Assembly: GCA_037178675.1 (NCBI GenBank)
Contig: JAYMGJ010000460.1
Coordinates: forward strand, 1 to 64,000
DNA: 64,000 nucleotides
Source of the DNA: Scleroderma bovista
Taxonomy: Eukaryota > Basidiomycota > Agaricomycetes > Boletales > Sclerodermataceae
Reading direction: 5' to 3'
Shown here: positions 1 to 64,000 of the stretch, piece after piece
How positions within the stretch are numbered: position 1 is the stretch's first letter
How the letters are laid out: every line of letters starts with the position of its first letter
Made by a program: the position numbers and the translations under genes
Notes under the pieces: generated by a model
The model's database searches: none
What the model was told of the DNA's origin: nothing
Seen by the model: the letters and a program-made list of their open reading frames with translations, nothing else

Positions 1-627
1 AAACACCCCGGTTCCCCTCCGTTGTTTTGGTTGTTGTGGTGAGAGAGATGAGTGCCATACTCTAGTAGTTGCATCAGCCGCCATCCACTGTTCCAGTTTC
101 TCCTGGACAATGACGACCTCATCTTTGCGAAGGGGGGTCTTGCCTTGCCCAGTGGCATCAGACCTCTCACCACTATCGCTCTCACTGTACTCAGATTCGG
201 ACATGGGTGAGGTGGAATCTTTGCAGCGAGTTCCCAATTCCGGCACACATACCGGCCTGTTGATTGAAGTTCACGTGGTCACTTGCTTCCCATGTCACAG
301 GGACCCTTGATGTTACTTTACCATGTTGGGCAGATGTAATACGGCGCCCGAGGAATATTTGGTAAGGTTCCCTGGGTATCTGCCAAGGTCTTACCATACA
401 TGGAAAGGTCATGTTGCTCAGGGTCCATTTTGACAATGCTTGTGTGCCAATCTCAAGATCTCAGGCCGTAATTGGTAAGGTTCCATTTGTGCCTGATCGT
501 GGTCCCGACCGAGTGGATTGACACCGGAGGATCCCAATCCGATGCAGTTGGTCGAGTTCAAGGTATTGCAATGAGGCATTTCAAGGTTAAAGTGGTTGTT
601 TTGTGAGCTTCACATCCAGAGACAGTC
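1..627. other. Left flank, no gene recognised
   Basis: I see no convincing gene. The short open frames on both strands overlap one another and show no domain. The stretch has none of the CCGCGG palindromes that begin at 1300. The left end of the KDZ element was not found: no terminal inverted repeat or target-site duplication is obvious, and the end may lie here or outside the window. Confidence 0.5.
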
Positions 628-3600
628 ATGGGGAAGTCCAAGGGTAGTAAAGTAGGCCCCTCTACACCTGTAACACAGGTGACATGGAAGACAGTAAGAT
701 CTGGTAGACAGTCCAAGGACAAGATTGTCAAGGCTCCACCCCGGAAAAAGGCATGCATTGAAAGAGCTGATGATCAGTCTCCCACTCGCGCTGGTTCATC
801 GGCATTGGAGCACACAAGTTTCCTTCCAGATGAGCCTGTAGAGGCATATTCTATGACAGATGATCCACCCCTGCGAGCATGTAAATTGCCAAGGAACCAG
901 GTCTGATGCACCTTCCACACTCTTAATATATATCTCATCGAATCATAGGACCACTATCTGCGAGACTGGCTGCCCTGGAAAGGCAAATATTTGTCAGTGC
1001 TCCTGGAAATGGAGGCACCCCCTGCATCAAGGATCTGTATGCGGTGTGGAAAGGATGGGGCAATTAGGTGCACTGAATGTGCTCATAGGCCAATCTTCTG
1101 CACAAACTGTTGCCTTGATACACACGAGGTCGGTCCCTTCCATTGGATTCAGAGGTGGACTGGAAGCTTCTTTGAGGACTTCTCTCTTCGCCTGGTGGGT
1201 CAGTTCTTTCACCATATCCACATGTTAATTAATAAAGCAGATTGGATTTGTAATGCACTTGGGCCACGGTGGAAAACCATGTCCTAGTGGAGGGTATAGC
1301 CGCGGGAATAATGCAAGTGATGATGAAGATGCTTGGGAAGATGTGGAGGACGATGGGAGCCCACCTCATCTAGCTAGACCACGGGACCGAAGTTTCCTAA
1401 CTTTGGTGCACACTAATGGGGTGCACTTTTGCGACATTCGGTACTGCAGCTGTGATGGTTCAGAGGATTCACATCTGCAACTTATGATGGCTGGCCTTTT
1501 CCCTGCGACAACAAAAAGTCCCAGGACTGCATTTACCTTCCAGGTGCTGGATGATTTTATCCGGGACAATGTGGAATGTGGCACCACTGCGATGAACTAC
1601 TATAGTAAATTGCAGAGACTAACATCCAATGCATTCCCACATGCGGTGCCAGTAAGTGAAGTAACCTTTTGTTTACCGCGGCACTGACACCGCGGATGAA
1701 ATAGAATAGGTACAGAGATCTGCTGAGGTTGTCAAGGGCATGGAGATTGTTGAAGCTTCTCAAGTGGCAAGGATTCCACGGAATCTCGGAGGAACCTGGG
1801 CCAGGGGAGCTGGTCCTCTTTTGCCCCGCATGTCCCCAACCTGGGGTAAATTTACCGCCCGCGGGAGGGGTCGATCTCACACAGTGAGTATAGGTTGTAA
1901 TTATTCTATTATTTGCAAATACAACTGATTTGTACAGCTGGAAATATTCGAGGATCATTGCTATGGATGGAAATTTCAAAGCCGAACATATGTTGCTCAA
2001 ACAAGCTCCAAACGAAGTCTGGTTGATGGATGGAAAAGGGTTCATGGTAACATCGCAGCCTTATAAGTCCTATTTAGCAGGAAGCACAAATCGAGTGGAG
2101 GTATGACCTCTTTTACTTGAGCAGCGGTAATTCCTCATGTTGCCATTAGAAATCGGACTGTAGCAATCATCGTGCGGTCAATCAGGCCAATACTAGTCGA
2201 AGTCAGTTGGCATCAACTGGAATTGGTGGATGTGCCTGTGCTAGACATGGGTGCTTTGTTCCGCATGCCATGGTTGATTTCCAAAAAGGAGAGCAGTATG
2301 TCCGCGGCTCCCATATAAAATCGCTTCATTGACCTGCGGATAGGCAAGTCAACATGGATTATTCCTTGGTGCATGCAGTGCATCACAGAATGGACCACCA
2401 ACAGCGGGTGGTAAACTTCTATGACATCAATTGTCAATACAGCAAAAACCTGTATCGGCGTATAGAAGAGAACCGGTTTTTGTCTCTCCCACCCAGACTG
2501 AAGATTCAACCCGGCATTGGTATATGGCATGTCCATGGACATCAATCGGAATGTTTCATGAGGTATTCCCCTAATTTCATTCCTGGAGTAGGCAATGTGG
2601 ACGGGGAAATAATGGAGACTCTCTGGTCGTCCTTAAATATTATTTCCCCCTCCACCTGGGGAATGGCTGCCCCTCATCAGCAGGAAATGCTGGACTTCCA
2701 AATGAATGACAGTAATTTCTTGAAGATGGTCCGCATGCGTGAGTGATCCTTAATTGCGGGTATTGCACCGGTATTCAAATATTCCAGCTTTGTCATTGAA
2801 GAGGAAACTAACTGCCGCCCAACGGAATCTTTCATCATCTCGTTATGCCTTTGCTACTTTGGATACAACTGTGCCTGAAGACATTCGTGATATTTGGAAG
2901 GCCCAAGAGTCGAAGGCACTTGTGGAGAGGCTATCCAATCCAACGGCCATGGATATATTTGAAGTTCGGTTAGAAAAGGGTATGTCCTCGTGTAATACAT
3001 ACAGAACAAGGCTGAAATCCCATGGCAAGCACCAAGTATTAAATCCATGGAGATTAGCCTCATAGAAATGCAAGCCGCGGCAGGGGCACTGCGAGGATCC
3101 GCCACATGGATGGCAAGGGCCTTGAAGGTGGAGGAGTCTCAGATAGTGCTCTTATTGGATGCACGCAGGATCCATTCAAGAACTACCGAAAGCCAAAGGC
3201 TTGACATTTCCTGCCGTCGCGACAGGCTACAGTCTCAAATCAATAGCTTGTTGCAGACCGCGGCACCATTTGTTGGGGCCGACTGGGACAGTGGACTTGA
3301 TAGCCGTGACAATGGTGACCCAGGGAGTGATGAAGATGGTATTTTCGTTACTGTATCCCCAGGGAATGCAGAACATGCCATACTGCCGCTGCCTTCCTAT
3401 ATGGGATTGCGGCGGTGCGGTGAATTGGAGCTGAATGGCCTGGTGGAGCAAGAACTTCAGCTCAGACAAGGCCAGGCCAATGATGCTCTGCATGAAATAC
3501 GGCTTGCTCTCGCAGACAAGGCAATTTTATTTCGCACAGAGGTCCGACATGGGAAAAACTATGCTGTGACAACCCGCGCTTGGAAAAAGGTATCGGACCT

Positions 3601-4114
3601 GGACACCTTGGTCAAAAGATATTCCGCGGTCTATAATCAGTGTCGAAAGCAAATGGTTGCTTTGGGAGCTGACCAAAGCATTCTTGACCGGTATCAAATA
3701 CTGAACAAGAAGGATCTCACAGTGAGTACCGTGGTGTCCGATCCCAATGCAAGGGGCCATCGCCATGACTCCTTGGCATGGTTCTGGACTATGGACATTC
3801 CAAAGGACACTGATAAAAATGATTGGATGTCAGAGTGTAAGCTTTGAAATCTTCGGTCATATATACCTACTTAACAATTTCAAATAGTTTACCGGGTTCA
3901 TTGGTTACGGGCGAAGGCAAGACAAGATCGATGGACTGAGGAGGTGGACCTCATAATTTCAGAACAGGGTTGGACACATAACTTCTTCAGAAAGCGGGCA
4001 AACTTCTGGGAGGAAAAAGCAGCGAAAGCAGCATTGGACTGTGACCGCGGCATGGCATGTTATTCAGCAAGGCAATATGACATGTACAACAAATTGAGTA
4101 AACTTTGCCAATAG
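628..4114 (+). CDS. KDZ (Kyakuja-Dileera-Zisupton) transposase with CxC2 cysteine cluster
   Basis: DNA transposase of the KDZ superfamily, expected to act in the nucleus on the ends of its own element. After a basic N-terminus (MGKSKGSKVG...) comes a CxC2-type cysteine cluster near 1030-1290, with CMRC, CTEC, CTNC, paired His residues and LGHGGKPCP. The RNase-H-fold core follows. Its first acidic residue is in MDGNFKAEHM (Asp at 1966), then CARHGCFVPHAMVDF, the second in FYDINCQY (Asp at 2423), the GIGIWHVHGHQ block, and the Glu in NVDGEIMETLW (2606). A helical C-terminal region ends in YNKLSKLCQ and TAG at 4112-4114. About nine introns of 30-60 nt must be removed. A TGA near 2333 lies in a GT...AG intron (about 2294-2342) with a branch-point-like TTGAC, so it is not a nonsense codon. 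No frameshift or stop was found in the joined exons, so the gene looks intact. CCGCGG palindromes occur in several exons and introns. The start at 628 is the first in-frame ATG. Family assignment is firm; exon borders are by eye. Confidence 0.88.
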
Positions 4115-4424
4115 ATGATTGTTTGTATTATTTTTACATCCTGGGAATTGGAGATGATGAGTCGTGGCCGCGGTGTGCAAAGCTATGGTTGGCAAACATG
4201 CTGTGCCAATATTGGTGAATAGCACTTACCCTACCATGTCACCTAAGCCCATTACCATCCAAGGCCATCCAAAATATCTCACAGGATACTTGAGTTACTA
4301 TACCTTTATGCAGCCGTGGTGTTAATGGCTTCCCCAATAAGTATTCTTTTGATTGTTCAGAAGCCACCCATTGAACACCACATGCATAATAATTCTACAT
4401 TTTATGTGTCATTATGGAATACAT
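4115..4424. other. Spacer between convergent genes
   Basis: A 310 bp gap between the stop of the KDZ gene and the stop of the minus-strand gene. No ORF of interest. It holds one CCGCGG (4168). It presumably carries both 3' ends. Confidence 0.5.
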
Positions 4425-5223
4425 TCAATGGTCTGTTCCCCTCCAAAGTTTGTCCGCGGACACCGCCCACTTCTCCTCCAGCTCATCGGGAGAATCTGTT
4501 AGGTATTCCACCATGCTCATGCGGTCGACGAGATGATGTAATCGTGCATTTTGACAAAAGATCTTCTCATCCACTTCGTTCAAGAGATGCTGGGTTTGTA
4601 ATTTGATATCCTCGATCCCCAACCCCGCGGTTTCATTGACTTTGAATAGGCTCGGAATGCCATAATCCCCTGGCTGCAATGAATGATGATTAGCAATGTG
4701 TTTTCATATCGTTGTGAACTCACCTGGTTCTGCGGAAAGAATTGCTGTGCCTCTCTGACTAGCTGGCTGAGTGTTTGCCGCGGTACCGCATTGCCAGGGA
4801 TACCCCATACCCACCATTCTCCCGGTGTGGCCCGTGGACTGTGGACTCTGGCTTCCGCGGGATACGCCTTGAAGACCTCGATGGTTTTGATCTGGCACAT
4901 CAACGTTGGTGCATCTGGGTCCCCAATAGACACCCATTCCATGACTTGAGCCGCAACCGCGGGAACCTGCATCACCAGCCCATGCTTGTTGCACACCGCA
5001 AGTAATCGCTCCAAAATTGCCTGCAGGATTGGTCAGCCCATTTGATGTGATTGGAATTCAAGCATCGCACCACTTCCGCCAATACATGGGCATGCCAATC
5101 GATCTTCTCCCACAGCGAATCTTCCCCTCTCTGCTGCAAAGCATGTACGAACCGACGGAATCTGATACCCGCATATTGTAAAGTAGCCGAGAGTGTGCGT
5201 GCGTGAATACTGGAGGAATCCAT
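4425..5223 (-). CDS. Unidentified gene between transposase and TET/JBP gene
   Basis: I do not recognise the family. Three exons join cleanly. Exon 1 begins MDSSSIHARTLSATLQYAG at 5223. Exon 2, about 5018-4728, encodes AILERLLAVCNKHGLVMQV... through GEWWVWGIPGNAVPRQ to FFPQNQ. Exon 3, about 4677-4425, begins PGDYGIPSLFKVNE and ends LWRGTDH with TGA. Introns are about 45-50 nt with GT...AG ends. The protein would be about 230 residues, mostly helical, with no metal-binding or catalytic motif. It is convergent with the transposase, and its exons and introns carry CCGCGG at 4454, 4625, 4778, 4855 and 4957, so it shares the base signature of the whole element and is probably a cargo or accessory gene of it. 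Confidence 0.6.
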
Positions 5224-6094
5224 GGGTGTAGAATGGGGAGTAATGATTGATATTTATAATTGATCCACCAACATTCCCACGTACGGCCTACCATTGTTTA
5301 TCAAACAATGACCCCCCACCCAGTTGGCATTGATCAATATCACCCATTGCTCCCGCGGATATATAATTAGTTCATCCCTTTTCTCCTATCTATATGTGAT
5401 TAGTATGTCTGGATTTCAATTAGATATCTAATCTCCCCGCGATGACATATAACCGCGGTCGCAATATAAGTAATCTGCTGTGAATGCCAAATGTAAAGAC
5501 AGAATTGGTCAGGGAATTGACACCTCATTATTGCCTTTTTCTAATATGAATTGGCGATCTATTTTGTGAATCTCTCGCCGTGCCTAATGGCTGCGGCAAG
5601 TTGACCCATCGATAACAAATATCCCGCGAGATAACAATCATTCCAATGTTGGTATTATCCTCTCTTCTTTGTCAGATAATTTCTCTCCTCCTGCATTTGA
5701 TATCAGCAATCAATCATATGTACTGATACATCACCATTGTCCGATCGGTCACCGCGGCTGCGAGCAACCTCTCCCGTGGACTTTATACCAACCTGTGACA
5801 TTTCAAATTGTATCAATTGCTCACCTTCTTATGTATTATTTACAGGTTTGGCCAATCAATGCTTACTGATGTGGGTTCCACCCGCGGCTGATCTTCTAAC
5901 ATGATTTGTATCTACATGTTGGCACCGCTCCAAAACAGTAAATTCCATTTCCTGTCTTTATTTTTCCTATATAATTTATTTATAGGTTTGAATTTCGTTG
6001 ATTATCCAGCCATCACCCCTCAATCTACCCGCGGTCGCCACATAAATATTCTACAATATCCCGGCTTTGCTTGTGTCCTATTTAGCTCCCCTTC
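5224..6094. other. Intergenic region between divergent accessory genes
   Basis: AT-richer spacer between the minus-strand unidentified gene and the plus-strand TET/JBP gene, so probably a shared promoter region. It carries CCGCGG at 5353, 5453, 5752, 5882 and 6029, in otherwise CpG-poor sequence. No coding region is convincing. A short upstream exon of the TET/JBP gene could be hidden here. Confidence 0.5.
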
Positions 6095-7354
6095 ATGGCT
6101 GCTCCTGTGTCTTACCCCACTGATTATCATCTTTCCTACCAAGTTGCTGGTTATATGCGACGCCGCTTTTGTTCCTTGGCATTCCTGGACTCTGGCACCG
6201 CGGCACCGCCTGTTCCCCTTGACCTCCCAGTTGACCTTTCTGTTGGGATGCACCAGATGGTTGCAACTTTAGTGACTGCATATAATCATCGCAGTATGCC
6301 TTGTTCATGTCTCTTCCTCCAGTGCTCATCTGTGTCCAGTTGACTCTGGTGTTGACCTCATCCGGCTCGCTGAATCATTGGCATCCATGGAGCCTGGGAC
6401 CACCGCGGATAGGGAGCAAGCCTTCCTTACCAAGTTCCCTGCTACTATTTCAGGTCTTATCGATGAACCAGCGATGATTTTGGGGGAGGGGGGAATTGTA
6501 GCTTTGTGGTATCTTCCTGGTGCCCTGGCACGCCCAACACAGGTATGATCCGATACCTCTTTTGTTCATCATTTTCTATAATACCTGTAGACAAATATTC
6601 TGCAGGCATTAAGTCCACTCCATACACAACTATCCGCCAGTATAACTGGCCGGACATGGCGCTCTGACCCGCGGTACTTTCATCCGGCACAGGCCTTTGT
6701 GACTGGTTGTTTGGAGCTTTCTCCTGCAAGGCATCAAATGGGTCATTATGTGAGTGCTTACCATTCCTGCCATACATTCGTTAATGAAAATATATTCAGC
6801 ATGAAAATGCTTCCATGTCCAGGGACCTTAATACCGCCGCGGGATTCCAGTGGTTACAAGCTATGGTTCAGCCGACCTCAATTATATCGGGTGCATTGTC
6901 AATCATGCATCCACAGCTGTATGACGATGGAATGCGAGGAATTAAACTATTGGGAGATTGGTCTTCCACAAACGACCCCGGCATGAACAGGGCCTTATCC
7001 CTCTGGCCCACCCCATTTACCAATATTTCCCTTATTGCAAACCGGTCCACCCCCCTCCACCGTGATCCCCAATCCCGTGCCAGTTGGTACGATGTCATAG
7101 TAAATGTGGGTGAATACACTGACTGTGTCATGGCCATCCCTACCCTCGGCATCGAGCTGGTGTACAAGCCAGGTACCGCGGTCGCATTCTCCGGGAGGCT
7201 TCTTAGGCACGGGGTAAATGCTGTAGAAGGAAACCGGCACTGTTTGACCTACTATATGAGGGATAACATTCACCATTGGGTAAGGGTTCCAAGGTGTGCG
7301 GATTGGATGAGGATTGATAGTGTGGAGAGGTTGTTGAGGCCTACCATACTGTAA
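6095..7354 (+). CDS. TET/JBP-family 2-oxoglutarate/Fe(II) DNA dioxygenase
   Basis: Predicted nuclear dioxygenase that oxidises 5-methylcytosine (to 5hmC and further products in characterised TET/JBP members), using Fe(II) and 2-oxoglutarate. The last exon (about 6801-7354) holds the catalytic double-stranded beta-helix: LHRDPQSRASWYDVIVNVG gives the HxD iron ligands (His 7058, Asp 7064). KPGTAVAFSGRLLRHGV gives the distal His (7208). An Arg suited to binding the 2OG carboxylate follows in GNRHCLTYYMRDN. Upstream exons join in frame: about 6350-6540 (LAESLASMEPG... DEPAMILGEGGIVALWYLP) and 6605-6750 (ALSPLHTQLSAS... HQMGHY), each bounded by GT...AG introns. The start at 6095 (MAAPVSYPTDYHLSYQ) is tentative. 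CCGCGG lies at 6198, 6403, 6669, 6837 and 7176. Association of TET/JBP genes with KDZ transposons in mushrooms is established (Iyer and colleagues, 2014). No stop or frameshift was seen, so it looks intact. Confidence 0.85.
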
Positions 7355-8150
7355 ATACTGGAAAGGAATTTGTAGAGCTGGGATGTATATTACTATTGAT
7401 ATCTCTTCATAGGAGAATTAGCAAATGCACATGGAGTGGAATTTTAGAAATGATATTGTGTGCTACAGGTGTCTGGCAACATTGCCGCGGCTACTCAGGG
7501 TTGCTTATTGGAGAAACAACACTTATTTCACCACGGGTTATCCATATGATACATGGCTGTATGTATACCTGGTACATCAGTGGTGTCCCGCGGGTATGTC
7601 TAGGGCAATCATTGTTGTCTTGATTCCGCCGCGGATTCATTTTGTTGGGACTACTTTGTGCATTTATTCTACTACCGCGGCTTCTTTCAGGTGCGGCATG
7701 TTGCTGCGGCCATTTTGACATACCTTACACCCAGATATCAGTCTCCGTGAGCCCAACTATTACTGTCGGCCAGTCATATATGGGCCCATCCACGTTCGAT
7801 AGAAACACCATATGTCAGCCTAGCCATGTCAATGCGGGTTAGAAATTATGTGCCCTCCGTTGGGTCCGAGGCCGATGTTATTTTGGCCAACTGGTATTCC
7901 AGGTCACAACAAATCTATAGCCCACCCTTGACACACCGGATGATGCAGGTATCCACTGGCTCACCATATCTCATTGGACCCATCACACCTCAGCCCACCC
8001 GTACTACTCGGCATCACGAAATATGGGCTCACCTATACCTTAGTGACAGTTTTACCTTGGCTGGCCCATATGCTACGGCGCCGGGTAATAATAGCCTGTC
8101 CATCTCAAATGAGAACATCATAGTGTAAGCTCACTCGTGGTATACGACCT
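7355..8150. other. Spacer downstream of TET/JBP gene
   Basis: No gene recognised. Open frames are short and overlapping. CCGCGG occurs at 7485, 7588, 7629 and 7675. After about 7850 the sequence turns into the CCCAC/ATGGGCTCA-rich repeats that continue to 8820. Confidence 0.5.
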
Positions 8151-8820
8151 TAATAGATATGGGCTACCCTTGGTTCAGGGGACATTGCTATTTTGGCTGA
8201 TGTACATGATGAGGGACAGTATATTCAAAGCCCACCCGTGCTACATGGGATAATGGCATCATATATGGGCTAGCCCGTATCACATTGCAATCATCCATTC
8301 TCAGCCCACTCATGCTACTCGTGATGATAGAATATGGGCTCATTGGTATCTTAGGGACTATGCTATTTCAGCTCACTCATATTACATGGGCCCATATAAT
8401 AACAGCCTGCCCATATGACATGGGATGGTATAATAGTGGCCCATCCATACCCCATGAGGAGGTCAATGTGTCAGCCCACTCGTGCTACTCGGGATGATGC
8501 AATATGGGCTCACCTATACCTTAGGTGAAGGTTATTTCGGCTCACTCATGTTACACAGGACCATATAATAGCAGCCTGCCCATGTGACATGGGATGGTAT
8601 AATAGTGGCCCATCCATATCCCATGAGGAGATCAATATGTCAGCCCACTTGTGCTACTCGGGATGATGCAATATGGGCTCACCTATACCTTAGGTGAAGG
8701 TTATTTCGGCTCACTCATGTTACATGGGACCATATAATAGCAGCCTGCCCATGTGACATGGGATGGTATAATAGTGGCCCATCCATATCCCATGTCAGCC
8801 CAATATGGGCTCACCTGTAC
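8150..8820. repeat. Direct repeats of about 170 bp
   Basis: At least two near-identical units of about 170 bp start near 8474 and 8643, each beginning with GCCCAC(T/C)(C/T)GTGCTACTCGG and containing GGGATGGTATAATAGTGGCC. More degenerate units lie on either side. Related words recur at 10.0-10.3, 33.3-33.5 and 59.6-59.8 kb. No coding potential. Confidence 0.7.
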
Positions 8821-8859
8821 CTTAGGGGACAGACCCAGGGTGGCCCTATCCTCTGGTAC

Positions 8860-9980
8860 TCAGCCCGCGGTGGGTACTCACTTGGGTAGTCAACCTGTGC
8901 TGTGTAATCAACACCAGTGGCTAGCTAACCTGCAGTGGGCAGCTAACCTGCAGTGGGTAGTCAACCCACCATGGGTGGTAGTGCAACCGCGGTTGGTAGT
9001 CAATCCGTGGTGGGGAATCACTCTACTGGGTAGTTAGCTTTGGGTGCGTAGCCAAGGGCAGTGGCTAGGTAATGGGTGGTTGGCAGCTAACCCGCGGTAT
9101 GCATTGAACCCGCGGTATAACCTGCAGTGGGTCGTCAAGCCTGGGTAGGTACTGGTTAGACCTGGGACCTTGGTTGGTGGCCAACCCGCGGTGGGTCAGC
9201 AGTAGCTAGCTAACCCGTGGTGGGTAGCCAACCCGCGGTATGTATTGAACCCGCGGTGTCACCTGCATGGGATAATCAACCCACAATGGGCGGTCACCCC
9301 TGGGTAGGTACGTGGTTGGTAGTACGACCGCGGTTGGTAGTCAACCCGCGGTGGAGAGTCATCAGTGGGTAGCTAACCCATATTGGTCAGCTAACCTGCG
9401 GCATGTATTGAACCCGCGGTGTAACCTGCAGTAGGTGGTCAACCAGGGGTAGGTACGTGGTTAAAGCTGGGACCACGGTTTGTGGCCAACCCATGGTGGG
9501 TACTCACTCCACTGGTTAGTAAACCTGAACTATGTAGTCAACAAGGCCAGCTAACCCATGGTGGGCAGCTAACCCGCAGTAAGTATTGAACCCGCGGTTT
9601 TTGCAGTGGGAGTCGACCCACAATGGGCAGTCACCCCTGGGTTGGTAGTGCGACCGCGGTGTAGTCAACCCCCGCTGTGTAGTCAACAGTAGTGGGTGGA
9701 TAACCGGTGTTGGGCAGCTAACCCGCGGTGTGACCTGCAGTGGATGGTCAACCCTGGGTAGGTACATGGTTGGAAATAGTTGCTGGCCAACCTAACCCGC
9801 GCGAGTAGTTAACCCTGGTTAGTAGTGGGCCCGTAGTGGGACCGTGGTTTGTAGTAATCCCGCGGCGTGTAGTAATCCTGCGGTGTGTGATGCCTGTATA
9901 TGTATAGTCAGCTGTAGTAGTCCATCAATGGTAAGTAGTCAACCCGCGGTAGTCAACCCCAGTAGTTCACCCGCGGTAAT
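8860..9980. repeat. Degenerate minisatellite built on AACCCGCGGTGGGTAGTC
   Basis: Irregular tandem units of about 20-45 bp on the theme AACCCGCGGTGGGTAGTC, with variants such as AGCTAACC and TATTGAACCCGCGGT. Sixteen units keep CCGCGG. Many others show CCGTGG, CTGCGG, CCGCAG, CCACGG or CCATGG, which are the C-to-T or G-to-A products of the two CpGs. That suggests the array is or was methylated. It may be a subterminal array of transposase-binding sites. Confidence 0.8.
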
Positions 9981-10345
9981 GGAGCCAGTTCTGCTGGTAG
10001 GTTGATTAGATTCGTTCCTACTGTATGCAGTAGTATCTATTTTTGCTAGCCCACCCCATACCTTTGCATTCCAGTAAATCTGGGCTCATCCATTAATGTG
10101 CACCCAGTAAGATTGTGGCCCACCAAGATGTCATGATGACAATTCCTATATCCCTACCACAACCCCTCCTTAACTACCACCATAGCCCACCCATATCACA
10201 TGGTAAAAAAATCATAGTGTGTAAGCCCACCCGTATTACTCGGTGATACTCCATCCATGGGCTCCTGTCCGCTGGCCCGTGACACTCGGCCGATTTTCAC
10301 CTTCGGGTGGCCGTGTAAGACGGGACAAGGTAGGTACATTATGTG
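9981..10345 (+). repeat. Shared tail repeat, copy 1
   Basis: CCCACC-rich sequence ending in GGGACAAGGTAGGTACATTATGTG near 10322-10345. The same ordered words (CGGTGATACT, GGGCTCC..GTC.GCTGGCCC, GGGACAAGGTAGGT.CATTATGTG) occur at 33361-33572 and 59560-59815. The sequence after the final ATTATGTG differs at each place, so this may be the end of a transposon family or a preferred insertion site. Confidence 0.55.
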
Positions 10346-11480
10346 GATCAGAAGTACTCATACAAGCCAATACTACCCATACCTTCATTGCCTGTACTTA
10401 TTTTTCAACCACCTTAATTCATTCAATATTCATCTTAATCAATTTATATTCAATTTTGTACAGTACGAAAGAATAAATATTGTACACTAATGGGGGCAGA
10501 ACAGAGACTAAATATATTATATACATTTGAGGTCGTCGTCGTCGTCATCGTCAATGGTCGCGACGTCAACGCAGGTGGTGGGGGTAGTGGCGGCGGCCAC
10601 GTCGGGGTCGTCGTCGTCATCGCTGGTGTTGCGTCAACAATACAGGTGGGGGGGTCGTCGTCGTCGTCATCGGTGCCTGGTGGTGGCCGTGTTATCGACG
10701 CGGGTGGTAGGGGGTGGTGGTCATGTCGCCGTTGTCCAGGTAGGGTGGTCGTTGACATTGGGGGTAGTGGTGGCGTCATCATCGTCGACATTGGGGGTCG
10801 TCGTCGTCGTGTCGTCAATGTTGGTGGTGGGTGGTTGCGTCGACGACAATGTTGGTGGTGATGGTGGTCGCGTCATCGATGACGTGGGTGGTGATGGCGG
10901 TCGCGTCGTCGTCAACGTTGGAGGTGGTGGTCACGGCATCGACGACGTTGGGGGTGGTCACATCGTCGTTGTCCACGTTGGTGGTGGTGGTGGTGGTGGT
11001 GGTGGTGGTGGTGGTGATGGTAGTCGCGTCGTCGTCGACGTTGGGTGTGGTGGTGGCCGCATCGACGTCGACGTGGGTGGTGGGTGATCGCGTCGTCGTC
11101 GACGTGGGTGGTGATGGTGGTCACGTCGTCGTCGTCGTCATTGGGGGTGGTGGTGGTCGCGTCATTGACGACGTTGGGGGTGGAGGTCGCTTCGTCGTCG
11201 TCATTGGGGGTGGTCGTCGTGTCGTCGTTGACGTTGGTGGTGGTGGCTGCATCGTCATCAACGCGGGTGGTGGTGGCCGCGTCGTCGTTGACGCTGGTGA
11301 TGGTGGTGGTCAACGCATGGTGTGGTGGTGGTGGTGGTGGTGGTGGTGGTGGTAGAAGACAGAGAGTGAGGAGGCTTAGAGACATTTTTGAAGTGTGTGT
11401 GTGTGCGTGTGTTTGTGTACATGATTATATCAGCATATTCAACGACCAATATTTTCTCACCCTTGGCACCAGCTTAAATG
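10346..11480 (+). mobile_element. Non-coding repeat element with GTC/GTG trinucleotide core, copy 1
   Basis: A core of about 830 bp (10526-11355) consists almost only of GTC, GTG, GGT and GTT triplets, including pure GGT runs near 10978-11018 and 11322-11352. It is flanked by ordinary sequence: left CAGAAGTACTCATACAAGCC ... TTTTGTACAGTACGAAAG, right TTTTTGAAGTGTGTGTGTG ... GATTATATCAGCATAT. Both flanks recur in inverted orientation at 52560-53262 around a similar core. The unit is therefore a repeat family and not just a microsatellite. Long Val/Gly/Ser or Thr/His reading frames across the core are artefacts of the repeat. Confidence 0.65.
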
Positions 11481-12063
11481 AATTCCCACGGTCTTTAGAC
11501 ATGGTTTCTTTGCACGAATGAATATATCTCGTAGACCCCACCAGACTTTGAGGCTTCCCGCAAATTCCAAAGAGGGATTGGCGCTCTTCGCGAGCATTTT
11601 GACCGATCCTCCTCCTTTGGTTGGGAGGGTCCCCAGCATGTGACTGAGCCCCTTACGAGCCTCGTGTGAGCCATCCTCCCAGCATCATGGAGTCATCATT
11701 CTCCATCGCATCGCGTCTCCCAGACCATATCCGCACCATCTGCGGATGCTCTGAAAATGCTAATTGTTATGTTTTAGCCATACTTTTCTGTCTTTCATAT
11801 AATATGTTTTCATAGTCACCAATTCTATTTTTGTTCTCATTCTCGCAATGTTCAATCAACGAGTATTTTAGGCTCAACAATGTCAATTACACCACAACGG
11901 TCTACACAATGTACATCAGGTATCTATGTTTTTTCTTTTTCTTTTTTTTTGGGGGGGGGGTTGGAACACAAATGTCAATTCAAACACAACCTAGAAGTGA
12001 CATCAATGGACCGAGCTCATGAGAGAAACGAGCGGACGCACCGTGAGATATACATCAAACCTG
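11481..12063. other. Unannotated spacer
   Basis: No gene recognised. A homopolymer junction of T and C, then T, then about ten G lies near 11930-11960. The stretch adjoins the stop of the large minus-strand gene. Confidence 0.4.
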
Positions 12064-13199
12064 TCATGTGGCATCCTTTACATGCATATCCTTGTCGCTT
12101 CCAGAGTCAATTTGAGGCCGTTGTGTTCCGGGAGAGGGGTTTGCATTACCCTCTGGATGGGGAATGGGGCCAGCACGTGCCAGCAGGGGGTGTGGTGGAT
12201 AGAAAGGATAGAATGTGGGCGCTGGAAGGGACGAATGATATGGATCATTGACACCATGATAGTAGGCATCGTGAAATCGAGGTGGTACGTTGTGATCTGG
12301 GTGCTCCGACTGCAGAGGATGTGATGTTGGCATAGAGCTGTGAGCGTTGGGTGGAGGGTATGCCGGGTGGTACTGTGGTGGAATATATGACATTTGTGCA
12401 TAGGGTCCAGGCCACGATGTGTACCAGCCAGTATTGCCATGGACATTATAATGCATGCGGCTGTCCCCATGACCTACATCAGACTGCTGTGGATAGAACG
12501 GACGTATGCCGGGTCCTGGAAGTTGCTCTGGAGGTCGTTCAGGTAGCTGTGGCAGCTGGGGTGCAAAGGGGTTGGCTGCATCGTAAGGCACAGGGGCTGG
12601 ATGGGGAGAGCGTATCTCTTGATGCCCAGGGCCATCTAGTAATGCGTTCGGAAGCTGTGAGTCATGACTGCCCCCTAGCACGGGGCATCCCTCTTGATTC
12701 TTACCAATAAGACCCTCCTCAGCAGCCACAAGCCTTGCAGATGCAGAGGTTAAGGTTGTTTCCTCGACAGCAGAGGTGCGAGTTGGATAGATTCTCGAAC
12801 GCAGGTTGAATGTGTCCTCGGAATTGGTTCGTTGCACGTGGCCTGCTGCAGCGTGCACCGGTCTGGGCTTCGGACGTTGTTTTTGGCTACCTGAGCTGTT
12901 GGATTGACCCTGCATCGGGTGGCTGTCTTGGGTTGGCACTGGGATGATTGGGAAAAATGCTCAAATGATGGATAAACACAGGCTTACACATCTGGATGTC
13001 CCCTGGACCAATGGCCGCTTCTGGTGACGTCTGCTCAACTCCTCTGGGCACTGTGGCCATCTCAACTTCTGGTGTAGAGGGCTGCCCCACAGGTTGTCCA
13101 GTTGCTTGGTTGCGAGGCTCAGCACTAGGAGCTGAAGGGTCATATTTAGTGTCATGAAACAGGCGCACATCCACAGAGTAGAACGGCGGGTCCTCAACA

Positions 13200-13560
13200 G
13201 AAGAGGGCTGGACCTGAGCCTCTGCAGGCGGTTGTGCATGGTGTGCAGTAGAAGGCTGGACCTGAGCCTTTGCAGGTGGTCGCGTATGATGTGCGATTGA
13301 GGGCTGGCCGCGAGCATCCGCAGGCGGTTGTGTATGGTGTGAGGTAGAGGGCTGGCCACAAGCCTCCGCAGGTGGTTGGATATGGCGTGTGGTAGAGGGC
13401 GGGACGCGAGCCTCCACAGGCGGTTGTGTATGGCATGTGGTAGAGGGCGAGACACGAGCCTCCATGAGTGGTTGCGAGAGCTGGGCCTGGGCCTCTGCAG
13501 GCGGTTGCGTATGGTGTGCGACAATGGGTTGTTTGCCAGCCTCTGCCGCTGATGGTTGGG
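13200..13560 (-). repeat. 48 bp tandem repeat coding a 16-residue Pro/Gln unit
   Basis: About seven units of 48 bp, with the GGCTGG-type word at 13205, 13253, 13301, 13349, 13397 and 13445. On the minus strand each encodes a variant of HTQPPAEAQVQPSTAH. The period is a multiple of three, so copy-number change keeps the frame. Confidence 0.8.
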
Positions 13561-15132
13561 TGCACTGTTCGGGAGATGGATGTTTCCTTTGCACTGAAGG
13601 CGACTTATGTACAGGTACTCGTTGTGATGCATCTCTGTCATCCGAGGAGGTCTGGACCAGTAGCGGAGAGGATGCGATGCGACGAGTGCTTCGTCTCTTG
13701 CCAGTTACCTGGGCACGTTGCTTTCCTTTTGATGGCTTTGAGGGTGGCAGCTCTTTATCTGATTTATCACCAGCCGCTCGCTTGGTCTTTCACAAAGAGA
13801 ATGTGGTCTTCGACTTCCGTTTGCGGGATGAGGAGGAGGCTTGCTTGTACGAGTCAGACTCCTGCGAGTCATGGTCTTCTTCTTTCATTTCAACATCGTC
13901 CATTGGCTTGTAGTCAGATGTAGTCGGAGATGTAGAGTCACTTGACAGCTCGATGATCGAAGGTAATTTCTTCTTGGACTGATCAGACATGGCGGCTCTA
14001 GCAGCGTTATGCTTGGGAGGGTATGTAGCACGACTCTTCTTCTGAGGCGAGTCCTCTTCAGTACCTTCGGGCACGTCCACTTCATCCAAGTCTTCGATTG
14101 TAATCTGCTCAGGGCTGCCTGCCACAACGGCTTTTTTCTTCACTCAAGTCGCAGCCTTGTTAGAGAGGCGCTTGGGACCCAGACGGTCAGTCGTGGTATT
14201 GCAGAACAAGCGCTTGCCTCGACTCTTGTTGGAGTCATACGGAGGCGCGGCTCCTATTATAACCAGTTCATCCAAGTTGATCAGCACAGCTGTATCGCTG
14301 TGAGCTCGCCGACAGTGTACCATAATGAATATAATTACACACCTTTGTGATGCGAAACGGATCGGATGTGCAGCCGGTTCTCGCCTGTGTCGTTCAACGC
14401 TGCCAGAAGCTTTGAACATTCCGCGCGTGTAAGGTCGGAAATGCCTTTAGACATAGTGTGGGAGCTACATTCCTCGCCTGGGAATGTTACACCCTCAGGC
14501 CAGTTAACTAAGACAAGTCCAGATGATGCTAGGCAAGGGGGCATTTGTTTCCATGGAAAAAGCTTTCCAGATCCCCACATTTGGCCACGTTCCTCTTTGA
14601 CATTGTCAATGGAATCCTGGTAGACAGAGTAATACAACGCACCGAACAAGGCATGCAACCGGTGCTTAACCTGGTCAGGGTCCTCTCTTTCCTCAGAGCC
14701 ATCCCGGTTGGACCTGTCCCTCGGATCATTAATCTCTTCTACTTCAGAGATGAGATCTTTCTTTGTAGCCTCATTGCTGTCAAAGACTTCATCTATGGCC
14801 TGTATTGACACCTGATTACTGTATGTGTGGGTTAGTGGATGGTGCAGTTAGACTATGTTGTGATCTGCTTACTAGATATGCACCTTGAAATGACCAATGA
14901 TTTCATCCACACCAACGCGGCAATGCTCCGCGAAAAACTTTAATGCCATTCAATATCCCAATTGATTGATGGCGCAGAAGGCTTACCTTCTCTGCACCAG
15001 GTGTCATGAAAACATGGCCGAGTCCACCGTCTTGGTTGATGACTCGCCCAGCCAGGAGGTAGGCACCTTCAAACCCATGGGCTTTGCTCAGTGCATTGAA
15101 CTAGAAAGCATTTCAAATCAGAAGTCTTCCGG

Positions 15133-15502
15133 TGTTACGGTCCAACTTTTTATCTTATCTAATCTGCAATTAGATAGTGTTTATCTTATCTTAGTGTACA
15201 GCCTCTATCTTATCTACCTAGTCTAGACCTGTACCTCGTGCTGTACACGCTGCCACCCTTGACATCATTACGCATAGCCTTAGCTCCACAGTGATGTCGT
15301 TACGTAGCCTTCTACCTGCACATAGCCTCGTGGATAGCCTCGCGTAGCCCTCATGTATAGTAGTATATATACCGTGCAATCCAGCACCCAGAGGTTCCCC
15401 ATTCGAGCTCATCTTGGGTCTTTGCTCTAGATACTCGCATCCTATCCTCTCAGAGTCTTAGCGTGTGGTCGGGTCCTTGGTGTTTTGCCTAGGGTTGTCT
15501 CA
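15133..15502 (+). mobile_element. Solo LTR of the Gypsy family, inverted relative to the full element
   Basis: 370 bp starting TGTTACGGTCCAAC and ending GTTGTCTCA. It is the reverse complement of the LTRs at 15852-16222 and 21816-22186, with several substitutions, so it is older. Flanks are TCCGG on the left (15128-15132) and TCCAG on the right (15503-15507), consistent with a 5 bp target-site duplication carrying one change. It lies inside an intron of the minus-strand gene: the 5' splice site GTATGTCAC follows DHM at its right, and the acceptor TTTCTAG follows at its left. This insertion alone need not have inactivated the gene. Confidence 0.88.
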
Positions 15503-15851
15503 TCCAGTGAATAAATAGTGACATACCATATGATCTAGATTCTTCTTGGTTTTATCAAAAAGTTGTTGGCGCTGTGCGATCGTGCCTCCCATATTCTCCA
15601 AATCCCTTGCTTCCTTCCATGTCTCAAGGATCACTGCAAACATATCTTTGTACTCCTCCTTGAAGAGGGTATAGCAGCGCTTGCAGATATCAATTGTGGG
15701 AGTCCCAGTGACCTCCTCACCTTTGGGAAGGCGAGCTAGTTCTCGTGCCACATTCTTTGCGAAATACATGGAGTATGTATTCCACAGGTTCCCTCCGTGG
15801 CCATATGAGTGTAAGTGAATGTAGCGGTCAGATACCTGGTGAAAAGGCATC

Positions 15852-16222
15852 TGAGATGACCCTAGGCAGAACACCTAAGACCCAACTACACGCGAGACTC
15901 TGAGGAGAAATAGGACGCGAGGATCTAGAGCAATAACCCAAGATGAGCTCGAATGGGGAGCCTCTGGGTGCTGGATTGCACGGTATATATACTACTATAC
16001 ACGAGGGCTACGCGAGGCTATCCATGAGGCTACGTGCAGGTGGAAGGCTATGTAATGACATCACTGTGGAGCTAAGGCTATGCGTAATGATGTCAAGGGT
16101 GGCAGCGTGTACAGCACGAGGTACAGGTCTAGACTAGGTAGATAAGATAGAGGCTGTACACTAAGATAAGATAAACGCTATCTAATCGCAGATTAGATAA
16201 GATAAAAAGTTGGTCCGTAACA
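15852..16222 (-). repeat. 3' LTR of the Gypsy element
   Basis: 371 bp, plus-strand ends TGAGATGACC and CCGTAACA, giving TG...CA on both strands. Nearly identical to the 5' LTR. Confidence 0.95.
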
Positions 16223-16235
16223 CTACTCCCCCCTC
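16223..16235 (-). other. Polypurine tract
   Basis: On the minus strand the 3' LTR is preceded by GAGGGGGGAGTAG, the expected primer for plus-strand DNA synthesis. It overlaps the last bases of pol. Confidence 0.85.
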
Positions 16236-19200
16236 AGGTGCAGGATTCCAGACTGCAGAACTGAGCGTCGCAAACCGTGAGGTTTTTGGGGATACGACTA
16301 AATAACGAGTCAAAGTCCGCTTGGGCCATACGAAGTTTCCGAGGAGCAGAGGGGTTTTCTCGGTAAAAGCGCTCGACTACCAGAGGAGAATTCTTCAAAT
16401 TCGACGAGGGCTCCCATGTTCTCTCATGTTCTTCGTACCCTTTCCAGTGTACCAAATACTGGAGCTGTCTTTTATAAATACGAGAGGCTACTATATAGTC
16501 CACTTCGTACTCCTCATCGCGTTCTTCAGAGACATGTATCGGACCAGGCCGAGACACGGGTTGACCGGGAAGAGGACCTAAATAAGGTTTAACTCGAGAA
16601 ACATTCACAACCGGGTGAATCCGAAGAGTTTTCGGGAGCTTAAGCTCAACCGCATTCGGGGTTACACGAGTGACCTCATAGGGACCAATCCACTTCTCCG
16701 TAAGCTTCTTAGAAGCACGATTTAGCATACGAAGGTTGTCCGTAGAAAGCCAAACTTGTTGGCCTACAACATAGTCCGGGGCGGGATTTCTATGCTTATC
16801 CGCCTGAAGCTTCATATTACGTTTTGCCTTCTCAGAAGACTCAACAACTTTATTAAATATGGCGGCAAAGTCTTTAGCCGCTGGGGCTACTGTGTCGACC
16901 GGCTCAACACCCATACGAGGGGAATAACTCCGGGTAATTCCAAACGGTGAATCAGTGGTTACCTCCGAAACCGTGTTGTTCCAAACGAACTGGGCAATTT
17001 TGATCCATTTGGCCCATTCGTTTTGACGATCATTAACGTAAGTTCGGAGATACTGATTAATTTCGCGGTTCAACCGCTCCGTTTGACCATCGGTCTGAGG
17101 GTGAAATGCCGTAGACATCTTCCTTTTAACGCCTAAGAGTCTATACAACTCCCCCAGGAAGTTGCTTGCAAAGACCGATCCGCGGTCTGACACGACGGAA
17201 GACGGGAGTCCATGCTGACACCAGACATGATCTCTAAATAACTCAGCGGTTGACAAGGCGGTTTCCTCTTTAGTGCAAGGCACAAACACGACCTCCTTGG
17301 AGAACCGATCAACCACGACTAATATATAATTGTAACCGAGGGATTCCGGCATCTCGGTAAAGTCCATAGTGACATCAAGCCACGGGCCGCTAGGGGTAGG
17401 GAGAGGGATAAGACTTCCAGAAGTCTTTTGATTCGACACCTTGGACTGTTGGCACTTTTGACAGTGCTTTACGTAGGTTTGAATCTGCTCTTTCATCCCT
17501 TTCCAAGAATAATGCTTCCTGAGCGCGTTAAACGTAGCTTTTACTCCTTTATGACCAGCAACAGGAGTATCGTGAAAGTTCGTAATGAGCGACTGTCGCT
17601 CTTCGTAAGACTGATCAGTGACGTCGACCAGTTTAATAGATACCGGGTTTAATAGGACCTGGTCCTTGTTATCGTCGGAACTAGATACGTAATGGTCTGA
17701 TCGCCTGCTAAGCGGATCTGCAACGTGCATCTGGGTTCCCTTTTTATAGATAAGTGAATAGTTAAACCGCGTCATCCACATCTGCCAGCGCGCTTGGCGC
17801 TTAGACAAGTTCTGCGACTTGGTGAAGTACGTTAAATTATGATGGTCCGTGTAGATCTCAAAGGCGTAAGGAGTGGCCTCGAGATAATGGCGCCAGGCCT
17901 CAGTTGCTTTTATGATGGCCAGCATCTCTTTATCGTGAATAGGATAATTTCGTTCTGGAGGCGTCATGGAATGTGACATGTACGCGACGGGTCTGAATTC
18001 GCCGTCTTCGCACTTCACGGATATCACTCCCCCGACGGCGAACTCAGACGCATCGGTTTCGAGGCGGAATTCGCGGTCCTGATCAGGGTACTGAAGTACC
18101 GGAGCACGAGTAAAGGCGGCTTTCAAAGCTTCAAACGCAGCGCGTTCCTTTTCTCCAAAGTTAAATACTGTATCTTTACACGTAAGGTCCGTCATGGGTC
18201 TAGCCATGATCGCATAATCTTTAATGAAGCGTCTATAGAAATTACCGAGACCTAAGAACGCGCGAACCTGCTTTACGTTCGTTGGCTCAGGCCATTTCAA
18301 AATAGCATTAACTTTTTCAGGGTCCATTTTGATACCCTCACGTGACACGATCATACCGAGGAAGTCGACTTCGGTGACTCTGAAGCGACACTTCTCAGGT
18401 TTGACAAACAAGTCGTTATCACGTAAACGTTTCAAAACTTCCAGCACGATTCTATCATGCTTTTCCTGATCGTCCGTATCCGTAAATATCATAAGGTCGT
18501 CGATATACACCACGCAGACATCCGACATATCATGGAAGATTTCATTCATCATCTTCTGGAATGTCGCCGGTGAATTACAGAGACCGAAATACATAACTAA
18601 TGGCTCGAAAGCCCCTTTGTGCGTTACAAACGCAGCCTTCCACTCATCGCCTTCGCGAATCCTCACATTGTTGTAACCCCACCGAAGGTCCATTTTCGTG
18701 AAGAGTTTACAACCCTTGAGCTTGTCAACAAGCTGAGAGATAAGCGGCAGCGGATAGTTATTTTTAATCGTCCAGTCGTTTACGTAACGGTAATCCTGTA
18801 CCATGCGCTTCTTGCCGTCCTTTTTTGGGATAAAGAAGACCGGTGACGTCTGCTGACTAATAGAAGGCCGAATGTATCCTTTAGCGAGTTGATCATCAAG
18901 GAACGATTCGACTTCTTTTTGTTCATCAACAGAGAGCGGGATAAGTCTTCCCTTTTTGGGCGGGAAGTCTTCTTTCAGATCAATTCCATGATCCCAAGGT
19001 TTTCTTAGCGGCATGCGCTCTGACGACTTTTTACTAAATACATCTAAGAACTCCCAGTACTCTTTAGGGACCTGCTTCTGAGCTTCTTCTAGGGTCGACT
19101 CATCGATAGTGACCTTTGATTCATGAGCTTTCAAAGCTTGTACCCAAGTTTCCTGAGACTCATTTTCTCGTAATAACTTAGCAAAGCGTGTCTCCAAAAG

Positions 19201-20019
19201 TGACTTGCACTCTGGAGGACACCTTGTTAAATTAACTTTGCCTGTTACCCAATCTATATCGGGGTTGTGCTTCTGAAGCCAGGTGTGGCCAAGGATAAGC
19301 GGCACTTTTCCAAGGCACGTGACGGCACACCACAGCTTTTCAGCATGTTTCCCAATACCGACTGTTAACAATACATAATGCGTGATGTCACCCTCCTGAT
19401 TCCTAGTGCCATCTACGTTAAGCACAGGGACGGGTTTCACCAGCTTAGATAACTGAAGTCGTCGATCAAGAGCCCAGCTCTTGTCAACAAAACAACCAGT
19501 AGCGCCACTGTCTAGCAGAGCGTCTACTTTAATAGTGTTAAGCGGTCCGCGGATGCAGACCGGTACCGTCACTTCACGTTCCATTGTGAAGGACCTTCGT
19601 AAGTCCATGAGAACTTCCAAGTTGCCGGCGGGACTTTCCGGTTCCTTAGATGCCAAAGAAGGAGAAGAAATATTTTTATTCGATCGGGAATTAAGCACGC
19701 TCGATTTTACTTCCGGCGCCGAGCCCTTTGCAGGGACCCCCTTAGAAGGTACAGTATAGTCCGAGTCACAGTCCATAGTATCAACAGACAACACAGAGTA
19801 GCGAGAAGGAGAAACAGAAACAGGAGAAACTACCGAAGACACTTTTTTGTGGGTTTTCGCTATTTTTGTACGTAACAAAGCAATGCGGTATTTAAATATT
19901 TCCTGCACTGCAGGAGTAGTAGCACGAGAAAGTCTATAGTCCAGAATACGTACAGCTAAGTCCAATGAAGACTCGAGAGCGAGGATGCCCGTTTTATCCT
20001 CACTCTTTAGTCTTTTAAA
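16234..20019 (-). CDS. pol: Gypsy pol: protease, RT, RNase H, integrase, chromodomain
   Basis: About 1250 codons in the -1 frame relative to gag; no ATG is needed if it is made by frameshifting at 20013-20019. In order: retropepsin LLDSGATGCFVD; reverse transcriptase with FFIPKKDGKKRMVQDYR, KMDLRWGYN and the catalytic YIDDLMIF; RNase H with RLETDASEFAVGG, KEMLAIIKA and YTDHHNLTYF; integrase with an HHCC finger (AGHKG ... CQKCQQSK) and DDE residues in VTMDF, SDRGSVFASNF and GQTERLNREI; then a C-terminal chromodomain (VDYIVASRIYKRQLQYLVHW ... HERTWEPSSNL). The domain order RT-RH-IN and the chromodomain place it in the chromoviruses. The chromodomain usually steers integration toward modified histones. 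All catalytic residues are present. Confidence 0.95.
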   Translation of the reverse strand, partial: FKRLKSEDKTGILALESSLDLAVRILDYRLSRATTPAVQEIFKYRIALLRTKIAKTHKKVSSVVSPVSVSPSRYSVLSVDTMDCDSDYTVPSKGVPAKGSAPEVKSSVLNSRSNKNISSPSLASKEPESPAGNLEVLMDLRRSFTMEREVTVPVCIRGPLNTIKVDALLDSGATGCFVDKSWALDRRLQLSKLVKPVPVLNVDGTRNQEGDITHYVLLTVGIGKHAEKLWCAVTCLGKVPLILGHTWLQKHNPDIDWVTGKVNLTRCPPECKSLLETRFAKLLRENESQETWVQALKAHESKVTIDESTLEEAQKQVPKEYWEFLDVFSKKSSERMPLRKPWDHGIDLKEDFPPKKGRLIPLSVDEQKEVESFLDDQLAKGYIRPSISQQTSPVFFIPKKDGKKRMVQDYRYVNDWTIKNNYPLPLISQLVDKLKGCKLFTKMDLRWGYNNVRIREGDEWKAAFVTHKGAFEPLVMYFGLCNSPATFQKMMNEIFHDMSDVCVVYIDDLMIFTDTDDQEKHDRIVLEVLKRLRDNDLFVKPEKCRFRVTEVDFLGMIVSREGIKMDPEKVNAILKWPEPTNVKQVRAFLGLGNFYRRFIKDYAIMARPMTDLTCKDTVFNFGEKERAAFEALKAAFTRAPVLQYPDQDREFRLETDASEFAVGGVISVKCEDGEFRPVAYMSHSMTPPERNYPIHDKEMLAIIKATEAWRHYLEATPYAFEIYTDHHNLTYFTKSQNLSKRQARWQMWMTRFNYSLIYKKGTQMHVADPLSRRSDHYVSSSDDNKDQVLLNPVSIKLVDVTDQSYEERQSLITNFHDTPVAGHKGVKATFNALRKHYSWKGMKEQIQTYVKHCQKCQQSKVSNQKTSGSLIPLPTPSGPWLDVTMDFTEMPESLGYNYILVVVDRFSKEVVFVPCTKEETALSTAELFRDHVWCQHGLPSSVVSDRGSVFASNFLGELYRLLGVKRKMSTAFHPQTDGQTERLNREINQYLRTYVNDRQNEWAKWIKIAQFVWNNTVSEVTTDSPFGITRSYSPRMGVEPVDTVAPAAKDFAAIFNKVVESSEKAKRNMKLQADKHRNPAPDYVVGQQVWLSTDNLRMLNRASKKLTEKWIGPYEVTRVTPNAVELKLPKTLRIHPVVNVSRVKPYLGPLPGQPVSRPGPIHVSEERDEEYEVDYIVASRIYKRQLQYLVHWKGYEEHERTWEPSSNLKNSPLVVERFYRENPSAPRKLRMAQADFDSLFSRIPKNLTVCDAQFCSLESCT

Positions 20020-21005
20020 TCCCTGAAGAACGCCTGCATTTCTGCAAACGTCATTCCTCTTACCGCATTTAGCCGGTCATCCTCCGGCTGGGCTTGCGTT
20101 GCCCGTGCTTGTGGTTGCCCACGACGAGGGCGGCGCGGCTTTGTGCACTCTCGTGCAATGTGGCCAAATAATTGGCAATTGTAGCATTGGGGCCCTTTAC
20201 CCCTTTGCTGGTTCACCTCAACGGCACCTATGTCCATCGGGACACCACTCCCCGATGCGGTTGAAGACGAATACGACTGGCCCTGGTAATACCGGGCAGA
20301 GCCTTGCCCTTGGAGGTTGATGAGGAAGAGTTCCTGGGCTCTTCCCATCGCACGAGCAGAGTTTGCGAGTCGCTCGTAAGTGTCTCGACGCATTCCCTGT
20401 ATGTAAATTTGCTCCAGGAGCTTTCTCTGGAGCGCACGTTCGAGCAAGTCGCGGGCGTACTCATTCCCACAGTCTCCCTGGTTCTTGAGCGCCTCGAACT
20501 GCGCTAAGAAGTCATCAATTCTTTGCCTCGGGCCCTGCCTAAGGCGGAGTAGTTGGGCACGTGCCCACTCGGCATTGTTTCCGGGGAGAAAGAACCTCTC
20601 TATCTCCTCCGCGAAGTCAACCCAAGCAGGCCAGGCCGGAGGGGGCGGGAGCTGTCCGGCCGGGACGGGCGGGGCGTTGGCGAGAGCCTGGGCTGCTGCC
20701 ATGCAGCTATCCAGACGGACTTGAGCCCACCGACCAGCTTTCGGGCCAGTGAGCCGGGAGAGAACTGCTGCGGTGACCTGGGCATCGTTTGCCCCCTCCA
20801 TCGAGATCTGTAACCAAACCTTGATCTTGGACCACCACTCGTGGAACTTCTGAGGGGAGCCATCGTAACTCCCGGGATCCGCGACCACCTTCTTGCGCGG
20901 CGGCGGTGGAGGGTGAGGCTGTGCAGCCGCAAGGGCTGCGATATGCGCCTGGAGGTCAATTTGCCCCTGGATAAGCTGTCCGAGGAGCTGGTTAAGGTCT
21001 GCCAT
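20007..21005 (-). CDS. gag: Gypsy gag with CCHC zinc knuckle
   Basis: 332 codons from MADLNQLLGQLIQGQ to FFRDLKD and TAA. The central helical region (FHEWWSKIKVWLQ ... FFLPGNNAEWARAQLLRLRQG) is typical of retrotransposon capsid. Near the C-terminus CYNCQLFGHIAREC is a CX2CX4HX4C nucleocapsid knuckle. It forms the virus-like particle and packages element RNA. A stop codon lies two codons upstream of this ATG and ends an upstream ORF. Confidence 0.92.
   Translation of the reverse strand: MADLNQLLGQLIQGQIDLQAHIAALAAAQPHPPPPPRKKVVADPGSYDGSPQKFHEWWSKIKVWLQISMEGANDAQVTAAVLSRLTGPKAGRWAQVRLDSCMAAAQALANAPPVPAGQLPPPPAWPAWVDFAEEIERFFLPGNNAEWARAQLLRLRQGPRQRIDDFLAQFEALKNQGDCGNEYARDLLERALQRKLLEQIYIQGMRRDTYERLANSARAMGRAQELFLINLQGQGSARYYQGQSYSSSTASGSGVPMDIGAVEVNQQRGKGPQCYNCQLFGHIARECTKPRRPRRGQPQARATQAQPEDDRLNAVRGMTFAEMQAFFRDLKD
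20013..20019 (-). other. Predicted -1 ribosomal frameshift site TTTAAAA
   Basis: In the gag frame the last codons are GAT TTA AAA GAC TAA. The heptamer T TTA AAA has the X XXY YYZ form, and pol is open in exactly the -1 frame from this point. The site is two codons before the gag stop, the classic arrangement for Gag-Pol fusion. A downstream stimulatory structure was not checked. Confidence 0.7.
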
Positions 21006-21011
21006 GAGGAC

Positions 21012-21287
21012 CTAGTAGGGGTGGAGGCGGGAATAGGGGGTAGGTCTTTGTTTAACCGGTCGAAGACGGGAGGACCGGAACGTGCGGCGGCGAGCGAGCG
21101 GGAGGTCTGGCAGGGGCGGAACAGGAAGGGAACGGTGGAAGCCGAGGAGGACTTGGATTTCGAAGTCGCTGACAAGGCGACTGTAGGCGGCAACGGCGTT
21201 GGTGAACTGGAACTCTTCTTCGATCGCTGACTCCCTTTCTTGTACTTTAACAAGGGTGTCAGGGCGGGGACCGTAGATAATCGCCAA
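21012..21287 (-). other. Upstream ORF in the Gypsy leader
   Basis: A 91-codon frame (MAIIYGPRPDTLVKVQ...) in the same frame as gag ends with TAG at 21012-21014, two codons before the gag ATG at 21005. It may be a uORF limiting gag translation, or the remnant of a longer gag opened by readthrough. No domain seen. Confidence 0.4.
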
Positions 21288-21802
21288 GCGCTCCTGTTGC
21301 GCTTCGACGAGGTGACGAGGGAACTGGTAAGGTATGGTGGTAGCGTAAGGGGTGACGTAGGAGTAAGGTTACTTTGGGACTAGATCCCCACAGTTGTTCC
21401 GCTAAACTAAGCGTAAGACTCTGTTCGCCTGTCGCGCTCGCCGGGTCAGGGCAGTGGCACAGCTATGCAGAGAACAAACGGCTAGCGGCTGCAGATCACA
21501 AGGTCTACCTCTGCACGGACGCAGGAACTACGGAGTATGTATGTCTCAATCGCCTTGAGGCTGCGAACCTCTCTTGAACGGGCGCCGACCTTCAGACACC
21601 AGGCACGACCCTGGGCTGGTGTACAGTACGTAAAGGTAACGGTGCTAGAAACTCCCAATGCCGAAGCACTACGGGAACGGCACTAAAGGCTGGCCGTGAA
21701 CGAAACGGAAGGTATGAAGGTGAAGCTCCTTAACCCTGGAGTCCGGGTATAGTTTCCTTATAAGGCTAGGAGAGCGCGTAGTAGAGCGAGTAAGATGTAT
21801 AG

Positions 21803-21813
21803 ATTCGAGCTCA
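21803..21813 (-). other. Self-priming primer-binding site
   Basis: The plus strand here reads ATTCGAGCTCA, so the element RNA has TGAGCTCGAAT two bases after the 5' LTR. It is exactly complementary to the 11 bases ATTCGAGCTCA read on the minus strand from 21918 inside the LTR. This matches the Tf1-type mechanism, in which the first 11 nt of the RNA folds back as primer. No tRNA-like TGG start is present. Confidence 0.8.
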
Positions 21814-21815
21814 GG

Positions 21816-22186
21816 TGAGATGACCCTAGGCAGAACACCTAAGACCCAACTACACGCGAGACTCTGAGAGGAAATAGGACGCGAGGATCTAGAGCAATAA
21901 CCCAAGATGAGCTCGAATGGGGAGCCTCTGGGTGCTGGATTGCACGGTATATATACTACTATACACGAGGGCTACGCGAGGCTATCCATGAGGCTACGTG
22001 CAGGTGGAAGGCTATGTAATGACATCACTGTGGAGCTAAGGCTATGCGTAATGATGTCAAGGGTGGCAGCGTGTACAGCACGAGGTACAGGTCTAGACTA
22101 GGTAGATAAGATAGAGGCTGTACACTAAGATAAGATAAACGCTATCTAATCGCAGATTAGATAAGATAAAAAGTTGGACCGTAACA
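21816..22186 (-). promoter_or_regulatory. 5' LTR with TATA box and predicted RNA start
   Basis: 371 bp LTR. On the minus strand TATATATA (21948-21955) lies 30 nt upstream of 21918. That is the base at which the self-complementary 11-mer starts, so 21918 is the predicted transcription start. The agreement of TATA spacing with the self-priming prediction supports both. Confidence 0.8.
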
Positions 22187-22191
22187 GCATC

Positions 22192-23767
22192 TTGACGCGG
22201 GCAGCTAGCTTGCTAAACATATCTTCGATCTCATCAAAGCCCTCACTAAGGATTGCAAGGACTGATTCGGGGACACATCCAACTACAGATCCCTGGTTGC
22301 CCTTCTCAGTGACAGCTGCTCCGCTAATGTTGTCTGGGGAAGGTGAGAGGGGGTGAGAGAGAGGGATCAGAGTGGGCGGTACAATTCTTGTAGACAGGAC
22401 ATTCTGCATGACCAGCAGGGGAGGTAGAATGAATGAGAGAATGAACAGAATGAACAATGTGCTGTGCGTACCGTATCCACCGGCTCGATGCCCAACTTGT
22501 TGAGAGTAGCAGACGGCACAAGATGAGGTTTAGCGGCCGGTCGAAAGGGTTTTGGAAGTGGGCGAGTACTGGGTTCTCTGGAGGGCGCTCCCAGATGCTC
22601 TACTGAAGGCTCCTGAAGAGGAACAGATGAGACACGCAAGGAATCATACTGCTGTATGTACCATATCCACTGGATCAAAGCCCAACTGATCAAGAGCAGC
22701 AGAAGGAGCACGACCAGGTTTAGTGGCCAGTCGAAAGAGTGGGCGGGCACTGGATTCTCTGGAGGGTGTACCCAGACACTCTACTGCAGGCTCCTGCAGT
22801 AGAACCAATGAGACAAGAAGGGAAACATACTGCTGTGCGTACCGTATTCACTGGTTCGAAGCCCAACTGATCGAGAGCGGCAGAAGGAGCATGACCAGGT
22901 TTGGTGGCCAGTCGAAAGGGTTTTGCAAGTGGGCGGGTACTGGATTCCCTGGAGAGCGTTCCCAGACACTCTACTGCAGGCTCCTCCATTGAGGCACTGC
23001 GTGCATCTACATTGGCTGACTGCTGCCGAGGCGTGGCATCACTGGCTTCCTGGGAGGCCGCGTCATCTCCGGATAGCGTAGTATCTCAAACGGACCCATC
23101 CGCGCAACGGTCGTCCAGAGGTGGAAGTTGATGTCCAATATTTCCCTCAGCTTGATGAGGGAGGTCAGATGGACAGTCTGTATTTGGAGAGCATATATTT
23201 TCTTTGACTAAAGCTTTGTGAGCGCAAGACATAATCCTATTCACACTACATACCCTGGTTACAAACGGAAATGTTCGTGCTCCTGGAGGGTGGCTGGACA
23301 GTTGTCGGTGGTTGAGTGCCAGCATTAGAAGGCACCTTCAGCAGCTGCAGGATCGGTTCAGAGAGAAAGGGGTCATCATCTATGTTGTTTTCTGCGCTAG
23401 TCTGTGGCGGAGTGACTGGTGTGAACAACTGGCTCTGCTGGAAAGATGCATCTCAAACGAGACCAGTGTCTCTTCCGGTGGCTTTTATCCTTTGGCGTAA
23501 ACGCGTTGGCGTGACGATGACTGGGGGCGACACCCGATGGCCGCCACTGACCTGTACATGAACATAGTCATTGGTGGAGAGGGCGGGCACATCATTGGCC
23601 TCGGTGAGTGAAGCCGCTTCCATAGGATGTGGTAGGGTCGCACTTCGCCTGTCTTTTGATGACATCTGTACATATATCAGTACTAAAGGAAACAACGCTA
23701 ACAAGCTAGAAGAATGCATGGGTGAGTTAGATGGGATGAGAGAGAGAAACGAACCATCCAAGGGCAC
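22192..23767 (-). pseudogene. 5' part of the large unidentified gene split by the Gypsy element
   Basis: Exons read leftward from about 23669 (MSSKDRRSATLPHPMEAASL) through SPPVIVTPTRLRQRIKATGR and LFTPVTPPQTSAENNIDDDP to ISVCNQGM. They continue near 23220 and then into EEPAVECLGTLSRESSTRPL. Three related stretches between about 22430 and 22990 repeat the theme SREPSTRPLPKPFR..KP....SA.L..LG.EPV.TV at about 170-190 bp spacing, with intervening splice sites, so exons were duplicated. The last exon (22457-22192) ends FSKLAARVKM at the target-site duplication and joins in frame to PFHQVSD at 15846. In-frame TGA codons at 23453-23455 and 23086-23088 both read GTT TGA GAT and would be Arg if CGA. 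Confidence 0.6.
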
Positions 23768-23782
23768 AACTCAGACTTAATA

Positions 23783-24046
23783 CGAGCGCACCACTCGATG
23801 GAGAAGATCGACACAGATCGATTTGGTTACATGCTGATAAAACGAGTTAAAAGGGAACCAAACATTGAATGGTGATAACAATACATGGTGGTTATTAGAG
23901 TATATGGTGGGCATGATATGAGAGCGCCATTCGACGGAGAAGATTGGCTTGGGACGATCTGGTTTCATGCTGATAAAACAAGTTAAAAGGATACCAGACA
24001 TTGATTGGTGATGACGATACATTGTGGTTGTTAGAATATACGAGCA
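23783..24046. repeat. Tandem duplication of about 145 bp
   Basis: Two diverged copies, each with GGAGAAGAT, a GCTGATAAAAC(G/A)AGTTAAAAGG core, ACATTGA.TGGTGAT and ATACAT.GTGGTT.TTAGA. They lie between two minus-strand genes, upstream of the large split gene. Non-coding. Confidence 0.7.
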
Positions 24047-24122
24047 CAGGAAATGAAATTATAATGTTGATGGGGAGATGGGGGTGCCGAGAAGACAAAA
24101 TGAGAGGGTTGGGCGAGGGTCT

Positions 24123-24818
24123 CTAGAGCGCTTGCTGGGCATGTTTGCTGCAGGTGAGGGTGTCTGTGCAAGATTTGGCGGATGTATACTTCAATTGGAG
24201 GAGTACCAGATCTTGAACCGGCCAGCAGTCTTCAAAGTCGTCAAGGTCGGGAAATGCAGCTATAGCCTATGGAGGTCGTGTCACGGTGAGTTTCATAGTT
24301 GTATTAATTACAATCACAACTTACCATTTTATTTACGGCTTCCAATGCGGTACGCTCTTGCAGGCTGCGGCATTTAGTTTGATCTAAGTGCTTTGCCACT
24401 GCTTTCCTTACAAACCGCTTCAATGGTGCAATGGTGAGTCCCCTGCTACGAACCTCCATCATCGAAAACTTACCCGCAATTTTTTGAAGCCGGCCTCTCC
24501 CCAGCCCATCTGCTCCTCCAGATTGTAGCCACCTCGCCCTGGCCGACCCACCTCGCCAGTGGGTTTAGGGATTTTCTTGCTACTTTCTTCGTCTCCATCC
24601 AAAGACGACAGACTTGACTCTGATGGCGAGGGTGAGTCGGACCTTTCTCCTCCATCTTCGTTGATAACAACTGATTTTCCCGAGGGCTTTGTGATAGGGG
24701 ATGCAGCTCTGGGGGTTGTTGCTCTCGAGTTAGTGGTTCTAGTTGTGGTCACGCGCTGCATTTTGACCATTGCCCCCGAGACAGCAGGTGCAGCAATCGG
24801 AAGGTGTGACATAGCCAT
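24123..24818 (-). CDS. Unidentified Agaricomycete protein (YNLEEQMGW / DDFEDCWPV type)
   Basis: Three exons. Exon 1 (24818-about 24475) starts MAMSHLPIAAPAVSGAM, is Ser/Thr/Pro-rich and ends NLEEQMGWGEAGFKKLR. Exon 2 (about 24418-24327) encodes RFVRKAVAKHLDQTKCRSL...ALEAVNKM. Exon 3 encodes FPDLDDFEDCWPVQDLVLLQ and LKYTSAKSCTDT, ending at TAG 24123-24125. I recall the pattern 'YxLxxxMGL...HLD...xDDYEGCWPVxDMxxxxLKY' as a widely expanded family of unknown function in mushroom genomes; this is from memory. It sits upstream of and divergent from the second KDZ gene, so it may belong to that element. Confidence 0.55.
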
Positions 24819-24879
24819 CTCTTCCTTGGCAGATACAGCTACAGGATTTATTTTCCAAGGCTTCACTATACGCCTCGTC

Positions 24880-25330
24880 CACAGCCATCTCACCACCACC
24901 ACCACCAGCGTCGTCGACGCGACCACCACCATCAGCAACGACGACGACGGCCCCACCACGGACGACGGCGACGACAATGGCCACCACCAGCGTTGTCCAC
25001 CAGACAACAATGACGACAGCCAATGCCAACGCGACGACGATGACTACCAGCAACAGCACTGACCACAGCCACGGCCTGCGTCAACGATGCGGTCACCATC
25101 CCACCGCCAGCGTCGTCGCGACCCGACGACGACCACACCACCTGCGTCGCGGCCACCATCCCACCATGAATGTTGTCGTCGTGACCCGACGACAACGACC
25201 ATCCTACCACCAACGCCCCTGTGACCAGATGACGACGACGACCGCTACCACCACCTGTGTCGATGGTGCAGCAATCATCAACGATGATGACGACGACATC
25301 CAGCCCCCAACAATGGCCACCCGTGCGATG
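24880..25330. repeat. CAC/GAC trinucleotide-type repeat
   Basis: Dense CACCAC, GACGAC and GTCGTCG triplets with interspersed GCGTCGTCGACGCG. It occupies the expected position of the N-terminal coding part of the second KDZ gene, so that 5' end is replaced or obscured. Long frames through it are low-complexity. Confidence 0.7.
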
Positions 25331-25339
25331 ACGACGACA

Positions 25340-28300
25340 ACCCCCGTTCCCGTCCCTATCCCCAGCGCCGTACCGTGCGCTCTTCGAGCGTTCTTGCGAT
25401 GCAATCAACGCTCTCGCCTCCGCGCTCCACACGCACTATATTCGACGAGGATTCCGTGTAACAAACAAAGAGGTATGTAACCCATTATCATTGTAGTTGT
25501 ATTTAACCGTGACCTGACAGGGTGGAACCATCCTTGAACCGTTTCGTCGGAGCCTCGGTCATGCCGTCCAGTGGTATGATATCTTACAGGTCGAGATCAA
25601 AAAGAACGTAGACAATGTACTACAGGAATGTCGGAATGTCACCCAAGCCGCTAAGGCACGTCCAGACCCCTTATCTCCGCTATCGTCTTCACCTTCACCG
25701 ACCAAGCACGGCCTACATCTTTCCCGAGGTTTCTGTGCACCAATTTTAGCACAACGATGTCCTGCGTGCTTTGGTGGTCAAGACTTCGGGCGACCGTTGG
25801 ATAACGGTGGAGACATTCATGTTGCCATGGACGGCAACTTTCACCATCGGCACCAACGTTCTGCGGGTGACTGCCCACCTTTTTATGATCCTGTTTATTT
25901 TATTCCCAAGCCACAGGTCGACGATGTTGGGCGACAGATTGATACTGCACGCAAGCAACCTCCACGACAATGCAACATGGCTGTGCCCGATGAAGCAATT
26001 GACCAATGCGAAACCTTGTACGAAGTGGCTGATGGCAAGAAGCAGAAGGCGGCAATAGATTGCTTTGACGACACTGGCATTATGGCACTCATTTGTCGCC
26101 ATGACATCCCACTTTTCTTCGCCAACATCGACACTCCAGGTGAACAACAGAAATATAGCATTGCACTCATTGAACATCTTTTTTCATTTATCCCATTTGA
26201 GGCTAATGTAGTAATACTATATGATATCGGGTGCGTGCTGGCACGATCGTTGGTGAAGGTGCGTATGAGCCAACTTCACTTCGTTGGACCGTATTAACCA
26301 CTCTTAGTATGCCATCCTTAGTCCCAACATCACCTCTCGCATCCGCTTTGCTACCACTGCAATGCATGCTTATGGGCATGAATGGGCATGCCAGCTTGTC
26401 TATAACCCTCGGATCATCGAAGGTTTAGGCTTATTAGACGGTGAGGGCACAGAGCGGCTGTGGTCCCGCTTCATTAAACTTATCGGTATTCAGCACGCAT
26501 CTTCGGTAGGTTCTGTATAATCGCACATTCATATTTGTGACACTCTATTTCCCAGCACCAATGCCGAATTTGGTTGATCGACCGTCATGCTGCCGCTGTT
26601 GCCAAGGACATGGTTTTTGATCTTGGTGACTGGCTCAGGCGTCGGCTCAAAAAAGGTATTCAGGAACAAAGCTCCATTGCACAGGAAGGTCTGGACCAGT
26701 GTGAACTTGATGTTTCCGAACTCCGGAGGCAATGGTCTGATCAACGCTCTGCTCAGCTATCCATCAGAGCATGTATGTACTGATTTCACTGCCATGTTTA
26801 TACACTAAAATGCTACTACAGATGCACCTGCCCGCTTGAAGAAAGAACTTGATACCATTCTCGCTCTCCAGGCAGAACTTGATGGTTCCGAGAGAGTGTT
26901 GCAAGGTGTCCGGGCGATTATTGAAAAAGGTCCTGTTTCTCAAGGGACTCGTGATGCTCTTGCGAGCCTTGAACGTGGTCACGAGAGACTGTTAAACAAG
27001 GTGGACGTTCTTTATTGCTCGCTGAACATTCACGACAGGTTTCCAGAGTTAGACAGCGTCAACTTTGAGTTTGTTCAGACCCTTCTCCTTGCGCGAGATC
27101 TGAAGATCAATATCCGAAAACAGGCTGTCGGAAGCTTCTTTGAGTGGGATAAGCTCGACCGCGCAGTCGGTGGTAAACAGAAGGCGTTAGGTAAGTCTTG
27201 TTGGAGTTAGATTGGTCTTCCTGACAGCGCGTCCTAGGCACGAAACTCCACCAGCAGACACGTAAGGCCATTGCCAAACGACAGCCAGCGCTGATGTCTG
27301 CCATACGTAAATTCAACGATTACTGTGCGCTCCTCGAAGAGCTGTACAATCCATTGTATGCTATACCATTACCGACACCGCTCCCAACCAAACTTGCCGA
27401 GCTCCACAATGACCAGACCCTTCTTGAAGATGTTTGGATCATGCGTTCCCATGGAGAAATCCCACTATGGCTCAAGGACTGTGATGTTAGATCTGGAATC
27501 AGAGCACTCCTTAAGCTCGACCATTGCCGTGAAGAGCAACTTCGCCTTGGGATGGAAGCCGACAATTTGTGCCAGTGGTTTGGGCGCGAGCTTTGTGCAG
27601 TTGAGTTCGCTTTGCAGCAGCCACAACGTAAGTCCTGTCGCTTCATTTATCTTGCCCTCTTCACTGGTGATGTTGAACGTTTAATTAGATTCCATATATT
27701 ACCTCGTTCTGAAGCAACGGCATGAGAGCATAAGTACTTTACAGGAACGATGGCCAAGTCCCCTTGTTTCCGCTGCTCACTATGCCGGTGTGGCCCACGC
27801 TGCATCCGACCTCGCCACATCCCTATCCAGATCTCCCAACATACACGCACTACAGTGGCTTAGCCCTGTCGTGTGTGAATCGTCCTCTGACAGCCATGTT
27901 TTGGAGGTGGACAACCCAGAGACGATAATGGATGTTGAACTGGAAGACCTGGGACAGATCGCGCTGACAGATCACCTGCTTGACAATGCCAGTAACGAGA
28001 TGGAAGGTTATGACATCAAAGATGAAGGCGAGAAGGAGCCCATCAGAATTTCCTTGGACTGGCAGATCCCATCGGTGAGGGTCGTGACATCCATTTAAAA
28101 ATTACTAACCATGGCTCTCTAGCCTCTTTGGGTTGACTCGACCATCAACGTCTCCACCTCCGATACCTTCCATCCATGTGCAGTCAGGACCCGGCGCGTT
28201 CGCCCCCCTTGTGACGGATTTCCCTGACAAACATTCGAATTGGATGACATCGCCCTCTTTTCTGATGCAGATGCTCCCCTAAACGATGCGTGCATCAATG

Positions 28301-28946
28301 GCTGTGGAGCGCTGCTTTATTCTGTCTTCCTTTTCGCTAACGCCCAACGCTGCGCCATTCTCTCGACCCATGACCTGCCGCGCGTTCGTTACAATGCCAC
28401 CGATGACGTCCTTTGGTGAAATACCTCCTGGACTCAATACTGGGAGAAGGACGTATGGATTCTCCAAATCCATCGGCCGTCGTCCACCGGCCATTGGGTG
28501 GTGTGCACTATTGATCTCACTTCTAAGCGATTACTTCTCTTGAACAGTCTTGCTGAACATCAATCTTGGAAGAAGGACATCCAGGTATAGTTATAGTGGA
28601 TTTTGTTAGGAGGTTGCTGAAGTGCAATTAGGACATTGAACGGCTTATTGGCCGCTTGTCACGTATTGCCTCAGAGAGAGTTGAGGCTCCTACAAGAGAC
28701 CTTGATGTGTGGACCGCACACCCAGTTGTTGTAAGTGTTCACACCCTTCATCGAGTGCCTTGGCACTGATATACAAAGACTGGATCTGTTCAAAGCAATG
28801 GTCATGACTGCAGTCTCTGGGTTCTAGCGCAGATGGCAGCTATTCTAAGAGGGTTCGACGTCACTGGTTTACATGAAAATGATATGCCCATGTTTCGCAA
28901 TTACCTACGAGTCCTGATAGCTCACATCCCTGTCCCTGGTCGCTAG
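25340..28946 (+). pseudogene. Second KDZ transposase fused to an Ulp1/C48 protease domain, broken by two TGAs
   Basis: The N-terminus is unclear because of the trinucleotide repeat. From about 25380 the frame gives ALFERSCDAINALASALHTH, GGTILEPFRRSLGHAVQWYD, then CPACFGG and the core: VAMDGNFHHRH (Asp near 25830), VVILYDIGC (Asp 26223), AMHAYGHEWACQLVYNPR and LLDGEGTERLW (Glu 26443). A long helical region follows, then the C-terminal domain: LNDACINGCGALLYS, GHWVVCTIDLTSKRLLLLNS (His 28492) and QSNGHDCSLWVLAQM (Gln, then Cys 28809), the His-Asp-Gln-Cys plan of Ulp1/SENP cysteine proteases. Stop TAG 28944. About nine GT...AG introns are needed. Two in-frame TGAs, 28225-28227 and 28417-28419 (VLW-stop-NTSW), interrupt the junction and the protease. 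Both fit CGA-to-TGA change. The catalytic triads are otherwise present. It differs from the CxC2-type gene at 628. Confidence 0.82.
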
Positions 28947-29420
28947 TTAGGTACAATAAGGATCTCGCTCATTTTCGAGCGCTTTGACCTCCTCAGTGTC
29001 TGTCAATATATCTCGAGCCTGCCAATCCAACCAACAATCTGCCATCACCCCATTCCTGTTGGTGTCCTCTGTCCCTGTGATGCACGACGCGATGGTGGTC
29101 CACCTGTGGATACGCCCAACAGGACCCTCGACTATCTCGTCTAGGAGGTCCTGAACCTCTCCGTTTGCAAAACGCTGCGCACGTTCGTCCCTTGCAGCTT
29201 TGGCCAACCTACAGCGCCGACCGAGCAAAACATCTACTAAGTTCTTAGTGTAATGTGCCTCATGTGTTGTCATGATGGGCTCTGGATAGTCGTACGGAGG
29301 TTCCTGTTCCCAGAGGTAGAGGTCAGATTCATCCAAGGCGTCTGCACTGTGTGAGGCTTCGTGAAATAGCTCGGAAGTAGGTAACGGCTTTGTTGCGAAA
29401 GACATCAGCGGCGATGGCAA
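28947..29420 (-). CDS. Unidentified 157-codon gene convergent with the KDZ-Ulp1 gene
   Basis: Single open frame MPSPLMSFATKPLPTSEL... to NERDPYCT. It is acidic, with LWEQEPPYDYPEPIMTTHEA and a basic LLGRRCRLAKAARDERAQRF. Its stop directly abuts the stop of the KDZ-Ulp1 gene, the arrangement often seen for accessory genes of such elements. Function unknown. Earlier exons to the right of 29420 are possible. Confidence 0.55.
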   Translation of the reverse strand: MPSPLMSFATKPLPTSELFHEASHSADALDESDLYLWEQEPPYDYPEPIMTTHEAHYTKNLVDVLLGRRCRLAKAARDERAQRFANGEVQDLLDEIVEGPVGRIHRWTTIASCITGTEDTNRNGVMADCWLDWQARDILTDTEEVKALENERDPYCT

Positions 29421-30310
29421 AGGAGGGACTGACGAGCAGTGCTTGGATTGATTGGATACTAGTAGTGACGACTTGCCCGTGTGACGTCCACATTTGTTAT
29501 GATATGCCCTAGAGTTTTGGCTCTGTCGTTTCGCTCTACCCCTAGGAATCAGATGAACAATGCCATGCTATATGATAGAAAAGTATATACTGTACTGAGG
29601 AGAATCAGCATACCGTGCTTTCCGTGCACGCTCGGCAGCTTGCCTTTCGACAAGGCTCAGATATTGAGCACGACGGCCCATAAAACCTCGAGGTGCGCCA
29701 GTGTCAGTCAAGAAATTCTTTTGAGCAAGTGACTACCTTCGTACTATTGGTGTGTGTGAGCAAATGTAGAGTGATGGGATCCGTTACAACAAACTCATTG
29801 ACAGACTTTGGTGTTAACTCTGTACAGATCTGACACTCAATGTTGACCCTTTTTGCAACCAGTTGATGGGGGGAGCCTATATGATCATCCTACACTCTCC
29901 TGATCCCCCGCAGATAGATAACGTCAAGTACCAGACATGTTTTAACGTCAGTATGACGGTTATCTGCTTCCTGATTGGCTGTAGACCTTTCTGGTTAACA
30001 TTTATTATTACTAAGTGGCAGGTATGTCGTGCTGGCAGCTTCATCGTGCACCACTCCCCCCATCATCAACACTCACCACTCCCCATCACCAACTCTCTAT
30101 GGCTGAACGACAGACAGCTACAGACAGGTCAGATAGCCCCCAGAATGTACTTTCCTCCTCCAACCTCACATTACACAGATACTCTGGAGCTTATTGGCGT
30201 CCATCAAGGATGAAGTGCTTGCAAGCAGCATCGTCACGCACTATTCCCCCATCAACCCTGCATGGTTGAAAGATGAACAGGTCAGAGGGTTCTATAAAAC
30301 ACTTTCTTCT
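29421..30310. other. Spacer with a diverged partial duplication
   Basis: No gene recognised. Two diverged copies of a CATC...CACTCCCCCCATCA...TGGCTGAACGA(C)AG...CAGGTCAGA motif lie near 30040-30130 and 30220-30290. Confidence 0.4.
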
Positions 30311-31062
30311 CTAATTTGGCCTTGGTTGCTTTGGCCGTGGTTGCGATGAGCCTTCTTCATCGTCACCGTCGCTGTTGATCATTGCGACCGATTGGGCACG
30401 CTTCCTCGGCTTGTGACTGTGACTGCGGCCCCTAGGCACTTCATCATCCTCAATGGCACCGCTTCCTTCTGGCACTGCTTGTGAGTCCTCAGTTTCACTG
30501 GGCTCACCTACTTGGCCACAACTGCCTTGCACCTCCGTCTCCTTTACCCCCGATGGTCCTGCCACTGCATTGTTCCCCGACGGCTCTACTGCTCTCCTCT
30601 TTCCCTTGTCCACCTTCTTCTGTGGCTTGCCTAGTTGGAACCAGGGATGGTCCCGGATATCGTGGTCAGTGGCATTAACGATGTCCAGGAAGTGAGGCCA
30701 CTTCCCTGTCGACAGGATCACCTCTGGCGCCTCCATAAACTGGTCGGCAGCAACGATGATAGTTGGTATAATGAATCCTGCAGGTAACTCCTGCAGGACA
30801 TTCTCGACCCGGCGCTATCATATCCTAATCAGTGAGTTGATTGATTGCAGATAAAATTTCCACGCACCACCTGGGCCCAGATAGTTGACACTGCTTCCGA
30901 CCATACACCCTTCTCCCGTGTGCTTCTCAAGCCATCAATCCAGCCTTGAATTATTTCAGTGGCCTGGGCGACGACTTCTTCTGCAGTGAGGGACGTAGCC
31001 GTTGACATGTCCTCTTGAATGGATGAGGCGGAGATGAAATGAGAACCTTCTGAAGTTGCCAT
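30311..31062 (-). CDS. Unidentified basic-tailed protein, two exons
   Basis: Exon 1 (31062-about 30866) encodes MATSEGSHFISASSIQEDM... VWSEAVSTIWAQVV. An intron of about 50 nt ends GATATGATAG. Exon 2 (about 30816-30311) encodes RRVENVLQELPAGFIIPTII... HPWFQLGKPQKK, then a Ser/Glu-rich tail with KGKRR and HSHKPRKRAQS clusters that look like nuclear-localisation signals, ending QPRPKQPRPN. No recognised domain. It lies beyond the KDZ-Ulp1 gene on the opposite strand and could be a cargo gene of that element. Confidence 0.55.
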
Positions 31063-32276
31063 ATAGACTGTAAGGATGTGGAAATGGTAAAGTAGTGGTT
31101 GAGGAGAGGAAGAACTGGGTCCGATTGCCATGCAGCCTGGAGGATGTTCAATGTATTATATAAGCATTTCACACCACAACATGTTTGCATTGTGGTCACA
31201 CACCAAAGTGGACTAAATCAAATATAGGTTAATAATTCAGCCACAAGTCCGACCAATCATTGTCCTGACAATTCGACTAATGAACCACACTGCCGCATTT
31301 CATATTGCATGGTGGCTGTGTTTCTATTGCTTGTGATTGGCTGTCACAGTGCATTGTCCCATCACAATAACAAGGGATCTCGGATCGGCATTATGATTGG
31401 GCTTTGCAGTCGCCTTATTTTGGAGTTTGTCTATCCCGTGGCATGTGATCTGACATGCTTGTGTTTAACAAGGAGCCTCAGTTATAGAAAGTGATTTCAA
31501 AGTGAGCAGCCTGCCAGCGCCGGCTCATCTAGCACTGCCGTCTCTCGGGGAACAATCAATGCGGCATGTATTAACACAGCTGCAGCTTGAGAAAGGCATC
31601 AAGGCCGCATCTTGGTCATTGTGGTACGGCCATCATTAATTTACTATCACTTACACCGTTGTCGGCACCCCCACCCATTCGGCACTTTGGTTTTTTACCA
31701 CCCACCGCTCAACTACACACAAAATTGACTAGTACAAAATTTGTTTTATACCACTCGGATACTCTGATAGCTCGAAGGATTGATATATGTGCAGTAGTTG
31801 TTGAGATCACAAAAAATGCTGGGTTGAACGGCAGTCACGCTCATTTGTCACCCAAGTTGTCACAAGTGCCAAAGTGGAGTCACACCTTTCATCACGGAAT
31901 CCGTGTGACACCAGTGACATATGGTGACATTCTGTGACTGCCAAATGGGTGGGGGTGCCAACAATGGTGTAAGTGATAGTAATGCTATCATTGCAGCACT
32001 TATGCGCACAGCCACCACAGCTTGGCTGCCGCAGGCCAGTATGTCAGTGGGAAATGCCGGTTTCCACAATACCGTGCTGACACTACCACACAGCACAGTC
32101 ATTCCCATATTGCTGCACAAGCATGATGGCCACACAGCTATTACTGCAGCACATTTGTGATTCTCGGCAAGGTATTACGGCATCCGGTGATTGGTGCAAA
32201 GCCATTACCAGTATTTATGTTGTGCCGTTCTTGTAATGCCGCAATTCTATTATGCCGATGGTAGATTGCCAATGAC
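31063..32276. other. Non-coding region with a MITE-like inverted repeat
   Basis: No gene recognised. The main structure is an inverted repeat described separately (31642-31981). The remainder to 32276 is GTGCC-rich and shares words with it. Confidence 0.45.
31642..31981. mobile_element. MITE-like inverted repeat of about 340 bp
   Basis: Arms of about 42 bp (31642-31683 and 31940-31981) match as reverse complements with about four mismatches; the core words are TACTATCACTTACACC and GGCACCCCCACCCAT. The loop carries further short inverted GTCAC/GTGAC words and no ORF. No target-site duplication could be fixed, so the element call is tentative. Confidence 0.5.
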
Positions 32277-32565
32277 ATGTTGCCACTGTTGTGTCCTGCC
32301 AACAGTGTGTTCTGCCAACAGTGTGTTCTGCCGACAGTGGTGTTGTGCCGACAGCCGTGTTCTGCTGACAATTGTGTTCTGCCGACAGTTGTGTCCTGCC
32401 GACAATTTTGTTCTGCCAACAGATGTTCTGCCAACAATTGTGTTCTGCCAACAATTGTGTTCTGCCAACAGCCATGTTCTGCCAACAGCCGTGTTCTGCC
32501 AACAGTTGTGTTCTGCTGCTGGTGTGTTCTGCCACCAATGTGTTCTGCCAATGCCATGTAGTGCC
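32277..32565. repeat. Minisatellite of TTCTGCCAACAGTTGTG units
   Basis: About 16 units of 16-18 bp on the theme TGTTCTGCC(A/G)ACA(G/A)(T/C). Slightly shifted lengths break any single frame. Frames rich in Cys or in His/Thr/Gln on either strand are repeat artefacts. Confidence 0.85.
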
Positions 32566-33360
32566 GATTGTGTCATGCCACACCCCGGCTTACCGCTACT
32601 TTAGAGAAGACCAGATGCCCGGCCCTACATTTATACAAGGGATATAGTTCCAAGGGCCTGCTGTGTATATTGGGAGGCCAAACATTATGGCCAATCATAC
32701 TGAAGGGGAAGCATATCAGCTGGCCTTCCCATCTAGCTATGTGTCCCCAGACGGAGGGCTTGCTTAATGCTCTGGGACACCGCATTCATAGCCTGTCACT
32801 TTGAAGTGTACTGCAAGGCCCTCCCATATAGGTAGATAACACCTTTCTGAGGGCCCACCTAATGCTATGGGACATTGTACCTATTGTTGCCGTGTGCCCT
32901 GACTATATAGATGAAACTGGCTCCAGGGCCTACTCATAGTCATGGGACACCAATCCCATGGCTAGGTATTCTTAAAGGTACACCATGCATGCAGCCCATT
33001 GGAAAGCATGGGATGCTGTTTCTATGGCTGGCCCTGCAACAAGGGGACACCAAAGGTACAGCCCAATGCAAAGCACAGGACACACTATCCCTCTGGCCCA
33101 CTGACAGAAACAGGACACCAATACCACAGCCAAATTCAAAGCATGGGACACTGGTACAGAGGCCTTTCTATTGACTCCCGTCCGCAGGTTAGCCGCATTG
33201 CAGCACTTACTACCGTCCTTTTGCTGAAATGCTGCGGCAGCCCCCCTGCAATCCTCGGCCTGAATGTAGCGGCTACCCTGTGGCATATAGTCCTCTGGCC
33301 ACATGCTGCGGCTCCCTTGCCACATTAGGTCCTATTGCCACAGGCCATATCCTGATCTAG
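32566..33360. other. Repeat-derived non-coding sequence
   Basis: No gene. Short recurring words such as CATGGGACAC, CCAATGGCTA-like and AAAGCATGGGACA suggest diverged tandem units of about 60-80 bp. It leads into the shared tail repeat at 33361. Confidence 0.4.
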
Positions 33361-33572
33361 TGTACTAGTGTGTCAGCCCACCAATATTACTTGGTGACAA
33401 CCTCTCCATGAGCCACCAATATGGCACGGTGAAACACCTTACCATTAGCCCACTCATATGACATGGGGATGCACCATGGCTGGGCCCTATCTCAGCTGGC
33501 CATGTAGCATGGCCGATTGCCAGCTTCGTCTGTCCGTGTTGTATGGGACAATGCAGGTGCATTATGTGGCTA
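33361..33572 (+). repeat. Shared tail repeat, copy 2
   Basis: CAGCCCACC...TTGGTGACAACCTCTCCATG... then GGGACAATGCAGGTGCATTATGTGG, matching the ordered words of 9981-10345 and 59560-59815. It is followed at once by a CCGCGG-rich array. Confidence 0.5.
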
Positions 33573-34260
33573 CCGCGGGTTAGGTGTCACTACAACCCCA
33601 TGCACCTACGGCTGTCTTACAAAGTCACACAGGGCAGAACTGGGGTAAGACCGCGGTATGTGCCGCAGGTTAGGTATCACCACCACAGTCAGGTGCAAAA
33701 ATGTAGGTATATAGGTGAGATAGCCCAAATTAGTACAACACAGGGGACATTGGCATGCGTGGGGTATCTTGGTAATAGCTACCTGGAGCTATCGCAGATA
33801 AGATGAAACAGCCGCGGGTGAGGTGTACCATGGGTAGGGTGTCACTATGGCTGGTGAGGTGCAACAACCGCAGGATAGTTGTAACTACAGCTGATTAGGT
33901 GTCACTACCGCGGATAAGGTGTAGCTATCAGGGGAGGGGTGTAACCACTGCGGGTTGGGTGTCATTACCGCAGGTAGGGTGTCACTCCCGCAGATAAGGT
34001 GTGACTATCATGGATATGGTGTAACCACCGCGGGTGAGTTTTAAAAACTGCGGGTAAGGGGTGATTATAACGGATTAGATGTGAGTATCACAGGTAAGGT
34101 GAGCAGGTGATGTGCAATAATGGGTAGGGTGGGCACTGAATCACGTTAGGTGTCCCTCCCGTGGACCTGAGTGTCACTACCGCGGGTCTATGTATCACTA
34201 CCGCGGGTAAGATGTCACTACCACAGGATAAATTTAACTACCACAGTTTTTGTGTGGTTG
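33573..34260. repeat. Second CCGCGG-bearing minisatellite
   Basis: Units of about 25-30 bp on the theme GGTGTCACTACCGCGGGTAA. Exact CCGCGG lies at 33573, 33651, 33812, 33908, 34028, 34180 and 34201. Variants CTGCGG, CCGCAG and CCACAG are common, as in the 8.86-9.98 kb array. Confidence 0.8.
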
Positions 34261-34986
34261 AAACAAACATTTGTAAAAAGGAAATACTGCACCATATAAA
34301 CAGCTTGGTGAAATTTAGCATATAGGTTTATGCCGTATAAAGGAAGCATCAATTACAATCTAACCTTAGCATGTGTGGCTGGCTCCACATGTGGCAAATA
34401 TTACAGTGGTATTAACTGGCAGTGTTAACCGCGGCAGAGCTTTCACCACGCCAGAGTTTTCACTGTGGCAGAGTTATGTGAAGCAGGTGTTAAAATGAAA
34501 TTTCCAATATGATTTGGTTCACAATTGTCACAATGTTATGCTGTATACCAATGCAACCGCGGTACCTTCTGGAGAGAGGTAGAATGATACCGCAAGACAA
34601 ATGAAAAGGATTAGGCCGTGAAAAATACCATTGATTAGGAATCATTTACTAGGAACTAGGAAACACCTGGTGATGAGTGGGTTAGGCTCATGTTGGCATA
34701 CCTTGGCTGTGAAATGATTACCAGCATGTGCACATAGCCGCGGGTACAATACTATTTCTTAGGTGAAACAAATAAATTGCATGTAAGTATGGGACAAAAT
34801 GTATTTCATACATATTAATTAACAAAAGGAAACATAGTTCATTTGCACAAAGAAGTGTTGCAAAAAAAAAATATACAAACAAAGATGGATGCTGGAATGG
34901 TCAAACAAAAGTATCTAACATAACCAGTGTACATAAAAGATAGTCTGTGAAAAGGAAAATGGTATGGAAATGAAGATAAAGGTACT
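34261..34986. other. Spacer with scattered CCGCGG
   Basis: AT-rich, no gene recognised. CCGCGG at 34429, 34557 and 34738. It looks like intergenic DNA of an element related to the one at 1-10 kb. Confidence 0.45.
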
Positions 34987-35697
34987 TTAGGTGTCCATTG
35001 CATTTGCTTCCCCAGTGCCCGCACTTCCGTCATCTCCAACCGCGGGTGCCAGAGCCTTGTCATTGGGGACATTGGCGGGACTTACCACGATGGTGGGGAG
35101 AGGAATGGCTTCCGGATCCAAAGCCATTGCATCATTGGTGATGCTGTTTGGAGGGCATGAGGAGAGGGGATCATCACCAGGTGTCATGGGGCACTGCAGG
35201 GGATGTGAGTATTGAACTGCAGGTAAATTAAATGGACTTACCAGGATGGCGGGGACAGAAGCTGTGGGTTGATCCACAGCCATGGTATCATCAGTGTTGA
35301 TGATGGCAGGAGGGGGGCAGGCGGGAGGAACATGGTCATCGCCAGCAGAGCTGGGAGACCGAGGCGAATGGGCATCTTGTACCGCGGTTGGAGCCCACAG
35401 TGTTTGCAGGATGTTGGGGGTGACGGATTTGGCAAGCATCTCAATGGTGGTGGATACATCACGAGATGCATGTGGATGCGTGCACAGTTCTGTGCTTGCA
35501 ACCGCGGGGATTGTTGGTGTTGAAGCAATACCTATATACGTAGAGGAACTGCTACTCCAACTCACCTGTTGGGTGGAGTGCACAACCTGAGATGGTAGCG
35601 GTAGCTGGTTAAGAGCTGTTATATTATATAAGCGGTGGACACTGTTTATATACAACAAATAGTGTGACACGTGACTGTGACGTGTGACATGTGACAT
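34987..35697 (-). CDS. Unidentified Ser/Pro-rich protein in the second CCGCGG cluster
   Basis: Open frame of 236 codons ending GTGEANAMDT. Three internal repeats of the type ...DDTMAVDQPTASVPAILVSP and ...DAMALDPEAIPLPTIVVSP, each followed by a GDD(H/P) and PP-rich segment, indicate duplication. The first 40-50 residues run into possible LTR sequence, so the true start may be nearer 35550. CCGCGG at 35040, 35382 and 35502 lies inside the coding frame. Function unknown; probably cargo of a CCGCGG-type element. Confidence 0.45.
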   Translation of the reverse strand: MSHVTRHSHVSHYLLYINSVHRLYNITALNQLPLPSQVVHSTQQVSWSSSSSTYIGIASTPTIPAVASTELCTHPHASRDVSTTIEMLAKSVTPNILQTLWAPTAVQDAHSPRSPSSAGDDHVPPACPPPAIINTDDTMAVDQPTASVPAILVSPFNLPAVQYSHPLQCPMTPGDDPLSSCPPNSITNDAMALDPEAIPLPTIVVSPANVPNDKALAPAVGDDGSAGTGEANAMDT

Positions 35698-35805
35698 GTA
35701 ACATCTACTCTAAAGAGGACTATTACTAAGTCTACACTAATATGGGTCGCAGTCTTGTGCGCACTTCGTCGACGGTTTACGCCGGGTGCACGTGTGACTT
35801 CAACA
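35640..35805 (-). repeat. 3' LTR of the Copia element (outer limit uncertain)
   Basis: On the minus strand a polypurine tract GCGAGGGGGAG (35806-35817 region) is followed by TGTTGAAGTCACACG, the usual start of an LTR. TATA-like TATATAAACAG is present further in. The opposite LTR is missing, so the length cannot be fixed. Confidence 0.55.
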
Positions 35806-35851
35806 CTCCCCCTCGCTGTGCTGCACGTAGAGCACTTCAGCGAATAAGGTG

Positions 35852-38800
35852 CTAGATGCTGCCAGAGGGAAATTGTAAGCCTAGTTGAGCTCTGAACTTC
35901 GCGAATTTCTCGTGGGGTAGGTTCTTGGTGAGCAGATCGGCGGGATTCTCAGCACCATCAATGAAGAATAATTCCATGTTACCTTTCGCGACTGACTCGC
36001 GGATTCCATGGTAGCAGATGTCGATGTGCTTGGAGCGAGGCTCCGTTACGGGGTTGGATGCCATGAATATGGACCCCTGATTATCACCGCAAATCGGGAT
36101 AGCTTTCAGCTTATAGCCAAGCTCACCGAGTAAACTCCGAATCCAGGTGACTTGGCGAGCGCAATCGCTCAAAGCCATGTATTCAGCCTCAGTGGACGAG
36201 TATGCAATAGTCTTCTGCGCACGAGAAGTCCAACTGATCAAGCCATCTGCAAGTTTCAGGTAGAAACCTGTCTGCGAGAGGCGAGAGATAGGGTCTGATC
36301 CCCAATCTGAGTCCGTGCATGCAATCAGGCCAGCACTGGATCCACCATTGTACACTAGGGAGTAGTTAGGTGTACCAATCAAGTAGCGACAGATATAAAG
36401 CGCTTTGGACAGGTGGTCCTGGGATGGGTTCACGGCATGGCGCGAGAGATGGGTGACTGCAAAGGCAATGTCGGGCCTAGTGCCTAACATAAGGTACAGA
36501 AGGGACCCAATAACCGTCTGGAAACGGGAGCAGAGTTCCACATCAACAGGCTCTGTATTTTTGGCGGCATAGTAGCCAGCCGGCAGTGGGGTGCTTGCGG
36601 ACTTTGCATTGAGCATGCCGCAGCGTTCGATGACCTTTTGTAGGTACGCGCATTGGTCCAAGTGGATAGCGCGACCCTTGCGAGTGATTCGCATTCGGAG
36701 GAACTCCTTAGGTTCTCCAAGGTCTCTGCACTCCCATTTGCGCATGAACTGCGCTTTAATAGCATCAACAACAGCCTTGTTAGGGCCGCAGAAGAGTGCG
36801 TCGTCAACATAGATAATACCGATGACGATGTTGGTGCCTTTCTTCTTATAGAAGAAGATGCCTGCCTCAGACTTAAGGCGCTCAAACCCGAGCTCTTTGA
36901 GAGACTCATCGAGTGTGCGCCACCAAGCTAGGCCGGCCTGTTTGAGGCCATAGAGGGCACGCCAGAGGCGGAGCACTTTGCGCTCTTGGCCAGGAACTGC
37001 AAACCCTTCAGGTTGTTCCATGTAGATCTCTTCGTCGAGCTTGCCATACAAGTAGGCGCTCCGGACGTCGAGTCCAGTAATGTACCAGTTTTCAAGTGCG
37101 GCAAGCGCAAGCATGAGGCGCACTGTTTCAAAGCGCACGACTGGTGAGAAGACCTGGTCGAAATCTAATCCCTCGACCTGGGAGAAGCCTTTCGCTACTA
37201 AGCGGGCTTTCTTGTGGCCATCCAACTTCACGTCGAAGACCCATCGGTTCTTAATGACCTTCCGGTCTCGGGGACGGTCAACTAGCTCAAAGACTTTGCG
37301 CTTTCGCAGCACGTCGAGCTCTTCTTGGCAAGCAAGTCGCCAGAGTTTCTGCTCAGCTTGGGGTAAGCGAGCAATGTCCTTGTAGGACCAGTTGCGGACA
37401 CTCTCGTATTGAGGGTCGTGAGTTTCGAGGGCTTTGCCCATCAGGTACTGGACTAGGTTTGCTCCCCCTTCCTCGCACATCTTTTGCACATCTTCCTCAC
37501 TGGGCATTGCAGAGGTGTCGGGGAAACCACCAGGGATATGGTCTGGTGTGTCCGGTTGTGGGGGCCTAGGGGCCTCACCCACTGTTTCTTGCCATCGAGA
37601 GGCACTTTCGATATCGATATCCCAGAGTTGCTCAACGGGATGTCACCGCTCACCATACACGTTACCGGGGCGCAATGGCGCTCTACGTTCACATTGGGGG
37701 CGGGCAGGAATATTCACTGCAGGGGGTCGCGGCGCATTCTGGCGGCGTTCAGCTCGGCCAGGGCGCTGCGGTGCCGGAGGTGGCGGATTTCTCGCCGGTG
37801 AAGGCGTTCTCGGTGCCGGTGGAGGCACTGGAGATGGTGTACGGGGAGGATTTATTTGGTTAGGCTCTTCCTCAGGAGCCTCAGGTTCCTCGCGCTTTGG
37901 ATCGTCATCCTGCGCTTGGGGATGTGGGTAGCCATGGTCATGTTCCACATCGTCATCACTGTCGGTATCATCAGGGGAATTCCCTGGTCGATCAGTGGCT
38001 GGTTTCGGATTTGCCCTTCCGAAAGGGTTCTCAAGAGGTTCGCGCCTGTTTTTGGGGCAGCGAGGGAAGTGACACTCGTCAAAGACGGCGTGAGCAGCGG
38101 TAAACACTGCATTGGTGGAGCACATAAACAAAAAATTGCGCTCATTGCCAGGGGCAACACCAACATAGGTCATAAGCTCCGACTTGGGAGCCATCTTATT
38201 TGCTCGAGCCGAGGCTGGGAGGTAGACAAAGGCTCCACAGCCAAATACACGTAGGTGGTCGATGTTAGGCATCTCCCCCTTAAGCATTTCGTGGGGGGTG
38301 CGCCATCGCAGGCGAGCTACCGGGGTATGGTTATAAAGGTGAGTTGCGTGAGCGAACGCAAATTCCCACCAGGAGTCAGGGATGCAGGCTTGATGCCGCA
38401 TAGACTCAGCTTTATCCATGAGAGTGCGCCCTAAACGCTCGGCGCGGCCATTCTGCATGGGAGTTCTTGGAGCACTTTGGTAAATTTTAATTCCTTTCTC
38501 AAGGAGTGCTCGATCAAATAGATCGGATTTATACTCTCCGCCGGCATCGGACATCCATCCAACGACGTGCGTATCATGTTGGACGTGCACCATTTCAAGG
38601 AAATCTTTGGCAGCCGTAATTGCTGCAGCTTTGGAGCGAAGAGGCATAGTCCAGGCGTGAGAAGTGTAGTCGTCGTAGAAGGTAATGACATATTTAAACT
38701 TCTGGTACGACGTAACCGGGAAGGATTTGAGATCAGAGTGCACTAGCTCGAAGGGCTTAGAAGCACGTCTTTCATTCTCTGGGAAAGCTCGATTGGGCAT

Positions 38801-39463
38801 CTTGCCAAGAGCACATCCAGGGCAAACATAGTCCTCAGTAGGAAAGTGAATCTCCGGGAAGCGCTGTGTATGTTTTTGTGCACGTCGGAGTACTTCCTTC
38901 GAGGGGTGCCCAAATCTCCAGTGCATGATGTCATAATCGACTTTGCTCATGGAGGCGATGTAGTTAGATCTAATTATCGGGATAGATCTAATCCCAAAAA
39001 TGACGTTGCGATCGTCTTCTGGGTCTGGCCCAAACCATAGGCGTTCAGCTTTATGAATGAGGCTAATGCCTCGCTTATCGCCAGTGACTTTGTAATTACG
39101 CTGGAGCATTTCGCCCATAGAAATAAGGCGTGCAGTAGCACCTGGCATATGGAGCACTTGGGTGAGTGTAATGACTTTCTCATCCCCTGAGTTGTGGTCT
39201 AGGCACCGGAGTAATACCGTGCCAATGCCAGCAATCAGTGCTACACCATTAGCTGCTTTGGCGTAATGCGCTCACTTTAGCGCGTTGTAAGAGGCGAAAT
39301 CGCCTATGTCACCGGTGAAGTGGCGTGATGCGCCAGAGTCTAAGAGCCAGAAGGCACCAGATAATTCGCTATCGTCGACCATTTTTCCCTTACAGCCAGC
39401 ACAGCATGCATTATTCGAACACGAACAAATATATGCATTACTCGAGACACGACACGACAAATT
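35852..39463 (-). pseudogene. pol: Ty1/Copia pol, 5'-truncated, two in-frame TGAs
   Basis: One frame runs from 39460 to 35852. In order: protease WLLDSGASRHFTGD; GAG-pre-integrase and integrase with an HHCC finger (HWRFGHP ... CPGCALGK) and catalytic residues in HSDLKSF, SDAGGEYKS and NGRAERLGRT; a Pro-rich linker; reverse transcriptase with FDQVFSPVVRFETVR and YVDDALF; RNase H with CTDSDWGSDP, SSTEAEYMAL and ADLLTK. The order PR-IN-RT-RH defines Copia. TGA codons at 39272-39274 (ALK-stop-AHY) and 37643-37645 (GER-stop-HPV) are the only interruptions, and both fit CGA-to-TGA. Gag and the 5' LTR are missing: at about 39463 the sequence runs directly into the LTR of the gag-only element. Confidence 0.9.
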
Positions 39464-39468
39464 GTAGT

Positions 39469-39748
39469 TATAGAAAGGTGGTGGTCTGCACAGGGAAGGT
39501 CTAGCCTGAAGAGAAGGGAGAAGGAGCTGTAGGATAACCTCAGTATGCTGGCAAGCTACTGATATATTAGTATATACCTGTAGGTAACTACAAGGTATTA
39601 GTAGGTAGATATGGTGGTTAGTAGATGGTACTCACCCTCAGTATGCTGGCAAGCTACTGAGGGACTATGGTAATAGACTCTACTGTATGTGCGATGAAAG
39701 CTTATGTAAGTATATAAACAAACCATAACAGTCTGTTTATCTCCAACA
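39469..39748 (-). repeat. 3' LTR of gag-only element A
   Basis: 280 bp. It contains two CAGTAGCTTGCCAGCATACTGAG hairpin-like words (stem CTCAGTA/TACTGAG), also found twice in the LTRs of element B. TATATAC and CTTACATAAGC lie upstream of them as promoter candidates. Confidence 0.8.
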
Positions 39749-39971
39749 CTCCCCCATAAACAGAGTGGGGTAATGGATAGAAAGGTATAGTAAAAGTAAT
39801 CAATGAATGTACTTAGCTATATCCAATAAAATGTTGTTCCAAATGAATGTGTCCGATACGAATAGTATTTGAGACTTGTTGCGAAGGTTTGGAGTGACTT
39901 CCGCGTCGTTACCCGATTTAGTAAGTCGCGTCGTGCTCATATGCCTGTGCTGATTGCAGCGCGCGGATCTC

Positions 39972-42647
39972 TCATCCGTAGTCTTCGTCGTCGCGCCAAG
40001 GCTCCCCCGGCATCCTATATTCGAAGGTAAGTTTATTAACACTTCTGACATCCTTTTTAGGTTTCCAGATCGACTGGATCGCGTTAACGCGTCCAAGGTG
40101 AGTGGTTCCGCCGTTTCGCGTTCGACTGACGTTTGTAGGTTCGATCTTGATCCTTCCGCGTCGACGCCTGGGTCTAACGACTCCATAGGCTCGATTCGGG
40201 GTGTTCCCGTGTGGCTGCGTCGCGCGCGCGCGTCCTAGGTGAGTCGTTTCGCGTTGTTGCGCTTGGCTGACCTTTATTCGCTCGATCTTGAGCCTTCCGC
40301 GTCGCCGTCGACGCCTGACGAGTCCGTACGGACGTCTTTCAGATAGGATGGGTGGCCTTGACGACACTGGTAAGTCGTTTCGTCGCGATCTTCGGCTTTG
40401 ACGTGTATGCTGACTTTCTGCAGCTAGCAGCGCTGTTTTCACTCGTGTCGAGTGAACACCGCCGCCGCTCGTTGTGTCGCCCACGTCACCGTCGTCTCCG
40501 TATCCACCGCCGTCGCCGTCACCAGCCCTTTCGCCCTCGACGCTTGGCGCAATCGCCTCGTCTCCGCTCTCAGGTCGTCCAAAGACGATCCTTCGTCTTG
40601 CGGTCGCGATCGCCGCAACTGGCGCGTTCCACGGTATGTACACATGGATACCGCCTGCGCTAACCTTTCTCCATCGTTTTGTAGGCTCGGGCGTCGCGAT
40701 TTCGTGCGCCTTAGGTGAGTTTCGCGTCCTCGAGCTGTTTTGGCGCATTCTGACGCGTTCTGCTTCGTTTCCAGCCGTTTCCGTCTCGTTTCCAACGCTG
40801 TGCACGTCTGTGCGTACGCTCAACCCATCCGCACGGCTCCCGCAGCCGTTTGGCTTGTCTGGGTGCCGTTTTGCGGTCTCCATAGGTAAGTTTGGCGTTT
40901 TCGAGTCGTTTTGAGGTATACTGACGGTTTCGGTCGCGTTTACAGCCGTCTTCGCGTCGTTTCCAACGCTGTGCGCATCCGTGCGTACGTTCAATGCATC
41001 CGCGTGGCTGGTGCAGCCGTTTGGCTCGTCTACAGCCTGTTTTGTGGCTCCACTAGGTGAGTCTGGCGGTTTGGCACGCTTTCGTGGTATACTGACGGTT
41101 TCCGTCGCGTTTGCAGGCGTTACCACATCCGTTTCGACGCTTGGCACGTCCGTGGACCCAGTCGACGCGTCCGTCCGGCTCCCAACGCCATCCGTCGCGT
41201 TCACGACACGTTTCGCACCTCGAGTGTCCAGGTACGTCCCTGCACCCTCACCATCGCTCATACCAGCCATTCCAGCGCTGTTCGACACATCCAGAGTGTC
41301 CGTCCAGCCTCTCGACACATCCATCTGGCCTGTCGACACATCCGTTCCGCGTCCATGGCCGTTCGCGCTGCCTGCACGCCAATTCGCGCTTCCAAGATGC
41401 ACGCGCGGTATTTCACCGCTGTCTCGCTCCTCCGACTCGATCGACATGATTACAAGTGTCTCCGCCTTGTTCAGCGTGTCGGCTGGCTCGACTTCTCGAT
41501 CTCCGTCGCCATCCGCCATGCATAATTGCTGGCAGCATTCGACTGCCTCGTCAACGCTCTCTCGCTCGTTCGTATCCTTCTCGCAGCCTCTCGACTCGAC
41601 TCCATCGACCTCTGCGAGCTTGGATCGCTCGCACGAACCATCCGCATGCTCAACAGCTGCGTTCGATGTGTTCTCACTGCCTTTTGGGTTGGTCGTCTCG
41701 CCGCTCGCACATGCTGTCCACTCCCCCTCGAGCGGCAGTCCGTGTGCGCTAGGTACGTTTCCTCGTGCGTCTCCGTTGCGCTGACAGTTCTCTTCACAGT
41801 CAAAATGAGTTTGTTGGAGTCGCGATTGGGGTTTGCGCTCCGTTTCGTCGCCTTCGTCGACTCTACAGACCCTCTCCGCCGGTTCTCTGCCCAGCAAGGC
41901 CGTTCTGTCGACGTCCGCGATCGTTTCGCGTGGGTTGGCCGACTGGGCCTTCCCATTCGTGCGCTCTGCCGTCACGACACTTTCCGCCACCTCCTGCTTG
42001 CACTCGCGTGGCTCGCCATCAATTGGTGGCCTCAGTGTCAGCGGCAGTGAGTCTTGTGGCTCGTTTTGTGTTTCGTGCGGCTCACTTTCGAGTAGGACTA
42101 ATGTCCCTGCGCTCTTCGCGCTATTGCCCTTCACCGAGGCTTCAAAGCTCGTGCGTGGGTCTTGAGTGCGTCCGACATTTCCGTCGTTGACGTCTTCAGT
42201 GCCTCGAGTGAGGGCTTTCGTTGGTAGGTCTTCCCGTCCTGCGCCAGTGGCTGCATTTTGACTCGTAGGACTTTCTGCTGACGGATAACGTTTGTCCTCG
42301 TTTGCGCAGGTCGCGAGTTTCGTTTCAGCATCCCTCTCGATCGGATCGTAGTCATGGAATCTGCGTGCGAGAAACACGAACATTTCGTGCGCGGTATCGA
42401 GTTTCCGAATGGGGCGGAGGAGTTCAAGTGGTAGAGTAGGGTAAATGAGAAACTTAGCAGTAGCATCTTGTCCCTCCCAATCATCACTTCCATCATTTTC
42501 CTCCCAGCCAGCCAACACTCCAAGGGGTTCAACTATGTGTGTGGCTGCAGCCTCAATTAGTTTCGCGCGGTAAATTTTCCAGTTTCGTCCGTTGAGTTCG
42601 AGTGCGGGAATTTTGACCATTTCACTTGTTTTTCCAGTGGGTTCCAT
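39972..42647 (-). CDS. Gag-like ORF of 891 codons with repeats and a basic tail
   Basis: The N-terminus, VKIPALELNGRNWKIYRAKL ... FLIYPTLPLELLRPI, resembles the start of Copia-type Gag (the region that binds LxGxNYxxWK-like contexts in relatives). The middle is several hundred polar residues with repeated modules of about 40 residues (ADALNVRTDAHSVGNDAKTA, ...ATETVSIPQ...). The C-terminal part has repeated RRRRGRLKIE and THLGR modules rich in Arg. No CCHC knuckle or enzymatic motif seen. It is fully open, with no TGA, although the related copy at 53.9-61.6 kb is broken. Long intact coding without pol suggests it is still selected, as in gag-encoding non-autonomous elements. Confidence 0.75.
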   Translation of the reverse strand: MEPTGKTSEMVKIPALELNGRNWKIYRAKLIEAAATHIVEPLGVLAGWEENDGSDDWEGQDATAKFLIYPTLPLELLRPIRKLDTAHEMFVFLARRFHDYDPIERDAETKLATCANEDKRYPSAESPTSQNAATGAGREDLPTKALTRGTEDVNDGNVGRTQDPRTSFEASVKGNSAKSAGTLVLLESEPHETQNEPQDSLPLTLRPPIDGEPRECKQEVAESVVTAERTNGKAQSANPRETIADVDRTALLGREPAERVCRVDEGDETERKPQSRLQQTHFDCEENCQRNGDARGNVPSAHGLPLEGEWTACASGETTNPKGSENTSNAAVEHADGSCERSKLAEVDGVESRGCEKDTNERESVDEAVECCQQLCMADGDGDREVEPADTLNKAETLVIMSIESEERDSGEIPRVHLGSANWRAGSANGHGRGTDVSTGQMDVSRGWTDTLDVSNSAGMAGMSDGEGAGTYLDTRGAKRVVNATDGVGSRTDASTGSTDVPSVETDVVTPANATETVSIPRKRAKPPDSPSGATKQAVDEPNGCTSHADALNVRTDAHSVGNDAKTAVNATETVSIPQNDSKTPNLPMETAKRHPDKPNGCGSRADGLSVRTDVHSVGNETETAGNEAERVRMRQNSSRTRNSPKAHEIATPEPTKRWRKVSAGGIHVYIPWNAPVAAIATARRRIVFGRPESGDEAIAPSVEGERAGDGDGGGYGDDGDVGDTTSGGGVHSTRVKTALLAAESQHTRQSRRSRRNDLPVSSRPPILSERRPYGLVRRRRRRGRLKIERIKVSQAQQRETTHLGRARATQPHGNTPNRAYGVVRPRRRRGRIKIEPTNVSRTRNGGTTHLGRVNAIQSIWKPKKDVRSVNKLTFEYRMPGEPWRDDEDYG

Positions 42648-42687
42648 TTCTCCTGGTACTTCCTTTCCTCCTAGCTAGGCAGAGCCA

Positions 42688-42699
42688 GGGCTCATAACC
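42688..42699 (-). other. PBS matching the anticodon stem-loop of initiator tRNA-Met
   Basis: Immediately after the 5' LTR the minus strand reads GGTTATGAGCCC, complementary to GGGCUCAUAACC in the anticodon arm of fungal initiator tRNA-Met. Drosophila copia and yeast Ty5 are primed by such half-tRNAs. The same word follows the 5' LTR of element B (53906-53917). Confidence 0.7.
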
Positions 42700-42877
42700 T
42701 ATAGAAAGGTGGTGGTCTGCACAGGGAAGGTCTAGCCTGAAGAGAAGGGAGAAGGAGCTGTAGGATAACCTCAGTATGCTGGCAAGCTACTGATATATTA
42801 GTATATACCTGTAGGTAACTACAAGGTATTAGTAGGTAGATATGGTGGTTAGTAGATGGTACTCACCCTCAGTATGC
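42700..42877 (-). repeat. Truncated 5' LTR of gag-only element A
   Basis: 178 bp essentially identical to 39469-39646, ending at CAGTATGC where the palindrome begins. The missing about 100 bp includes the LTR promoter, so this copy should not be transcribed from its own LTR. Confidence 0.85.
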
Positions 42878-43149
42878 AGGTAGTTCAGTCACAAACCCTC
42901 GCAAAAGTGGGTCATCGGACATGTACATTTGCCTGTAAAGGTGGGACTAGCCGACGCCGGCCGATGCTCGCAGAACTGGGCCAGGCCGATGTTTTCTATT
43001 ATTGCAAATCTAGTACAGGCCTGAGGGACATTAATCACTGCAAAACTGGGATGGGCTGATGTTTGATAAAAATTGCAGAACTGGGACTGGTGGGAGCATT
43101 GTAAAACTAGGTCAGGCCTGTTGAACAAAAAAATTGACAAGTGTTGCAA

Positions 43150-43730
43150 AGCTGGGACTGGCCGATGTTGTAGATACATTGCAAAACTGGGTCAGGCCTG
43201 TTGAGAAAAAAGTTGTCAATTACTGCAAAACTGGGTCAGGCTGACATGGCAGAATGGGGTCAGGCCTTTTGAGGAAAAAATTGTCAAGCATTGCAAAACT
43301 GGGTCAGGCTGACATTGTATATACATTGCAGAACTGGATCAGGCCTGTTGAGAAAAAAAGTTGTCAAGCATTGCAAAACTGGGTCAGGCTGACATTGCAG
43401 AACTGGGTCAGGCCTGTTGAGGAAAAAGTTGTCAAGCATTGCAAAACTGGGCCAGGCTGACATTGCAGAACTGGGTCAGGCCTGTTGAGGAAAAAGTTGT
43501 CAAGCATTGCAAAACTGGGCCAGGCTGACATTGCAGAACTGGGTCAGGCCTGTTGAGGAAATAGTTGTCAAGCATTGCAAAACTGGGTCAGGCTGACATT
43601 GCAGAACTGGGTCAGGCCTGTTGAGAAACAAAGTTGTCAAGTACTGCAAAACTGGGTCAGGCCTGTTGAGCAAAAAAGTTGTCAACCATTGCAAAACTGG
43701 GTCAGACCCAAAATTGATACACATTGCAGA
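43150..43730. repeat. Tandem repeat of about 66 bp in left arm (mirror 49435-50015)
   Basis: Units contain GCAAAACTGGGTCAGGC, TGACATTGCAGAACTGGG and CCTGTTGAGGAAAAAGTTGTC. About eight or nine units, with the reverse complement in the right arm. Confidence 0.85.
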
Positions 43731-43739
43731 ATTAAATTA

Positions 43740-45790
43740 CTGTGCTGACTACCAAAAATGTGGACCATTGATTAGGCAATATTGTGTACTGTTGGTGTGA
43801 TAGTGTTGACTACCAAAGATGTGCAGCTTGGATTATCTAATGTTGTGTTCTATTGGTGTGGTAGTGCTGATTACCAAAAATGCGGACTATTGATTAGCCA
43901 ATGTTGTGTAGTGTTGTTGTTGTAGTGTACTACCAAAAATGTGTAGTATTGATTACCTAATGTTGGGTACTCTTGGTGTGGTAGTGCTGATTACCAAAAA
44001 TGCGGACTATTGATTGGCCAATGTTGTGTAGTGTTGTTGTTGTAGTGTACTACCAAAAATGTGTAGTATTGATTACCTAATGTTGGGTACTCTTGGTGTG
44101 GTAGTGCTGATTACCAAAAATGCGGACTATTGATCAACCAATATTGTGTGGTGTTGTTGTAGTGTACTACCAAAAAAAGTGTAGTACTGATTACCTAATG
44201 TTGTGTAGTATTGATGTGATAGTGTTCATTACCAAAAATGCGGACTGTTGATTAGCCAATATTGTGTAGTGTTGTTGTTGTAGTGTACTACCAAAGATGT
44301 GTAGTATTGATTATCTAATGTTTTGTACTGTTGGTGTGGTAGTGTTGATTACCAAAAATGTGTAGCTTGGATTACCTAATGTTGTGTGCTGTTGGTGTGG
44401 TAGTGCTGATTACCAAAAATGCGAACCATTAGCCAATGTTGTGCAGTGTTGTTGTTGTGCAGTGTTGTTGTTGTAGTGTTGATTACCAAAAATGTGTAGC
44501 TTGGATTACCTAATGTTGTGTACTGTTGGTGTGGTAGTGCTGATTACCAAAAATGCGAACCATTAGCCAATGTTGTGCAGTGTTGTTGTTGTAGTGTTGA
44601 TTACCAAAAATGTGTAGCTTGGATTACCTAATGTTGTGTACTGTTGGTGTGGTAGTGCTGATTACCAAAAATGCGAACCATTAGCCAATATTGTGTAGTG
44701 TTGTTGTTGTAGTGTACTACCAGAAATGTGTAGTATTAATTACCTAATGTTGTGTACTATTGATGTGGTAGTGTTGATTACCAAAAATGCGAACTATTGA
44801 TCAACCAATGTTGTGTAGTGTCATTGTTGTAGTGTTGATTACCAAAAATGTGTAGCTTGGATTACCTAATGTTGTGTACTGTTGGTGTGGTAGTGTTGAT
44901 TACCAAAAATGCGGACTATTGATTAGTCAATATTGTGTAGTGTTGATTACCAAAAATGTGTAGTTTGGATTACCTAATGTTGTGTACTGTTGGTGTGGTA
45001 GTACTGATTATCAAAAATGCGGACTATTGATTAGTTGTTGTAGTGTACTAACAAAAATGTGTAGTATTGATTATCTAATGTTGTGTACTGTTGGTGTAGT
45101 AGTACTGATCATCAAAAATGCGGACTATTGATTAGTTGTTGTAGTGTACTACCAAAAATGTGTAGTTTGGATGACCTAATGTTGTGTACTGTTGGTGTGG
45201 TAGTGTTGATTATCAAAAGTGCGGACTATTGGTTAGTCAATATTGTGTAGTGTTAATTACCAAAAATGTGTAGTTTGGATTACCTAATGTTGTGTATTGT
45301 TGGTGTGGTAGTGTTGATTATCAAAAATGCGGACTATTGATTAGCCAATATTGTGTAGTGTTGTTGTTGTAGTGTACTACCAAAAATGTGTAGTATTGAT
45401 TACCTAATGTTGGGTACTCTTGGTGTGGTAGTGCTGATTACCAAAAATGCGGACTATTGATCAACCAATATTGTGTGGTGTTGTTGTAGTGTACTACCAA
45501 AAATGTGTAGTACTGATTACCTAATGTTGTGTAGTGTTGATGTGATAGTGTTCATTACCAAAAATGCGGACTGTTGATTAGCCATTATTGTGTAGTATTG
45601 TTGTAGTGCACTACCCAAAATCTGTAGTGTTAATTACCCAATGTTGTGTAGTGTTGATTACCAAAAGTGCGGACTTCTGATTAGCCATTATTGTTTAGTG
45701 TTGATTACCAAAAATGCGGACTATTGATTAGGAAATGTAGTGTAGTGTTTGTGTATTGGAGTTGATTACCAACATTGTGTAGTTTTCATT
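43740..45790. repeat. Tandem repeat of about 110-120 bp in left arm (mirror 47630-49430)
   Basis: Units combine TGTGGTAGTG(C/T)TGATTACCAAAAATGCGGACTATTGATTAGCCAAT with TGTTGTAGTGTACTACCAAAAATGTGTAGTATTGATTACCTAATGTTGTG (each word read in pieces). About 17 units. GGACTATTGATT recurs at 120, 120 and about 109 bp. No coding. Confidence 0.85.
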
Positions 45791-45897
45791 AACTAAATTC
45801 AGTAGTGTCAACACTTGATTACATAAGCTCTCCAAGCGCCACTACTCCCAAAACATTACCATATTTGGTCAATAGTTGACTTCAAATATTCCCACCT

Positions 45898-46338
45898 TTG
45901 TTCTGGTACTTTTCTTCCCCTTCTGTGCTTCATCCCTGGTCCAAATGTACTGTAAAAATGATTCTGTATCCCATATTACCCTATAGGATCACCATTGGAC
46001 CCTCATCTAAATGTGCAAGGGGCTCTGTATCCCCAGAGAGTAGTGCAGGCTTAAAAACACCAAAAATGTTCGCATTTTTGATACATTCAACATATCAACT
46101 TAAAGAATGCATCCCCATACAGGGGATATATGTACCTACAACATATTTACAGTCCACAGCATGGGATCCATGTCCTGGTGCGATGTTTTATGTTTTTCCT
46201 TTGCAAACATATCACCATGGCAGGCAATTACTAGGAGGTATGGTGGCTACTGGATGGTCTCCAGTGGTATTACTATGCTATACCAAAGTCCCAATACAAT
46301 CTAGTGAGCAGCTGACCACTCCAAGAGGAGCAGCATAG
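45898..46338 (+). other. 146-codon frame in unique part of palindrome arm
   Basis: Open frame (MFWYFSSPSVLHPWSKCTVK...) duplicated exactly at 47081-47521 on the minus strand. No domain, no clear start context. Perfect conservation reflects the identity of the arms, so it is not evidence of coding. Kept only as a description of the unique segment. Confidence 0.2.
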
Positions 46339-49300
46339 AAAACAGCACTTTCATAACAATAGGTGCTGTATGATCCTCCAGGTCAGGTATGCACAATATC
46401 ACTATCTCAAAAGCTGGGGGATACCATACAGTAGTGGATACAATTTACTCAAGTCAATACCGCTTGATGTGGGGGAGGGAAGGGCACAATAACATACAGA
46501 AGGCGTGGGAAAATACCCCACAAAATGCGGAGATATGCAAAAACATTACATATCACACAACACATAACATCTACTGACCTAGAAATGCTACCAACAGCCT
46601 ACTAATATCACATAATGCTTATACTCAGCTGTTCCTGACATGCTTAGAGGCACAAATCATTTGAACCAAGAACATGTTGTTACTGTCCATATACACTGCA
46701 GCTTTGCACCTGCAGTACTGATATGATGTAGCACATTTCCGCATTTTTCAAACCTTGAATGATTTGTGCCTCTAAGCATGTCAGGAACAGCTGAGTATAA
46801 GCATTATGTGATATTAGTAGGCTGTTGGTAGCATTTCTAGGTCAGTAGATGTTATGTGTTGTGTGATATGTAATGTTTTTGCATATCTCCGCATTTTGTG
46901 GGGTATTTTCCCACGCCTTCTGTATGTTATTGTGCCCTTCCCTCCCCCACATCAAGCGGTATTGACTTGAGTAAATTGTATCCACTACTGTATGGTATCC
47001 CCCAGCTTTTGAGATAGTGATATTGTGCATACCTGACCTGGAGGATCATACAGCACCTATTGTTATGAAAGTGCTGTTTTCTATGCTGCTCCTCTTGGAG
47101 TGGTCAGCTGCTCACTAGATTGTATTGGGACTTTGGTATAGCATAGTAATACCACTGGAGACCATCCAGTAGCCACCATACCTCCTAGTAATTGCCTGCC
47201 ATGGTGATATGTTTGCAAAGGAAAAACATAAAACATCGCACCAGGACATGGATCCCATGCTGTGGACTGTAAATATGTTGTAGGTACATATATCCCCTGT
47301 ATGGGGATGCATTCTTTAAGTTGATATGTTGAATGTATCAAAAATGCGAACATTTTTGGTGTTTTTAAGCCTGCACTACTCTCTGGGGATACAGAGCCCC
47401 TTGCACATTTAGATGAGGGTCCAATGGTGATCCTATAGGGTAATATGGGATACAGAATCATTTTTACAGTACATTTGGACCAGGGATGAAGCACAGAAGG
47501 GGAAGAAAAGTACCAGAACAAAGGTGGGAATATTTGAAGTCAACTATTGACCAAATATGGTAATGTTTTGGGAGTAGTGGCGCTTGGAGAGCTTATGTAA
47601 TCAAGTGTTGACACTACTGAATTTAGTTAATGAAAACTACACAATGTTGGTAATCAACTCCAATACACAAACACTACACTACATTTCCTAATCAATAGTC
47701 CGCATTTTTGGTAATCAACACTAAACAATAATGGCTAATCAGAAGTCCGCACTTTTGGTAATCAACACTACACAACATTGGGTAATTAACACTACAGATT
47801 TTGGGTAGTGCACTACAACAATACTACACAATAATGGCTAATCAACAGTCCGCATTTTTGGTAATGAACACTATCACATCAACACTACACAACATTAGGT
47901 AATCAGTACTACACATTTTTGGTAGTACACTACAACAACACCACACAATATTGGTTGATCAATAGTCCGCATTTTTGGTAATCAGCACTACCACACCAAG
48001 AGTACCCAACATTAGGTAATCAATACTACACACTTTTGGTAGTACACTACAACAACAACACTACACAATATTGGCTAATCAATAGTCCGCATTTTTGATA
48101 ATCAACACTACCACACCAACAATACACAACATTAGGTAATCCAAACTACACATTTTTGGTAATTAACACTACACAATATTGACTAACCAATAGTCCGCAC
48201 TTTTGATAATCAACACTACCACACCAACAGTACACAACATTAGGTCATCCAAACTACACATTTTTGGTAGTACACTACAACAACTAATCAATAGTCCGCA
48301 TTTTTGATGATCAGTACTACTACACCAACAGTACACAACATTAGATAATCAATACTACACATTTTTGTTAGTACACTACAACAACTAATCAATAGTCCGC
48401 ATTTTTGATAATCAGTACTACCACACCAACAGTACACAACATTAGGTAATCCAAACTACACATTTTTGGTAATCAACACTACACAATATTGACTAATCAA
48501 TAGTCCGCATTTTTGGTAATCAACACTACCACACCAACAGTACACAACATTAGGTAATCCAAGCTACACATTTTTGGTAATCAACACTACAACAATGACA
48601 CTACACAACATTGGTTGATCAATAGTTCGCATTTTTGGTAATCAACACTACCACATCAATAGTACACAACATTAGGTAATTAATACTACACATTTCTGGT
48701 AGTACACTACAACAACAACACTACACAATATTGGCTAATGGTTCGCATTTTTGGTAATCAGCACTACCACACCAACAGTACACAACATTAGGTAATCCAA
48801 GCTACACATTTTTGGTAATCAACACTACAACAACAACACTGCACAACATTGGCTAATCAATACTACAGATTTTGGGTAGTGCACTACAACAACACTACAC
48901 AATATTGGCTAATCAACAGTCCGCATTTTTGGTAATGAACACTATCACATCAATACTACACAACATTAGGTAATCAGTACTACACTTTTTTTGGTAGTAC
49001 ACTACAACAACACCACACAATATTGGTTGATCAATAGTCCGCATTTTTGGTAATCAGCACTACCACACCAAGAGTACCCAACATTAGGTAATCAATACTA
49101 CACATTTTTGGTAGTACACTACAACAACAACACTACACAACATTGGCCAATCAATAGTCCGCATTTTTGGTAATCAGCACTACCACACCAAGAGTACCCA
49201 ACATTAGGTAATCAATACTACACATTTTTGGTAGTACACTACAACAACAACACTACACAACATTGGCTAATCAATAGTCCGCATTTTTGGTAATCAGCAC

Positions 49301-50285
49301 TACCACACCAATAGAACACAACATTAGATAATCCAAGCTGCACATCTTTGGTAGTCAACACTATCACACCAACAGTACACAATATTGCCTAATCAATGGT
49401 CCACATTTTTGGTAGTCAGCACAGTAATTTAATTCTGCAATGTGTATCAATTTTGGGTCTGACCCAGTTTTGCAATGGTTGACAACTTTTTTGCTCAACA
49501 GGCCTGACCCAGTTTTGCAGTACTTGACAACTTTGTTTCTCAACAGGCCTGACCCAGTTCTGCAATGTCAGCCTGACCCAGTTTTGCAATGCTTGACAAC
49601 TATTTCCTCAACAGGCCTGACCCAGTTCTGCAATGTCAGCCTGGCCCAGTTTTGCAATGCTTGACAACTTTTTCCTCAACAGGCCTGACCCAGTTCTGCA
49701 ATGTCAGCCTGGCCCAGTTTTGCAATGCTTGACAACTTTTTCCTCAACAGGCCTGACCCAGTTCTGCAATGTCAGCCTGACCCCAGTTTTGCAATGCTTG
49801 ACAACTTTTTTTCTCAACAGGCCTGATCCAGTTCTGCAATGTATATACAATGTCAGCCTGACCCAGTTTTGCAATGCTTGACAATTTTTTCCTCAAAAGG
49901 CCTGACCCCATTCTGCCATGTCAGCCTGACCCAGTTTTGCAGTAATTGACAACTTTTTTCTCAACAGGCCTGACCCAGTTTTGCAATGTATCTACAACAT
50001 CGGCCAGTCCCAGCTTTGCAACACTTGTCAATTTTTTTGTTCAACAGGCCTGACCTAGTTTTACAATGCTCCCACCAGTCCCAGTTCTGCAATTTTTATC
50101 AAACATCAGCCCATCCCAGTTTTGCAGTGATTAATGTCCCTCAGGCCTGTACTAGATTTGCAATAATAGAAAACATCGGCCTGGCCCAGTTCTGCGAGCA
50201 TCGGCCGGCGTCGGCTAGTCCCACCTTTACAGGCAAATGTACATGTCCGATGACCCACTTTTGCGAGGGCTTTTGACTGAACTAT

Positions 50286-50601
50286 GTGCTCGGATTCGGT
50301 GCACTTGCGGGATTCAACCCGTTTACAGATATGGGTGGCAACTTATCTATATCCCCTGCTCGGGTCACCGAGCACTGTGACAATGGACTCATACGTGCCA
50401 CTTATCGCGTGTACATTCGTGATGTAGATGCAAACCATGATGAACTCGCCACAGTTCCTTCAGCAAATGTCCAGTCTCATGTCGAATCCTGTCATCCTTG
50501 ACCAAATCATCGCATCAAATCCTCACCTTGCGCCGATCGCACCACAAGTCAGAGAAGTCTTCCAGAGCGAACAGTTCAGACAAATGATGTCAGCACCTCT
50601 T
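50286..50601 (+). pseudogene. Fragment of a Dsk2/ubiquilin-family gene
   Basis: GFGALAGFNPFTDMG is followed, after an apparent intron of about 97 nt ending GATGTAG, by MQTMMNSPQFLQQMSSLMSN, PVILDQIIASNPHLAPIAPQ and VREVFQSEQFRQMMS. This is the STI1/XL repeat of Dsk2/ubiquilin, a proteasome shuttle factor. The ubiquitin-like domain, further STI1 repeats and the UBA domain are missing, and the reading ends abruptly in unrelated sequence. It starts three bases after the palindrome ends, so it is either a captured host exon or the broken edge of a host gene. Confidence 0.75.
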
Positions 50602-50999
50602 TTATCGCGCGTACACACTAACGTCACCTTAGAACAGTCCGGACCATCACAAGTCTGTAGTGCCCTGTTAGCATTCCGAAATTATTCGGTTCCCATACAT
50701 CCACCACATTAAAGCCCATGCACGGAGAAATGTGTACGTTAGCAGGACCTCAGTCACTGCATGTATTATGGCAAAATAAAAAATAAGGACAAACAATGTG
50801 TTCTGGTATATAATGTCCCATCATTCACAGCATGCCCTAATGTGTGCTCTTAATCCACTCCCTATGAACCCACCCAGGCTGTCCGACTTTGCACCAGTGT
50901 GGTTCAGCCCATTATTCCTGGAGTCACTTCAGTAGAGTAGAAAAATAAATTTATTGGAACTAATATGAATACAATACAAAAAACTAAGTAATATAATAT
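50602..50999. other. Unannotated spacer
   Basis: No gene recognised. AT-rich towards 50940-51000. Confidence 0.4.
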
Positions 51000-51290
51000 T
51001 CAAATGGCAGGGATGGGGGTTGTTGTGTCATCACCATCAACACTGGGGACAGCAACAGGGATGGGGACGGGATCATCATTGTCGTCATCGTCATCACACA
51101 GGTGGCGATTGTTGAGGGCTGGGTGTTCTTGTCATCACTGGTGGTGATTGCCACGTTGTCAGCACAGGTGGTGGTGATCATCGTTGTCATCAGGTCACAA
51201 TGACAATGCTGGCAGTGGGATGGTGGCCATGTCGTCGCTGGTGGATGCGTTGTCAACACAGGCCATAGTCGGTGCCGTTGCTGGTATGGT
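51000..51290. repeat. ATC/GTG-type trinucleotide tract
   Basis: GTCATCATCATTG / GGTGGTGATTG-like triplet sequence without conserved long frame. Similar in base pattern to the cores at 10.5-11.36 and 52.68-53.1 kb, but the flanks do not match clearly. Confidence 0.6.
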
Positions 51291-51465
51291 GTGGGACACC
51301 TAATCACCGCATGTTTTGTGCAACTGCCAATTTGGGCCTAAGAAAAAAAATCATATAACCCTAACCCTACATACAAGCTCAATGGGTCAGAATGAACCAA
51401 AATGACAGTGTGAATGGTGCTACAGAATAGTTTAGTGTGAGTGTGTTGTGTGGCTTGTTCAAATC

Positions 51466-51850
51466 ATGGGCAAGAAATGTCAGAATGCTGCAGCAGCACA
51501 CGCAAGGCAAGCCTGATGGCTGGCCCCATGCAGTTCAGACAACCTGGTGGATGGTTCCATGCATGTGGATGCCACTCCGATTGTGGTGGATGTTGATTCC
51601 AGCTCAGAATGTGGATATATTGGTGGTGTGGATGTGGACAGTGAGGATTCAGATGACAAGTATGATGAAGGTGGGCAGAAGGGGAGTGAATGGGAACTGA
51701 GTGATTCCAACTCACTCAATGAGCTAGAGGGGGATGAGTTGGAAGAAAATTTGCAAATGCTCTAGGCTGAAGCTCAGGGTGGCAAGACTGGAAAAACCCT
51801 CTGCTTTTGAACAAATTCACAACAAAGGAGGCACAGATACAGGTCAGAAA
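51466..51850 (+). pseudogene. Degenerate N-terminal fragment of a basidiomycete transposon ORF
   Basis: ATG at 51466 gives MGKKCQNAAAAHARQA, then TGA (51514-51516), then in the same frame SSDNLVDGSMHVDATPIVVD, an acidic Asp/Ser/Glu stretch and LNELEGDELEENLQML with TAG at 51763. In the next frame LKLRVARLEKPSAFEQIHNK follows, so an indel is likely. From memory, this layout (acidic Ser region, LSxLEGDELxExL, then KPTAYEQI) is common at the N-terminus of DDE-endonuclease transposon proteins in Agaricomycetes. No catalytic part is present. Confidence 0.45.
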
Positions 51851-52129
51851 GTTTAACTCAACTAAGTATACGGGCCATTGATGCATCCCTGAGGCTGTAG
51901 CTTGTGTTTTTGATGATGCTGTACCATAGATTACACTTACCACCAAATTGTCCCGATATGAAAAAAAATATCTCCCTCAAATTCTACTTAAATAAAATTC
52001 TGTCTTGGGATCTGATTCCCCTTGTTGAAAGAAGCATTTTTGCCAGAGGAAATGTAATTTGGATCAGCATGGCGATGGCTCAGAACCTTGCACAAAACAT
52101 GCGGTGACTAGGTGTCCTGCACCATAGCT

Positions 52130-52550
52130 GTTGTCGCCATTGTCTGGTTGACAATGCTGGTGGGTGTTGGACGATGGTGGAGATGGGGATGGGGATGATC
52201 GTGTCATCGCTGTTGATGCTAGGGATGGTGATGGGGGTAGTCATCATTGTCATTGTCATGGGTGGCCATGTTGACAACACTGGGGATAGTGGCGGGGGGG
52301 GGTGCTGGTGGTGAGATGGTGGTGGCCACGTCATTGTGGTCATGGTCGGTGCCATCGCTGGGAGCTGTCATTGTCACGTTGGTGATGGCTGCCACCATCA
52401 TCATCACTGATGGTGGTGGTGGTTGTGTCAACGATGCTGGTGGTGGTGGTTGGTATCATCGCCATCATCTGTTGTCCATGGTGGGTCATTGTTGCCATCA
52501 CTGATGGTGGTGGTTGTGTCAATGATGCTGGTGATGGAGGTGGGGAGGTA
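52130..52550. repeat. GTG/ATC trinucleotide tract
   Basis: GGTGGTGGT, GTCATTGTC and GATGCTGGTG-type triplets. Low-complexity frames only. It adjoins the inverted copy of the trinucleotide-core element. Confidence 0.65.
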
Positions 52551-52559
52551 TGTACTATG

Positions 52560-53262
52560 TAGTGAAGTGGTAAATATGATTAGGAAATATTGGTAGTTGA
52601 TATGCTGATATAATCATGCATAAACACATGCACACACAAACACTTCAAAAATTTCTTGAAGTCCCCCATCCTTATTCTCTCCATCTTCCACCACCACCAC
52701 CACCATCGACAATGACACAACCACCAGTGTCACCGATGACATGACCACCACCACCAGCACAACAACGTGACTACTACCGCCGTTGACCACAATGTGACCA
52801 ACACTGGTGTCGACGGCAATGACCACCACCACCACCACCAGCATCACCAACAACATGACCACCACCACCAGTGCAATGACACGACCACTACCACTGTTGA
52901 CCATGATGATGACTGCCACCAGTGTTGACCATGACACCGACTGCCATCAGCATTGACCACGACACGACCACCACCAGCATCGACCACGACCACCACCAGT
53001 GACGATGACGACAACCACTTGACGCAACCACCACCTGCATTGTCGACGCAACCATCATCAGCGACAATGACCACACCACCATCATCGACAACGTGATCAC
53101 TACCCACCCCCACCTGTGTCGACAGCCCTTAGTATATAATATTTAGTCTTTGTACTGTACATAATTAATATAAAATTGGTTAACTTGAACATTGAGTGAA
53201 TTAAGATGGTCAAAAACTAAGTACAGGCAGTCAAGCTATTGGTACTGTTGGCTTGTACAAGT
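52560..53262 (-). mobile_element. Non-coding trinucleotide-core element, copy 2 (inverted)
   Basis: Read on the minus strand it begins CCAGAAGTACTTGTACAAGCC and contains TACAGTACAAAGACTAAATA. It then has a GTG/GTC-type core, and ends TTTTTGAAGTGTTTGTGTG ... GATTATATCAGCATAT. These flanks align with those of 10346-11480. The core is shorter (about 420 bp) and differs in sequence, so the flanks are better conserved than the core. Confidence 0.65.
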
Positions 53263-53594
53263 ACTTCTGGAGCAGTTTGGGACAGTCTGGGACAGCTGGA
53301 ACAGCCTGGGACAAGTACTGGAACAGTCTGTCCAGTGTTAGCCAGTTAGGTACCTTGCTGGGAGAGCTGTCCAGTACAGGGGAGGGTTGGTTTGCTGATA
53401 AGTTACTTACAAGAAAAGCCACATTTGCTAATGTAATGATGACAAATGGCCATAAAATGGCCAGTTGCGATGTCATGGATGAAATGAACAGGCACAGAGT
53501 CACTGGTTAGGAGTGAACAAAAACATTCCCAATGGATGTTGCAGTGGTGCAAGAAGCCGGGAATGCTGCTAGGACGGATGATTTGGGTGTCAAT
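53253..53594 (+). pseudogene. 5' part of an unidentified gene split by element B
   Basis: Contains an open frame MYKYFWSSLGQSGTAGTAWD...MNRHRVTG (53253-53510) and then MDVAVVQEAGNAARTDDLGVN (53533-53594) in another frame, probably joined by a short intron. The last codons run exactly to the target-site duplication TCAAT. With the element removed the frame continues LDHLDSNYYYGVG at 62481. Function unknown. Confidence 0.45.
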
Positions 53595-53905
53595 TGTTGT
53601 AAATTAACCAGCATGTGTTACTAGTACTTAGGCACGTGACCACGCGATGCTTACATAAGCCTTTTGAGTGTACTATAGACAGTAGTATTTTCCATTAGTC
53701 CCTCAGTAGCTTGAACATCTACTGAGGGTAAGTAGTCCACACACACTCATTCTTACTCATACTAACTTGTAGTAGTTACTACAGGTATTACTCTAATACA
53801 GTAGCTTGAACATCTACTGAGGTTACTACAGGGTTACCAATTTCCTACCACAGCTTCTGTCCTACAGGTCCACTGCAGCAACCCCCCAACACACTTTTTC
53901 CAAGA
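53595..53905 (+). repeat. 5' LTR of element B
   Basis: 311 bp, TGTTGTAAATTAACC ... CACTTTTTCCAAGA. Contains two copies of CAGTAGCTTGAACATCTACTGAGG (read in parts), a stem-loop also present in the LTRs of element A. The first is followed by GTAAGTAG, a good 5' splice site. Confidence 0.88.
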
Positions 53906-53988
53906 GGTTATGAGCCCTGCTCTTGCCTGAAGGAAGAAGCAGCTTGTGGAAAACAGGATTTACCCTTACTTCAAAAGTTTCAAGTGAA

Positions 53989-54433
53989 ATGGTCCTCGAA
54001 ATTCCCAAACTCACGTGAGAAAATCAAAACTGGAAAATTTACCGCACGCATATCCTCGATAGTGCAGCCGCGGAAGGTGTAGTCAGCCACCTCTCAAGTG
54101 CAGCACCAAAACCAGTCCGAGATTCGTGTGAACTCGAAGCATGGAATGTGTCTAATGCATTGGCTAAGTATATTATACTGGAAGTGATTACAGATTCTCT
54201 TCTCACGCGACTCATGCACCATGAGCTCGCATATACTCTCTTCAGCCACCTCACAGCCATTTTTGGCGACCATGAACCTATAGCTATTGAAACACCAGCG
54301 GAACGGAGTGACCAAGACGAGCCTCTCCATGAGGACTCGCACCTCAAGTTGGACGGCGCTGACTCAGTGCACACCACGAATATTGTCGAAGGAAAAGATG
54401 TCCAAAGAGCTGGCACATCCCCATGCATTGCGC
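53989..54433 (+). pseudogene. 5' gag fragment of element B
   Basis: MVLEIPKLT, then TGA at 54016-54018, then ENQNWKIYRTHILDSAAAEG... aligns with LELNGRNWKIYRAKLIEAAA of element A. The frame then runs to 54433, where the nested element interrupts it. The TGA sits between LT and EN and fits a CGA origin. Confidence 0.7.
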
Positions 54434-56023
54434 TGTAGGGGGGGGGTTGGGTGTTGCTGCTGCCTCAGGTGAGGCACGCTCGACCCAGGGGCTTCTGGAG
54501 GTCTGGCAGAGCTCCCAGGGACTGGGGAAACTAGAGGAAGTAGGGAGAGTAGAGGTGTTCAGTCACTCCAGGACTGAGATCAAACATATACAGAGGAAAG
54601 AGGGAAGTTTCTTAGTAAGCTAAGTACAAGCCTACATAGCTAAGGTAAGAATCCAGTATCAGTACTACCAATTCTACACCTAGAGACAGGACTGTCTCTA
54701 CACCTCCCAGGCACTTGAAACACTGACTGTCCCCAGTCAGGCACTCACCAACCACACCAAACCACAACCAAAGACCCACTAAACCTTCCAAAACACCAAA
54801 CAGTCCATCAAAAACGCACAGACTCACATAACCCTGGGAACACGAACACTCCGCACGTCATCAGAGTGGTCCCCAGACCTAAGGACGGCAAGAGGTTGAC
54901 TAACAAGGATGGGGAATGGCAGGAGAAGCAGTCCTGAGGAAGGAGGATAGGAGAGAGCACCTAAAAAAGGCAAAAAGCGGAGGGGGAGGAGGACAAGGGC
55001 GAAGAATTGGAGATATCTCCGGAACGGCTGGGGCGATTGGGGCGATCAAGGTGGCGTTAGAAAGCCCTCATCGAGTAGTACTTGGCCCTAGAAGCGATAA
55101 GGGACCAGCGCAGAAACCGTCGACATAGATGCGGATCATTCTCCCTCCTCTCTGGACTCCAAAATGCGAATATCTCCGGAACGGCAAGGGAAATGCGCGA
55201 CGTAAAAACGTATACGAAATCGACGAGATCGAGAGAACTAGAGACTAAAAGGACGAAAGGGCCGGTCGAGAAACAGAGGCAGAATGGACGAATCTCAGAA
55301 AGAGGGGGGGAGGAGGAGAAGCGCAGCATAGCGAGGGAACGGCTGGACGGATGGATGCAGCGTGATAGGATGGTGTTGCCATAGTACAGAGGGGTTAGGA
55401 CACGAAAGGACGAAGCAGGACGAGCCTTAGATCCCGAGATATTGACCTATCAGTCCCAAACTCCACCCAAATGCGAAAATGCGAATATCTCCGCAACCGC
55501 TGAACCAATCGCGATGACCCAGGCACCATTCGAAAGCCCTCGACGAGTAGATCTTGATTCCAGAAAAGCGAAAGATCCGGCGCAAAAGGGAGCGAGATAT
55601 GCGCCAAACTCGAGGGGGGCAGGAGGAGAAGATGCTGAAAACTCAAGGGAAAATGATGGAAACTTCAAAGGAGTGACTGTAGTTGGTTAAGAGGGACCTA
55701 GAAAGAGGATAGGGAGTGCCAAGACACAGAAACCCCTCGCGGTGGGCTCCAGTTGTAGGGGGGGGGTTGGGTGTTGCTGCTGCCTCAGGTGAGGCACGCT
55801 CGACCCAGGGGCTTCTGGAGGTCTGGCAGAGCTCCCAGGGACTGGGGAGACTAGAGGAAACTAGGGAGAGTAGAGGTGTTCAGTCACTCCAGGACTGAGA
55901 TCAAACATATACAGAGGAAAGAGGGAAGTTTCTTAGTAAGCTAAGTACAAGCCTACATAGCTAAGGTAAGAATCCAGTATCAGTACTACCAATTCTACAC
56001 CTAGAGACAGGACTGTCTCTACA
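54434..56023. mobile_element. Small non-autonomous LTR element (TRIM/LARD-like) nested in element B
   Basis: Terminal direct repeats of about 269 bp at 54434-54702 and 55754-56023, nearly identical, starting TGTAGGGGGGGG and ending GTCTCTACA. Flanked by GCGC (54430-54433 and 56024-56027), possibly a 4 bp duplication. The 1.05 kb interior has no gene but two diverged copies of an AATATCTCCG.AACGG...GAAAGCCCTC.(T/A)CGAGTAG segment. The orientation and a PBS could not be fixed. Confidence 0.75.
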
Positions 56024-56059
56024 GCGCGCAAAACCTGCTGATTCCAGTCAAGGGTTTGC

Positions 56060-57460
56060 CACGGAATGGATGTCCATTTGCGGGTTGATGACCCAGGCAG
56101 ATAACCACCCACAGGTGGTCAAGAAGGATAACCATTATGTTATCGGGAAAGGTGGTTTATAATGAATGCACTAACCTTTGCCTTCAATATCCTGCCAGCA
56201 CCCTTATGGACAACCTCCGCATGCCCCGCCAGAGGGATGGCCATCCACAGTTGGATGGGGGTTAAGGCGGATAGCCATTATATTATGCAGGAATAGTTGT
56301 TTATAATCAGTCCGCCAACCTCTGCCTTCAATATGCTACCGGAACCCTCATTGAAAACCCCCCGCATACCCCTGCAGGCAGATATCCATCCGCGGATAGA
56401 TGGAGGTCAAGAAGGATAACCATTATATTATGTGGGAGTAGTTTTTGATAATTAATACACAAACCTTTGCCTTCAATATGCTACCAGCACCATCATTTGA
56501 AAACCTTCACATATCCCCACAGGCAGATATCCATCCATGGATAGATAGGGGTCAAGATGGATAGCCATTATATTATGCGGGAATAGTTGTTTATAATCAA
56601 TTCACTAACCTCTGCCTTCAATATGCTACCGGAACCCTCATTGGAAAACTTCCGCATACCCCTGTAGGCAGATATCCATCTGCGGTTGGATGGGGGTCAA
56701 GAAGGATAATTATTATATTATGTGGGAGCAGTTTTTTATAATTAATACACAAACCTCTGCCTTCAATATGCTACCGGAACCCTCATTGGAAAACCTCCAC
56801 ATATCCCTGCACAGATATCTATCCATGGATAGATGGCAGTCAAGATGGATAGCCATTATAGTATGCAGGAACAGTTGTTTATAGTCAATTCACTAACCTC
56901 TGCTTTCAATATGCTACGGGCACCCTCATTGGAAACTCTCCGCATATCCCGCAGGTAGATATCCATCTGCGGATAGATGGCGGTCAAGATGGATAGCCAT
57001 TATAGTATGCGGGAACAGTTGTTTATAGTCAATTCACTAACCTCTGCCTTCAACATGCTACTGGAACCCTCATTGGAAAACCTCCGCATATCCCGCAGGT
57101 AGATATCCATCCGTGGATAGATGGCAGTCGAGAAGGATAATTATTATATTATGTGGAAGCAGTTTTTTATAATTAATACACAAACCTCTGCCTTCAATAT
57201 GCTACCGGCACCCTCATTGAAACCTCCACATATCCCCGCAGGTGGATATCAATCCGCAGATAGATGGGGATCAAGATGGATAGCCATTATATTATACGGG
57301 AACAGTTGTTTATAATCAATTCACTAACCTCTTCCTTCAATATGCTACCTGCACCCTCAGTGGAAAACATCTGCACGCCCCTGCAGGGGGATATCTATTC
57401 GCAGATAGATGGGGCTCAAGATGGATAACCACTGCACTAACCTTTGCCTTCAATATGCTA
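56060..57460. repeat. 144 bp tandem satellite, about ten units
   Basis: CCTTCAATATGCTACC recurs near 56181, 56325, 56470, 56615, 56760, 56904, 57047, 57191, 57334 and 57447, i.e. every 143-145 bp and a shorter last unit. Each unit also contains GCAGGCAGATATCCATCC and GGATAGCCATTATATTATG. Alternating unit types (GATAATTA...AATTAATACAC versus ATAATCAATTCAC) suggest a higher-order dimer in part of the array. Confidence 0.9.
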
Positions 57461-58170
57461 CAAGAAGCGAATTTGGATATTGCGAATTGGTCGACGTGAA
57501 ACAAACCCAGGCTGCCAGGGACGCCCGCCTCGAAGAAGCTCTCAAGGAAATCGACACTTTGCGGGAATTCATTGAAGGAATGCAGGTCAAGGTCTTCCCT
57601 AACACTACGCAAACTTCTCTGCCCCCCATCCAAACTGAACACTCGCAACCCGCCTCTCCGCTGCATACTGTCTCTGCAAATGCAGACATCCAACCTGAGC
57701 CCCCCATTCCCGCTGTACCTGCTGCAAACTTACTGCCGCAGTGTTTCAGCCCAACCGACCCACCGTCACCATTTTTACGACCAGACCTCAGCCCCTCTCC
57801 ATCTCTCTTGCCCACATCACCGCAGCAACGTGTGCCTTCCCCACCACCCATTCCTTTCCCCGCAGAAGCTGCAGCACCTGTTGTTCCCGCGGACCTGGTA
57901 CCGGATGATAGTGTGTGGCTCAACACTTCATCCACTGTTCCGTCGACTGTCCCCACCGCCCCTGGATACGTGTCCCCTCGCATTATCCAACTCTTCACTG
58001 GTGAGCACACTGATGCTGAGGAGAGTCCTGCCACGACCGCGCCTCCTGTCATCATGGTAAGTGCTCCAGATCATGATGCCTCGAAATTGATGGAGGGAAC
58101 ACAAGTGGGGAATGCTTCGGATGGCAAGGGGGTAGTGGGTGAAACAAGTGACAATATGGATACCACTTGA
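57454..58170 (+). CDS. Unidentified ORF fragment with coiled coil and Pro-rich region
   Basis: After the satellite an open frame gives EFGYCELVDVKQTQAARDAR and LEEALKEIDTLREFIEGMQV (coiled coil). About 140 residues rich in Pro/Ser follow (PSPSLLPTSPQQRVPSPPPI), then TAPGYVSPRIIQLFTGEHTD to DNMDTT and TGA. No start codon outside the satellite, so it is probably the last exon of a captured gene. Family not recognised. Confidence 0.4.
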   Translation, partial: YATRSEFGYCELVDVKQTQAARDARLEEALKEIDTLREFIEGMQVKVFPNTTQTSLPPIQTEHSQPASPLHTVSANADIQPEPPIPAVPAANLLPQCFSPTDPPSPFLRPDLSPSPSLLPTSPQQRVPSPPPIPFPAEAAAPVVPADLVPDDSVWLNTSSTVPSTVPTAPGYVSPRIIQLFTGEHTDAEESPATTAPPVIMVSAPDHDASKLMEGTQVGNASDGKGVVGETSDNMDTT

Positions 58171-58429
58171 AGGTATCATTTTATTTGTTACATGTTTTAT
58201 CTTGACCTTAGTTTATCGAACATTTTTCATACTTCTTTACCTTTCATTTTGCACTTGTTCATGTATGCAATAATTTTACTTATATCACATCATTGTACAT
58301 ACTTTTTCACACATACAACATGGATTCTTGCTGTGGTAGTGAATGGATGGAATGCCCCGCATGTGTGGTGCACTTGTTGTGGTCAGATTGGGCTTGTTGT
58401 TTCCTGTAGTGGCATGTAGCAGTTGGTCC

Positions 58430-59455
58430 ATGCATATGTAGTGAGTCCGCGCAGTGTAATGAGTCCACACAGGTGTAGTGAGTCGTGCAGGTATAGTGAT
58501 TCCGCGCAGTGTAGTGAGTCCACGCGGGTGTAGCGAGTCCACACAGGTGTAATGAGTCTGCACTCGGTGTAGTGAGTCCGCGAATATGTAATGAGTCCGC
58601 GCAGGTGTAGTGAGCCCATGCAGTGTAGTGAATCCATGCAGGTGTGGTGATTCGTGTGGATGTGGTGAGTCCGCACAGGTGTAGTGAGTCCGCGCAGGTG
58701 CACTGAGTCTGCACAGGTGTAGTGAGTCGTAGGGGTATAGTGAGTCCGCGGAGTGTAATGAGTCCATGTAGGTGTAGTGAGTCTGTGGAGTGTAGTGAGT
58801 CCATCCGTGTGTGGTAAGTCCGTGCAGGTGTAGTGCTTCTGACCATTTGGTCCGCACATGTGTAGTGAGTCCGCGTAGGTGTAGTGAGTCCATCCATGTG
58901 TATTGAGTCCGCGGAGGTGTAGTGCATCAGCACATGCATAGTGAGTCTGGACATGTGCAGTGAGTCCACCCATGTGCAGTGAGTCCGCACATCTGTAGTG
59001 AGTCCGCATAGGTCTAGTGCATCTGCACCTGTGTAGTGAGTCCGCACATCTGTAGTGAGTCAGTGTAGTGAGTCCATGCCTGTGTGGTCAGTCCGCGCAG
59101 GTGTAGTGCATCCATGCAGGTGTAGTGCATCCAAGCATGTGCAGTGAATCCTTGCATGTGCAATGAGTCCACACATCTGTAGTGAATCCACACCTGTGTG
59201 GTGATTCCACGCAGGTGTAGTGTGTCCGCGCAGGTGTAGTGCATCCAAACATGTGCAGTGCGTCCACGCATGTGTAGTGAGTCCACACATGGGTAGTGAG
59301 TCTGCGCAGGTGCAGTGAGTCCATGCAGGTGCAGTGAGTCTGCGCAGGTGCAGTGAGTCCACGCAGGTGCAGTGAGTCCACGCAGGTGTAGTGAGTCCGC
59401 GCAGGTGTAGTGAGTCCGCGCAGGTGTAGTGAGTCCGTGCAGGTGTAGTGACCCT
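58430..59455. repeat. 19 bp minisatellite GTGAGTCCGCGCAGGTGTA
   Basis: About 54 units of 19 bp with point variants. Pure copies cluster at 59390-59450, with more divergent ones towards 58430. 19 is not a multiple of three, so long His/Thr/Tyr-rich frames on the minus strand repeat every 57 bp and are artefacts. Confidence 0.9.
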
Positions 59456-59559
59456 GGGGTATCCCAGTCCCTGCACCCCTCATTAATAATCCCAAATACT
59501 GCCTAACTGGCAGATGCTGCACCAGTTGATGGTACTCACCATTACCTTTGCAATGCAAT

Positions 59560-59815
59560 AAACTCTTGGCCCATCCATTCAGATGCAGTACAGTAGCATC
59601 CTAGCTGGCCCATATGACATGGTGATATGTATCCTTAAACAACACAACAGCCCACCCATATCACATAGTGACAATACTCTAATGTTCAGCCTGCCCGTGT
59701 TACACAGTGACAGTCTTTCCCAGGCTCCCCGTCTGCTGGCCCATCAGACCCGGGTGAATATCACCCTCGTCTGGCTGTCTAATATGGGACAAGGTAGGTG
59801 CATTATGTGAGGCGG
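59560..59815 (+). repeat. Shared tail repeat, copy 3
   Basis: CCCATCCATTCAGATGCAG... ACAGTGACAGTCTTTCCCAGGCTCCCCGTCTGCTGGCCCAT... GGGACAAGGTAGGTGCATTATGTGAGG (words read in order), closely matching 10243-10345. It ends right where the gag-like sequence of element B starts. Confidence 0.6.
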
Positions 59816-59849
59816 TGGTGAGACGATCGCATGCATACGCCTAGGAGGC

Positions 59850-61560
59850 ATGAGTCCTCGTGCAGACGACGCGAATGGTCCTGAACGCCGAATGGAGATG
59901 TTGAAAGGGCAGGTGGATGAATCAGAGGGCTGGACAGATGAGTCGAGAGCCCAAGCAGATGCGTCAAACACGCCAAACAAAGCTAAAACCGACGTTGTGA
60001 GCCATAGAACCAGTGCAGGCACGTACCTGAGCACTGGAGACGCGAAACGTGCTGTCAACAAGACAGATGGCATTTGCAGCCACGCGGACGTGTTGAGCGG
60101 CCACAGAGATGCCCTGAATGCATCAAACAGCGCTGAAATGGGCAGTATGAGCTGTAGAGATGGTGCAGAGACATACCTGGGTGCTAGAAATGCGAATCGT
60201 GCTGTCGATGAGATGGATGGCATTGGGAGCCACGCGGACGCATTGACTGGGCACGAAGACATCCAAAGCGTCGAAACGGACACAGTTACGCCTACAATTG
60301 CACCAGAAACTGTCAGTACACACCAAACAGAGTCGGAGGCGCCAAGCCCACCTTCTGGAGATGCGAAATGTGGCGTTGACGTGACGGATGGCCTTGTGAG
60401 CCATATGGACACGTCAAGTGGGCACACGGACACCCCAAGCGTCGAAACGGACACGTTAACATCTAGAAACGCGCCAAATACTGTCAGCATACCCCAAATG
60501 AAGCCAAAAATGCCAGACTTGCCTGGTGATGGCACTAGACTGGCTCTAAATGAGCTAAACAGCTTGGGGAGCCACACGGACGCGTTGAGCTCACAGACGG
60601 ACGCCCCAAATGTTCAAACGGGCGTGAGAACAACTGCAAACAATAGCAGAGGTGTCAGAATGCGTCAAATCGAGCCAGAAACACCAGACTCACCTGCTGG
60701 GAGCGCAGCATCACGCTCAGACATGACGGACGGCTTTGGGAACCACACGGACACATCGAGCCCACGCACACACATGCAGAGCGTTGGGAATGACGCGCAA
60801 AGGGCTGCAAACAGAACGGAACACGTCAGAACGTGTCAAACGGACTCAAAAATGCGAAACTCACTGCATACGCATGAAATCGCAACACCTGAGCCTACCA
60901 TTCAATGGAAATGGGTCAGCATCAACAGTACCAATGTGTACCTACTGCAGAACACGCTGATCGACACCTCAAGTTGAAAATTCATCTTTGGATGAGTTGA
61001 GGGTGGAGTAGAGGCGATTGCACCGAAGGTCATCAATGAGACGGCTGGCGATGGTGATGGTGATCGAAACAGAGGTGACGGTGACATGAATGGCATGACT
61101 AGCAGTGGCAACGTCGACTCGACACAAGTCGAGGCAGCACTGCTGGCTACAGACAGTTAGCAAATGCACTCAAGCCAAATACCATGAAGATATGACTCAC
61201 CTGTGTCGTCCTGGACACCCACCAACCACGCAGACCATCCGTACAGACCCGCTAGACATCAACGTCGACGTGGAAGGCTCAAGATCGAGCAAATAAACAA
61301 CAAAAGCATCAGCCAAATGCCAAAAAGAGTTGAAACGACTCACCTAGGACGCACCTGCGTTATGCAGCCACCTGACAACGCATCGAAACATTGCAACAGG
61401 GTCGTTGGACCCATCCGACAATGCAATCAAATCAAATTCAAACCTACAAGAGTCAGCCAAGCGTGGAACAGCGAAATGACTCACCTAGTGCATGCACACA
61501 CTGTGCAACCACGCAGAAACCCTTCGAAATGTTTTCATAGGGTCTACACACCCATCCGTT
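59850..61560 (+). pseudogene. 3' gag portion of element B
   Basis: Frame 59850-60977 (SEGWTDESRAQADASNTPNK ... HEIATPEPTIQWKWVSINST) aligns with the repeat and HEIATPEPTKRW region of element A. It is broken at TGA 60975-60977 and TGA 60993-60995. In element A both aligned codons are CGA (Arg). Similarity continues (EAIAPKVINETAGDGDG, ALLATDS, RRRGRLKIE, TTHLGRT) with a TAG at 61158 and another TGA near 61184. Confidence 0.75.
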
Positions 61561-62164
61561 GACACAGGAGACCTACAATCAAGTGGACAAATGTCAGCCC
61601 AACGCGAAATGGTGAAACGGCCTACCTGAGACGCGGTCCGATTGCGCAGCCATGCGGGGACGACCCACAACGTTCCTATAGGGTCATTGGACCCAGGCGT
61701 TGACGCGGACAACTGAAAACGTGACCTACAAGCATTAGTTGAAAGCGCAAGGAGCAAAATGCTTACCAAGGGCTCTACAAGCCCATACACCCCCTACCTC
61801 TTGATGCGGACGATCCCTCACGATCCACGTCCATCGGAAGTCTTCTATACGGCCTCCAGAGCTTGAAGAACGACCTGCAAAAAGGGTTAGCTGCGATGAC
61901 AAGAAGTCTAATCGCATCAAATACACACCTGAGTGCAAACGGATCAATGACGCACAACATGCTCATCGCGGACACGTGACTGACCAAATCCAGTAACAAC
62001 ACTGCAGTTGCACAAACCTTCGCAACAAAAGCCTCGGACTCTCGAGCAACAGACTACATTCATTTGGAATCATTGAGTACTCATTCATTTGATATTTTAC
62101 ACCTTTGGTTTCATTCCATTCATTTTTCTACTGTCCCTACTAACACATACTGTTTAAGGGAGCG
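61561..62164. other. 3' untranslated part of element B
   Basis: Continues degenerate GAAACGRCTCACCTAG / CCCA..CGTTGACGCGGAC modules of the gag tail to about 61960, then AT-rich sequence and the polypurine tract. No open frame of note. Confidence 0.5.
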
Positions 62165-62475
62165 TGTTGTAAATTAACCAGCATGCGTTACTAGTACTTA
62201 GGTGCGTGACCACGTGATGCTTACATAAGCCTTTTGAGTGTACTATAGACAGTAGTATTTTCCATTAGTCCCTCAGTAGCTTGAACATCTACTGAGGGTA
62301 AGTAGTCCACACACACTCATTCTTACTCATACTAACTTGTAGTAGTTACTACAGGTATTACTCTAATACAGTAGCTTGAACATCTACTGAGGTTACTACA
62401 GGGTTACCAATTTCCTACCACAGCTTCTGTCCTACAGGTCCACTGCAGCAACCCCCCAACACACTTTTTCCAAGA

Positions 62476-62821
62476 TCAATTTGGACCATTTAGACAGTAA
62501 TTATTACTATGGTGTTGGGGTATGTCATCTTCTTCATTATATAGCATACTGATAACTGTTCATTTTTTCAATGGTCAGACACTTTATCCCAATATCAATC
62601 TCAGTGATGTAAACAAAGTATTTCAGCACAGCCTTGCACTCATCAAGAATGCCATCATTGCTGAGCTTCCAGCTGGCACTGTGGACACCAGTGTGGAAGA
62701 GTGGTTGCCTCCTGATCCTCTTTTGGATGAAGGTACATTTCAATGGAGGCTTGTCATGGCCGCAAAAGAAACTGCATACAAGCAGTACTGTTGGTGGCAT
62801 ACCACCATAGATCAAGGATGA
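62476..62821 (+). pseudogene. 3' part of the gene split by element B
   Basis: After TCAAT the frame reads LDHLDSNYYYGVG. An intron (GTATGTCATC ... AATGGTCAG) leads to TLYPNINLSDVNKVFQHSLA ... TVDTSVEEWLPPDPLLDEGT and KQYCWWHTTIDQG, with TGA at 62819. Not recognised. The preserved frame on both sides of the insertion suggests the gene was coding when the element arrived. Confidence 0.5.
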
Positions 62822-62939
62822 TTGCATCACTACATTTTGTATACAATACTTGCAAGTTGCAATTGGATCTCATTCCGCAGATTACAAATGTTTATATATA
62901 AATCTACTAAAATATGATAGGCAAACACAGCAATAGGGG

Positions 62940-63195
62940 AAGTCATGAGTCAAGCACAGCAAAAAGGGAGGTGAGAATCAGGCCTGGAGATGTGAGTTGG
63001 GCCCAGCAAAAGGGGAGACATGGGTTGGGCCCAGTGAGAAGGGGAGATATGGTTGGGCCCAGCAAAAGGAGAGGCGTGAGGCCCAGTGAGAAGGGGAGTC
63101 ATGAGTCGGGCCCAGCAAAAGGGGAGGCATGGGTCGGACGCAGAGAAAGGGGAGGCATGAGTTGGGCCCAGCAAGAAGGGGAGGCAGATGCACAT
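62940..63195. repeat. Minisatellite with GGGCCCAGCAAAAGGGGAG
   Basis: About eight units of 28-34 bp alternating GGGCCCAGCAAAAGGGGAG and GGGCCCAGTGAGAAGGGGAG with GCATGGGTTG or TCATGAGTCG spacers. Frames on either strand are repeat-driven. Confidence 0.85.
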
Positions 63196-64000
63196 GAGTG
63201 GGTGTGGAATGTGGACTTCATATACTGTTTGTTAAACGTCAGCTGTGAATATCAAGGGAAAATAGAGAAGGGGTTTCCAGAGTCCAATTGACATACATGT
63301 GACCGTACCTTGTTCTTCTCAAAATGATGGACCAAATAAGGCCCTGAATGATAACAGGTCACACAACACTCGACCATCACTGACAGGCGCAGTGCAGATG
63401 CATAGATTCCACTCACTTTGCCTGACCGTTCCATGTATATGCTCATTGATCTCCACCTGCATACATGTAGCAACTGCAGGACATGGGCTTTACAAACATA
63501 TTGCAGAATGTGAGAGCACTATTGGCTACAGGTGGAAACGTGCATGGCCGCTGTCACGCACCAAACGTGTTTGGTACTGTGGACATGGAGAAAGTTAGCC
63601 GATGAAACTAATGCGAAGAACGCACACCCAAGATCTGTTGAAAGATTGTCCCGACTTGAGGGATACAGACAACCCTCGCTATCCATATCACGCAAAGTCA
63701 TGACTATCCTTATGCGAAGGATGAATACAAGCTTGTCATAGCCATCTATCGCACAAGAATGACTATCCTGGAGCAAGAGATGAATGCCATCGTCTGGCAG
63801 TCATCCCTCGCACAAGAACCGCCAAGAAGCAGAAGAATCCAAGGATTGATGATCATTTCAGTATGAGAGAGGAATGCAACCTACTGCAGTCCAACTCCCA
63901 TACCAGAACAACCAAAGAAGCAGAAGAAACGATAGAGAAACAAAGGAGAAAAGGAAGAATCATTTTTAGCGCCCAAATGTCAAATTTAGGCGCCCAGTGC
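63196..64000. other. Right end, no gene recognised
   Basis: Short overlapping frames only. Near 63700-63830 two diverged copies of a CCTCGC..TCC.TATC.CGCA..(G)TCATGACTATCCT-like segment occur. Confidence 0.4.

Follow-up and report, generated by a model that had tools for sequence, protein, structure and literature searches.

The DNA analysed here (the window) is a 64,000-nucleotide stretch of a Scleroderma bovista contig. It holds part of a KDZ transposon that also encodes a TET/JBP dioxygenase, and in this element the palindrome CCGCGG, with its two CpGs, recurs far beyond expectation. The question is what keeps so many copies of one short motif in such an element. It touches on a wider puzzle: if TET acts indiscriminately, why should so many fungal transposon families have a TET gene of their own? 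Sequence-specific self-recognition is a concrete answer that could be tested at little cost, and it is suggested by a palindrome that is under selection in a TET-carrying element and is apparently swapped in sister lineages. On the comparisons below we lean towards reading CCGCGG as the recognition sequence of an element-encoded protein, probably selected throughout the element for finding its own family's DNA.

The element and its genes

By domain content the element is supported as a TET-positive KDZ (Kyakuja-type) DNA transposon, an assignment in which Kyakuja and Zisupton are not set apart by phylogeny. The KDZ+TET identity given in the first-pass annotation is borne out by Pfam matches on single exons (CxC2, 3e-27; KDZ, 2e-29; Tet_JBP, see Table 1), which include the CxC cysteine cluster of Kyakuja-type transposases, and by alignment of the TET/JBP protein to CcTet (7vpn; E 1e-22), which places it near that AG-type enzyme with HxD kept and an equivalent of Asp337 present. 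The available part of Kojima 2025 (PMC12730594) describes the roles of these residues and, in TET-positive Kyakuja/Zisupton elements of Agaricomycetes, the same pairing of a CxC2/KDZ transposase with an AG-type, CcTet-like TET. The third gene, ORF2, has no significant Pfam match, and no DNA-binding domain can be assigned from AlphaFold modelling of its exon 2 with four relatives (mean pLDDT 46); fragments from three further KDZ+TET families contain relatives (63%, 28% and 35% identity). Ratios of dN/dS between families A and B (KDZ 0.20, ORF2 0.22, TET 0.28) indicate that all three genes are under purifying selection. Scans of viral contigs with the TET exon and two KDZ exons yielded one locus, L047, which was taken as a chance match; its long ORFs, phage-like by eye, do not resemble a KDZ element.

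The family A element has near-identical copies and a sister family, B, in the same genome (G000), to which the DNA-level comparison is confined. Its left half is missing from the window because the contig begins inside the element, which extends leftward to about 19 kb in sister copies; a left segment of other copies lies ~9-11.5 kb farther upstream. The earlier span of 1300..9976 stands as the first and last CCGCGG sites, not as the limits of the element, since the block shared by the compared copies is longer (Table 1), its right end being placed by those copies that reach that far. This right end reads ...CATTATGTG, and it alone could be compared with the 5'-CA..TG-3' termini and 7-bp target duplication of Kyakuja-type elements. 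A second CCGCGG cluster, absent from the earlier annotation, holds 13 sites between 33573 and 35502 (0 of 1000 shuffles reach 13). It lies in a segment 97-98% identical to segments that precede the matched block by 10-11.5 kb in family B copies C178, C202 and C488; its first part consists of ~20-bp repeats of the type TGTCACTACCGCGGGTAAG (TRF period 20-21).

Table 1. Features of the window, with the evidence for each.
Feature	Position	Strand	Basis
Part of KDZ+TET element (family A)	68..~10345	+	block common to 12 compared copies
KDZ transposase gene, ~10 exons; zinc-binding N-terminus, CxC2 and KDZ domains	629..4114	+	Pfam
45 CCGCGG sites	1300..9976	.	exact count
ORF2, 232 aa, 3 exons (5223-5071, 5020-4724, 4673-4425), five CCGCGG inside	4425..5223	-	gene model
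TET/JBP dioxygenase gene, ~4 exons	6095..7354	+	Pfam Tet_JBP 6e-18
Right subterminal repeats, ~18 bp around CCGCGG, type GGTAGTCAACCCGCGGT	8860..9980	.	repeat analysis
Left-end segment of sister family B, 13 CCGCGG	33569..35517	+	97-98% to upstream segments in B copies

Density and placement of CCGCGG

The reported saturation of the element with CCGCGG withstands the dinucleotide-preserving control that had been proposed for it: a first-order Markov model predicts 0.96 sites where 45 are present, and 400 dinucleotide shuffles of 1300-9976 average 0.96 and never exceed 4. Excluding the repeat-rich right part leaves 29 sites against 0.61 expected (1300-7740; 0 of 400 shuffles). The whole genome carries 7400 sites in 51.8 Mb, or 0.14 per kb, and 1300-9976 carries 5.2 per kb (36x). 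In 1201-10050 the 18 hexamers that differ from CCGCGG by one letter have counts of 0-7, and among them only the products of CpG decay are mildly raised (CCGTGG 7 vs 2.2, CTGCGG 6 vs 1.6, CCACGG 5 vs 1.9). The element as a whole is CpG-poor and its right end repeat-rich. Regularity of spacing is weak in both families (CV 0.74; a fraction of 0.045 of simulations is as regular).

Sixteen of the 29 sites before 7740 are exonic (KDZ 6, TET 5, ORF2 5) and 13 lie in introns or spacers. With 16 of 45 sites in exons the motif does not sit mainly in noncoding tandem repeats, as it would in a VANC/VANDAL-type system, and with 29 of 45 before 7740 it is not confined to subterminal regions, as it would be in a CACTA/Spm-like one. 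It is nevertheless repeated near both ends, the left end being known from the family B segment: repeats of 18-21 bp with CCGCGG at their centre occur there and at the right end. Elsewhere CCGCGG is rare, its density being a property of its own family, and 47 of the 50 close CCGCGG pairs among those listed (242 in all) fall in or near elements of this group. This last count weighs against the idea that CCGCGG is read by a host factor, such as a transcription factor or a protein exempting DNA from methylation, which the element exploits. An exact palindrome would suit a dimeric host protein as well, but related elements sharing the nucleus have CCGG in its place in the pieces known, and we regard this explanation as improbable.

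Selection on the sites and decay of their CpGs

Comparison of the two families indicates that selection keeps CCGCGG as DNA, exons included. Between the A and B masters (9 A and 6 B copies; three of 18, C20, C86b and C26, were left out, without plus-strand projection) 26 of 30 comparable sites are retained, two of the 32 A-master sites (4168 and 5591) having no B sequence opposite them. One-CpG hexamers are retained in 447 of 986 cases (45%) and CpG-free hexamers in 3589 of 6290; the small set of two-CpG hexamers (29 of 41) shows no clear difference from the sites. At fourfold-degenerate third positions in CpG, A and B are identical at 28 of 30 positions within sites and at 34 of 61 outside (p 1.5e-4), and strictly noncoding C/G are identical at 70 of 73 versus 524 of 700 (p 4e-6). 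All fourfold positions (30/32 vs 565/684, p 0.07) and all third codon positions (31/33 vs 1299/1502, p 0.16) give a trend only. Synonymous-codon shuffles yield on average 1.65 and at most 7 coding sites against the 16 real ones (0 of 3000), and the coding sites occupy all three codon phases.

The resident copies are not protected at CCGCGG, as judged from the loss of CpGs: 49 of 548 have decayed inside the sites and 182 of 1972 elsewhere in family A, 96 of 376 and 298 of 1204 in family B. The CpGs of CCGCGG thus decay as fast as others, so there is no lasting demethylation at the sites.

Both sets of counts bear on the notion that the sites have no function and arose by uneven CpG loss, tandem-repeat spread, or protein or codon bias. 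A CpG-poor element with a repeat-rich end invites it. It is contradicted by the A/B retention, the synonymous shuffles and the noncoding conservation, by an excess far above any CpG-complete composition, and by the decay of CCGCGG CpGs like any others; we give it next to no credence. Its single variants fail separately: a relic of CpG sparing is ruled out by the equal decay inside and outside the sites, a protein or codon origin by the shuffles and the three phases, and a tandem-repeat origin by the 29 of 45 sites outside the right repeat part.

The equal decay also speaks for a simpler account, in which CCGCGG would be the site of the KDZ transposase, dense subterminally and extending from there along the element, with CpGs that make binding methylation-sensitive, while TET acts without sequence aim. 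The motif-centred repeats of the right end and the left-end segment fit this equally well. There is a precedent in CACTA/Spm, where the available text of PMC4219821 links methylation to loss of transposase binding at subterminal repeats, and AG-type TET has been suggested to act without sequence aim (Kojima 2025, PMC12730594, in the part available). Against it stand the 29 sites (16 exonic) outside the right subterminal part, conserved as DNA, while transposition has no obvious need of a motif along the whole body. We hold this account to be rather unlikely. As to the proposal in the first-pass annotation that the element marks itself through CCGCGG and so escapes methylation, self-recognition is favoured by the DNA-level selection, the near-restriction of clusters to elements and the family specificity seen in short pieces, and methylation escape is weakened by the equal decay and by subterminal repeats that suit plain transposase binding.

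Related families, known systems and a possible reader

The other KDZ+TET families are known only from pieces of 1.2-1.5 kb. Three of these (L041, L042, L045) contain no CCGCGG and are enriched in CCGG (each 0 of 1000 shuffles); the transposase exons of L042 carry 15 coding CCGG, where synonymous shuffles give 5.5 and none of 500 reaches the real count. A short piece of a fourth family carries CCGCGG, and the L046 piece has neither motif clearly. Related KDZ-TET elements without CCGCGG were to have refuted the earlier idea; such pieces exist literally, but their richness in CCGG refines the idea and does not overturn it. Motif choice therefore looks family-specific, as in VANC/VANDAL of Arabidopsis, with CCGG in three families and CCGCGG in A, B and the fourth, as far as short pieces tell. 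A CCGG repeat of the C188 family points the same way: 85 of 100 among the places listed have a listed TET match no more than 4 kb away, as does 2.3% of the genome, and 9 of 100 among those listed (C126, C170, C344) have neither a TET nor a KDZ match of the lists close by, the KDZ list comprising 150 of 166 matches.

As far as the available text of Hosaka 2017 (PMC5735166) goes, VANC motifs (YAGTATTAY, AGTTGTMC) are CpG-free and mainly noncoding; as here, each is concentrated in a single transposon family and scarce outside it, with different motifs in related families, and the arrays are partly tandem repeats. Unlike them, CCGCGG is a CpG palindrome found also in exons, in an element that carries a TET enzyme and in whose right part the Pfam matches of ten scanned exon pieces include no VANC-family protein. 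The TnpA protein of Spm causes demethylation. CACTA/Spm shares the repeated element-specific motif near the ends, yet in that system, as described in the accessible part of PMC4219821, the motif keeps to the subterminal regions and the element lacks a TET gene, whereas here CCGCGG runs through all three genes. The open-licence PMC literature yielded no account of CCGCGG in basidiomycete transposons and methylation, or of subterminal motifs in basidiomycete KDZ transposons, nor the term 'CpG palindrome' among the matches listed.

Under the reading that we prefer, a protein of the element would bind the CCGCGG palindrome and thereby recognise DNA of its own family, for transposition, for aiming TET, or for both. 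More weakly, this reading of CCGCGG may be coupled to methylation state, with TET acting at the sites during activation, because each site has a pair of CpGs and TET is also present in those families in which the motif was seen (the TET-less control, L043 only, is weak); the motif might then be the family's own address, serving transposition and anti-silencing jointly. A bolder version, which we put forward tentatively, is that KDZ+TET transposons bear a family-specific epigenetic address code: one CpG palindrome per lineage (CCGCGG here, CCGG elsewhere) would saturate the element's DNA, exons included, and be read by the family's own protein in a methylation- or oxidation-dependent manner. 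TET would set or remove the mark, and many families could thus run their circuits for anti-silencing and transposition separately in one nucleus. If true, VANC-like addressing would have arisen a second time, independently, in fungi and on the basis of CpG, and could give compact modules for targeted 5mC oxidation.

The reader could be the KDZ transposase, whose N-terminus has the zinc-binding and CxC2 regions; ORF2 and the product of a gene in the left half are the other candidates. For the CxC2 region, a Pisolithus relative (P0069), modelled at a mean pLDDT of 77, has no PDB match at E <= 0.001 in Foldseek; the N-terminal part bears a weak resemblance to B-box zinc modules.

The family A element and its genes

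The first 10.3 kb of the window contain part of a KDZ transposon (family A), whose copies share a block that stops near position 10345. It carries a gene for a CxC2+KDZ transposase (Pfam domain matches), the minus-strand ORF2 (232 aa, no significant match in Pfam), and a gene for a TET/JBP protein whose best relative among solved structures is CcTet. The TET/JBP protein retains the HxD motif, with Asp aligned to Asp337 and Ser where CcTet has Gly331; the functional roles of these residues follow PMC12730594. The closest named protein relatives come from Scleroderma citrinum, both for the TET exon (74%) and for the CxC2 exon (95% over 62% of the exon), which points to a probable boletoid source close to Scleroderma. 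The assembly to which the window belongs (51.8 Mb, 850 contigs) has at least 150 Tet_JBP and at least 166 KDZ matches, and a listed TET match lies within 8 kb of 84 of the 150 listed KDZ matches, but of only one of the 31 best-scoring. Searching DNA with 1300-9976 returned near-identical family A copies as well as copies of a sister family (B) that match at about 81-91%. The dN/dS values between A and B (KDZ 0.20, ORF2 0.22, TET 0.28) indicate that all three genes matter to the element.

The window is without the left half of the family A element, since left segments in other copies sit far upstream. A second CCGCGG cluster, 33569-35517, matches at 97-98% segments that precede the matched block by 10-11.5 kb in family B copies (contigs C178, C202 and C488); the first two of these copies extend over about 19 kb between the left segment and the right end. 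In family A copies (C145, C227, C305), a segment 8921-8922 bases before that point matches the right half of the cluster at 67%. Sequence like a KDZ right end (33447-33569; 73% over 126 columns to 10224-10345) stops exactly at the start of this family B left-end segment, leaving no gap between a right end and a left end.

Density, conservation and decay of CCGCGG

The CCGCGG saturation of 1300-9976 reported by the first-pass annotation is real and stronger than stated: 45 sites, the final one of the block at 9971, against a mean of 0.96 in dinucleotide shuffles (0/400 reach 45). As the genome total is only 7400, this is about 36 times the genome density. Apart from these sites CpG is scarce in 1201-10050 (310 observed, 514 expected; 90 of the 310 within CCGCGG). 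Pairs of CCGCGG spaced 60-90 bp number 242 in the genome (backward control 46); among 50 listed, 20 lie within known parts of A or B, another 27 no more than 12 kb from such a part, and three elsewhere. Our sequence comparisons show an exact CpG palindrome that selection maintains throughout the element part read and that is nearly confined to these elements.

Nine A and six B copies were projected onto window 68-8300, and a CpG-aware master was made per family. Each master holds 32 CCGCGG: 26 are common, four A sites are altered in B, two A sites have no B sequence, and six are B-only. From A to B, CCGCGG is retained at 26/30 sites, against 447/986 one-CpG and 3589/6290 CpG-free hexamers; two-CpG hexamers (29/41) are a small control, not clearly different from CCGCGG. 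Where a fourfold-degenerate third position falls in a CpG, A and B agree in 28/30 cases within CCGCGG and in 34/61 outside (p 1.5e-4), with only a trend for all fourfold sites (30/32 vs 565/684, p 0.07) and all third codon positions (31/33 vs 1299/1502, p 0.16). In strictly noncoding DNA, C/G is retained at 70/73 positions within CCGCGG and 524/700 outside (p 4e-6), and CpG bases at 45/48 and 48/73 (p 2e-4). The 16 coding CCGCGG were never reached in 3000 synonymous-codon permutations (mean 1.65, maximum 7). CCGCGG is kept up as a DNA word, independent of the encoded proteins.

Change of CpG to TpG or CpA is a mark of methylation. It makes up the majority of copy-versus-master differences (family A, 231 decayed CpGs alongside 288 differing positions; family B, 394 alongside 573), and falls equally within and outside CCGCGG: 49/548 and 182/1972 in A (Fisher p 0.87), 96/376 and 298/1204 in B (p 0.78). 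Resident copies look methylated at CCGCGG as at other CpGs, and the suggested protection from methylation is not visible in them. This equality disfavours lasting demethylation at CCGCGG and favours selection on the still-transposing lineage. The earlier proposal of self-marking and escape from silencing is supported in part.

CCGG and CCGCGG in related families

Other families were compared through six pieces of 1.2-1.5 kb (L041-L046). Within these, CCGCGG recurred in only part of the related KDZ-TET elements. It is enriched in L044 (C288 family; 3 vs 0.03 expected, 0/1000 shuffles), and both CCGCGG and CGCG are absent from L041, L042 and L045, where CCGG is in excess: 20 vs 4.5 expected in L042 (C700 family), 19 vs 3.3 in L041 (C188 family, largely tandem repeats) and 6 vs 1.5 in L045 (C539 family), each with 0/1000 shuffles reaching the count. 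L046 (C306 family) has one CCGCGG (reached by 17/1000 shuffles) and no CCGG. L043 shows neither motif enrichment nor CpG depletion; it adjoins a KDZ match without a TET match within 23 kb and is a weak control, as none of the KDZ query exons matches it. The L042 transposase exons hold 15 CCGG against 5.5 in synonymous shuffles (0/500), the homologous family A exons 2 CCGG and 4 CCGCGG; CCGG in family A is below expectation (18 vs 27.8). In the C188 family CCGG is part of a 17-bp repeat, which is present at 141 places (backward control 0). Of the 100 places listed, 85 have a listed TET match at most 4 kb away and 89 a TET or KDZ match, against 2.3% of the genome that is as close to a listed TET match. 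ORF2, with no known domain or name in any library searched, is a third gene between KDZ and TET matches in three further families (Table). Apparently, CCGCGG has been exchanged for CCGG in lineages sharing KDZ, ORF2 and TET.

Possible readers of the motif and other window features

An element-encoded protein probably reads CCGCGG, and may do so for transposition, TET targeting, or both. Transposase binding is suggested by the CCGCGG subterminal repeats at the two ends; the conserved sites inside exons speak for a mark on the whole element body. Structure prediction yielded no lead to the reader protein. A single host factor is a less likely reader, as it would hardly account for two words in one nucleus.

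According to PMC5735166, Arabidopsis VANC recognizes YAGTATTAY in noncoding tandem repeats, and VANC6 uses other motifs. A family-specific short motif would work here in similar manner, but CCGCGG contains CpG and also fills exons. Kojima 2025 (PMC12730594) describes TET+ Kyakuja elements and speculates on non-target-specific oxidation; the words CpG, CCGCGG and subterminal are absent from its main text. PMC8889193 treats oxidised methylcytosine in Laccaria and Coprinopsis, and a term search of it found neither CCGG nor KDZ. We found no report of CCGCGG in such elements in the open-licence literature.

Relatives of ORF2 and tandem repeats of the window
Feature	Location	Remarks
ORF2 relative	C288:4800-6000 (L044)	63% identity to A
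ORF2 relative	C539:77800-79000 (L045)	28% identity
ORF2 relative	C306:29600-30800 (L046)	35% identity, one stop
CpG-rich GGT/GTCGTC-type repeat block, units ~30 bp	10439-11360	just beyond the element's right end
Tandem array, 16 copies of 17-bp unit GTTGTGTTCTGCCAACA	32288-32551	
Tandem array, nine copies of 145-bp unit	56117-57431	
About 54 copies of 19-bp unit TGTAGTGAGTCCGCGCAGG	58437-59451	CGCG 13 vs 2 expected

The repeats at 58437-59451 do not resemble family A's right repeats. A very large inverted repeat (42881-50284) has arms of at least 2.5 kb and 92-96% identity, which are AT-rich tandem arrays with units of about 61, 68 and 120 bp and almost meet at about 46.7 kb; it resembles a mobile element whose giant arms are repetitive.
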